Assembly: GCF_037975245.1 (NCBI RefSeq)
Contig: NC_092579.1
Span: 3,496,001-3,560,000, forward strand
Reading direction: 5' to 3'
Length of the DNA: 64,000 nt
DNA from: Apostichopus japonicus
Lineage: Eukaryota > Echinodermata > Holothuroidea > Aspidochirotida > Stichopodidae
In this document: piece by piece, positions 1 through 64,000 of the stretch
Position numbering within the stretch: the stretch's first letter is position 1
Layout: each line of letters begins with the position of its first letter
Program-made: the position numbers and the translations under genes
The notes under the pieces: model-generated
What the model was told of the DNA's origin: nothing
The model's database searches: none
What the model saw: only the letters and a program-made list of their open reading frames with translations

Positions 1-185
1 TTTCATGAATTGCAATCCTACTTTGAGTAATACTTGATATAGTCCTGGTAAAATTGTTCATCAAACTTAAAGAGGTCCTTTAGAAGAAAAACATGGTAGG
101 TTTTTTAACAAAAATGTTCATAGAGTCAGCTATATTCCCAACATGACTTTCAGTTGAAGAAAAGAAATTAATATAGAAAACTCAC

Positions 186-3100
186 TTTTCCACGTATTAA
201 ACGCAATGTCAAGTTGATGCCTAAGGGCTTGGAATTTGGACCATACAAGTTAGTAGACTGTAAACAAATCAGATTCAACAAATTAATGCATGCTGTAAAG
301 AAATACCAAAATGTACATTGACATATCATCTCAATTTTCTCAATTTTTTTTTAATTGATATCACTTAGATGCATGGTCTTTGCTTTAAGATAACAAAAAA
401 AAACAAATCAAAATGAAGAAAAATGCTAAACAATATACACAAGATTCATAATTAGTTGAGAAGACCAACCATAACATGATATGGAGAAAGTGAGCTGAAA
501 TTTTGTTTGGCTTTTATTTCGTTAAACAATATGTTTCAACATCCCATTAAAATACCTAATTTTTAATTTATCATTCTGAGAAGTCGTTTCTTCACCTCTC
601 ACATTTACGAAACGTTGTTATGAAAGTTTATGACCTTTGTTCAAAGACGGACCTGGAATTTTAAAGCATGAACTTTGATCCCAGCTTTGCCCCTCGAGTC
701 GGTCATCGCTTCAAAGACAGTCTTGTTTAATGGCTGTAAGGCAACACCAATCTGGTGACTCAGCTTCCATGATCGACCATCAAATGCTGAAAGACATGTT
801 TAACAATTCTAAGTAAAACCATCAAAGTTGTTCAATTTATAAAAGAAATTTCATTCCCACATAGAAAAGTTCCTCAACAAGATGCACCTTAAGTCCACCA
901 CATACAAGTAGTTCAAGAAAACGTATCATAATGCATCAGAGAATAAATACGTTCACAGAGGATGCACAGAGCAAAGATATAATTTTGATCGATGGCAAAT
1001 CCATACGGAATTAAATTTCAATGGTAAACTGCTTTGCATGTTTGACGATCACTTGATTAATTTAATCTGATGACTTTTATCTCACAACCAACTTTAAACA
1101 GTTGTATTATGATACCAACCTTGTTTAGAGATATTCTGGCAGCACACAAAGTTACCCTTATTTTCAAAGGGCAAAACTATTCCACTGATGTTAGTTAAAA
1201 CTCCATCTCAGCATCTTGTCCCTGACTCAAATATATGATTGATTAAGCAGGGATGTGCCCACACTGGGCGGCCCCGCCCAGCACTTAAAATTACCGCCCA
1301 GCACTGTCTTAAAAATGGTGAATCCCGCCCAGCACTATTTTCATATAAAATCCTGACATTCCTTACAATATATTCAACATAAATTGGGCCTTGTCTATGC
1401 CAAAATCATACAGACTAATAATGCATCAGTTACGCATGGGAGAAACATAACTTACGGCTCTCAATCGGTCCCTTGTAAAATCTCTTTGAAACAAACTAAT
1501 AACTTTTACCAGGTACGTTATATATTTCACTACAAAAAATAAGTTTTAAATGTAAATTGTTAGCAAAACTAGTATGGGCTTAAAAAGCTACACAAGTGCT
1601 AGCATTTGGCATCCGAGCACCTTCAAAAATTGAAAAATTTCTTAACCCGGAGGGGGACCCCCTTAGTCCCCTTCCCCAGGACGGCGATCAGTTTACCCGG
1701 CGCTCAGGAAATCCTGGGCACATCCCTGTTGAGTGTAACCTGAACTAAGCAACCCCCTCCCCCCCCCTGCCCTTCTCCAGGCAGTTGGTCACAGTGGAAG
1801 GTTTCTGATGACAACATATGACAGACCTGTGTTCTCCAAACATTTTACTTTCTTGTTAATTTGTTAAAATTCTGTTAATTTATCCTTGTAAGAAAAACTG
1901 ATCAATTGGAATGCATGGTTAGCTGTCCGGTCATTGTTCTCTGTACTTAGCGTTCAAATCAGAGTGCAACCTTTTCTTTCTTTTTTTTTTGGGGGGGGGA
2001 GGGGGGAGGGAATAGTATGTACCTAAGTGATTTAAATATCATAAAGCAAGACAAAAATATTTACAGCTCAATGGCCATCATTATATCATGCACTCTGCTG
2101 CCAGTAGATCCATTCACAAAATAGGCCTATCACCAAATTTTGAAAACTTCATATTTTGTTATACATACAATGCTACTATGAAGATGTGATATTGACTTTA
2201 AAAGATGCAGACAATTTCCAGGAATCTTGTTAAGTAATCAACTTCAGCCGCCCTTTAAAGACAGACATCCTTGAACAGATTGGAGTAAACAACTCCCTTT
2301 TCCTGGTTATAGTGTCGATGTTTTAGGTCTTCATCGGACTCACCTGATGCAGCTGCTGAGAGGTAGATGATGAGGGCAGAGGTATCAGTAAAGATTGAGG
2401 AGAGATCTCGATGGTTGACAAATAAGAATTGTTGATACCATTGAGGATGGGTCTCGGATATCGCAGGAGTTGAAATCTAAGCAGAAGACAACAGAAGCAA
2501 AAGTTTGAGGTGTGCTGCTACCCTTGCAACAACTTTACCCAAAAATATACCTTTGTCATAATTCACAATATGATTTCAACTTTATCAAACTAAGAAATGT
2601 TGTCCTATAATCTTTTTTATTACTTACAGATAGCAAAATTATCTATATCCTATTGTGGTGAGGGTGATTGATCAATAGTGACATGTCCCTCCATAACATT
2701 CCCATCACAAATAAATGCTCTTACCATTATGTCCTTTTTAATACTTAAATGGCATAACCACTACCCTACCCACCATCTCCATTCAAATATTTTGCCCTCT
2801 TTTCTTCCATTCCCCCCCCCCCAATATTACAGATGTGGTAGCAACAGAACCATTTCTTTCGTCTACTTTGTGGAGATTCAGGGAATTCTGCCCTGGTCTG
2901 TCGCACGAAAGGGGGGGGGAGGGGAGGCAGTCACAAATCGCAAATTCCAATGCAACTCAATAAGTATGACTTAAGAGTAGACAATAAAAATGTAGCATGA
3001 AATATATATGTCATATAGATATGAAGTGTAAATATCAAATAACAGTAGGGCTTTTCTCACCTGAGTGTGACCAAATGCTGACCTCACATCAGTGGGAACC

Positions 3101-6100
3101 AGAAAAGATGAAGAATGGGGGCTGGGGAAATGAACAGGTGTTGGACGCACATCTTGATTCTTCAGAACATTTCTATAATTGTGGATAATAAAATAAGTTA
3201 AAATTAAAGTAAGTTAAATGAACAGATAGGTGCCAGACAGGGGCACCTTCTTATAAAAACAATTATTTTGAATTGTTGGATTAGTTTGTTGTTGCTAAAA
3301 TATATCTCAAATTTAGACCATAGAATAACCAAAGCAAGGAGCCACTATGCCTTCCCTACATTTCTCACCCCCTCCCAACCTCCTTTACATCAACCTTTTC
3401 CACAAATTACTGATTTGCATGTTCGCTCATCCACAGAAGATGACCCACAAAGTGTATTATTTATATATAGTTTTGTTATAAACAAATCAGGCAGGGTTTT
3501 TTCTGCTGATGAAAACTGTCGCATGGAAATTCATGTAGGTTTAGTGTTGATAATTACTTTGAAAGTCAGTACAGACTCTAGCAGGGGTATAACTTACATC
3601 TGGTATTTGACACTACAGTAACTAAGTAATAGTGCTATTATTACTCATAGCAAAACACATAACATTGCACACAACTGTTAAACATAGTCCTCTAATTAAG
3701 GCCTTTATATTATGAATACTTGGCATGTAAAAGTTAATAAATTACGGAATGTCAACAGATATGCAGACCCCACCCCCCTCCTTTCCCCTTCCCCTCTACA
3801 CACCCCCTCCTTCCTCCTTTCCCCTTCCCCTCTACACACACACACCCCCCCTTTCCCCATTAATCACTAACACTATACCTATTAGCATGGTAATCACTGC
3901 AGAGACAGGCAGTTGCTGTCAACGGTCCAACAGGATTAGCGACTGGCATGTCTAATGAGAGAATATTGACTTCTAGAGCTTTATACACCAGCTCTCCAAG
4001 AACAGGGAGCTCAGATGGTTGGTAAAGGACTGACACAAATAAATGAATATCTTCTTTGTGATCATTGGACTGGAAAATAAGGACAAAAACAAGATTGAAA
4101 TTCATAAAAAACATGGTGGAAATATAATTTTACATTGTACTTGAAAGCTGTATAAAACTCTAGAACAATTAAAACAAGCATTGTCATCACTCCTTTGAAG
4201 GGTAACCGACAGATAATCAGGATGCTGACATATTTACATAACAATGAAATGAAAAAGAAAAGAAACTAATCGATCAAATCAAGGAAAAGTAAATTTCATA
4301 AATTCAAGGGAACACTAGCATGGATCAAAACTGATTGGCCCTCAGTAACATCGATCAAATCAAAGGGAACTTTTATGAAGAAATCAAAGAACGAGGGCAA
4401 ATATCAAATAAAGAAAACTAAAGAGGAATCAATTCCAGTACAGCCCCATTCATGGATCAAATTAGAGGAAATTTATATGGATCAAATTGAAGGCAGACTA
4501 CACAGATCAAATTAAGGAAAAGGTACCAGGATCAATTTAGGTGGACCATCAAGCCAAACAAAACTTATATGGATCAAACTGTAGGAAGATTACATAGATC
4601 AAATTAAGGAAATTTAAAAGGAGTTGATTGAAGAGAACCTTGCATGAATCAAATTATACTAAACTTATATGGATCAAATTGAAGACAGACTACAGTACCT
4701 AGAGAGTAAATTAAGGCAAACTAAAAAGATATTGATTGAGCGGTTCATTGATACATGTAACAAATAAAAAAAAACTAATATGGATCAAATTGAAGACAGG
4801 CTACATAGATCAAATGAAGGAAAACTAACAAGAAAACATTTCAGTGGACCTTACATGAATCAAATAAACCAAACCAGATATGGATCAAACACAAAAACTT
4901 TACAAAGATCAAAATAAAGGTAAATGTTAAATGTTAATCAATGAATGGGTGACTCACACTAATCAAATCCAGGTGATACTGGTTAAACGGTTCCAGATAT
5001 GAGATTGGTATTTGGAATTCGGATAACGTAGACGATGTCGCAAAATCAGCTAATTGTAGTGTCAGAGTTGCTGAACCATTAGTGTTAAAAAGGATAAGAG
5101 ATTAAGAAAGTAATGTAAATATCAGACAAATATTTTTGCTGTTTTAGTGACAATATATTGGATTTCAATACAGCGTTCTGGGTGTTATGAAAACGAGGGT
5201 AAACCCTGCAGAGATGACCAGGAGTTTCACTTCTGGACACTTAGTCACTATTAGGAGCTTAAAGGTTATATCAAAGAACTACTTGAGGAGTAGGATTTTT
5301 GTAACGCTTATTACAATAGCTTTGAAAACATGTGATGAGTGTTGTGTGATATATAGTGGTATAGGCATAACTGCTTTTAAATACACACAAGTCAGGTACT
5401 TTTTTGATATTTTTATTTTGATATCTGTCTAGCTCATATACTGTAAAAGCAATATTAAACATCTTTTTTTTTCTTTTTTTTAACCAGCAATATCTTGCTT
5501 AAATTAAAACGTTGGAAGACTACCTATATAATATTTATCTAGTATATTGTTTCCAGCACTACCCTCACTCCACTCCCAAGGAAAAGAAATTAATAAACAA
5601 ACTGAACTAGAGAATAAAGATCAATATTTTGCTGCAACTGCTCTTTGCAAATTATTGATTGAAAGCAAAACGTGTTCAATGTTAATCCTATTTTGCTTAA
5701 CCTGCTTGATTTCCAGGTTTTAAATTTCAAAACTGTTCAAACATCATCTTTGTACTACTGGGTTAATGTTTTTATGAAAAAGATTTTAATTTTAAAGATA
5801 CGAAATTTTTTAGGTTTTTTTTATAGTTTAAATTGTACAAAGAAATCAAATCTTGCATAAAGGTTAAAAAATCATTAAAAAAAGCAAAAACAAACATGAC
5901 TTGGCAACCATGGATATCTACTGCATGTGCTTAGTGTGTCTGTATATAGGCCTATGGTAAAACGAACATAAATATATCACTGTACAATCTAAATCAGGTT
6001 TCTCAGTTTGAATACTGGTCCCTTTTTCTCAGTGGCGGAGCTAGGGGTATTGGTCAGAGGGGGCGAGAATGGTCTGTAGGGGCGCTTTCGACACTATCTA

Positions 6101-9100
6101 AGTGGAGCGCCACCACAGGTTGGCGCGGAGCATACAGAATTTTTTGAGTAAAGATACTCCCGAGATCTCAGGAAATGACCCTTTCCGGGCCTTGCTAATT
6201 TGCAGATAAACGAAGAATAAATAGGTATCATCGCCATTTTGTCAGAAAATTACACCAACAAAATGTGACAAATGTCAATAGGTATTTGAGAGCGCAATAA
6301 AAAAAGTCAAGAATCGTGAATAAGTAAAACCTTGTCAAAAGCTGAAAAGGGCGCCAGTAGTCCATTTGATTCCGTCAGGGGGGGGGGGCATCCGCCCCCT
6401 CTGACTGTATGGACGTTCCGCCACTGCTTTTTCTTTCTTTATGTAATACAAATGCTAACAAAGAAACGATAACCATGAATATTCAGCTTGTTTTTTAACC
6501 TATTGGTATCAAGGCCAAATGGTTAGATTTTATTGCAGATGGAACTTACAATTATCTCTGCTGCCTCTCTCCCCCTCCCCTTCCCACTTCTTTCCACTGA
6601 AATTTGTCATTGTCACATTTTCATCATCACTTAGATTTTTTGCAGATTCCTTCAATTATTTTCTGAACATATTCCTCCTTCACAAACATGACTTTCTCTC
6701 TCATGCAAAATAATTTAGTATGAAAGAATCGTAGATTTCAGAGGTACTTATTAAGACTTGTCCATAATGTAAAAGCAACATTTGGTACTTGATAAATACC
6801 TTTTGAAACATCAGCTTGATCAATCAATACACACATTTGATGTTCCCACAAGGGACTTAGTGATGCATTCTGGGAAGGCAATGTTTCTTCATGTTTACTC
6901 TCAGAGGTTAGAACATTTCCATTGAAGCATCGTACAAATCTGCAAATCAACAAGAAAAAATAATAAATGTTCCTTCATGGCTTCAGCCTTTCCCTTTTAA
7001 GTAAGCTAGGAATCTTGTAAGTAAGTAAGCTTGTTTAAGTAAGCTTGTTTAATTACAGATTTGATTGTGACCATCGTTACTGTTTAGTATATTACAACAT
7101 CCCAAGGATTCTCAATGACTAGCTGCCAGTCACAACTATACTACTTTATGTGTGTGTAATACTGAATAGGCTGAGCGAAGACCTACCCAGTCCTTTTAAG
7201 CGAACCAGTTGCCATAATTTGGCCACGAAAATTACCATAACATTAAAGACTATGTTGGCAAATGCTACATGTAATTTAGAATTATGAAATTCTGCTGTTA
7301 CACAACAGTAAATAAGTTTGCACCTAGCAGTGTGGATGTCGCAAGAATAATATTTGTGATTTTACCCATAAGAGGGTTTGGAATCTCAGCTTAACAAAGT
7401 ACTATTGTTACAACAACTTAGGGCAGTCTTAAATAATGATGAAGAAAAACAACTGAAAAAAAACTTTGAATTATTGACCTACCCTTTAACAAATGGTCTA
7501 CACTGTAAAGTTTGTGGTGAAGGTAGTAAGTGTGCTGCATGAATTATAGCTATGAGTTTACCCACGCGAGAAGATTCTGGACTAGGCACATATTCTGACA
7601 TTGACTTCTCTGTAGGCGGCTGTTGAAAACGAAGGGAAAACTTGGGCAACTGTTAACACTTTGACATTTACCAAGTTGTGACCGGGTTCTGACCTGTGCA
7701 TTGTTTGATGGCAGTGATATTTATCATGGTGTCCCTCTATACTTTTGCAACTTTTTCTTTGATAAAAAGTGGCCTTTTTTTCCAGCTTTTCAAGAAGACA
7801 AATTCATGTTTGTTTCTCCATCCTTTTCTGTCCTTGCATTCCTCAAAACACACTGACATCTTTATGTGTTTGTGTGTTTGGGGGGGTGGGGGGTTTATAA
7901 AAAAAAAAGTTGATGCAATCAGTGGGAAGTCTGTATGTAATTAACTAAGCTGTAAGTGCCTTCACAATTAACACCTTTTTTTTCTTTTTTTTTCTATTCT
8001 TCATTCTTTGGTTATAACTATCAATAAAAGCTTACTGCCCCATCATTCAATGTAATTGAAATTGAATTTGAAATTAAAAACTATTTATTTGTACAGTTTG
8101 AAGAGCAAATTTCTACAGCCTTGTCTCTAAGGACACGTGTCATGGTGATCACTTGGTATGAACCCATGTGCTTTAATGCCTCACTATTCATATAATGTAA
8201 CTTGCTTTGCCAAGCTATGACCCAAATGAAGCTTTTTCTAATCTTGAAAAGGATTTTGACCATATATCATTAATTGCACACGCTCACAATCATAAAGCAT
8301 TCCAAGAATTGTTTTTGAAGCTTTTGCATTTATCCAGAGACCACAATTCCCATATATGTACCCTAGACTAGTATATGTAGGCCTATATATGGAACTCTTT
8401 ACAATGCTATACTGTACATTTTCGTTGGTCGTATCTTGAAATATTGCAGTTTTCTCTTCCATACCTCCAATATCGAAGATGTGAGTTTAGAGACATACGG
8501 TATATGCTGACTAGGACCATGTAACTTTGCAACATGAAAGTTTAGCTTTAACACTTTACCTGCTTATCAGGAAACACGGGAGTTGGTTTAGGAGATTGTG
8601 AAATACTCTTGGACTCTTTGTCCCTGTCCTTTACTTCATCATCTTTCTGTCCTTCTTCATTAAAAGCAGCAGATGCAGCTTCGGTTTCAATTTCCTCATC
8701 TTCTTTTCCTTCATCCTCCTCCATTATTTTGAATTTCTCCTCGTACCAGATTTTCCCTCCTAACTGCTGAATATTTTCATCTTCTAATTTGACGTAGAGA
8801 TTAATTGTGCCTGAAGTAATGGCGGGGTCTTGAACTGATGATGGAGTGGACTCAGTGGATAAATTAGCTAGCTCTTGAGATGGAGAATTTGCCTCGTCTG
8901 AGAGCAGTTGATCATTTCCTTCTTTCAAAGATGAAGGCTCAATATTCGATGGGCTGGGTTCATCTTTTGGATGACGGGGCTCATTTGTCAATTGGCCACT
9001 GACACCATCTTTCAGGTTGGACTCATCTTTTGAAGGAATAGGATTATCTCTTGAAGATGTTGGTTCTTCATTAACTAAAGTGGGAATTTCATTTGTCGAT

Positions 9101-11170
9101 GTGGGCTGCTTATGTGGTGATGATGATGATGTGGTGGGTTCTTCATTCAATGAAGCAGGTTTCTTGTTCTGTTGGCGTGGGTGGATGACCAGTTTGCCAG
9201 TAAGAAAAGATGGTGACGCTCCTTCATCTGATGGCTGCTCCTGAGAATACCTTGTTACTTGAAGGGAGATAAAGACCTCTACATCTTCTCGCAGAAGTTC
9301 TGTCAAAAAGAAAAGCAAAAACAACGAGTGTGGAAACCCCATTTCAGATATTAAATGACATGTATGGAGGATACAATGAAGATTAAGTGTAAATTATCCA
9401 AACACAGTAGATAAAACAACAAGTTGATTGTGAGAAAACAGATGTAAAATGAGCAAACATCAACATCAGCAAAATTAAAGAAATATCCATAATGAAACAG
9501 CAAACAGTTCAATGGATTAATTGGATATTAATTATGGCAATTATAGTGCCATTAATCATTAGTAAATTTCTGAAAATAATTAAGACAGGCTTTATTAGCC
9601 AACTATATGATTGTACACCCCATTTACGCTTATCTCCAGTAACGGTAATTGAGATAAAAGATATGAAAAGATGTAATACATAAATAAAATGGGTTTGCTT
9701 TTGCAATGTATGTTTACTGATTTTGAAAGGTAACTTCAATCCAAAGTTCAAACAAGTAGGACCCCAACATATTTTTGTTTATGGTTACCAGCGATTATGT
9801 TTTCCTATCGTTTAACCGACGTTGCTAAGTATTCTGACAAACACGTTGCTGAAATGAATTAACGCTAATTGGAAGCATTTGGCGCAACCTGAGAATGATT
9901 GAAGCTATAAAGAATCATTACTATGACAACTCGTAAACGATGAGTTAGGTCTTAGCAGAACATTCTTATCTTAAGTCAATGATTACATTAATACAGTACT
10001 CTGGTCGCCCTGAAATTAGATGACTATTAATAATTGATGACAAGTAACAGAGCATGTAGCAACAAACAACATGTATCAGTCAAGGTTGCATTCAACTATC
10101 ATACAATTTGAATATTTATTGTACAATCTAAAATGGAGGAAACAAATCTAAGACCTCTTTGATAGGATATTATATGTAGTCCAATTAATTATTGCCTACT
10201 GTTAAAATGAAGCAACTATGAATCATTTTCAACAGAAAAGGGCCTAATATTTGCAGTTGAAGTTTTGTAAGAAGCTAACTTTTTCTCATACAAAAATCAA
10301 AATGCTACGCCAAATTGGTCAATCCTCTTTTCATTTTTCTAGATCATGTTATCATAAAGCAGATGGCCTTGAAACCATCACAAGCTGTTTGAATTTAAAT
10401 TATCGTTAAAATCTTGTCAGACAGGTTTTCACATGTAACAATGTTCAAGGTTTTGTTTATACCATTCTTTCAAGACATAATTAGTTGCTAACTGCTTCAA
10501 GCAATCAGGGAGTGTTATGTATCAGAACGTGGTATAATATGTGGTATAATAATATCAAGTAAAGTGATTTTGAACATCCATGTGTTTACGTTAGTTCCCG
10601 AATTCAAGTTTGGTATCAGACCCTGTGCTCCTAATCACCGAACAGGAAGTTCATACATAAGCTGTATGATGTAGAGGGCTGCTATAAATACGTACTAATA
10701 CTGTGTCAAATTACACGCGTTACAGACAACATGGAACTTAAGGTCACTCCTGATTCCAGGTCAAGCCCAAGTTGATATTTTAACACAGAGGACAGGGTCT
10801 GATGCTCCCATCGATCCTCGTCTGTCGCCATCGTTTAGGCTACAAATTGGACCCAGGGTGCTGGGTTCAACATATTATGCCCATGGTTTCATGTCAGTAG
10901 GGTCTTATTTTAGTTTGAAGAAAAAATCTTACCTTTAGGGAAATAATACTTCAATTTTCCATCACTCAGCAGTACTTGGCTCTGTAGAGTTTGCTCTGTT
11001 ATTTCAAAGTCAACAGACTCAGATGTGCTTTCAACTTTGACCTTACTGAGGTCATACTGGCTGTCAGAAGCCTTCACCTCCAACTTCAACTGGTACTTTC
11101 CACTTGAATAGCAGTTGACACTTCTAAGGTCTAACTGGTATTCTTGTGCTTTACTCGCTGTTGTGTTCAT
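186..11170 (-). CDS. CCDC33-like C2-domain protein, 5' portion (10 exons, 3' end outside window)
   Basis: Coding exons on the minus strand, in transcript order: 11170-10933, 9299-8560, 7619-7483, 6939-6800, 5070-4958, 4069-3879, 2897-2831, 2476-2344, 786-653 and 257-186. All have AG/GT borders and matching phases and give 655 codons with no stop. The start is the ATG at 11170; an in-frame TAA lies just upstream and an acceptor at 11195 implies a non-coding first exon. Residues 1 to about 105 form a beta-rich domain whose spacing (LDL..V, GKYQLKLEV, KLKYYFPKE, VFISLQV) matches my recollection of the N-terminus of human CCDC33. Exon 2 adds a long linker rich in E, P, S, T and N. Exons 3-6 look like a C2 domain (GKLIAIIHAAHLL onward) and exons 7-10 like a second one. 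CCDC33 is a poorly understood testis-enriched, cilium-associated family, and C2 domains bind membranes or proteins. The exon chain is solid; the family name is moderate. Confidence 0.62.
1248..1728. mobile_element. Miniature DNA transposon with TIR CAGGGATGTGCCCA
   Basis: A 481-bp interval opens with CAGGGATGTGCCCA and closes with its exact reverse complement TGGGCACATCCCTG. It has no coding capacity and carries GC-rich internal runs, including three nearby GCCCAGCACT motifs. It sits in an intron of the CCDC33-like gene. The flanks (TGATTAAG and TTGAGTGT) share only a few bases, so a target duplication is not convincing. The TIR style resembles hAT-type miniature elements. Confidence 0.7.
4265..4990. 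repeat. Degenerate minisatellite rich in GATCAAAT
   Basis: The motif (A/G)GATCAAAT or ATGGATCAAA recurs many times over about 0.7 kb, alternating with GAAGACAGACTAC and AAGGAAAACTAA spacers. The period is irregular and the copies are diverged. It lies in the intron between the exons at 4958-5070 and 3879-4069 of the CCDC33-like gene, directly after the donor of the former. It has no coding potential. Confidence 0.6.
6030..6426 (+). mobile_element. hAT-like miniature element, copy 1 (TIR CAGTGGCGGAGC)
   Basis: A 397-bp element begins CAGTGGCGGAGC and ends GTTCCGCCACTG. It is flanked on both sides by the identical 8-bp sequence CTTTTTCT (6022-6029 and 6427-6434). The TIR start and the 8-bp target duplication are hallmarks of the hAT superfamily. 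It has no ORF and so is non-autonomous. A copy in the opposite orientation lies at 20080-20462. It is located in an intron of the CCDC33-like gene. Confidence 0.88.
8560..9299 (-). CDS. Exon 2 of the CCDC33-like gene: low-complexity acidic linker
   Basis: This 740-bp exon is by far the largest of the gene. After a short conserved-looking start it encodes about 200 residues dominated by E, P, S, T, N and D, with a loosely repeated NEEPT / KDEPS / SKDES pattern, then an acidic EEDEGKEDEEIETE stretch. This looks like intrinsically disordered sequence with diverged short internal repeats. The donor is at 8559/8560 and the acceptor at 9299/9300. A plus-strand reading frame at 9017-9244 is the antisense shadow of this exon. 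Confidence 0.75.
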
Positions 11171-11194
11171 TGTACAGCAGTTCAATCTTTACCA

Positions 11195-14100
11195 CTGAAA
11201 AATCTGAGCAAAAATCTGAAATGATGATAAATTTATAAGTATAGCCATGCTGTATACATTGTTGTAATTATCAAATGTGTTTGTCAACAAAAATTTGATG
11301 TTAGATAGAAAAACATTGAGGTAGCCTAGCCAACTTTAGACAAAATTACTTTAGGCTATCAAAAACTATCAATGTAAATGATAAATCCCAATTAGGCCTA
11401 GGCCTAATTGGCAAGAACTAACTTATGAATCAAATTCTGGCAGGTCCTGGGCAATAAGTTGCAAGCTAACGTTATGTTTAATACTACAGTAAATCAGGCC
11501 AATATTACAGTTCTTAAGTCTTAACTTAAGCTGATTGTACTGACAAACTTCGACTTTTCCTCACAAATAATTAACATCAGCAGTCTGTAGCCTAACTAGA
11601 CTCTCACTGTCAGTGTTACTGTTACTTAATAATTACCATTACTAGCCTAGGCCTAATAAGATTTCACCTTCGTAGTATATATCATGCAGTTGCAAAGGAA
11701 TCCATACTTTTTTTTCCCGATGTTTCATCTAGGAAATTTCTTTCCAACTATTCTGCATTAAAGTCTGTAAGGAATTGTCGCTGTTTACGTTGCAAGTAGA
11801 AATGGCAAATTAAGATTGTGTTCTCGTTGTCGCCGATAGTTACCAAGTTGGATACGTCCACGACCATGGTCAAACCACTTGATCTTTGCACACGGTGTGT
11901 GCGCAAACGTTTTATTGACATTAGCAAGGTCAAGATCACACACGAGACAACTTCAAGTGGGATCCTATACCAAATTGAATAAAAGGTTCTGTAGTATTTT
12001 AACATATGAAATGCCAAAATTCATTATCACCCAAATCCCGTTCCAACATGTAGAAAGAAAATTGCAGAAGAACGTATGATTATCTGGCGAATCGTAACTT
12101 CATTCCCCTGTCTTAAAATAGATCAGCCCACATGGTCACATGTTAAACTTTTTCCAGGGTGGTTCGCAAAGCTTTGTGAGAGGCAAGCACAGAAATGAAT
12201 ACTTCACGAGGAGACAAGCAGTGAAAGCTAATTTCCTCTGGAGATATTAACTTTTATCTTAAAGTTATGAGACTTACGTTATGAGTGATGCCATATAATG
12301 GTAGTTGAGGTCTTAAATATATGTTGAGATCATTTTGTTTTATAATGTATACAAGTCATTTTTACTTATGAGGAAATTACGCTATTTTCAGTAACATATG
12401 TACTGTCTTACAAAATTAGAAGAGGGGGGGGGGGGGTACGTGGTGGAGGTACGTGGTGGGGTTCTAAAATTCGAGGGGTCTGGCGGTCCTCCCCAGAAAG
12501 AAATAACATAAAAGACTTCAAATGGTGCATTTTGAGGCCACGACAGCCCCATCCCAACCCTTTGCTAACACTACTGAATATTTATTACAAACAATTTTAA
12601 GTTGCACCATAGAATAGTGATAAAATTCTTAATGAACAGAACATTGACAAAAACCGTGAAAACATGCCGAAAATTTTCGTACATGTCTTACGTGATATTC
12701 CATTTCCAGCGTCATTGTCACCTAGTTATCAGTGAACCCCCGCCCCACCCCCCCCCCCCCCCGAACCTGACCCCTTGTGATGTGATTGAAGACTTTAACC
12801 AAACCTTCTAACCAATCACCACGCTAGATTTGGGTATGCCCTAAAACGGATCAATCACCATTCGTTAAATCCTTCATCTTGGAAATCTGAATGATTTCCA
12901 ATGAATGGAAGAATAGTTGCGAGATGTTCTTAGGATACTTAAACAGGTGTGGATGCACAGGATTTGTGGGTGGGTGGACATTTCCTTTCAACCTTACACA
13001 TTGAATTAAAAGTATTAGCACAATCTTCCTATTGTCCTATAATTATAGACCTAATTTATTACTAAATAAGTCTCAGAATACACCATGTTATCTCTTAATT
13101 TGTCAATTTTCCCGTTCCCCCTACATGGGAGTTGGCTTCAGCAATTACGCGGGGCAACACCTTTCCTTTTCAAATCCTGGAACCACAGTGGTAAAAATGG
13201 AGACAAAAAACAATGAACGATGCACATGTGATACGAGATATCAAGAAGGATGTATATTCTCATGCGTACATTTGCAAAATGAAAGTTATAAAGAGAACAG
13301 AAACGGTTAAAATTGATGCCACCTGATTCATGTCGAATGAAAGGTAGCATTGCTCACTTGACCTACAGCTGCAGCAAGATATGAGTCACTTATTAGATCT
13401 GAGATGTCTAGAGGGGTGAAGGGAGGGGGGAGTGGCGGCTGACATTTCGAGTAAAATATAATTTATAATCTTTTCGGTAAGTACTCGGATAAAGGTCGTA
13501 TCGACCATTGCTATGCTTTGTTTTGCCATTCTTTTCAATCATTTCTTGGGGAGGGGTGGGGGTTACATGCAGTTACCCTACATCCTCCATTGTGACGCAA
13601 CTTGTATGCTTAACTGTTGCAATAAGGACGAACCAGTCAGCAGCGGCACAACAAGGAAGGAGGGCTAGGATGTTTTGTCGCCAGAGATGATAAATTTGGG
13701 TACTGAAATGGACGGTGCTTGGATGCACAAGGATCGCCGGCTATATGACTAGCTCAGTCCATGGCACGCAAACTATGTTGAAGCTTAATCCAAGCCACAG
13801 TCCGAATACAAAACAACAACAACGTATCCAGGTACTAAATCTGAACTGATTCTTTTTTATTACAGTCGTTCCTGCAAGCTGCATTACTAAAACGAAAAAC
13901 TCTTACAGAGATAAGAGCGGCGAAAGAATACCATAATATAACACAGAGGTACCCTAATTGCTAAAATGTGTCTAAAATTCTCTTAAGCCCTCCTTTTAAT
14001 GATTTAGTGGTATCTAAACTTCTTTCCGTGATATATGTCATTAGGTTACTCGAATAGTTACAGGCACTGACTAATTAATTTTTGATGAAATTCATCTCTC

Positions 14101-16236
14101 AGAGGTAACTGGGGAGGTATATGCGAAGGTATTATATATACTGGGCACTATTATAGGCGAAGGTATTAAATAAACTGGTACAAAGGACATGCAATTTATT
14201 TGAAGGAGAATGTTTGTTTCAAACACAGCAAACGTAGTCTCCAATAGGTCAACAGGGTTAGAACTTCACCAGCAGTTCTGTACTTTTTCAATAATTTTTG
14301 TATATAAAATATTGATTTTATTTCCAGTCAAAACTTCAAATTCTGAGGTCCTGGGATAGTGATGTTGCATACAACAGTTACAGGAGCTCGTATTGGAATT
14401 TTTTTTGTCAGAGATGTGTATGAGAGGGGGGTGGAAGAGTACATTTCTACCAAAGGTTATCCCTTGATTGTTCGATTCACTGGTTTCCCCAAGCTATATG
14501 ATAAAAAGAATATCAGGTGCTGTTTGTATCAACATTGATATTTTATATTGGGAGTCCAGCAGCTTGACTATTTAGGTTCCAACTCACATAGGCCAACTGG
14601 AGGATAAGCTGACTTTTGAAAGTTTGCCTTCTACATATAATTATTTCTGAATATAAAAGTGTCTATGTTACAACATTTTAATGTAAAACAGTATTAGGGA
14701 GGGATGGGTGGGGGGGGGGGGCATTTGTTATCATCCAATAGGGGCAGTTACTCTCATTTAGTCATCTTTCATACTTCTTTGTTACCATGGCTGCAAAAAG
14801 TAAAGCAAAACTGAAAATATGAATACAACAGAAAGATAGATAAGGTACAATACTGTGCATATATTTATTTTGTGCTCAATACATCAAGTAAAACAGTAAT
14901 CAAAGAGATATTGCTGAAAAGCACTAGAGTGAAGACCCTCCCAGTGGTTACTTGCCTTGACGGTATATGATGAACAAGCTTTCAAATAGTTAACTTATTC
15001 TGGTATACTCTATATATATGTTTGTCTTGCAGCATGGTATATCAGGGAACTGCTACTTGCAAACTAACTCTTCAAAGATTCTTCTAAATCATCTTTAGGT
15101 GAAGGATTATAAACACAAAACTGTCAACAAGATCATTATCAGTGACCCAATTGCTCTTAAGGAGCCAGTTTACTCCCTTATAGGGATAATACTGTAGCAG
15201 TTTTGTCAAATTAGGCCAGAATTGGCTAACACATTAAGTCTGCCATCAGAATGGACATCCCATTTCTACCAGAAAGAAAATATTTTGACTACTTCTGTCA
15301 TTACATCTATAGATGATCAGATCAGTGGTGAAATTGATTAACTGAATTCAGCTTACTGCCTGTATTTAATGGTCAGAAGGAAACGACCTTTAATGGTCCT
15401 TTGCAGATAATCTTGGACCTCTTGGTTAGCTTAAATCAGCAATGAGATCTTACAGCTGTTAGGTACAGTGATATGGTACGGTGAGAGGGAAATATTATTG
15501 ATCACTTGACTGCAGATTTAGAATCAGCTTGGGGATTGGTAATTTGTTTTATTTTGCAATTCAGGATTAAAATGATTTGAAAAGTGACAAGTTTTCATAA
15601 GTAATTTCTAGTTTGAGAGAGTTATGACCATGATGAAAATAAACTTTCTAAAAACGAAACTAAATTAAACAAAGGCAATGCTTCACACAGAAAATGGGGT
15701 GTCGGGTGGGGGAGGGGGGGGGGAAATGGAGTGTACTACAATTTTTAGTGATCCATAGAAGGTTACACAAGTTTGCACAGAGGCTTACTCTGAGCTAAAA
15801 TCCTTCAAGCTTAAGATCTTGTCACATATAACAGGCTTACTCTGAGCTGACTCAGAAATGGGTGGAAATGGGAGGTGAGAACTTGATCTTGAATGCAGTA
15901 TAGAAGGATAGCTTGGAGGGCAGTATAATTGATGCACAAAGAAGATTTAGATGTTACCAACACGCATATCTGAAAACTCTCCACTGTTATTCAAGCTGCT
16001 AAAATAGCAAGGGATGTTTTATTATTGTTACTGCAATACCCTTGATCGAGCAAGTGATGGTATCCAGACAAAGGGTGGGGGAAGGGAGGGAGGGGGGTTG
16101 TCTGCCAGTAAAAAGGGTGTATGAGATTGTAAACATGATTACCATTAACATTTACCTATCCTAAATCTCTGCTGGACGATTGTTCCTTTTGGATAAAGAC
16201 AATAAAAGACAATAAACAGTCTATTTTAAGTTACCA
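11195..16236. other. Intergenic region without a recognised gene
   Basis: This stretch separates the 5' end of the minus-strand CCDC33-like gene from the 3' end of DUS1L. It contains G homopolymer runs (around 12423, 14709 and 15710), a C run near 12750, and AGGCCTAGGCCT-type palindromes at about 11390-11410 and 11640-11660, close to where the CCDC33-like promoter would be. I examined the short ORFs here and found no supported exon pattern or recognisable domain. Confidence 0.5.
16018..16023 (-). terminator. Candidate poly(A) signal of DUS1L
   Basis: On the minus strand this reads AATAAA, about 215 bases after the DUS1L stop codon at 16237. It is the nearest canonical hexamer I found on that strand downstream of the gene. 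The call rests on motif and position only. Confidence 0.4.
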
Positions 16237-19200
16237 TTATCTCACTGACTCAACGTCACAAGTGTTTTCTTCATCTTTCGTGAAGCTTGTTCCATCTGAT
16301 TCATTCTGTCTATTTAATGTCTCAGATTCTTCGAATGAAGTTCTTTCTCCATTTAATATATCTTCCTTAATCGTAGAGATTTCCTTGGCATGTTCAAGCG
16401 TGTCTACAGGTACTTTAGGGTGATTTACTCCTTTAGTACTCTCGGATTCTTTCTTAATTCCTCCACTTGTTTGTTTCCCTTGAATGGAAGAATCCTCCAC
16501 CACGATCTGATTCTTTAAATCCACTTTTATCTTTGCCTTTTCCTCCGCTTCTCTTCGTTTCCTCTCCAGTCTTGTTTTAATCAGTAAATTGTGTCCTAGA
16601 TTTGAAAATGAAGTGATAAATCACACTTTGTTTAAAACTGTTTTCTAAAAATATGCAGAAACATGTATTTTATATCTTATAACAAAAGGCATTGTCTTAT
16701 CTCCTTGAGACAACAAATACACCACCATCAGATTTTATAATGTAAATATTATTTTGCTAGCTTCCTAGGATATGTCAAAGTTGTTTTAAGAAACTTGAAA
16801 TGATCATCCTCCCGGAACGTTAATGGATACATTTAAGTAAAACCAGACATTATCTGTGAAGGACATAAACTTACAGACAGTCACAGTAGTATGAGAATTG
16901 TGATAAAAGGAGAAAGCAAAAAACTAGAAAATTCACTTGTGCTCGATGTCAGTCTTGCTAGTAATGGAGAATGGGAACAAAGTAAAACCAATATGGCCAC
17001 TGATGCTTACCTGTACAATCAGCAGGTAACGCCTTACACTTTTTCTTGCAGCACTGCTTACAAATTTTAAATGAGCAGCGAAGACTGCAAGGATTACCAC
17101 AAGGACAAAGGTCATATTTCACTGGAAGAAAAAAAACGAGAGAGGGTTTAAAGAACAAAAGAAACAAAAAAAATGGTAGTTACTAGAAGCACAACATATA
17201 CTAGTAGCTCAGTTTAAAGTTCACAATATGGTAATTTTGTTACAAGTTAGACTTGAATGTTTAGCTCACTAGGAACACTACAAAGTAGAAAAGAGGGGTC
17301 CACCCACCCACCCACTGTCCCCCTTCCCCCACCAAATTTTAATGCCACTCTAGCCCTATTCATTTGTCCATTCCACCTAATTTTGTTACAGCCTACAAAT
17401 GGCTTTACCTATTAAAATTAAAATGCGTTTAACAAGGAGATAGATCATAATGTTTGTTTATTGAGGTTGTTACGATCAGTGCATCAGCTAGAGTCCTTAC
17501 TTCTACAATGATTAATGTAAAGTGAGGTCGGTACGTGTCAAAAGGGGTGGGGGGGGGGGAGAAGGGTACAAGAATCTCCCTTCTCACACAAAAGTTTATT
17601 TGCCATGATAGTAATGCTGAATGAATTGTTAATGTAGCCAGAGGTATTTGATATTGGCAATTGTTCGACAGAATAGGTTATTAATCTTTCTTAACATGCA
17701 GTTTACCAGCTAGCTTTCTTAGCAAACTTTCTGTTGACTTGTTGCACATCATTAAAGCAAGCCACCATGGTCACACAAATATTGTCTAAATTGAGATACT
17801 TGAGATCTTTGGCATATAAAGTTTTGCAATTTGACCTCTGCTGAGATTTGACCTTGAACTTTCACTCATCTGAATAAGGCATGCTAAGTATGAAATTTTC
17901 GAAAAGTTCCCTTCTCGAAAAATCAAGTTTGCAACATTTCACATTTTGACCTCTGTTGACCTGAAATGCATGGGTGAACAACATGTAAATTATGTCACTT
18001 TGCAAACACACTTCTGTTTCTGAGATATCCTGCTTTTAGGTTTTGTCCGTTCAAGAGTCTTAAAGGAGCAATCCAGAGATACAGCATATTTTGCAAGGAG
18101 AGTATGCTGAAAACCGGAGCAGCTATAGAAATACTACAAGCTTTAAAACTTTTCTATTTCTGGAGCTATAAAATATCAAACCTTAAGTTCTGCCTAAAAT
18201 ATTTCTTCATAGATGCAAACCTTTCTTTCGTGAAGATTTACTTTGAGGTTGGGATGAATCCGTGATAGTATTGTCCTCTCCTTTCTCGCTGAATTCTTCC
18301 ATGGCTCTCTTCTTTGCAGCTGTTGCTTCGACTTTTTTGAGGGTTTCTTCCGGACTGATTAAAAAACATGAAATAGATCTTTATATACAAACCATGAATC
18401 TAAACGCGGACATAAAATCACCTCAAAACGAAGTATGAAGAATTATGATATGAATAAAACCTATCTTTTAAACTGATGTGCAGCAGTTTGTGCAGAATAA
18501 CTATAGGCTGTTGAAATTTCAGTCGAAAGAGTTTAAGCAACTGAGGACTGTGGAGACTACACAATGTTTTTTTTTATAACATGGTTTGATGATAAGTGTA
18601 ACTGATTGGATGGTTTCAAAGTTGAACCAATGCAAAGGACAGAAATACTGTACATGAAATAGTTAAATCTTCAAATACCATAATTTGCATTGACTTGGGT
18701 CAGAAATACACAAGCAGCTATTTCAAGTCAGCAAATATCAGTCAGAAGAAAAACCTTGGTCTAAGATAGACAAAGGTCCAACTTTACTATTAACCTTTTT
18801 CAAAAATACTAGTATCCTAGTAATCCTAGTATAAAATTAACCAACGTGCATTAGTCTGTGGGAGCAAGAGCAATAAATACACACAATGTAACTTCAACCT
18901 AGCCTAGGCCTAACGTTATTTATATATGTAAGTTATTATGTACAGGTGCGTATCCAGGGGGGGGCGTTGGGGGCGCCCGCCCCCCGGGTAAGAAAAAGAG
19001 GAGAGAAAAAAAAGAGAAGAAAAAAGGAAAAAAGAGGGGAAAAAAGAGGAGGAGGAGAGGAAGGAAGGGAAAAGAAAAAGAAGAAAGAGAGAAAAAGGAG
19101 AAAAGGAGGGAGTAAAAGAAAAACGCGAAGACACCGGGGAGAGAAAGAGGAACAGTGACATCATTACAGCGCTGAAGGGTAGCCAGTGACGGATCAATGA

Positions 19201-22200
19201 TTTCGTAAAAGTGTGACTCACCCTACCCCTTACACCGACAACTCCATTTTTTGGCGTTTCCATTTTCCTCTCTCACTAATGATCTATATATGTACTATAT
19301 ATGGTCTATCATAACGCGTGTGTAGAATTGTGCTATGAAACCAACTGTGGCTGGTCTCGAACTCGACCGTGTCGTCGGGGAACATGACGCATTTTGGGAT
19401 GGGGGCGACCGCCAGCCCCCCCCCCCATTCAGCATTTTTTTAAACGATATCGCTAAGTAATTTCAAAATAGAAAGTGCTTAGAGGCAACTTACAAGGCCT
19501 GGGAAGTGTCATTTCCAGCGATCTGGGAGACATTTTCTGCCAAAATTTGCTTGTACGCTTCGCGCTAACAAATGGTCCTGGGTAGTGCCATTTCCAGCGA
19601 TCTGGGAGGCATTTTCGGCCAAAATTTTCTTGTACGCTTCGCGCCAACCTATGGTGGCGCTACGCTTAGATAATTTGCCTACAGGCTTCGCCCCTCCCTT
19701 GGCAAATTCCTCGCTACGCGCCTGTTCAAATTTGTAACGCAAATAGCAGATATCACATCATATCAGTGAGCATGAAAATGGCGTTCCAGGATGAAAAGCC
19801 TCAAAACTGTCCGACTTGACTGAAAAAATAACCAAAAATTTTTCCGCGCTTCGCGCGCGTTCAACGTGTTCATGTTAATATCATATAAGTAAGCATCGGT
19901 TATTACATCGCATGCCATCATGTACCGTACGGTCCGTTCAAATTGCGCAGTATACCGCGGGATGCTAATGTGAACAACGACATGTCTCATGTAGATGTAT
20001 AAAAAGCATGGAGGTCCAATTATGTCAAAACTCTCTTTTACATTAGTAATGGCGAATTAGGGGCTGCACCCCCGCCGCGCAGTGGCGGAGCGTCCATACG
20101 GTCGGGGGTCGGATGCCCCCCCCCCCCCTGACGGACTCAAATGGACTGCTGGCGCCTTTTTCAGCTCTTTACCACTTTTTACTTATTCTAGATTATTGAC
20201 TTTTTTATTGCGCTATCATCTACTTATTGACATTTGTCACATTTTGTTGGTGTAATTTGGCGATGACACCTTATTCTTCGTTTATCTGCAAATTAGCCAG
20301 GCCCGGAAAGGGTCATTTCCGGCGATCTAGGGAGTATCTTTATTCAAAAAATTTCTGTACGCTACGCGCCAACCAGTGGTGGCGCTCCGCTTAGATAGTG
20401 TCGAAAGCGGTCCTACAGACCATTCTCGCCACTCCTGACCAATACCCCTAGCTCCGCCACTGCCGCCGCGCCTCCTACGCCTATGTGTGTAGTGTTCGCT
20501 TTCGGAAATATCTGCTATTTTTTCATTTCCTTCAACCAAGTTTTATAATAGCCGTTATAACAGGTTTTAATGTTTGTACACCAATAAATTAACTGTGTCT
20601 GAATTTTAGAAAATTTCTGACCAACATTCTGCATCACACCTTCCTCTACTCGTGCAATTTTGACCGCTCTGTTAGGGGTTCAAGGAAGTTTTTCTATATT
20701 GGTTGTCCATAGATGAAATTTTGTACAACATTATGGGTATGTTTTGAAGTGAGTTTATTCACTAGAAATGTGAATTTTCAAATTCTGAACAAATATGGGG
20801 CTTAAAACCTTGAAAAGTGGGGCTGACGGGTATTGTGGGCCGCGACGTAGAATCACCTACAAAAGCAAAGACCCACAGGAGATGCCATCAGGTCGAACAT
20901 GATGTGTGCCGGGTTGACAAACTTCAAAAAGGTTATGGATGGGGAAAAAAAAACTATTAGGAAATACCTGGTTCTCAGGCAAAAAGTGTACATCTGGTTG
21001 GTCATTTCAAGCCCGAGAAGTGCCGTTTCCGGTGATCTGGGGGGGGGGGGGGTTTCAAAACAAGAAATTTTCTTGTACGCTGCGCGCCAACCGATGGTGG
21101 CGCTCCGCTTAGATAGTAATTCGCGCCCCCCGGGTTTGAAAATCCTGGATACGCGCCTGATGTAGCCTAGCCTAGCAACATGTAAGTTATTATGTGCAGC
21201 TTCATCTGTGGGAGCAAGAGCAATAAATACACACAAGGTAACTTAAACCTAGCCTTAGGCCTAACGTTATTTATATATGTAAGCTATTATGTAGCCTAGC
21301 AACATGTAAATTATTATGTACAGCTTCATCTGTGGGAGCAAGAGCAATAAATACACACAAGGTATCTTAAACCTACAGTAGCCTAGGCCTAATGTTATTT
21401 ATATATGTAAGTCATTATGTAGCCTAGCCTAGCAAGGTGTAAGGTATTATGTAAAGCTCCCCCCCCCCCCATCCCTGTTACACAAAGGTCTTAGATATAC
21501 AAACCTTGGTCTAAAGTATGGTTGGCATAACCAATACGGTTGAACCTTTCCATCTTTGTGCTTTTCTTCATCTCCCTCATTAACATCCTCCATGCAACAT
21601 TTCTTCACCTCTTGAGAGACAGCGACCATGTCTTCCAGAGTCCTTGCTTTGGACAGAGGTATGCGGAGTTGTTGATGTTTTTCTAACCTATAAAGACAAA
21701 AAAAATGTGATAAACAAAGAAACTTTATTCATTAGCAAGTTTGGCATATTATGTAATGATATGCTGGGTACGTTATACTGATCTTCAATAAGTAAATTTA
21801 CGTCTTGATATCACCTTGCATCAGAATAATTATTAACCCACACACATCACTTAACATCTTACGAATCATTAGTAAAACACAAATAGATGATTGCTAATCT
21901 AAACAGCTTTCAACAAATAGGTTTCCCTTATCTGCAGATGTAACAATGCTGCAACTTTTACAAGAGTAATAAACCAAACTTTCAAAAAAACATGAAGTAT
22001 TTGTGAGAGAATCCTATTGATGGTTGGATTTCTTGCAGGCTGTGAAATTAGCACAGCCAGTGTCTTAATTGCAATTGTAACAGCAACACTAGTGTACTTG
22101 GGTTGTGCATTTGGGAGAAACAACTTGCTTTTAATCTGAATGCTGCATCTAATTACCACCATTAATTGCTACAATAAAATTGCTATTTCAGTTAATTCCC

Positions 22201-25200
22201 ATAGCAAATTGCTACTCATATTTGATACGTTTAATTGCTGAGCCAATCGCCATGGCTTATTGCAACAATTCTCTATACAAGTTAATTTGTTATATGAAAC
22301 TACTACATCTGGTTGAACAGATATTTACTACATTGAAAGATTGACAAGTAAACAGTAACAACATTGCATATGATGCCTATACCAAACAGAAATCATTTAG
22401 CTGCTATTCTAATCTGGTTTAAGAAACTCTTTGATTTTGACAGATAGATTCTGATTTTAACTTACGTATGATGCCAAAGCCTGAATAGATGTGATCGGAT
22501 CGTTGACATTGAACATGGAAACTGCTTCACCAACTCCAGGTATTCATCGGCCGCTTCCCAGACGGTCGGATATTTCCCTTTAAAGAGGTACGGGTTGTGA
22601 AGGTTGCCCTCTGTCAAAGAAGTCAAAATGTCAAAGTTTTTATTTCTTCATAACTTCAGATGGAAGTGAACGATAGAAAAAGAGAAAGAGAAGACAATAT
22701 TGACTGTTTATCTATTTCACGAAGCGAGAACAGAGAAAACAACTTTAGCAGACAGTTCATGGCACGGACCAGTGACTGAGCATTAAGAAATGGCAAGATT
22801 TTAATCTACTTCCAATCTTGCTAGGATGGAAAATATTAATTAGGGTTGGGCGATATATCGAAAATTATTATTATCGCGATAATTTTTTTTCAAGACGATA
22901 TTTTTTGAGGATTGAACAAATGACGATAATTTCTTGTGAAAGAAATTTGAAATAGATGTAGAAAAAAAATTCTCCGTTTTATGTGTAAATGTTATTCTAT
23001 CATTCCATGGTTAAGAAAGTTGAAAAGAAATATTTTATCAACTTCATTTACTGACTTTTGAACTTCGTAAAAACCTGTTCTTTACAATGTGACTGTATAG
23101 AGAACACAACTGAAAATCACTAGAGAAACTACCAATTGTGTACGAAAAGTAAGTTGGTACACCTTTCTAATTTTACGAAAGATCGAGCAAAATACTTTCG
23201 AAAAATTCACGCGAAACTGGCATATCGTGCTAAATGCAACAAGTGTCATGTAAACAAGGCTCTAGTACACCCATTTATGAATAAACCAGAAGACCACATC
23301 TGGTGTAAAGCGGGGGAAAGCAAGTATTTTCTAGAATTTCCAACCAAAAAAATAATAATAATATCCTACCATAGTTAAGTGTATAGTAAATAGCCTAACC
23401 ACTTCGTCGGTTACGGATCTCACGTAACAACAAAAACACAACTAATTGTATTTTGCGAAGTTGACGATTTCTACAAGGACATGGAAACAATATTTAGCAT
23501 TAAGTTAATCACGCCTGGTGGCCTAAAACATGGAATTACAAGGTTTACTTTCATAAAGATGGCCATACTGTAGCTATTGGGGCCTTGATATCGTGCTATG
23601 TCTGTATGGTATAGACTGTGCCTCGTGTATCATGGGGAATAGATTGTTTTGTTCATGCGGAGGAGTCGGTTGGCTTGAGGTGTGTTTTACTTACCTTAAT
23701 GTTACGGGGATATTTACCTACTTTCCTTGAACGTCTTAGATAATATTTCGCATAACTTTACGGATCCTTTACTGACTGACCTAATTAATTCTAGAGTGGA
23801 GCCAAAAAAGTTTACTCCATGAAAAGTTTTTTTGGAACAGTGCCAAAACTGTTAACAAACAGGTGTTAGACAGGGGGTTGTTTTGCAAGGTACCTGAGAA
23901 AATTTGAAGCACATTGTAGCCTACCGTGATATTTAAGTACGGTTAAACACTGCAGTTGTAAACTGATTGTTAGGCAGTCTAGAAACGGGGCTTTGCCGAA
24001 CGTAGTTTGTTTCATAATATCGACAGTTTTGTAAGTTAAACTTTATAAAGATTGTAAGACAGATTAATTCTCTTTTCATTTTATCACATAATATAACAAC
24101 TCTAACTTGTCATTTTAATACTTTCATCAGTTTCGTGACTATTTAAATTCATAAAGTTAGTCAGTATTTTGAATCCTCAATTGTGAATTTTTTTATCGCC
24201 AGACACGCAAAAATACTTAACTTTTCCTGGGGCCTTCGCCCCTGGACCCCCACAAGGGGTTCCACCTCTTGACTCCATCGGTCTCTAAGGCGGGCCCTGA
24301 ACCCCACGCCATTATGCTCGGTGTGTTTGCTGCGCGAAAACACCGGAAGGAAATCGGCAGTTGTTTTTAGTGTGTTCGCGAACACATTAAAAACAACAAG
24401 AAAAAATTATCGAAATATCGCGATAATTTTTGAACTATTTATCGTGACATTAAAAAGCAAATATCGCCCAACCAATGCCAACTTTACATAGTCCAGGTAG
24501 TACTGAAAGGGTGTGAAGACTCGGGCAAAAAGAAACGTCCAATGCCGGTAATCTGACCTAGTTTCGAATGAGGTGTAACAGAAGTGTTAGACACCACCAT
24601 CGATCCCAGAAAATACACACACAGCTTGCTACTGTCGGTAATTAGACACTTGTGTACAGTCAGTACATACAGCTGCGGTCAATACCCACAGCACAGTGTA
24701 CAAACGATACAGCGATACACATCTCAGGTCCAGATAACAAGGTATCACGTTTCATTACTGTCTGCATTTTGTAGCGACAAGAGAAAAGCTTCACTTGCAA
24801 GCAACGGAAAGTTAACTTATTAAAGACGAAGGCACGCGGTTTGGAGCGAGTCTTCAATGCCTTTAACTTGTCATGCACTACATTGCTTTGTGAAGTAAAC
24901 ATTGAATAGTATCCAAAATAAATATTAAAATAAAATTTTTGCTCTGATGTAGGATGTATTACCTGCAGACATGACTCCATCTACTCCTGTTTCCTCCAGG
25001 CATCTTTCAACATCCACCAAAGACTGGATGTTACCATTGGCAAACACTGGAACATTCACAGCTTCCCTGGTCATGGAAGGAGGAAACAAGATCTACAGGC
25101 AACTGGAATCATTTGAAATGGCTTAAACTTGCTGGTTACTTTTTTCAATCATTAAAGTTACAACATCATAGGGCACTTGACTAATTACCATTCACTCTTC

Positions 25201-27687
25201 GGTACGATCAAGTAAATGATTCACCTGTTCCATACAAACACTGTGAAGTACTTCTTGGCAATCAAACATTCTTGATACCCAGATCCTCAAGGAGGATAAA
25301 TTTCAGATGATGAAAAGATGGTCCCATGATACGAGTTAAAAACCATCATATGTTCCTAAATAGGACCAGCTTCTTAGTTTCGACAGAAGTTTCTCTACAC
25401 CATCATCTATGAAAGAATGGTTAACTGTAATGTTGGGTGAGTCAAGTGGCTGGCATATGACTTCCTGTGTCTACTAAAGGACTGCCATTTGCTAATTACC
25501 ATATAAACTAGGGATGCACTGGATCCAAATGTTTGGATCCGGCCTGAACCGGATTTTGCCGGATAGTACATGAAATCCGGCCGGAACCGAATTTTTTCGT
25601 TACACAAAAGAAAATCATTCAAAAGTAGAAGTATGAAACAAGGAGTATTATTTTGGTTAATCTTTAGAAAACAGTGGGTCAGACCATTGAGAAAATTAAA
25701 TTAAACATGTTAAACCTAATTTTTCCTTACTTTGAATGTTTTTATTAATTTTTGGAAATAGTTTACATTGATTTAAGTTAATACCAACACCTTTTTAAGG
25801 AATAATTCAGGCCAGATTTTGAAAAAGATCCGGCCAGATTTTGAAAAAGATCCAGCCGGATTTTGAAAAATATCCGGCCGGAACCGGATAATTGCTCACT
25901 ATCCGGCCGGATAGTCCGGCCGGACCGGATATACGGTGCTTCCCTAATATAATCTAATCAACAAAAGTATCTCGGACTATTCCTTACTTTATTGCCTTGA
26001 TGAGATTCCAGTCAGCCAGACCCGTTAATTGTCCTTTCATCTCTCTAGTTCTGCCATGGACAGTGATTATCTGAGCTCCTGCTCTCTCTAACATCTTTGC
26101 ATATTCAACAGTTTTCTCTAAAGTTTCAAGGACCCTGATCTTACATGTCACTGGAATGGAAAGGTTCTTGTGAGCATGGTTGACTGAAAGGGAAAGAAAA
26201 GAAAAATAGTTCAGTGAATCCCAACGGTTGGTTGGGAAGCCAACAGGAGTTCATTTTGAAAACCAGTCCAAGTGATGATCATGGAGGAACAATGGCTTAT
26301 ATCAAGACTTCGCAGTTTCAGTGTTCAGGGAATTACCTTCCTGTGCTTTCCAAATAGCATCAAGATGTAAATCAAAGAGGTGATGGCATGGATGTGTACT
26401 TACTTATCTTAAAGACGAGATCCCATTCGTCCTGCAAAAATGCACCGTAGTGACCTGAGAAAGCAAAGCAAATGTGCACATAATTCCTTCACCTTTCATG
26501 TGAATAATAATAAATGATTGTGTCATTAATGAAAAATGTAACAGGAGAAACACATTCAGCAAACTTTACATGAAATCCGAAACAAATTACTTGTGTGTAA
26601 AAGTAAGTTGGCCTGATGTTTCGATCCTAGCAGGATCTTCTTCAGAGGCTAAATGATAAGTCACAAATTACTTGTGACGGAAACACTTACTTTGAGAGAA
26701 ACTCTGCAGATTTGTCAAAACTGTTTTAAGTATGTCAAAGACCAAATGAATAATTGCTCACTACTGTATGTCTTTCGTAACTTTATTTTTATGAGCAAAG
26801 ACCTTTCTTGAAAACTTGATCAAACACATGAGATCATATGAATCGTATGAGTAAAACTTAAGCATCTGTGATGCAGCTCACCTCTGCGGGCAATACCCTG
26901 AGGACATCCAAGATTTAGATCCACACCCTGACAAATGTGTTCCACATGTCGAGCTGCTTCCAAGAATACATCTGGATCATTAGCACAGAACTGATGGTTT
27001 CAAAATTAAATAGCAGATTAGCCTGTTGCTTGGACAGTTTTAAACAGAAGATAGAATAGCAACATGGATCATTGAAAGCCCCATCAGACAGTTATTTAAA
27101 TTGTTTCCTTTTGCTGCAAAGCACTTACCTTTTTCAATATTTTAAAAAGTTGTTCTTGAAAGTCATTGTGCAGAACAATCTTATGAACTGGAATTAGTTT
27201 ATCATGATAATATTTGCCTCACATGTTTATCAGACTTTGAACAGAAATTGAACGATTAAAAGTAGTTGCATGTAATGCACTACAAAAATAGGAATGATTA
27301 TCAAAAGAAGGAAAAGCTAATTATGACTTTTTTATTCATTGTCATTCATTCATTGCAATGACCACACATATTATCAATTTTAAAATATTGCTCAAGGGTT
27401 TGAAACACTTGGTCACCGCATCCCTGACGTATTTTACAAAGATTTTTGTTACAAACCTGAAAAATCAAAGGTTTATCTTCACCATTTGTCTCCATAGCAA
27501 CCTTTCTGTAAGCTGCATCCCTGCAAAATAGATGAGAATGGTACATGGGAGTGTAACACAACTGGGCTCCATGACGACGACTCAGGAGTCTCCATGGTAA
27601 CTCGCTCTGGGCAACCATTGGAGCAACAACGTATTTCGCTCCGCCAAGACTCGTCTGCCAGAAATCATGACCACTTTTCTTTTCCAT
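16237..27687 (-). CDS. DUS1L: tRNA-dihydrouridine(16/17) synthase DUS1L, complete (10 exons, 540 aa)
   Basis: Exons in transcript order: 27687-27457, 26990-26882, 26454-26404, 26183-25988, 25066-24963, 22610-22466, 21687-21505, 18354-18221, 17121-17011 and 16595-16237. They sum to 1623 bp with all phases consistent. The family reduces uridine to dihydrouridine in the tRNA D-loop using FMN and NAD(P)H. Visible motifs are [10 protein letters not shown] near residue 18 (FMN site), [18 protein letters not shown] with catalytic-type Cys106, [28 protein letters not shown] and GVMSAEGNLHNP, in the family order. After the TIM barrel and helical domain comes a Cys-rich segment [18 protein letters not shown] matching the DUS1L C-terminal region, then a lysine- and glutamate-rich tail from [16 protein letters not shown] to the stop. 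The protein is somewhat longer than human DUS1L (about 473 aa as I recall), mainly in the tail. Family assignment is very strong. Confidence 0.95.
17011..17121 (-). CDS. DUS1L: DUS1L exon 9, cysteine-rich segment
   Basis: This exon encodes the Cys-rich block [11 protein letters not shown] followed by CKQCCKKKC and a final Cys in PADCTG. The number and spacing of cysteines suggest metal binding, and the same block occurs in vertebrate DUS1L. Borders: acceptor TTCTTCCAG and donor GTAAGC. Confidence 0.88.
18838..18942. repeat. Tandem repeat unit interrupted by a transposon (left part)
   Basis: This stretch (TCTGTGGGAGCAAGAGCAAT ... TATATATGTAAGTTATTATGTA) is the same unit found in tandem at 21165-21450. 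The array is split by the element at 18943-21159. Confidence 0.75.
18987..19150. repeat. Polypurine (GA-rich) tract
   Basis: About 150 bases consist almost only of A and G on the plus strand. It creates long spurious ORFs rich in K, R, E and G on plus and S, F, L and P on minus. It lies inside the composite element in DUS1L intron 7. Confidence 0.85.
20080..20462 (-). mobile_element. hAT-like miniature element, copy 2, inverted relative to copy 1
   Basis: A 383-bp element starts CAGTGGCGGAGC and ends GCTCCGCCACTG, flanked by the identical 8-mer CCGCCGCG on both sides (20072-20079 and 20463-20470). Read on the minus strand it matches the 6030-6426 copy along its length. It has inserted inside the composite element at 18943-21159, so it is the younger event there. 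No ORF is present. Confidence 0.88.
21165..21455. repeat. Tandem repeat, 128-129-bp unit, about 2.3 copies
   Basis: Units at 21165-21293 and 21294-21421 plus a partial third share GCCTAGC...AACATGTAA, TCTGTGGGAGCAAGAGCAAT, AATACACACAAGGTA, CTAGGCCTAA and TTATTTATATATGTAAG blocks. An interrupted unit lies at 18838-18942. The array ends about 50 bp from the donor of DUS1L exon 7. Confidence 0.82.
22844..24473. mobile_element. 1.6-kb element with TIR GGTTGGGCGATAT, non-autonomous
   Basis: The left end GGTTGGGCGATATATCG and the right end ATATCGCCCAACC are inverted. Both ends carry extra inward copies of the TTATCGCGATAAT palindrome. GGTTGGGCGAT termini are common in hAT-like elements. No convincing flanking duplication was found, and no transposase motif is visible in the internal ORFs. 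It lies in DUS1L intron 5. Confidence 0.65.
24504..24866. mobile_element. TTAA-flanked miniature element, copy 1
   Basis: The ends are AGGGTGTGAAGACTCG and CGAGTCTTCAATGCCT, imperfect inverted repeats. The right flank is TTAA and the left is TGAA (one substitution). The sequence matches the copies at 38469-38827 and 61751-62125. TTAA target duplication suggests a piggyBac-like source. It lies in DUS1L intron 5, ending about 100 bp from exon 5. Confidence 0.8.
25509..25946. mobile_element. hAT-like miniature element with TIR TAGGGATGCAC
   Basis: It starts TAGGGATGCACTGGATCC and ends ATACGGTGCTTCCCTA. The flanks ATATAAAC (25501-25508) and ATATAATC (25947-25954) differ at one of eight bases, fitting an aged 8-bp duplication. 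The interior is dense in CCGGCCGG / GATCCGG repeats near both ends. TAGGGATGCACCG-type termini are typical of Charlie-like hAT elements. It lies in DUS1L intron 4. Confidence 0.78.
26596..26680 (-). repeat. Dispersed repeat with hammerhead-like core, copy 1
   Basis: On the minus strand it reads CTGAAGA, then a hairpin GATCC-TGCT-GGATC style stem, then GAAACATC, with GCCT before and AGGC after (26611-26649). The same sequence occurs on the plus strand at 56471-56520. Such motifs occur in the terminal regions of Penelope-like retroelements; no element body is recognised here. Confidence 0.5.
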
Positions 27688-30600
27688 TGGTTTGATTATA
27701 TTTGCAAACTGTTACAAAAAATGGAAAAACAAATTAAAACGTTATTTAAATTTCTGACATTAAGGATAGAAGATGAATTAACAGCTCGTCTATAATTTAA
27801 AGTATATATGGTTCCTTACCAGATCCAATTTACAACATAAGTATTAGCATACACAGAGCAACCAATTCAAATATTTAATCTCCTAATACTGCCGCAAGCT
27901 GCCAGATGACTCGACATCTCTGTAAATCTGGAAAAAAAAATCTACATATTTTTAACACTAAACTAGAAAAGATGACCCCCATAATGCAATTGGAAAAGAT
28001 ACACTTTATCTCCAATAAAGTGAGAGGAAGTAAATTTCTATCAAACCCCCAAAACAATTTAGAAATTTTCAAAGCCACTTATAAACCAAGTAACTGTTCA
28101 ACTCTTCCTTGAATGAAGTCTGATTAAGGTAGGGGGATAAACTTCTGTGGAATGGTCCGTGGCGTATAGAAGGATTTTGTAAAAGAGGGCAGTTGCCATG
28201 GGGTCATTAAAGCCAACACTTTATGTACAATATAAAAATTAAAATTTTAGAAGTCAAATGTAATAAAATAGGTATATATAAGTAGCTCTACATGCGAGAT
28301 TCTGCTAATAACTAGTAAGAAACACCCAAATTCAGGTTGTGACTTGAATTGTTATGGGAGGGCCAGTTGCAAATGAAGTATTTTATAAAGGAGGAGTGCT
28401 ACTAAGGTCAACTCTCATGTATGGGGATCTGGGGACCCCCCCCCCCCCCTCCCAAAACATTGAGAGGTCAAATGATGCATTCTGAGGTATATTTCAACTA
28501 GAACTTAGTTAGGTCTATGCCTAAGTATGAATATCCCTCAATGCAAGGTTTGTGTGAGGTTGAAAACACAGGGGGAAGGAGGGATTGTACACCAGCCCAA
28601 TTCTTCCCGGTCTCAATGCAAAATTCCCCTACCTGAATTATTTCAACCTGAATAATGATCAGATGTGAGGAACCATCCCCCCCCCCCTTCCCTTTTTGGC
28701 ACATGTGACTGTCATCCTGCTCTTGTAGGATTGCTTCCACATGCATCCATTTAGGACCAACAACACACAGAGTAAAAAGGTTCTCAAAAGTCATTTGGGC
28801 CAAACTAAGATAGGGGACTGAGAAGAGGTAGGACATCTGCCTAGTTCCTACGCATGATGGCTTTAAGTTCAAAGTTCAAGCTGGCCTAGCCTACTTGCCA
28901 CTTAATATACATTCCGTGGCTAATCTAGTTTGTTGTAGCAAGAAAACCTCAAATAAGTCAGGAGTCGATTACGATAAGCATGCCTGATTAATGGTAATGA
29001 TACTAGATTCACGAAATAAACATTTTGTCCCAGTATTACAGACTTTCTACATTAAAACACATATAAATATGGACTAAACCCACGATGCAATTTAAAGTGA
29101 TGGTACTTCTTCTTCTGCTGTGCTTTACTTTAATGAAGAGTGACAAACATTTTCTGTACATCAACATTCAACAAGATATGTTGGAGATGTCGTTTTCTTG
29201 GAATCATCATCAAGAAAAATAATCCAAATTGCGTCATCAATAACAAAGATATTACACCAACTAGAGGTAGTCCGACCGCCAACAAATTATATTAGGGGAA
29301 TTGGCGGTGTTGCTCATGATTCATTCCTGGTGCCAAAAAATGACTAAATTACAGAATTGAATTAGCCAAAATGGCAAAATAATTTATTCATACTATAATG
29401 TGAAAACAATGTATAACCTCCACATCGGGATCAAACCCGAAAGCTGTCTCCTTCAATGGAGTAAAGAAGGACGTATTACTGTGATAAGTAATAAATAGAA
29501 ATAATATTTAGTATCGAAGTCTCTAGAAAAGTAGATGGCTACCGCCCACCATCTTTCTTAGATATTTACCACAGATTGCTTTCTCAACCAGGCTGGGCGC
29601 CTATAGATCTTTGGTGAATGTCGTATCCGTCGGTTGGATTTCTTTTCTCAAAATAATTATTTATAGCGCCATCACTTTGTGAATCCATTCACGCAGAAGA
29701 AAATCTGGTCACCATTACCACAACCAGGAAAACTGTCATTAATCGCTTGATCTGATATTTTTCTTGACAAATTTGCAAAGGACAGTTAGATCCACCAAGG
29801 TCTGTTGGTTTTTACAACTTTTAAGGTTTGTAACTCTCATGTCACAGATTAAGAGATCCGAACGCTAGGAGGAGTGTCCGTGCTTAGGCCTGTAATAGTT
29901 GTACACTGTACAGTATCGGCCCCTCTTCGAATTCTTTATAACACACGGTTGGTAATGAATGATAGGAGATTATGGTGTTACACTTACTACTAGTACTACT
30001 TGGTTAGGCCTGCCTAACGTTGATATGATAGGCCTTACGGTAGGCCGAATGTACACGAAGTTATTGTACCGGCACACGTCAGGTACCAAGTATTCATGTT
30101 TTCATGTAAACAATGTATCGAAAGGCACTCATTGGTATGTGGAACATTGAAATTTGAAGGGAAAAAGGCCTAAATGTTATATTCCAAGTTCCAACTGAGG
30201 CCTCATTCTTATTACCAATACAATAGTATCATTTAACCGTTAGTCATACTCAGTCATGTTGAACAATATATTGGAATGTATAACAAGTTAGTCACTATAG
30301 CGTAGGTGCAATAGGCGTTCCTAACAATACGAATTATCACAACAACAAGAAACAGCAATGTGTTGTTATGTCATATATTTAAACTGACAATTTCTCATTG
30401 CTCAATCCGTTGTTGGGTTAGTCCTACCATTGGCATTACCAATGCAAATCAATTTGACTGATTATGATATCACTGCTAAGCTGTCAATGTTGGTTACCAG
30501 TGTTTGGTCTGGATGGTTTATTACACATAGGTCTAAGCCATCCCAGACGACAGATTATTCCTTAAGAAAAAAGAAAAAGGGTAAGTTTATAGAAAACAGG

Positions 30601-31219
30601 AATTATCCATTAAGCATTCTAAATGAGAATATGAAACAGTCAAACTTAAAACTTAAGTACAAATCATATTAGCTACCTAACTGTTAAATTATAAGAGGTG
30701 CAATGCATGGATGTGAGTCCAAAATTTTCTCACCTAAGAAATTAATTCAATGCATACAGTTCCATGTAGAGTTATTAATTTTAATAATTACAGTTATGGA
30801 ATGCTTTGAAGGGATTTTGTAGGATTAATACTCAGCTTTTATTTATTCAGATGATCAGATAACATGTGATTGCAAGATTTTTGTTATTGACACAAGGAAA
30901 GAAGCAAGAATCATGAACAGGGCTTGATTGTTACAAATTTATGACCAGATTATGCGCAAATCTATGCCTTCAGACAGATACTCCAAGCTTCAGTCTTCTT
31001 CAATTTAAACTTTAGCAGATTTGCATTGTATTTATTAATAACGTCTTTCAATATTAATCTTATCTCAACTCGATTATTATTCAGTCAAGTGTGTTATTTA
31101 CCGGTTAAGTAAACATCCAGCCCATTTTGCTTTCACAGTTCTGAGATGACACCCTCCACAAAATATTGCAAAATCTGTAATGTCCACTTTTCACTAGAGC
31201 GATCAATTTTTCTTTGCAG
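27688..31219. other. Divergent intergenic region between DUS1L and epsin
   Basis: The two genes diverge from this 3.5-kb stretch, so it should hold both promoters and any non-coding first exons. Visible are C-rich runs near 28438 and 28678, pyrimidine-rich segments, and TTAGGCCT / AGGCCTGCCTAACG motifs around 29885-30040. A good donor (AAAAAGG|GTAAGTT near 30578) could end an untranslated epsin exon. No TATA box or protein-coding exon is convincing. Small ORFs at 29959-30150 and 30430-30672 show no recognisable domain. Confidence 0.45.
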
Positions 31220-31307
31220 ATCCAAGCAACCTCCGCAGTGATTGGCAAGCTCATTCTTGTAAGGGACCTGTTCCCATCTTTTCTAGACAACGGAATAAAC
31301 GCAAACT

Positions 31308-34300
31308 ATGTCCACCATGAGGAAAATGAAAAATGTTGTGAATAACTATAGCCCCGCTGAAGTCAAGGTCCGAGAGGCCACTTCCAATGATCCATGGGGG
31401 CCTTCAAGTTCCTTGATGTCAGATGTAGCTGATCTAACCTATAACGTGGTCGCCTTTTCGGAGATCATGACGATGATCTGGAAGCGTATTAACGACCACG
31501 GTAAAAATTGGCGGCACGTCTATAAGGCTCTGGTGCTCTTAGATTACATCATAAAGACAGGGTCAGAGCGTGTAGCCCAACAGTGCAAGGAGAACATTTT
31601 CGCTATTCAGACTCTTAAAGATTTTCAGTTTTACGACAAAGATGGTAAAGACCAAGGGTTGAACGTCCGAGAGAAGTCCAAGGCCATGGTATCATTACTG
31701 AAAGATGACGAGAGGCTAAAGACAGAAAGGGAGAGGGCACTGAAAGCCAAGGAGAGATTTGCGATGGCCTCTCAGGCAGTCGGCAGTGCAGGCAGCGATG
31801 AAGTAGAAATAGGGAAACCTGCTGCTGATGAGACACAAAATCCAGAAAGTAAGGGCTGCTTTTGTCTTATTGTGTTTACCAAGTCATCTATCTTCCAGGG
31901 GCTAGTCATCTATCTAACAGGGGTAGGGAAAGGGCCCGGGCAGTACCTCTCTGTCAGAACTAGCACATTCATCTCCCCTTCAAACGTAATGCAAACAAAA
32001 TTTTGTGCTTGAGAAAAATAATACCTACTCAGACACAATCAGTGACATCAAAAATTTGTTTGATAAAGGACTTTGTTGATGTTGATTAAAAAATTAAACA
32101 AATGAAATATTTCAATGAGATATTTGTGGAGATTTTTGTGTAGAAGCTATTGTTAAAGATAGGTAGGAACAACTCTGTAGCATTGCTTGATAGATAGATT
32201 GATAGATTGTTAAACATGTATAAACCTGTAATTAGGAAGACTACATTTCTAGTTTACAATACGTCAATTTTAATTACATTAATGGGTTATATTTCTACAT
32301 ACAGCAAATTTTTAACTTTAAGTTCACTTGATACGTAAGAAAAAGCATAATTCAAGATGCTGTGTTGAAAAGGAGTTATGATTATCTCAAACATACATTT
32401 TGCAAAACTCTGGGAAGAATACATGCCTATATGTGAAAAGTTGTTGTTCACACCCTCTATAGCCTAACATGGTAGTGTGTGTACTGTCCAAAGGAGACAT
32501 TCACTGTATAGGAGGATAATGAATTGAAGGGTTGTCACAATGATCAATGTCAACTGAAAATTTGTATATCGAGCACAGTAGTCTGACCCAAGTTATTGAG
32601 TGCCTCGCAATTATAACCTATTCACAGCACTTTTTAAGATAAGCACCCTATTGATGTAACCAATGGTTATGTCAGCTAGCATCAAGCTCATTTCATATTC
32701 TAATCTCCAGTTTCTGATGCGTCATTTGTTTCTCCCTCCCAAGGGGCTCCTCCTGCCTCTGAGATGGAGCAGGCCAGGCCACAGACAGCAGGAGAAGAGG
32801 AGCTCCAGTTACAGCTTGCGATCGCCATGAGCAAGGAAGAAGCAGCAAAGTCGGAGAAAGAGCAGAAACATGACGATTTGAGACTTCAGATGGCGCTGTC
32901 AGAAAGTGCAGACGACCCCGAAGTAAGTCAAGAGTCAACTTGTTAACATTGGTGAATCCAGGATTTTAAAAAGGGATGGGAATATGGCCCTCAGGGGGGG
33001 GATTCCCTTGTAGGGGGCACCCTTTTTTCTTTGTGTGGGATTGAAAGGGGTGTGGGTTCACCACCCCTGTCCTTCCCTCCCCTCCCCGATGATATTTAAA
33101 CCAGATTGTTATTTGACTCGGTACATTCTTTGTAGCTGTTTGGTAGCACAATGGGGTAAGTCTTGCATCAAATGAAGTGTTCATAGACAAGAGAAACATT
33201 ACTTGCGTTTTTGTTGAATGTTGAAAAATATTTAGCATAGTTGTCCCATGTCTAGATTTATGTAAACTGCAATATAAGTTATGTTTAATTTTGTGACCTA
33301 AATAAAGTGTTAAATTGCTGACAGTGGAAGCGGATGAGGGAGGGAGGGGGGTGGGAATGAAGGAGCATCTGATAGATGTTTTGTTGAACTCAAACCACCT
33401 AATTTGTCAACATTATGTTCTAGTTCTTGTGACAATTTCCTACACTTTGGTTTTGTGGTTTTTAAAATATCTCATCTAAGAAAGATAAAGTCTGTTCTAA
33501 CTAATGCCCCACCCACCCATTGTCATTTCTATAGCTGGCACACGAACAAGCCACATCGACTTTACTCAATCTGGTCGAGACACCGCAACAGCCAACCCCT
33601 CAGGCAGATCCATGGGGGGCAGATCTTCAGCCGAGTGTCCCTGGTAATGATCCCTGGGGTGTACCTGCTGCCACGGTCAGTGCTCCAATTTCTGTAAATG
33701 ACCCCTGGGGGTCGGGTCCATCTCAGACATCCGTTTCACAGCAAGCTCTCGCCGCAAAGGATCCTTGGTCTAGCGATCCTGCTGCCCTACCGTCTGAACA
33801 GCCAGTCCCTAAGCCTGATCCTTGGGGTACTCCACAGGCCATGCAGCCAGTGCATGATCCCTGGGCACCCAGTGCATCGGTACCAATGAAGCCACCTCAG
33901 GATCCAGACTCCGAGTTTGATTTCCTCCGTAACGAAGGGCTCATGTCATCTTCCATCGCCATGACAACTCATACTGTACCACCCTCCTACCCTCCTCTCC
34001 AGACTAACGGAGGCCTACAGCCACAGATGAAGACCAAGCCGGAGGACTTTCTAGGAGCAAATTCCAGTCTGGTCAATCTGGATTCTCTGGTAGGACCAAC
34101 CCAAAGCAATGGACCGGCCCTGACCGCCAGTAATCCATTCCTAATGACTGCTGTGACTGGCGGTGCCATGCAACCCCCGGCATCTAATCCCTTCCATCAG
34201 CAGAGGGCACCTGCTCCAACTATTAACCAAATGAGACAGCAACCTTTCCAGCAGCCAACTGTACCCACAGGGTCCTTTCACACTAGCTTCCCTGCAGCTG

Positions 34301-34383
34301 GGGAACCATCTCTGCCCCCACCTCTTCTCCCTGTAGCAGGATCAACACAACCTCAAGGTGCCCAGGCCAACCCTTTCTTGTGA
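31308..34383 (+). CDS. EPN: Epsin, ENTH-domain endocytic adaptor, complete (3 coding exons, 533 aa)
   Basis: Coding exons are 31308-31848, 32711-32922 and 33535-34383, 1602 bp with phases 1 and 0. An acceptor at 31218/31219 shows the start exon has an upstream untranslated partner. Residues about 1-145 are an ENTH domain (NYSPAEVKVREATSNDPWGP, GKNWRHVYKALVLLDYIIKTG, NVREKSKAMVSLLKD), which binds PI(4,5)P2 and bends membrane. Exon 2 carries two ubiquitin-interacting-motif-like helices, EEELQLQLAIAMSKEE and DDLRLQMALSES. Exon 3 has six DPW motifs (AP-2 binding), a clathrin-box-like LVNLD, and three NPF motifs (EH-domain binding), the last at the very C-terminus (ANPFL). It acts at clathrin-coated pits on ubiquitinated cargo. 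Invertebrates usually have one epsin, so the vertebrate paralogue number cannot be assigned. The reading frame past 31848 is intron read-through. Confidence 0.95.
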
Positions 34384-34391
34384 GCAACAAG
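34384..34391 (+). other. EPN: Epsin 3'UTR start and probable 3'UTR intron donor
   Basis: Eight bases after the stop codon, CAAG|GTGAGT matches a strong donor. A good acceptor (TTTTTATTTTCAG) ends at 34780, followed by TTAATAAATACTAG. This suggests a 3'UTR intron 34392-34780. The junction lies fewer than 50 nt after the stop, so it should not trigger nonsense-mediated decay. Hexamers AATAAA occur at about 34784 and 34795, and the UTR may run further. Confidence 0.5.
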
Positions 34392-35420
34392 GTGAGTAAC
34401 TTTTTAATTCCATCATTTAAAGACATTTGAATGTTATTACATAGATCTATATTCTGTTCCTTTGATCGTGGTTAACTTTAGGTTTGAGATTAACAGCAAC
34501 AATTATACTTATTCCACAGTAATTCTGTATAATCCTGCAATTGTTGCATATTCAGCAATCTCTTCCAGCCTTTCTGATTTCTGGAACGAAAATAAAGCCA
34601 GATGTGTAAATTGCTTTGTGATGCCCTAAAATATCAGGATTTTTTAAAGTTAAAAATCTTCAAATGACACAATGCAATTTTGTCTTTTTTGTTTCATGTT
34701 TTGGCTCTTCACAATAAAACCAAGTTGCTGTAACGTGATGGGCGTCCACTAATCTTCCATTATCTTGTTTTTATTTTCAGTTAATAAATACTAGACAATA
34801 AACCTTGGTGTAACACCTCTTGATTGGAGATGGTTCAGCATTATCCTTGCAGCTAACAGCGACCATCTATCCTGCCCGTGAATTTACTGACATTTTGTTT
34901 CTCTTCCTGTGCCCAAATTTTGTTGTCTCTTTTATAGTTAATTTCAGTAAAAAAATAATCATATTGAACGAAGCTCAACCCCTCACGACAAATTTTGTAA
35001 AAAATTTAGTTATGACATCAAGTCTCATGGGATGGTGAGAAAGAGGGGGTTGGTGTTGTATGATTCCACAGTATTTGAGGAGAAAAAATGTTGTTTAGGT
35101 CGAGAGGATGGTATAAATTTGAATATCTATAAGTTTATGTTATTGAATATTCAGGTACGATCTAAATGAAGTTGATATGTTTTGTAACATATTGTATTTA
35201 AGTTATGTTGTGTTAAGAAGTGGAACACTTAATTAATCATGTGGCATTGGAGAGCGTTCACAAGGAAATTTAAAAGTAATCCTTTGAAGGAAAAATTAAA
35301 ATTGAAGAAAATTGTAATAGCTTGTGAATATTTATAAGTCTTCTTTTAAAGGCGATGGTTTTAATATTTCTGATTTTCTTGGAGTACATTGCGAAGAATA
35401 GGAAGAGGAGGGAAAGATTA

Positions 35421-35469
35421 GATATAAAGAGGGGAGTGATGATATAAAGAGGGGAGTGATGATATAAAG
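35421..35469. repeat. Short tandem repeat, 20-bp unit
   Basis: GATATAAAGAGGGGAGTGAT occurs twice exactly, followed by a partial third copy (GATATAAAG). Confidence 0.9.
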
Positions 35470-37237
35470 TATGGGTGTAAATGGTATCTTAGCAACTGCA
35501 CGGCTCTGTGTGTGGGGCTAAACTGTAACATATTTAGTCTTGTGTTCCTTAATGTTCCTCCGAGTCTTAAGCTGAGCATCAAAAAAAGAAGGGAACATTT
35601 TGGTTGCTTGTATGATATAGAAGTAGATTGCATGTCAAGGGTTTTATTTTCCCACCTGCCAATGAATTTAATGAAACTTTTGTTTGAACCGTTGAAGAAG
35701 CTTACTGCCTTTCATTGCTGAATCGCGTATTAATCACATCCCACTCCTCCACGGATTTCCACTCCAATTAGTTTCTCGAGCGAGTCTGATCTGTACCATC
35801 CCCCAAAAAACTCTGTGAATTGTCTCTCTTTGTCTAAAAAATGTCGAAGCTTGTTACTATCCTTTATACCAGTTAGCGATAAGTAACAATTATTGCAAGT
35901 CGTTCCTGCATGCAATCTGATCTAAGCGCAGGAGCATTAACGTTGAGGATTTTATCGACCTTGGGCATGTATTAATATTTATTTTGTATCTTACCTTTTC
36001 CAGGTAATATCAAACGTGGTATACTGAGAGACTAAACAAAACAACAATCTATTTTGTGCTCATCTTTATTTGTGGTTGAAACACCCTTTGTTTTACCCCC
36101 AAAAACCACAACCAGCAGTGTTAAGCATGTAAGAGTCTCTCTTTAACCCTCTATTGTTTGGATAACTCACCTAGTTTTTAGACAAGGAGTCAATTGGGAA
36201 GTTGGGAGGATGATTTTGTTTGCAACTTAAAAATGTTTGAAGTGTATAAGAAACATCTGCGATGATTTTACAGGTTAACTATAGCACTATTAGTGTTTAC
36301 GAAATTTACAAACAATACTCCACCGATAATTCAAATTGCTTTTAGAAGGTACTGTTGAATCGCATCGCTAATATTGCGATTTAAACACTCTCTCGACATT
36401 CTCTAAAATACAATGAAACAAAAAGTATAAGAATGAATAGTGTTTAAATTGAAAATATTGCATGATGGCATTTATGATTCTCTGTAATATTAATCTCATG
36501 TAATATTTAAAATAGAATTGTGTATTTTTTTTTCCTTTCGCCATAGCTTCCTTCATCCTCTCACCTTTGACTATATAGTCCTCCTCATCACCATTCTATC
36601 ATTTCAAAATGTTTGTTTTTGTTCTTTAGTAGAAGATTTTAGAGTATTTTGTTAGTATTTATGTATGACTGAGACAAGCTCGGTACATATTTAAAAATAT
36701 TTTTGTTTTTGTGTTCACGCCTCTTAACTCTTCATGAGAACATACTAGACTATCCTATAAATTGAATTAATGCAAAATAGAGGTCAACTATAGAATGAAG
36801 TAGATGGTGATTGCCATTGTCTCTTTCAATCTGATCCTGTTATTGTAAATTACTGTCGTGAATATGTTTAAGGGCTGCTTTGATCTGTCGTTACATTGGA
36901 TGAAGGCTTAATCCCTCGCAGGATCAGTAAACTACCCCTGAAGATCCCCAGATTATACCCAACAAATAGGCTCATGGTTATTCATCCATGACAATAGAAA
37001 CAATCTTTCATTTTAATAAAAACAACTCTAGGATTAAATGGCGTACCAGTAAGTAACATTTGTCAAATTTGGTCTGGAAGGTATAGTTGTTTGTAAACTC
37101 ATTGAAGAAGGAAAAAAAATCAAAGGTTTTGGTTTCAAACTGTGTAAGCAAATGCTTTCATAACGAGGTTACCTAATACAAAATAAGACCATAAAAAGTA
37201 TTATCAAGTGTCCTGTAAAAAATGAAGCATCAGTGTT

Positions 37238-37289
37238 TGCTTTGTAAGGAAACATAAAAAATGAAACATCAGTGTTTCCTTACAAAGCA
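37238..37289. repeat. Perfect 16-bp inverted repeat (hairpin)
   Basis: Arms TGCTTTGTAAGGAAAC (37238-37253) and GTTTCCTTACAAAGCA (37274-37289) are exact reverse complements with a 20-base loop. An overlapping direct repeat, AATGA(A/G)... then CATCAGTGTTT, covers the left arm's upstream flank and the loop. It could be a small inverted duplication or a structured RNA; no function is evident. Confidence 0.85.
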
Positions 37290-38468
37290 TTAAGATGTCA
37301 TCATTTTTCAATGTATAAGCTGGGTATAATTTAGTGTTGAAATTTTGTGCAGCAGTTTTGAAGGGTCTACACACTGTCCCTTTAATGCTACAGTTTGTGT
37401 GTAAGAAACAAAAAACTGCTATACATAATATTGGATAAGTTATTCCACTGATAAGGTCACCAGTGTATGTGTTATAAGTTCACCTATGGGAACAGTCATA
37501 GGTTTACATTAACAGGATACACAACATGTCCCTCTATATGCTACATATAGATAGGACCCCCTCTATACTGAATTATTTGGTTCAATCTGGTGCAGCCGGC
37601 CTGCGTTAACGTTCTGATCAGGTAGCATTTAATTGCTTCATATTCTTTCCTTTCTAATTGATTTAAGTGAATAACTAGGTTAATTGCAGAGGATCTGCTA
37701 TACAGTACCTCTGTAGATAAACGATATTTACCATACGGTCATTGTATATATACATATATATAATATTAATTGCTGTGTAAACATTTGCAATGCATTTTTG
37801 CTGGCTGTGTGTAGTTCTCTGGGAGTCAAATACCTATAGCAAAAAATTTGTTTAGTCTAAAAAATATTTACTGCATTTTACCATCTTTTTGCCCCGATTT
37901 TTTTTCCTCCTGTAACCAAACAATTATCCACAACCATTTTTTGACACCTTTTATCATTTATTTTTCTACCATATTAATGCTATGTTTGTGAATGAAGAAA
38001 GAAAAAAAAATAATCAAATATTCAATTTGGAAATGCTGAACGATTGATTTGTGTTTCTATCTAATTAAGGGTAAATTTACTCATGGTGTACGTATAGCAT
38101 GATGGACGGACATGTTGGGGTGGAACTATTTTCTTGGGAGAGACATCGATCAGAATTTCACTGCTCACGAGAGCGATTCTTTAGTACATAACCCTTACAC
38201 TATGTGTCTCTCGTCTTTTGTAATATTGCGATGTTCCAAATACATGCTCAAAGGAAAATTGAAAATGCAGCCATTTGTTTTCTTTTCTCTGGTTTAATGA
38301 GGTCTAATAGATTGGGAGCGAATTCAACAGAGGATATAAGTGTCCTAGCTATAAAAAAAAAGTAACTGATAATTATAAGGAGAACAAGGGTTATCATGAG
38401 CCTTCATCAAGTGGGAGGAGGGTGGGGTATGTAATCTATCATACCAATGGAAATTCTAATATTTTTCC

Positions 38469-38827
38469 TTAAAGGGTGTGAAGACTCCTGCACAGAGAAA
38501 CTTCTCACGCCGGTAATCTGACCTACTTTCGAATGAGTTGTAACAGAAGTGTTAGACACCATCATCGATCCCAGAAAATACACACACAGCTTGCTACCGT
38601 CGGTAATTAGACACTAGTGTACAGTCAATACATACAGCTACGGTCAATACCCACAACACAGTGTAAACATAGCAGCGATGGACATCTCAGGTCTAGATAA
38701 AAGATAAAAAGTTATCACTTTTCACTACTGTCTGCATTTTGTAGCGACAAGAAAAAACTACACTTACATGCAACAGAAAGTTAACTTTTTCAGAGCGTGG
38801 TTTGGGGTGAGTCTTCAATGCCTTTAA
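38469..38827. mobile_element. TTAA-flanked miniature element, copy 2
   Basis: TTAA on both sides, TIR AGGGTGTGAAGACTC and GAGTCTTCAATGCCT, and a sequence closely matching copies 1 and 3 (for example the shared AATACACACACAGCTTGCTA block and ACTGTCTGCATTTTGTAGCG). It is non-coding and intergenic between epsin and PM20D2. Confidence 0.85.
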
Positions 38828-40107
38828 GTTTATATGGATTACCTACACATGAAACCATTTCTGCTTGTATTACTGATGTAGCATGTAAATACTCTCTTTG
38901 CTTCAGTCAGGAAGGAGAGGGGGAGGGCTATCTGGGCCCAATTTCAGACATTGCAAAGAATTGCACAAACATTGAGAATGATAATCTGCATTGCCTCAAA
39001 ATTTATTACAATGTAAAATTACTTTGAAAGTTGGTGAAATAAGTGTTGGAATTTAAATAAAGATAAATTTTCAAACTAAGTGATACATGATTATTCCGAC
39101 AGATTTAGTTAAATATGACAAGGTCTTGTAAGTATCAGTGCTCCAACAATCTAACGTTTTGGAATAATGGTGTTTACAAAGCAAAGTGGCTCACATGCAC
39201 ACATACAAATACAGAATCACTATCACAGAGGTTCCTGTTTGCTTTTGACATCGGAAGAAAATTCTTAAACAATGTCTAATGTGCAACACTAGTTAATGTT
39301 TTAGATTAATAATGTAGATGACTATTTCAAGATAATTTTAACCTGTAAGTTACAAGATTACATCATTTTACTTATGCCACAGTCAACTATATTTGTTCAA
39401 AACTCACACAATAAATTGAAAGATTTCCAAGCCTCCCTGAACAACTTGCATCATCCTAGTATGGTAAAGTCACTGCATCACAAGGCCTTAATGTATCAAC
39501 AAGAAAATAGAATCATTAAAAATAAACATTAATGATTAAACATGACATCATTACAGCTGATGACATTTAACTGTCAAACAGCCCCCTACGATCATTGAGA
39601 AATATGTAAGGTTCATTTGTTTAATACTCAGTAACCAGTCAACCAATGATGCATGGTTGCAAGTTTTTCCAGAGCAAAAATTATCACCCAAAATAATCAA
39701 ATGTGCAACCTTGTTGCAGAGTATCAAGTTATATATAAACTAAAGGGCACCTGGTTCCACTCGAGGGGGTCCTGGATTTACCAAAAAGCCTGTGAACCAG
39801 GGGCCACTTATACAAAAAGGTGACCTCAGGCCCTGAAAACCTTATTATCCGTTAAATAGCCTTAAAGCATAAAAAGATATATAAGTTAACCCGTTATCCC
39901 CCTTACTTTAATATGCTGGAGATGGTAAGCACAAAGACTCCCTCCAAATGCAAGAATATCACCCATAAATTTGCACATGCTGCAGAAGATGAGGTAGCTA
40001 TCATTTTGTCACTTTGTGCAACCTAGATCAACCAGGATGAGAAATCTCTTTACTTTGCTGTTTATTATTTTTCTGAATATTTTGCATAATTCTTTAAACG
40101 TCATTCC

Positions 40108-40113
40108 TTTATT
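40108..40113 (-). terminator. Candidate poly(A) signal of PM20D2
   Basis: AATAAA on the minus strand, about 100 bases after the PM20D2 stop codon; another lies at 40061-40066. Motif and position only. Confidence 0.45.
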
Positions 40114-40212
40114 GAATCTCTCGCCTTTCATCCGTCACCAGTTAACGGAAGATAGCTGATATATTTGATGACGCAGAAACCAGCGTTATGAAGAGACTTT
40201 TGCACAATATTG

Positions 40213-43200
40213 TCAACTCGTATTTTCAAAAGACTTTTGTCCGGTAACGTAAGGATTTGGGGGAACTTCTGCAAATTCTGCTTTAATGTTCTTCAATAGA
40301 GCATCTCCTCCAGGTAGTAGTAACTGCAGTGCTGTGAGAGCCATAGCCTTAGCTTGTATCAAAGTTGATTTCTGGGCACCTGGAGAACCTGTGGAATCAA
40401 GGGGGTCAGAGGTTAAAAGGAGACCCACCATGTTGTAGACAAACGATCATCCTGCGTGTTTTGTTTTCTAGCTCAGCGATACTTACACTTCAATGATTGA
40501 ATTTCTCTACTAAATTAATATATTCATTGATAATAATCCTGTTACTAGACACACTCAATTTCATTGGTTGTTTAACTAGTGCAGGTATAAATTTTAATTT
40601 TGACCTGTAAACGGGAAGTTGCAGTATCTTGATACAAATTGCACACAAATGTCATCATCGAAACATTGGCTGAAGTTGTCCCAGTTTGTATCAAATGGGA
40701 ACTTGAAGTGAGAGATGCGATTTAGTTGATGCAAGGTTTAGCTTTATATATATTTCACTCTACTGTTTGAACTTAATATTTGGCACAATTATAACTTTGA
40801 AGCATAATGATTGTATGTCATTTATGGTTGAATGTCAAATATGGTTGTTTGTCATATATGGTTGTTTGTCATATATGGTAGTATGGTTGTATGTCATATA
40901 TGTTTGACATGTCATATAGGGTTGTCCAATGCTACAGTTGCCCTCATGTCAGTCATAAACGGTTGTATGTCATATATGGTTGACATGACATTGATGGTTG
41001 TTTGTCATATATGGTAGTATGGTTCTATGTCATATATGTTTGACATGTTATATATGGTTGTATGTCATATATGCTTTGTCCGATGCTACAGTTGCCCTCA
41101 TGATATTCATAGACAGTTGTATGTCATATATGGATGTATGTCATATATAGGTTGTATGTCATATATGGTTGACATGTCATGTATGGTTGTATGTTGAATA
41201 TGGTTGTTTTGATGCTACAGTTGCCCCCATGTTAGTTGTCTAAAACCCGAGGTCAATCTCTTACAAATTTTAAAAACCCACCTGCTGCGGTAGTGAATTC
41301 CCTAGAATGATTGGGAGCGTCTGTGTTGATGGCATACATTGGGTGAATACTGGGCACAACAAACGAGACATTTCCCATGTCGGTGGATCCCCCAAGACTT
41401 TTCACAATCTTATCATCTTTACTGAAGTCCATTCCAAGGCTCTCACAATTCTTTTGGAATAGATCTGCCAGCTGAAGATTGCTCAATACTTCTGCATAAA
41501 AACTTTCATATTTAATATCAACCTGTAGATAGGAAACAAACAGTTAGATCATGGAAGCATCAATCAACTTTATTCGTTTTTCTACCACTGAAGAAGGTGT
41601 AGAGGCACCACAGAGGTTGATATGGTTTAATACTCAGCTGGATTTCCAATCAAGTAGGAATAAGTAGAACACAGTGAGTGATGAAATTACTTTGTCAAAC
41701 AGAGAATGATAAATGCTTGATAAAAAGTGCATTAGCTGTGATGAGACAGGTGAGAGTGGAAGATTGAGAAAGAAGACTTAAGCATTAGAGCACAGCACTT
41801 TGTTGTGTAGAATACACATCTATGATGAAGCATACAGAGTAGGCCAACAACAGAGGGGACAGGTATTCCCTGCTTTTATTTGAGCACATGCACACAGCTT
41901 TCAAATGAAAAATTGTGCTACTTAACACAATTTTTCATCTGTAGAAACAATATGAAACTATGAAAATGTTCAGTGTGTGTGATGAAATAGGAGGAAACTT
42001 ACATTCAAGGATAAATGCTCTTTTGAAGTGAAAAATGTGAATATACCACATGACCGGTCACATGATAATTATTTCAAATCGACTAGAAATGTGTTATAAA
42101 CTAGATCTGTAATCAAAATTAAGTTGGTACAGCACACTACAGATCCATAATGAAGCATGTACAGTATGTAACTAAGAACCTGGCCTAACCAGGATATAAT
42201 CCATACTAAGAAAAGCAAAAACAGCTGCAAATAAAGTTGTCTCTTCAGGCTTTTCCATAAACTTAACTCTTTTGCCCAATCAGACTTGACATTAGATTCA
42301 ACAGAATAACACACTGTATGATTAACCCCTGAGAAAGTAACTAGAAGACCTTCACATTATCTGGATAATTAAGTTTTCCCATAGGAAAGTGTATATTTTC
42401 ATTGCAAAAATGGGAAATTCCTGACAAATCAGGAACCATGGTTACCATAGATGATGAACATACTCAAAAGAAGTTTTCTTTATGTAACACTTACTGTGCA
42501 GTCTGCAGCTATTGCTGCTCCTTTAGCACAATTCTCACATTTCTTCACGACAGATTCCAGTTCTACTGTCTTGGATGCTCGTATGTAGTATAAGAGTTCT
42601 GCTTCTTCAGGAATTATATTGGGTCTGCTGCCACCCTTTGTAAAAATACCTGGGTATACAAAAAGAAGAAACTTTTAAATTTCAATGTAAAAAAACAGTA
42701 CAAGTATACATATTAAGGGAATGTGGCAAATGACTTATACAGCAAATAGTTGGTAGCCCATCCAGATTACTGCTGTTTATAAGTTTAATTAGAAGCTAAA
42801 ACAATTCAGAAAAATTATGCTGAATGAAATGAACGTTCTTTCATAACGTTTGGGGAAGAGTATTTCCATATTTATTTACCGTGGACTCTAACATCCGGGC
42901 GGAATTGCTGCCTCTGAGCAGAGATGCCAGTGTAACATTGAACGGCAGCATCCAGGGCGTTTCTACCCATCCATGGGCTCATGGCTGCGTGGGCAGCCTT
43001 ACCATGAAAATGATACCTCGCCCTAAGAGAGAGAGACCATATAAAGCAAGGATGTTACAGGCTGACAATGGAAAGAGGGGGAAAAGCTATTAACATATTC
43101 CATTATTCACTTAATATGTAAATAGACTGAAGTGTATATTCCTGCTATGCAATGTGAGAACAATAACGAATGTACAAGTCTGGATTCTATACCAATTATA

Positions 43201-46200
43201 GCACTATCTGAAGTAAAAAACTTAAGTCTATGTTGTAAAGATGATTTGTTACGTTAGAAGAAAACATGACATAGAGCAGCTTGGAAAGCAAGGTTTCAGC
43301 CAGAATATTTGCAAATGGGAGATTAAAATTTGCCTTGGTGTCTGGCCTGCTGGTCCCTTAGTTCATGAGAACCACCATCCATGGGAATTACAAGACTAAA
43401 TGAGATTACAAGGAGTGGAATGATATCACACATGAAAATAGAACACTGGGTGAATGTCACTTTGTCCGCAACATAGCACGTCATTAGTCAGTCCTGTATA
43501 GTAAGATATACTAGATTGATCCATGATTAATCTTAACGATAGCTAATGAGTTTTGACGAGAACTTTTAGAGGAAAGTTAGATCTGCACATTTGCAATCCA
43601 AAACCCCATCCCAAACACCCGCCCCCCCCCCTCTGGAAATGACAGACCAGAATTGGACAGTGAAAGCTCCCCTGACTGTTACATAAGAACAGAAGCAAAC
43701 TCTACTTTTTTTGATAAACCACAGAATGAGCGACAAGCACATATTTAACGATTCGGTCTATATAGTAATGGTTACAAAATGTCAATAAAAGCAAGAGCCA
43801 CAGTTCAGCAAAAGGATAGGGAGGGGGAGGGGTGTGAGGGGGAGGGAGGGGTGTGCTGATATATACACAAATATGTGGGTTTCATATCCAAAGCACAGCA
43901 CTGTGGCAATTAAAACTACCACACAATTCACTAGAGTTTGATTTACCAATCGTTTGGCTTCTTCATAGCCACATGAATATTTTCCATTAAAGCTATTAAA
44001 GGATGCCATAATCATAAGGAAAAGAATCAGTGACTTTACAATATGAAACTGAGTTGAACCAGATAAAGACAAGGCTAATAATTTAATCAAAGAAAAACAT
44101 GCACAGATGTGACATGCAACCAGAATTTTGAACAAAATATTAGACAAAATTTGTTATATTTGTTTCGTCTCATTTACATTATGAATACACAAGAATGTTA
44201 ATTAGCTAACAAATTTTGAAACAAATTTTTTACATAAAATACTTTAGTTCAATGGTTCTTGTTGTACATGAGACACACTGTTTACACAAGTAGCCACACT
44301 CACTTCTATTTTCAGGTTCGGGTGTTACTACCATATTTGCTGTCATGTAAGATGATGTGCCAAAACCCTTTATTAAACCAGTCTACATTATATAATTAAT
44401 TGACTAATGTGACTATTGTTTCCTTTCATAATAATTTTCATATTTAAACTAAAGTGATAGAAAAAAAAATGATTTTGAAAATGTCTTAATCAAGCCTGCA
44501 AAGAAATGATAGGTGATGTCCAAGTATTTAAGTAGGTACAATGTACAACTAAATATTTCTGAACTACTTCCCGAATGACACTCAAAGTGACTTACTTTCT
44601 ACGGGCAAAAAATCCTGGTACATTGGCATTTTCATTTGCAGGATGAACCATCATTGCAACATCAAGGCCCATAAATGCACCGCCCTCTAGCATAGTGACC
44701 TTGCCTGCACCCCCTTCCTCAGCTGGTGTACCAAATACGATAACCTATACCGAAAAGGATAATGGATACACTCTTGCCAAATTACTGACATAATATGGCA
44801 CCAATGATGGCCTTGTTTTCTTTGTATTTGTTTTGTATAAATAATGCATGAAATGCATAAAATAATGCATGAAAATACACAACAATACGCCTATAGCGTG
44901 TCAAAGGAAAATGGCGGGACATCTAGGCAGTTCGCAAAAAAAACTCGAAGGCGGAAACGCACTAAGAAAAACAGTCCCCAAAACCCTCCCTTTCAATAAA
45001 AGGATACTTATCGGTCTGGAAAGGACTGCAATACTCCTAAGAATCCGAAGAAAGAAACTTCCAAGGATCGTTAAAGAAAACCAAGACGAAATTCAAGGGA
45101 AATCTTTCCACAAGAATTTTGCGTGTAGACACTTTTAACGGTAGAATGAAAAAGGAAGAGTGACCGGGTGGGGGTCCGGTCATAGAAGGCGCACAGTGTT
45201 ATTATTTTACTAGGACTTTACAGGCACAGTAGAATGAGGTGCTAAGGTTGTGAGGAGACAGGTAAGCGAGGAGCGAAGTAAATTTTCAGTTAATCAATGT
45301 GAACCTTTCACATTCACTGACAATGTTTCATTATGAGCAATCTGTGGAAGTCATAATTTTGATGTTGGCTGTATGGATTGCTATTTGCGCAGAGTGATGA
45401 TGAAAACGGGGCCGGTTGAATGTGAGGAAACAGGAGCCAGCAAGCTACAGAGCAATAGTGAAAAGCATTTCAATATAACTAAGTACTTGAGTTTATACTG
45501 CTTTACAAGTACTTCATACTCATGAAAGATACCCAGGTGTTAAAGTACTCATACTCATCAATCATGGAATGAGTTTTGATAAATTGTTTTAGTTTGAGCA
45601 TGCTATATAGCAGGCAAAGTATCCAATGTACGTAAAGCAATGAAACCAGTGAATTGAGTATACATGCATTACCACTGCTATTGTCACAACCACCATGATT
45701 TCACAATGACTGAAATGGAAGGAAATTGAATTTGAAAGGAAAGCCTTGTAATGTACCAGGAAAACATCAGTTGATACTCCAAAAGCAGCATAATGTGACT
45801 GATATTATCATACTGCAAGAATATACATGCATAGCAGTTATTTATACACATATGGGTCATACCATAATTAGGGTTCTACAGTTATTATGTTGCTGAGGCT
45901 GAGAAGGCTGCAGCTTTCGTGCAGACAGGCTGCATATGACATAATCTGCTAAGCTTCGCAGACCAGTGCTGCTGATCTGCAGAGATAATGTCTATTGTTT
46001 GATATTGATTCAGTCCTTGCTTCTGGGGATTTGGCAGCTGCTGCAACTTTTCCCTTTGCCATGGTGCCTTGCCCATACAAACCAACTTGGTAGATATCTG
46101 ACTTAACATTCGGTAAAGGTAGCCATTTTATTGCAAGGGTGAACAATGAGACTATAATGAACTATCAATTTCATGCATGCACTTTTTTCCCCTTTTTTTG

Positions 46201-49200
46201 TTGCTACTTTGCAATGACAGGTACTCAATTGAAGCTACACAAAAGAATAATTTTGTGATGTACAATGTAACAGAGATAGAAAATTTCACCAATTTGGATG
46301 TCTTCTATTTACAGACTGGCGTATCCAACAAAACTATTGTTTGCAATAATGAAATTTAACATTTTACAGAGAAAGGTTGAAATAACAAATGATATCACAA
46401 AACTTGATTCATCTGTAAAGACAAGCTCTGTACATCAAGAGAAAAGGACCGGGGGAGGGTTGATATAGGGGCAAAGGGCCACCTGTTGCAAACCCCAGTC
46501 GTCCTGTCACATTTGTCTGCTGACATACCAGAAAGTGGTAAACAGGTCATCAGTATCTAACAGTAAATATGCCAGAATGTCTGATAATGGTCACCCACTC
46601 TCTAATAATGGTCACCCACTCTCCACTCTCTAATGGTCACCCACTCTCACTCACTCTCTAAATTAACCCGCAGTATCAGGGCCTCTAGGAAAAACACTTA
46701 AATTGAAAACTTCTAGCAATTGTTTGCATGCTTATATTTAGGAAAATGACTGTTGACTATTTTTAACCTGCAGGTTAGAACAGCAGAGAATGGGATGGAT
46801 TAGAAGGGGGCAGAAGAAAGAGGTGGATGCAGGCAGATGGAAAAGGAGAAGGAGGCAGACTTGTGGAGGATTTAGCTAAGCCTCTGGATTACAAAACTGT
46901 TTTTCTTCAAATTGGAAGTAATCCAACTAGTCAAGCTGAAACTATGATATCAACCAGGATTTTGGACTATCTCTCTGTCAAAGACCATAAATAGGAACCA
47001 AGCTGCTCTACATCCCAAAGTATAAATGCTACAAAACCAGATCAACTTACTGGATGGATGTAAGTTTGTTAGGTTTAGCTATAGAAGCCTTGTAAGGATG
47101 TACCATCATAGCCACATCGATACCCTCTAGAGCTGTTCCTTTGATCAGCAATGCTTTGCCACATCCTCCTTCTTCTGCAGGGGTCCCTAGAACAATTACC
47201 TGCAATGTTTCAAGGATGACTATATGTGAAGGCACTAAATTAACATACACATTCAGACTGCAGACTTTAATGGCGCATTGCACGTTACGTTTCCCACAAT
47301 ATGGTGGTTACTTACTAAAGAAGACATAAGGTAAACTGAAATGATTCATATATCTGTTTAGTTTAGTCCAACCAACAGCAATGATCTACAAATGGGCAGT
47401 TAGCTGCAACACTTTCAAGCTTCAACACTCTTCAACACTATAAAATAAAACATGATTCAAGCAATTGGGCTAATTTAACAAGTATTAGCATTTGAAGAAT
47501 TTTCATCACACTGATCTCTTTCAGGTTCATGAATTGTATAGGTTAACTTCCAAAAGTAATTTTTCATAAAGTCTGCTGACACATTTTTTTGTCAGGTTCA
47601 TACATTTTTCCAGCCCCAAATGCATCATGAATTATACAGCTCTCAATTTGAGTGTGAAGTAAATCACACAGAGTATTTCAAAAGGCTACTTTTTTTCAGA
47701 AAAGATACACATTTTTTGAAGGACCGAGAAAAGCAGGCGTTAATAAATTTTGAAATGACAAAAGAAAATCTTAGTCCAATTTTAACTTTTTTTTTGGAGA
47801 CATTCTTATGGCACTGCAGGGTTATACAAACAGCTATTTATTGTAATGGAATCCACACAACATAATCACACACATATCAAACCACCATCAACCAATCTAT
47901 CAAAATACTTCCACAACTTTCTGCTGCAATTCACTACTTGGTTGTTCAGAGGTCATCACATCAACTAAACCTACACAATTGAAATTTAGAGTCATCCCTG
48001 CAATTGCAGAGTTTAGCATTATTACAGCAATATTTGTATCGAGCATGAAGTAATGGGAAGCCATGTGTTATTTGAAAGGGGTTCATGACTTTCACAACAA
48101 CAATATATTAAAGCAATTGTGAAGTAGAAAGAGCTATTGGAGAGTATCATACAAACAGTACATAACTTTATATTGCTGCAAGGGTATGAAGGCTTATATC
48201 ATAATAAGTCTGGTGTATATGATGATATGAGAAATTATACTGTAAAATGCAAATCAGTTACTCTACGTTGGCCAAATTAGACTGTGTCAATTATATATAT
48301 AAAATAGATTCACAAGTATCCAAACTCATAAAGAAAACTTGATTTGTTCCCAAACTACTGAGAGTACTAACATACCTACAAGGAGAAGTAATAATGGGTT
48401 ATAATGGGTACAATTGACTCTTATATATCCTGTGCACTCTCACAGAATATAGGAGAAAGGGAACCAGTACCTTGAGACATGTTTCTGAGGAAAGCAGAAC
48501 ACAATGGTGTTCATCTTAAACCAGTACGGCACTGGAAGTTAAATGGGTCAATTTGAAGACACCATAGAGGAGTTAAGTGAGTGTTAAGGAAGTAGTGAAT
48601 CTGGGTCGTTCTTAAAGAGATCGTTAACCCCCTGCCAACACTCCTATGTAGGCTACTTACTCTTCCCCTTGGTTGTTTCATTTGTTCAAGGGCAGCTTTA
48701 ACACCAAGTGCTGCACCTATGGCAGCTTCTGCGATGAGATTATGTCCACATGCATGGCCTATGTCTGGCAAAGCATCGTACTCAGCCATTAGTGCTATTT
48801 GAGGTCCATCATCGTTACCAAAGGATGCCTTGAAGGCTGTCTTGAGGATGTATTGTTTTTGAACCTGGTAAATGAGAAGATAAAGGTATTAGGTTAACTT
48901 AGAACCAGTTTGGATGATTGAATTAAATCAAATGTTATTCAACTCACAAACAATATTTATAATCACCGTCAAACATTTCATACGTACATCACTCAACACA
49001 ACTTTATGGATCTATTTGAAACAACAGTTCACTAAAACAAAGAGCAAACTTTATCAGAAAAGTACATTCAGAGGTGAAACAACATCCAACATAAAACGGG
49101 TAAGATTTACACTAGGAGATGAGGAAGTCTACAGAAGTTAAGGAGTTCAAAACAATGTTGGTGCACCATGGGTTGGTGGAAATCATCCTTCTCCTCCCCT

Positions 49201-50083
49201 CCTCCCTCACCCTCCTGGATTTGTTATAATTATTTCAAAGTTTTTAATGGTCGCCTGAAGCAACAAATTTTCTGTTTGGACTGCAATGAAGGTTACCCTA
49301 CACATTGTTTACATCAAATTCGGATTGCACTCTTACTAAATACCCCCCAAAAATGATAATTGATATCACCCAGAATAGTGGTAGGGCTCTGATCTACCCT
49401 ACCCAAAGCCTAGCATTCGTTCACAAAACCTACACATCTCTCCTACAGCGTGCATAGTGATTATTCTTTGCTGTCTTGCTACATTTTTCGGCGATAAAAA
49501 AGGAAGACTTAGTTTTCCGAGGGACAACCAGGATAAATCCTTTAAAGATTCACCCTGATTATTGTTTGCTTTATTTAAGGTTCCTTACGAGCTGCAAAAT
49601 AAATAGACTTCTAATGAACTTCCAACCAGAGCTGTATTAGCGAGCACTGTCAACGTTTTCAAGAGCCAACTCGACAAGTTCCTGAGAAGTAATGTGGGAG
49701 CTCATATGAGCCATTGAATGGCTCCCTGCTCCGTCATCCTCCGCCTATCACCTGCTGAGAAGTGGAGGGTACAGGTAAATACAGGTAAATAACTGATACG
49801 TGCAAGGCATGACACTTTGACTCAAAGACTTTGATTGTGTGAAATAAAGTCAAAATGTGTTTTTGCTTTGTTAGCTTCTGCTGTTCTCTACATTACATAT
49901 ATATCGTAATGCCTTTAAATCCATTAAACCAACCTGAAAACCTTCTTTCTCCAAGAATGTTGTCAGAATTTCATGGGCATGGTGCTCTTCAAAACATAAT
50001 TCTGGGTTATTCCATAGCTCCTGGCTCAAGGTATTCAACCTCTCTGAAGAACTATCGATTTTGTCTACAGCTACAGCCTCCAT
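40213..50083 (-). CDS. PM20D2: PM20D2-type M20D dipeptidase, complete (7 exons, 402 aa, alternative exon 3)
   Basis: Exons in transcript order: 50083-49934, 48864-48661, exon 3 (47199-47051 or 44744-44596), 43022-42880, 42649-42495, 41522-41282 and 40379-40213; 1209 bp in frame with either exon 3. The family hydrolyses dipeptides containing basic residues, such as beta-alanyl-lysine, as metabolite repair. Visible landmarks are ELWNNPELCFEEHHAHEIL (residues 23 on), AEYDALPDIGHACGHNLIAE with metal-site Cys89 and His91, GTPAEE with Glu127 (base) and Glu128 (ligand), GKAAHAA with His179, and SIHPMYAIN with His327. All five expected metal ligands and the catalytic Glu are present, so an active enzyme is predicted. 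No signal peptide is visible, so it is probably cytosolic. An acceptor at 50104 implies a non-coding first exon upstream. It forms a same-strand tandem pair with the paralogue at 57761-62355. Confidence 0.93.
40790..41235. repeat. Minisatellite of TGTATGTCATATATGGT units
   Basis: About 450 bp of imperfect copies of (GT)TGTATGTCATATATGGT. A second-order repeat is seen as GATGCTACAGTTGCCC(C/T)CATG-like blocks at about 40930, 41090 and 41215. It lies in the last PM20D2 intron and creates a spurious ORF rich in CHIW. Confidence 0.88.
44596..44744 (-). CDS. PM20D2: PM20D2 alternative exon 3b
   Basis: A 149-bp exon (acceptor TTTTTCGGTATAG, donor GTAAGT) enters in phase 0 and leaves in phase 2, exactly like exon 3a. 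It encodes VIVFGTPAEEGGAGK...GLDVAMMVHPANENAN. It keeps the catalytic Glu-Glu and, from memory, resembles vertebrate PM20D2 slightly more than 3a (HPxxENA). Using both copies would shift the frame, so they should be mutually exclusive. Confidence 0.88.
46562..46665. repeat. Short tandem repeat AATGGTCACCCACTCTCT
   Basis: Four imperfect copies of (AATA)ATGGTCACCCACTCTCT lie in the intron between the two alternative exons of PM20D2. Confidence 0.75.
47051..47199 (-). CDS. PM20D2: PM20D2 alternative exon 3a
   Basis: A 149-bp exon (acceptor ending TTGCAG, donor GTAAGT), phase 0 in and 2 out. It encodes VIVLGTPAEEGGCGK...GIDVAMMVHPYKASIAKP. About half of the 49 residues match exon 3b, with the Glu-Glu loop and DVAMMVHP conserved and the C-terminal 15 residues diverged. 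Confidence 0.88.
49530..49860 (+). mobile_element. 5'-truncated LINE remnant
   Basis: At about 49617-49727 one frame encodes ELPTRAVLASTVNVFKSQLD, continuing KFLRSNVG...SH and a stop. This matches the typical end of non-LTR reverse transcriptases, (WN)xLP..VV.A.SVN.FK..LD. It is followed by a short AT-rich tail. Everything upstream is lost. It lies on the plus strand in PM20D2 intron 1. Confidence 0.65.
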
Positions 50084-51970
50084 GGTTCAGATCTATTTCA
50101 CAACTGTAAAGAAAAACCAAATGAATAATTTATTGGTTTGGTACTACTGTACCAAAATATATTATGAGAGGAATGACACATTTGATCCAGCTGGAATTTG
50201 AACTCCCAATAGCTGAACTTTAATTCTTATTGGTATAATTTTAGCCTTTTTTTTAACACAATCGTGCAAGACCATAGACTGCAAAATCTAACTAGGTGAA
50301 TTCTGTCATTGCTGTAATAGCCCTTTCCCGAACATACTAAAATATTCTGCAAAATGTAAATTCCTCCCCACCGGCTGTTCCCACTCTCCTGTTGTCTACC
50401 ACCACAGAGACTTTGGAAACATTGCACATCCATGCACAGATGTATATTCATAGATTCACAGTGCTTGTCTAGAGGTCTTATTCAGAGATGTTCCATGACC
50501 AATAACAATGGGTATAACACTGGACATCCTGAAATGATATGTATTACTGTGGGAAAATTTGTGAACAACTGTATCACATAGGAGTATACATAGAAGATAG
50601 ATTGTACCATATCTCATTCAACAAAACTATCTCCCAAAATAGTACTTTACGGTAGAATAACAAATTGTATTGAACTTGTCAAAACATAAGCTACTGTGGA
50701 AAATGTATGCAACCATATCCTTATAAGTGCCTAATCATGAGGTTTTCTACTCAAACAGGCCTTCCATTCAAACAGGGTGTGTGTGGTGAATATGTATTAA
50801 ATAAAGTGCATAATTACCACTGAGCCTAGATTCTCTTTGCAGTGTTATAAAAAAGAAGGTTATGAAAAGCAACAGCAAGTTTGCAGCGTAGGACTGAAGG
50901 TCGAATTCACGTAACTGGCTCTACATGTATAGTCAGCTAGTACGTAATGTATTCGTAATGTAGTAGTTCTGCTGGTATAGTACCAAGGTGTTAAGTCACA
51001 CAATCTTTCATTCGTATTCAGTCCTAGGATTGAAGGCCTATAAACTGGTCAAACATATAAATTTATAGCCTTCAACAATAAATGTTGCCTCTCAGTTTGT
51101 AAGTTATGACGTTATACAAAGACAATTACAGAGCCAATGTTATTTTTAACCTAAGGCTTAACTTAGACCTACTGTACGTCTAGCATATAGGCTACTATAC
51201 TACAGACTGTTGTATAATACTACTAATACTAACTACATGTATTGACATTGTTAGTGTTAGTGTTAATGTAGAACAAGTAATAGTGTCACAAACCAAGCTC
51301 GAGCCAAATCAAACGTGTCTCTAGTCAATGTACGTCCCAGTTTAAAAATATATATATTTGCACTATAGCTGAATGACCAAATTTCATCTACCTTGTTGAG
51401 TAATTCTAAAACATCAAAGAACACCCAATTGCCTTGCACTGGTTCACTACAAGATTCAGAAATGAGCAAGTTATCTGGGAAACAGTTACGGAAAAATATA
51501 ATGATCATCAGGATGTAAAACTACCGGACGGCAGGTCGACAAATCAGATAATTTTATAAAGGTGTGAAGACATAGTTGCATATACTGACAGCAAAAATGC
51601 ATGTTTTATTTTCTTCTTCTTTTTGCACAGTTATGTATGGGATATGAAATTATAATATCACATGCAACTACTGGAATGTATTTATATCGTCCCATTTTTG
51701 ATAAGTTGGAAAATTGATTTTTTTTTTAAAACAAAGACATATATATTTCAGTGTTCATAAAAAAAGTTGGCAAAATATGAATCAACTTCAAATGTTGTCA
51801 TCTGTGATTGAGAACACAAATCCTTCTCAAAGATCAATGATGATGGTTGGGTTTAACTTCCTTTAATTGTTCACGGTAAAAATAATGCTAAATAACCCTA
51901 ACCTCTGAAGAGTTTGAAGCGTTACTTATCAAATTATATGACAAGGTCTACTTTATTCCCTTAAATGTAT

Positions 51971-52270
51971 TCAAAATTTGGCCATTCTTAGATTTAAAAA
52001 CCCATGAAATAAAAAATAAAAACAGTTCAATGAGGTCATATATGTGTAAGGAACTTCAGACCAAGTGACGGTTATGATCGACACGCAACACATCCGTGGT
52101 GGTGTGGCGTTTAAGTGCTTCCGTATATTATGAACTTGGACAACTTCCGGATTGACCTGGCGTCGTCTGCAACATAACCACACGTACTGTATGCTGAAAC
52201 CAGCTAGGATTGCAAGTAACACTAACAGGACTACCATTATTAACAGCGGGGACTTGGTGGTACCACTCAC
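51971..52270 (-). CDS. Possible small single-pass membrane protein
   Basis: The open frame holds SGTTKSPLLIM, then a strongly hydrophobic helix VVLLVLLAILAGFSIQYVWL, then CCRRRQVNPEVVQVHNIRKH, the pattern of a membrane anchor with a basic cytosolic side. The first ATG in frame is at 52237, in a good context (AATAATGG), giving 88 aa. The frame continues upstream to a TAA at about 52308, so the true start may be in another exon. The last 40 residues look non-protein-like. I do not recognise a family. It could be a real exon, a terminal exon or chance. Confidence 0.32.
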   Translation of the reverse strand: MSGTTKSPLLIMVVLLVLLAILAGFSIQYVWLCCRRRQVNPEVVQVHNIRKHLNATPPRMCCVSIITVTWSEVPYTYMTSLNCFYFLFHGFLNLRMAKF

Positions 52271-54490
52271 GAAGTCTGCGTCAAATTCTCTTCTTTGCCG
52301 TTCACTCGTTGATTACATCGTCGAAAATTAACATCATTCCGAGGTGATTTGGTCAATAAGAAAGAAAAGTGAAGTAACACTTATTATGAAAGCAGAATTG
52401 AGTTTGTCGCGAAACGTTTGTAGACTAAATTAAGTTAGCCTAGGTCTTACTCTTAGGCCTAGGCTACTGTAGTGTGACTGTAGTGTAAGTATAACTTAGG
52501 TTTAACTAGGTTTTTGACGTTCGGTTGGGTTCAGCCAGAAAAGGCAGTGTATTCCTATCAGTTAGGCCTAGGCCTATCCACAGTAGGCCCAAGACTAGGT
52601 AATACAATTACCACTGTCGCCAATTTTGGTAATATTAATATCACGAACTATGGGACCATTGTGAATGTGAGCGGTATAGGCTAGGATGTTCAAAAAGAAC
52701 TAAGGAAGCCAGTGTTTTCTGTTTGGAAAGAATTGACCAATAATATTCCTCCTTACAAAAATCAACAAAACTGGCTTGTTTTGGAACTACTGTAATGGTG
52801 CAAGTTGAGGGAAGTACCATCAAGAATTATTGCGAGACCCTCTAGATAAATTGCGGGAATCCTGCAATCGCTCGTCATAATGTCAACTTTATAGTTTGGA
52901 CTGTCTGTGAGATGTTTATGTAATATGCTTAGGCAGTATAAACCTACATTAGTTGTACCAACTTTGCAAATCAAAATGGTTGGAGCTATCACCCAATGGT
53001 CGTTCAATAAGATTTAGAATGGCGCTATTGCTTATTTACCATTTACTTTGCTTGGTACTTATTTACCGATCGTCGGTTCTATAAGCATTGCACTGAATTG
53101 TATTTACCCAATTAGTGGTTCAGTGAAAAAGGTGCTCTTACCTATATATCCAAAATTGCAAGTTGAATACTTGACATATGTTGGTCTTTATTTACCTGAT
53201 CGTCAGTGAAGTAAGGGATGCTTACTTTATCAAGCATCTGTTGAATAAGGGGTGCTTATTTACCATATCTCTGGCAAAATATGCCTGATGTGAAGCTAAT
53301 TCAGACAACCTTTGGGAGATAACAAACATGGTATCAGTCCTTGGGGTGAGGCATGTATACACACCCTTCCCCTTTTTTACTACCCCCCCCCCAAACATAC
53401 GAACAAAAATAGTTGCCCAACCTTGCATGAAGACCTAATTATAAAACTAAATTGGTATTCTTTTTCTTGGGAGGACCCAAAGATATAGAGAACTCTCTTT
53501 CTTTGGGAGGACCCCATGATTCCCTACACTGGAGTCGGCTTCAAAAACCTTACAATACCTCCTCCAAAGTGCTTACAAATATTTTTGACAAAATCTATTC
53601 AAATTTCTTATGGTTTGTTCTTTGGTCTTTTATAAATACACAGTTCACTAAGATTGAAAAATGTTTCTCACCACTAAGCATGATTTGACTGTTTATATGG
53701 GATGTATGGACACAAATTCTTTCCTCTATGGCTTAATGAGTCTCTTAGCTCAAAGACTGTGATCAGGTGAATAAATATTTATTAAATTATTAAGTTTATT
53801 TATTAAATAATTATTAATAGCCACAACCAATCAAAGTAAACATCGCTAACTATTCCCACAACATGCATGGTTTAGGCCAAGGCCTAACTGTTAAGCCATT
53901 CAGAAAAAGTTCAATTGTTAGCTGGAAATGCAGTTGATCTTCTGATTTGCAACCAGTTTTGTACTGTATCTATAAGATTTTAAAAGTTGTGACCATGGGA
54001 TGCAACATCTTAAAAACTTTCATCCATGCAGTCCTCGATTCACTTTAACATACCTCTACAGGAACACACAATACTTAGTTATAATGACCCCTGATAACAC
54101 ATTGGCTTGGGCAAAACGGAAGCCTATAGTGATAGGTCAATGATGTGCAAGAAAAAATCAAATGTTGAAACCTTTAACTAATGAAGAACTAAGAATTGAC
54201 TGTCAAATTGCCAAGTGTGAAATTTTATCATAGATTAGTTACTATATGCAGGTCTTGAGTCTTGACATCACGCAATGCCTACTACTGTATGGTATACAAC
54301 TTCCTTACATAGGGTCTGTGAAAATGCTCAAGGTTATGCATAAGCTGTGAATATTGGAGATCAAAGTAAAGTAAAACGAGTGCCTGTGAGAGAAAATGCC
54401 AGCATAAAAATACTGCACTTTTCAACTGATCAACTTGAGTGAACACATATGACACTATAGCACAGCCTATAGCACTAACTTTACTACAGT

Positions 54491-54760
54491 CAGGCGCGTA
54501 CAGTAGCTTAGGGGGGCGACCACCCCCCCCTTGAGCATATTTTTTTGTATGTTTTTATGATATCGCTAGTAATTTCAAGCCTAGATGCAACTTACAAGGC
54601 CTGGAAAGTGCCATTTCCAGCAATCTGGGAGGCTTTTTCAGCCAAAATCCAACTCATGGTGGCGCTATGCTTAGATAGTTTTCAATGCAGCATCTACAGC
54701 TCTGATAGTTTGCCTATAGGTTTACCCCTCCCTTGGCAAATTCCTGGCTATACGTGCCTG
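54491..54760. mobile_element. Short TIR element (CAGGCGCGTA), related to parts of the 19-21 kb composite
   Basis: Begins CAGGCGCGTACAGTAGCTTA and ends TGGCTATACGTGCCTG. The interior matches 19370-19735 (GGGGCGACC, GATATCGCTA..TAATTTCAA, AACTTACAAGGCCTGG, CCATTTCCAGC.ATCTGGGAG, CCCTCCCTTGGCAAATTCCT). It is non-coding and its flanking duplication is unclear. Confidence 0.65.
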
Positions 54761-56139
54761 ACTATGTACAGTATCTCTACACAGGGGAGAAGTCTTGTTA
54801 CAAGTAGTTGCAGTTGAACAACATACTTTGTGTACATGTTACATTGAGCACTGCAGATGCAATAGTGTTTGCAGACAATGGGTAAGAAAAGAAAGAGAAA
54901 GATGCTCATTCTGTAATGTGTTATATTATGTTTTACATAGGTCTAATTGTGAGTCTATGTACTCGGGTTTGTTTCTCAACAAAACAAAAGGCTAAAACAT
55001 TGCATCTCGGACCCAGAATCCTGTGTTTATAACAATGTTGAAAACTCAAACTTTTATCTTGTAAAACGTTTATTTCGACCTGACTTCTTACAAAAGGCAT
55101 CCTAGGCTGACCAGTATCACAGATGGAGTTTAAATTTTTTTTTTTAAATTTTATTGGTATTTTAAATATTAACAAAATGCTACGCGGGAAATTCAAAGAA
55201 TTGTTTTGATCTCTTAGCCATCTTGTCTGAAAGTCTTTTCAGCTACTAAAACATCCTGCAATGATTGCTATGATTGCTTTGCCATGTAGGCAGAGTTTGG
55301 TTCCTTGAGTATATATTCATTATTCTGCATGGAATATTACTACAGGTGTTCAGGTTGACATCTGGGATTTACTTGTTATGATTGGTGCAAAATGGTTAGG
55401 CCCAGTCTCAGTTATAGAGAAAACACAACCAGTGCTACTTTTGTTTCTGTCATTATCCAGTCAGTACAGTTCTCCTACCACACCTGATGCTCTTTGGTAT
55501 CCTGTCTTCAAACCTCGTTAGAATAAGCCAACAAATTTGCAAGTACTGTGTGAATGTACACTAGCTTTAACCGGCAACATTGTTAATCATTTCAGTTAAA
55601 ACCTTTTCTTCTGATCGGGTTCTTTCTCAGGTTGCCTTCTTCTTGTTTCTCCACTTTATATTATTAAAGGTGTTACAAGCATAACAGGGCTTGAAGTAAC
55701 AATCACAGAAGTTCTACTGAACTTTACCCATGTGTTTATTTAGGTTTGAACTATACTATATCAGCAATGTTGTTATTGCCATGATAGAAGTTAGCCCTCT
55801 GTCATTGAAATCAATAAAAAATCATCACTCGATAATTGACCGTAACCTTATTGACATATAGCGATGAAGCAACGATTTTCAAGGAAAGACAACAAAACTC
55901 AAGAATTTGATATACATTCCGATAAAATTTATTTGTCTTCTAAAGTTGCAATATTTTTTTGAAAACTCCTCAATTCCTAAGTTTACAATATCTAATCACC
56001 AACATCATCTCAAATGATAGTTCCCATTATTTTTAAAATAATGTTTTTGTTTGATTTATGTGTGTATGTGTCTGTGGATGCAATGCCTTTGTACCATTCA
56101 ATCTCATGGGCTCAACATTCAGGAAGGACATGACTAACT

Positions 56140-56430
56140 TTTTTCTGCTCCCCCTCTGTCTCCCCTTTCACCCCCCCCCCTCCCGCTCACTCCTCTTCTC
56201 ATAGCTCTCTTTCACCCTTTTTTCTCCACACCTTTCTGTCTTTGTCCTTCTCCAGTTTATTCCCTACCTCATTCCCTTAATCCTCTCTTTGCCCTCCCAC
56301 TGTATATCTCCTACCTCGCCTCTTCCCCTGTTGGTTTCTTTCTTCTCTCCATCCCTTGTCTACTATTAGTATTAAAATCCCCTTACATCTATCGCCTTGT
56401 GTTCACCATGCTCATTAACCTGTCTGTATT
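56140..56430. repeat. Pyrimidine-rich tract
   Basis: About 290 bases dominated by C and T on the plus strand, including a long C run near 56171. It lies directly upstream of the dispersed repeat at 56471-56520. Confidence 0.75.
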
Positions 56431-56470
56431 CTGTGTGTGTATTTGTCCCTTCTGTTACTGTTACTTGTCA

Positions 56471-56530
56471 TTTAGCCTTTGAAGAAGATCCTGCTAGGAT
56501 CGAAACGTCAGGCCAACTTACTTTCACACA
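56471..56530 (+). repeat. Dispersed repeat with hammerhead-like core, copy 2
   Basis: Plus-strand TTGAAGA, a 5-bp hairpin stem GATCC/GGATC with loop TGCTA or similar, then GAAACGTCAGGC, preceded by TTAGCC. It is an inverted copy of 26596-26680 with C-to-T in the first core base and GTC in place of ATC. Confidence 0.5.
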
Positions 56531-57760
56531 TTTTTCTACACAGGCTCTCTAGTGGATAAGCAGTTTGCTAACAGTTATTTTATTTAAATAATTAATATTA
56601 AGAACATTGAACTTACAGATCCAAAATAATTTTGCTCGACAATCATGCTAAGAAATGAATTCCTTGATGAAGAGAGAATTAATTGTCTACATATAGTGAA
56701 ATATTAACCCTGTTTTGATTAAAGATATACTGACACACAATAAGTACAATTATAAACTTTATTAAACATGCAAAAACTGTATCATAAAATACTTTATTCC
56801 CGTATGCAAATTTAATATGAAGTTTGTGATAATATATGATTTGGTATTATTATTAGTATTGGATGCTTTAATAAGTTAGATGAAGTTATGTGATGAATTC
56901 ATTCATACAAATTTAAAATAGTTCTATAAGATAAATATTGCAATATTTTGCATAATGGTAGAAGAATTGCATGCATGGTTAGTACATTATCACAGTAAGA
57001 ATATAAAAATCAGTGTATTTGGCTGTTAAGTTGTTGCAGAAAAATGAAGGTGCTTTTTTGTGCAAGTTTTAAGCAATAATGATATTTAAAACTAAATTAA
57101 TTATTCATTGCAAGCATTAACTAACAGGAAAAATATATGGGAAACATAGATAACTTATAATTCAAAATAAGATATGTTAGATTTTGTTTTATAGATAACT
57201 TATAATTTAAATTTCTATTATCATAAATTTGGAGATACTGTATATATATATATTTTCTTTCATAGAGCCCTTTAAGAGGGGTCTAAGAACTGGTTACCAT
57301 TTTGCATGCATATTGTTACAAAGGATTCTTAAAGATAGGTGTAGCATTTTAAGCGTCAACATTTTGGACTTTGATTAATTTGAAATGTAGCAAGACATGG
57401 GATTTCAATCTAGAATAACATTAAACCTCAGATAAATAAATAAAGAAAGGTCAAAAGCTACTTTTTACAAATTATGAAACACAAAAGTATGCAGGCCTTT
57501 GTTATCAAAGTTCTCTACGTTGGACAGCCAAGTTTATGAGCTTTCATCAGTAACAGTATATGTCTGTTTCTTGACATCATGCAGTAGACTGTACAACCAT
57601 TGATAGGCACTGCCCCAGGTGGTGGGGGAGGTATAGGGGAGGTGTGGGGGACAGGGTTGTGAACATCCCTCCCCCTATTTAAAATTGTGGATCTGCTACA
57701 GTACTTCTTGATAAATGAGATTAACAATAAGCACTGGTTCCTCCCGAATATTCTTTTCTT

Positions 57761-58218
57761 TTAGTTAACTGTCACTGTGGGTACTTCTTTCTGTTCTGCT
57801 GCTTGGTCATTTGAGCCCTCTCCTGCTGGTTTGCCCTCGCTGATATTGTCAGTTGTAACATTTCCTTCTGCAGCTTTGCTACCTTTGTCATCCAAATCTG
57901 CAGCCTTGTTCCAATCGGTACTGCTGCCAACATCATCAGGCATTGCTTCTCGGGCTGGTTCTGGGGTCTCAACCGGGGGTCCGTTTTGCAGATTAGCACT
58001 GACTGCTTCTCGGGGTAGTGTACCTTTGTTCCCGTAAGGAGTATCAGCTGGTTGGTTCATTGGTATTTGACCGACAACTTCAGACGGTGGGGTCAACTTT
58101 TGGAACTCTTTATTGATACTATCAATTAGTTTTGACCCTCCAGGTTGCAGAAGGTCAATAGCTGTTAAAGCCAATGCTTTTGCCTGAAGTAGAGTAGCCT
58201 TCTGAGCCTCTGGTGCAC
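57761..58218 (-). CDS. Last exon of the PM20D2 paralogue with disordered C-terminal extension
   Basis: The first 45 or so codons align with the PM20D2 last exon (AQKATLLQAKALALTAIDLL). The remainder, from about GQIPMNQPADTP to QKEVPTVTVN, has no counterpart in the neighbour. It is acidic, low-complexity and predicted disordered by composition. Confidence 0.88.
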
Positions 58219-61200
58219 CTGAAAGTATGAAAAGGATATCACCAGCTAGATGTGCCTATCTTGCAAACTTCTTACCCCATGTTTTTTATCATTAAATAAT
58301 TCATAAAGTCAACCTGTGATTGACTGTTCATTGGTCAAAGTACCAATCATGGCTCATAAGTTAGGCACAACATTTCAGTTTACAAAGCTATATAATGACT
58401 ATTACCAAATGCCAGGTCCAGCCTAGGGGCTGTTCTGACATTACCCTTGTACAGCGCTTCAAGATAATCTGGGAGGCGCTATATATATAAGTAGTATGTA
58501 TCATTATTATGGTTTCCCATATTTTGATCAATAAACACATCATGAGGTCGCAATGCCATTAGCTCTCCTCATGTCAAAACTGCACTGTCCATTAATGTGA
58601 TTGAACACTGCATTTGATTTGACACTAGTGTAGTCTTCAGTCAAGCATTTCACACAACACTGTGGTGTAAATCAGTGATTGATTTAACCTTAGACCTGTC
58701 ATAACGGACCACCAATCAGTGATTGATTTAACCTTAGACCTGTCATAACGGACCACCAATCAGTGATTGATTTAACCTTAGACCTGTCATAACGGACCAC
58801 CAATCAGTGATTGATTTAACCTTAGACCTGTCATAACGGACCACCAATTTGATGTCACTCAGCATCACCATCAAGTGAGAATAAGAAATGTTAACAGTTA
58901 TGTAATCCGCCTCTTAGCATTACATAAAAACCAAACTTTTATCAATTATCTTGAATAAAATATGCCACTTTAGGCTGTCTCTTCAACTTTTAAGAAGTTG
59001 AACCCAGTCAAGAGAGTTTCATACTTAATTAGAAAACTTTCTGACATGTAGTTACTAGTAGTAAGTTAGTACTGTAAATGTCACTCGAGTCTGATACATT
59101 TCCATGCAAGGATCATCTCTGCTTCAAAATTATTACCATGTCAACTATTGTGGACGGTCTTGTATCCTATCATGACATGACATGGATACAAAATAACACT
59201 AGGCTTACCTGCTGCAAGAGCAAACTCCTTGGTATTATTCAGTGCAGCAGTGTTTATGTCATATAAAACATGGATAGATGGAGTGACGAAGGAGACATTG
59301 CCCATGTCTGTGGCTATCCCCACTGGTAGATTCTGTTCCTCCTTCAGAAACTTCAGTCCCAACTCGTTGCAATGTTTCTTGTAGAGCAGAGATAGGTGGC
59401 TGTTGGTTTTGAGCTCGGCAAAGTATGATCCATACTCAATTTCAACCTGAAAAGGGAATCGGCTATCAGGTTTAGTAAAATTATCATTTTTGAATTTTTG
59501 GTTGGTTAGCACTGATAATGAGTCCTTCCGTTTTCTAGTCTCATATAGTTTGTCTATTGCCCCTAAAGTTTTTAGCTAAAGTAATAAATCTGATAGTTCT
59601 TTATTGGGGGGTCTAACATATTATTAACAGATAATAGTGTTAGACATACTGGTAAATTAGAAAATAAATATCCAAATTAGTAGAATTTCAAAAAAGTGCC
59701 CTGTTATAAGAGAGTTTGTTGAACTCTGGAAAGCTTTTGGATATTTGTGCAAATTAGGAGACCGGCTTTCATAAATGTGCAGTTTTCATTTTTTATTCAA
59801 GATTTGATGCTGAATAATTAAAGTGTCATTGAATTTTGGGTCAAAAGTCAAACATTAGCTTCTCTCCAAAGTGTTAATTACTGTATGTATACTTTGAACA
59901 TGAATTTCCCATTTTGGTGTATTCTATATTGGACTGTACTCCTCTGTACTTACAGTACATTGTGTGGCACTTGCAGCCCCTATGGCACAGTCTTCACATT
60001 TCTTGACCGCTGGTTGCAATTCAGCTGTTGTCGAGGCCTCTATGTGGAACAACAATTCAGTTTGGTCCGGAACTACACCGGGGTGGTTGCCACCGTTTAC
60101 AAATACCCCTAAATTATGACAAAAGTGAACAGGAAAACATTTTATTTTGGTGAGAGATTTAGTGAGATGATATAATGTCTTGTAATATGAAAAGACATTC
60201 AATTTTCATGCGACAATGTCTCTTGAATGTTGAATAATGTTTGGTCATTAGTAAGTTAATGTTGACATGAAGTAATTTTAAGAGGCTACTTTTAAGAATA
60301 ATGCACTTCAGGACTCATGCAGTGTCTGAAGGAAATTCTAACAATGTTTGTCATGAAAACATTCAATTTTCTTCTTATTTTCCCAATTGTAATTCGTCCA
60401 GCTTCAAGTTTTCGTACATGGCAAAAACGGACTAAGTTTTGTTCTTACCGTGCACTTTGATGCTAGGTCTCAAATGTTTTCTCATAGCGGCAATACTGCT
60501 GTAACACTGAACAGCTGCATCTAGAGCATTCCTACCATCCCAAGGAGCCAAACTTGCATTGGCTGACAGGCCATGGAACTTGTAGCGTACCCTAAATGAA
60601 TAAACAGAGAGCATCCCATTCATCTCCAGCAGCCCTCTCATTGCCTATTTCCCATCATTTCAATGGTAATTGTTTTGTGTAAATCACAAAGCTAACTGGC
60701 TTTCTGGATTAAGTTTTTGCTCTCTTAACAATAGTAAGTAGCTGTTAATTGCAGACTATTGCCAGATCATGAAACTACTGTGTCGAAGTGTCAGTTGCAC
60801 GCTTCATTTTGCTTAGATGCAGGCAAAGTGGAAGCTAACAGAAGGTTCCATACCAGGTTGTCAACTCATATTTTGCAGTATGTATCATCATTCATAATTA
60901 CCCCTGTATCAATAAAAATAAATTGTAGGTAGATATCGAAAGATGTACTGTATACATTATTACGCCGTTATTTATGTAGCGCATAATCCACAAGTTCTAT
61001 GCACTTTACAATTAACCCTGGTCATTGGTAACTTGTCACACCTACACACCAAAGTGTGCACAATTCAAACAGTCTCTCCTGGGGCACAACAGTGCACCAC
61101 AGCCACGTGTCCCCTGGGGGACTTCCCATAGGGTGCAGCCACAAACCGGTTCACGCAAATATATTTACAAGTCACCTCGCAAGTCCTCATTTATACACCT

Positions 61201-62355
61201 GGGTGAAGAGATGTGGCCCAAGGACACAACGCAATGATCTGGCCAGCCAGGGCTCGAACCTGTAATCCTAAGATCACAAGTCCACTGCCTTAACCACTTG
61301 ATCACAACGCCCTCAATGTTTGAAATTATTGACTTACTTTTCCAGGGCCTCTTGTCGTGGTTTAAGGATGTTTTTATTGAATGGACTAACCATCAAAGAT
61401 GCACTAATGCCAAAAAATACACCAGCATTGATCAACTTCTGCTTCCCTGCTCCAGCATTGCTTGGGCATCCAAAAACTATGATCTGTAAATACAAAGAAA
61501 ATTTAATTTTATAGAAAAATTGATATTAATATGCCAGATGAAAATACCTGGCAACCCACCTATGTACCTAAGAATAACTTATGATAGTATTGTAGAAAAT
61601 ATTCAAATATACAAGTTAATGTATTCAAATAAATATGGGGGAGGGGCAGGAAGAAATATTTTAACTGTGTCTCTTATTTCTTTATCTTTTTTTTGCAATG
61701 TTAAGGAACACTATAGCAATTGTAATGGTTACTCTCAATTAACATACTTTTTAAAGGGTGTGAAGACTCGCACAAAAAGAAACGTCTAATGCCCGTAATC
61801 TGACCTAGTTTCGAATGAGGTGTATTACAGAAGTGTTAGACACCACCATCGATCTTAGAAAATACACACACAGCTTGCTACCGTTGGTAATTAGACACTA
61901 GTGTACAGTCAGTACAAACAGCTGCGGTCAATACCCACAGCACATTGTACTGTACAAACGATACAGCGATGGACATCTCAGGTCCAGCTAAAGATAACAA
62001 GGTATCTCGTTTCATTACTGTCTGCATTTTGTAGCGACACGAACAAAACGTCACTTGCAAGCAATAGGAAGTAAACTTTTTCAGATGGCCGCATGCGGTT
62101 TGGGGCGAGTCTTTAATGCCTTTAACTTAAAGACTGTCTCCTTACTTTTCCTTTTTGGACCTTCTGTTCCATACTTTCTAATGCAGCTTTGACCCCCAAG
62201 GCCACACCTATTGCACTCTCTGCTACCAGATTATGTCCACTCGCATGACCAATGTTTGGCAGGGCGTCGTACTCTGCCATGACGGCCACTGCCCTCCCTC
62301 CGTCGTAACCGTAGGTCGCACGGAAGGCAGTTGGGAGGATGAAGTTCCGTTCAAC
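57761..62355 (-). CDS. PM20D2 paralogue, probable pseudoenzyme (exons 2-7; exon 1 beyond window)
   Basis: Exons in transcript order: 62355-62146, 61483-61338, 60591-60449, 60108-59954, 59446-59209 and 58218-57761; 1350 bp open, with the same phases as PM20D2 at every junction and two exons of identical length (143 and 155 bp). The fold motifs persist (AEYDALPNIGH, GRNALDAAVQCY, ATDMGNVSFVTPSIH). However, the metal-site Cys in GHACGHN is Ser (GHASGHN), the catalytic GTPAEE is GCPSNA, and the ASH-type His is Asn (LSANAS). Only two of five ligand positions remain, so dipeptidase activity is unlikely while the frame and splice sites are intact. The last exon adds about 95 residues rich in E, D, P, G and N after the usual end. 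It is a tandem duplicate of the upstream-coordinate gene on the same strand. Confidence 0.9.
58400..58512 (+). mobile_element. SINE/LINE 3'-end fragment
   Basis: A run like GTACAGCGCTTCAAGATAATCTGGGAGGCGCTATATATATAAG followed by TATCATTATTAT has the GCGCTATATAA plus (ATT)n ending seen on many marine invertebrate SINEs and on the SINE at 60955-61313. (Longer motif positions: 58448-58505.) Only the tail is present. Confidence 0.4.
58671..58846. repeat. Perfect tandem repeat, 4 x 44 bp
   Basis: Four essentially identical 44-bp units starting ATCAGTGATTGATTTAACCT begin at 58671, 58715, 58759 and 58803. The lack of divergence suggests recent expansion. It lies in the last intron of the PM20D2 paralogue. 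Confidence 0.95.
60955..61313 (-). mobile_element. tRNA-derived SINE
   Basis: On the minus strand it starts AGGGCGTTGTGATCAAGTGG, giving an A-box-like TCAAGTGGTTAAGGC, and about 45 nt on a perfect B box GGTTCGAGCCC. A roughly 270-bp unrelated body follows, ending in TTATGCGCTACATAAATAAC and a short (TAA)-like tail. This is the tRNA head, body and LINE-like tail layout of a SINE. It abuts exon 3 of the PM20D2 paralogue, ending 24 bp from its donor. Confidence 0.8.
61751..62125. mobile_element. TTAA-flanked miniature element, copy 3
   Basis: TTAA at 61751-61754 and 62122-62125, with TIR AGGGTGTGAAGACTCG and CGAGTCTTTAATGCCT. It matches the copies at 24504 and 38469. It sits in the intron only 20 bp from the end of exon 2 (62146) of the PM20D2 paralogue, next to its splice donor. 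Confidence 0.85.

Positions 62356-64000
<1,645 letters not shown>

Follow-up and report, generated by a model that had tools for sequence, protein, structure and literature searches.

A tandem pair of PM20D2 genes

The window analysed here is a 64,000-nucleotide stretch of Apostichopus japonicus DNA (NC_092579.1, positions 3,496,001 to 3,560,000), and positions are counted from its first letter. It carries an active PM20D2 gene (40213-50083) with all nine catalytic positions and a short C-terminus, whose coding exons are:

49934..50083, minus strand: coding exon 1
48661..48864, minus strand: exon A, containing HACGHN
47051..47199, minus strand: exon B1 (149 nt), one of two alternative metal-site exons
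44596..44744, minus strand: exon B2 (149 nt), the other alternative metal-site exon
42880..43022, minus strand: exon C
42495..42649, minus strand: exon D
41282..41522, minus strand: exon E
40213..40388, minus strand: exon F, including the stop

The metal-site exons B1 and B2 are mutually exclusive by frame. Adjacent to this gene lies a PM20D2-like paralogue that looks complete, with seven coding exons (exon 1 and A to F), six of them in the window:

62146..62355, minus strand: exon A (210 nt, phase 0-0), containing HASGHN; 67% identity to the neighbour's exon A over 64 amino acids
61338..61483, minus strand: exon B (146 nt, phase 0-2), one codon less than the neighbour's
60449..60591, minus strand: exon C (143 nt), where the lid/dimerisation domain begins
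59954..60108, minus strand: exon D (155 nt), lid domain
59209..59446, minus strand: exon E (238 nt)
57761..58218, minus strand: exon F, the last coding exon, with stop TAA and a 103-residue tail from 57764-58072

Exon 1 (57 codons; C19:3561457-3561627, which is 65457-65627 in window numbering) was located about 1.5 kb beyond the window end, and the idea that the paralogue has no start codon was therefore rejected. The range 57761..62355 given in a first-pass annotation thus fits exons A to F but leaves exon 1 outside. The same annotation described an intact frame with preserved exon borders and phases, and this was borne out: the 449 codons in the window and the 57 of exon 1 form an open frame of 506 codons with no stop or frameshift, all splice borders of exons A to F are canonical AG/GT, and the exon phases equal those of the active neighbour. 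The 103-residue C-terminal tail is absent from the neighbour and has very low predicted confidence, like disordered stretches. Further PM20D2 copies that might confuse the assignment were rejected: two genome searches for exons scored the best candidates, and among these the matches, 15 in one search and 14 in the other, lay without exception inside C19:3536216-3561627 and were only to the two PM20D2 genes.

Kinship and fold of the paralogue

In a phmmer search of PDB sequences the top match of the paralogue was PM20D2 (Xaa-Arg dipeptidase; E 2.1e-71), and in the tree the paralogue and the active neighbour are sisters (support 97.6/97), with 54% identity (204/377 columns). Judged by these comparisons, the paralogue is a PM20D2/M20D protein by descent, its nearest relatives being PM20D2 proteins. 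Its exon B matches B1 and B2 at 17/48 and 19/48 positions, respectively, which does not discriminate an origin from one or the other.

Structure prediction gave the paralogue the M20 two-domain fold including the lid domain, and its sequence scores above the Pfam M20_dimer cut-off. Against the TIGR01891 amidohydrolase profile it scored 148.5, under the cut-off of 153.75 (neighbour, 209), and Pfam Peptidase_M20 gave no match in the paralogue (E to 0.1; in the window part, E to 10), compared with 40.2 for the neighbour. Identity to the neighbour is no higher in the lid (62/112) than in the catalytic parts (87/164 and 58/108). A search of the whole genome with the Pfam PF07687 profile returned 0 matches despite the presence of the gene, probably because exons split the domain, and is uninformative.

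The active site is dismantled

The paralogue differs from the neighbour at the following sites:

62239..62241, minus strand, exon A: Ser (AGT) for the bridging metal-ligand Cys (neighbour C89)
61454..61459, minus strand, exon B: Asn-Ala for the base and ligand Glu-Glu (neighbour E127-E128), with one residue deleted
61385..61387, minus strand, exon B: Ser (AGT) for the metal-ligand His of MVHP (neighbour H152), the fourth ligand
60558..60560, minus strand, exon C: Asn (AAT) for the lid-domain His (neighbour H179, AAHAA there), not a metal ligand
60077..60079, minus strand, exon D: Gly (GGT) for the lid Asn (neighbour N226)
60038..60040, minus strand, exon D: Glu (GAG) for the lid Arg (neighbour R239)
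59312..59317, minus strand: Ile-Ala for Gly-Ser ahead of TDMGN
59234..59236, minus strand, exon E: Asn (AAT) for the C-terminal metal-ligand His (neighbour H339), the fifth ligand

We take the five metal ligands of M20D enzymes to be Cys, His, Glu, His and His, as in structures such as ILL2; the paralogue retains one of these, H91, along with E78, D80 and H87. A zinc-bridging cysteine is reported for an M20D enzyme (PMC11511702). The Glu-Glu site of the paralogue aligns as GCPS-NAGAG with GTPAEEGGAG of the neighbour; because one codon is missing there, the identity of the deleted Glu depends on the alignment, and either way no Glu remains, so that the general base ahead of the ligand Glu is absent as well. 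The lid His, Asn and Arg are Asn, Gly and Glu, respectively. With four of five ligands, the general base and these three lid residues gone, the paralogue would not be expected to hydrolyse peptides; it should be unable to assemble the two-metal centre, while the predicted M20 fold and lid/dimerisation domain stay. On indirect grounds, sequencing or assembly error was rejected as the source of the losses: they are independent substitutions, each affecting between one and three bases, and are spread over five exons.

The first-pass annotation had named three of these changes. Cys to Ser and Glu-Glu to Asn-Ala are both present, the latter with a codon also deleted. The His to Asn change at 60558-60560 is likewise real, but the residue had been taken for a metal ligand and belongs to the lid domain. 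The losses at H152, H339, N226, R239 and the Gly-Ser before TDMGN had been missed.

A protein with the fold but not the chemistry of an M20D peptidase might still have a pocket that binds, but does not cleave, a dipeptide or an N-acyl amino acid, with signalling through the new tail; such a sensor or carrier role overlaps with the pseudoenzyme reading. The predicted fold and the 103-residue tail, itself of very low predicted confidence, are consistent with such a role. In relatives, however, the lid Asn and Arg bind substrate (PMC6271292), and their replacement by Gly and Glu means that canonical substrates should bind poorly; we regard a sensor or carrier as rather unlikely.

An old duplicate with a maintained frame

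Loss is concentrated in the active site: 8/9 catalytic positions are lost compared with 6/36 equally slow positions elsewhere (Fisher p = 1e-4), and in a stricter set of the five metal ligands, the base and the lid His 6/7 are lost compared with 8/38 (p = 0.002). Both P-values are optimistic, because the catalytic sets, drawn from M20 family knowledge, were fixed after some losses were already visible. The loss count alone says little, since HmrA, an active relative, departs at 17/84 invariant columns, as many as the paralogue. Outside the catalytic set, departures by rate quartile were 6/43, 11/43, 15/43 and 14/45 (permutation 927/10000), with p = 0.045 for the slowest quartile against the rest; site conservation and retention are thus linked weakly.

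This weak link and a faster paralogue branch (0.62, compared with 0.22 for the neighbour) speak for a decaying pseudogene that looks intact by chance or is only recently dead. Nevertheless, dS is saturated (2.5) and the duplicate is therefore old, yet its frame and observed splice sites are intact; in neutral simulations only 1/300 runs ended free of stops, and the first stop arose at a median of 3.2% amino-acid change. In addition, 51/67 family-invariant residues are retained, and most of the lost catalytic codons are 2 or 3 bases away from the neighbour's, which suggests that catalysis was lost early. The check on dN/dS proposed in the first-pass annotation came out on the same side, with a pairwise pN/pS of 0.42, far below 1, although this value mixes both branches and rests on saturated dS. 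For this one sequence pair, the frame therefore appears to be maintained by selection, and we consider a pseudogene very unlikely.

Less credible still is a re-purposed enzyme, in which a pocket with H91, E78, D80 and H87 would carry out another, perhaps single-metal or metal-free, reaction: these four residues are retained and the predicted fold is intact, but 1/5 known ligands remains, and neither the base nor the lid residues survive.

Least of all do we expect transcripts with hidden alternative exons to restore the catalytic residues, a possibility brought to mind by the neighbour's two exon-B copies, as losses in the catalytic set are spread over exons A to E and five alternative exons would be required. 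The first-pass annotation had listed such exons as a refutation. When the 14.5 kb surrounding the paralogue were searched by tblastn, with queries comprising the neighbour's exons and the exon-B segments of B1, B2, human and bacterial sequences, no convincing candidate emerged beyond the known exons; the best extra matches were weak (E 0.038 at 60847-60891 and E 0.050 at 62942-62989), and in both the reading frame runs into a stop a short way upstream and lacks Glu-Glu. A motif scan of the same 14.5 kb found 0/7 catalytic motifs, and the neighbour's were recovered in the control region.

Taken together, an old frame with intact splice sites, a pN/pS of this size, a predicted M20 fold and losses centred on the active site uphold the original reading of a pseudoenzyme. 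We think it highly likely that the paralogue as a whole is an old tandem PM20D2 duplicate turned into a protein-coding pseudoenzyme, an estimate that excludes the brake described below.

A putative partner of the active PM20D2

Instead of being a broken gene, the paralogue very probably encodes a partner or binding protein without catalytic function; its partner and function are inferred. Its most likely mode of action is by contact with other proteins: it would pair lid to lid with the adjacent active PM20D2, or serve as a scaffold with a long flexible C-terminal tail. Putative lid-mediated binding or regulation of the neighbour is compatible with a sequence that still passes the M20_dimer cut-off, yet the lid is no more similar to the neighbour's than the catalytic parts are.

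In the dimer of the related carboxypeptidase G2, the lid Arg of one subunit contacts His and Asn in the partner subunit's lid (PMC6271292). All three residues are lost in the paralogue, and a heterodimer, if pairing occurs, would have little or no activity at either site. The paralogue might then act as a titrating brake (dominant negative) and not as an activator. In PepD, the same source reports that the lid residues meet inside one monomer, and that mutation of the lid His hardly changes activity, that of Asn halves it and that of Arg abolishes it (PMC6271292); by analogy, these contacts and mutants would count against the brake. A dedicated brake, with lid-to-lid pairing silencing both sites and the neighbour tuned by the choice of B1 or B2 in a two-layer control of dipeptide metabolism, seems doubtful.

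Comparison with known systems

Human PM20D2 is a cytosolic beta-alanyl-lysine/Xaa-Arg dipeptidase (PDB 7yh4, 8xzc, 8zei, 8zel), from which the paralogue differs by the loss of 8/9 catalytic positions and by its extra tail. The active tandem gene resembles the paralogue in exon phases and is its sister in the tree, but has nine catalytic positions, two exon-B copies and a short C-terminus. The M20D peptidase HmrA of S. aureus (3ram) likewise has the nine catalytic positions of which the paralogue lost 8.

In the openly licensed literature on PM20D2 and M20 pseudoenzymes we found no dead regulatory paralogue among M20D peptidases; nor did the openly licensed literature yield an earlier report of two-layer control by a brake and metal-site exon choice, of mutually exclusive exons in peptidase M20, or of sea cucumber M20 proteins. 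Outside this family, dead paralogues that regulate living sisters include the AdoMetDC prozyme, deoxyhypusine synthase and Fam20A. The likeness to prozyme is functional only, both being dead paralogues of metabolic enzymes, and its fold, from another enzyme family, is presumably unrelated. Prozyme of Trypanosoma brucei is reported to be a catalytically dead AdoMetDC paralogue that pairs with and activates its living sister (PMC5201418), whereas silencing is predicted for the PM20D2 paralogue. In certain M20 enzymes that dimerise, one subunit supplies residues to the active site of the other (PMC6271292), and a dead paralogue that retains its lid would therefore lend itself to testing catalysis across subunits, as well as how beta-alanyl dipeptide metabolism is controlled.

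Results

Two PM20D2-type genes lie in tandem on the minus strand in the window (C19:3496001-3560000) of the 671.6-Mb, 35-contig Apostichopus japonicus genome. One, the neighbour, is of the active type; the other, the paralogue, carries an intact frame with an erased active site. The gene models, predicted from the DNA, comprise the following features (window numbering):

65457-65627 (C19:3561457-3561627, past the window end), minus strand: predicted first coding exon of the paralogue, 171 nt, in-phase join
62355 to 57761, minus strand: predicted paralogue exons A-F, 449 residues, canonical acceptors and donors
57764-58072, minus strand: paralogue C-terminal tail, 103 residues, not present in the neighbour
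50083 to 40213, minus strand: predicted neighbour PM20D2, 405 residues with either exon B1 or B2
47051-47199, minus strand: neighbour exon B1, 149 nt, phase 0-2, canonical splice sites, Glu-Glu and MVHP
44596-44744, minus strand: neighbour exon B2, 149 nt, phase 0-2, canonical splice sites, Glu-Glu and MVHP

Exon 1 and exons A-F give the paralogue a predicted complete frame of 506 codons, and its exon phases correspond one-to-one with those of the neighbour. The open frame, exon borders and phases described in the first-pass annotation were thus borne out. The first intron of the paralogue also holds a TA dinucleotide array of 80.5 copies (62764-62924), immediately upstream of exon A, and its last intron a tandem repeat with a 44-bp unit (58670-58848; 4.1 copies, 100% matches), whose cleanness suggests a recent expansion. 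By eye, we noted candidate open frames resembling epsin (31299-34380, plus strand; ENTH-like start, DPW repeats) and tRNA-dihydrouridine synthase (27349-27711, minus strand). In the assembly, COX1 occurs on two contigs (C35:82-768 and, in two pieces, C29:15357-16044), which would be explained by a pair of mitochondrial contigs or by a copy in the nuclear genome. Compared with an echinoid-like COX1 stretch (89% identity), the mitochondrial COX1 has AAA for Asn at 8/8 codons, AGA for Ser at 3/3 and ATA for Ile at 12/12. Echinoderms and flatworms are known to use this code, and taken together with the sequence identity it indicates an echinoderm.

We aligned the paralogue with 12 active-type references: the neighbour, human PM20D2, S. 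aureus HmrA and nine bacterial relatives. These share 67 invariant columns, of which the paralogue retained 51 and lost 16 (neighbour numbering): Glu32 (Asn), Cys89 (Ser), Ile94 (Val), Val119 (Ile), Ala126 (Ser), Glu127 (gap), Glu128 (Asn), His152 (Ser), His179 (Asn), Gln206 (Lys), Asn226 (Gly), Arg239 (Glu), Gly312 (Ile), Ser313 (Ala), Pro328 (Val) and His339 (Asn). The count is unremarkable for a distant relative, since HmrA differs at 17/84 and human PM20D2 at 6/73 columns invariant in the remaining sequences; it is the location of the losses that is remarkable.

The five metal ligands, which we take to be Cys, His, Glu, His and His after M20D structures, include the cysteine; PMC11511702 describes zinc ions bridged by a cysteine in an M20D enzyme. 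The first-pass annotation correctly recorded the loss of Cys89 and of the Glu-Glu pair, and overlooked that the true fourth and fifth ligands (His152, His339) are also gone. Its third residue, read as a metal-ligand His, is instead the lid His, His179: Asn226-Arg239 in the neighbour and Asn275-Arg288 in carboxypeptidase G2 (CPG2) are both spaced by 13, the His-Asn spacing is 47 (His179-Asn226) versus 46, and what the His, Asn and Arg of the lid do in PepV, PepD and CPG2 is described in PMC6271292.

The proposed concentration of losses in the active site held when we examined the 183 columns where the neighbour has the human PM20D2 residue. The paralogue departed at 8/9 catalytic positions (metal ligands, base Glu, lid residues) versus 6/36 other positions evolving at an equal or lower rate (p = 1e-4), and at 6/7 versus 8/38 with a stricter set of five metal ligands, base and lid His (p = 0.002). 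Outside the catalytic set, the rise in departures towards faster sites was modest (6/43, 11/43, 15/43 and 14/45 with increasing rate; permutation 927/10000).

Hidden exons restoring the residues were not found in the 14.5 kb searched at the paralogue (57501 to window-equivalent 72000): besides known exons, tblastn gave only weak matches (E at least 0.038), the two best having closed frames and no Glu-Glu, and a scan for seven catalytic motifs gave 0 matches, versus 12 in the 10.5 kb scanned at the neighbour, where 11 corresponded to the neighbour's known exons. Exons B1 and B2 of the neighbour are identical at 25/49 residues and different at 24/49. Including both or neither breaks the frame with a premature stop, so that B1 and B2, if both are used, would be mutually exclusive; an alternation of this kind at the metal site could shift the range of substrates.

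Paralogue and neighbour are sisters in the tree (support 97.6/97), with branch lengths of 0.62 and 0.22, respectively. A dN/dS near 1 had been named as the mark of a decaying pseudogene; the pairwise pN/pS of 0.42 (bootstrap 0.37-0.49; 403 codons) argues against decay, with the caveats that the ratio mixes both branches and that dS is saturated (pS 0.72, dN 0.39, dS 2.5). Neutral simulations from the neighbour remained stop-free in 1/300 runs to 60% identity and 1/300 to 75%, a mild test because substitutions were simulated without indels. Neutrality throughout the paralogue branch would require a dS close to its own share of dN, a misfit with saturated dS between tandem neighbours, and the branch was therefore probably not neutral throughout. 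Recent death after long constraint could still cover the last few percent of change; in the simulations, the median amino-acid change at the first stop was 3.2%.

Discussion

The paralogue is predicted to keep the M20 fold, and we infer that it is without catalysis and works through protein contact. Across the CPG2 dimer, a lid Arg contacts the partner subunit's lid His and Asn (PMC6271292). By analogy, the paralogue may pair with active PM20D2 in a putative lid exchange. One shared site of the mixed dimer would then carry Asn and Gly in place of the lid His and Asn, the other Glu in place of the lid Arg, and the paralogue's own catalytic domain would be without a metal centre; both sites would thus be silent or weak, making the paralogue a brake on the active enzyme. 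Against this, the same paper reports that in PepD these lid residues meet inside a single monomer and that the lid His is mutable with little effect (PMC6271292). The main alternative is a scaffold or sensor acting via the C-terminal tail, which has 18 acidic, 8 basic and 2 aromatic residues and very low predicted-structure confidence.

In the openly licensed literature, no dead paralogue appeared in the titles and abstract starts of the PM20D2 matches listed, and the sole M20 pseudoenzyme match concerns a Clostridioides peptidase. A brake of this type would belong to an already known kind of system, in which dead paralogues regulate living relatives, as described for prozyme in PMC5201418.
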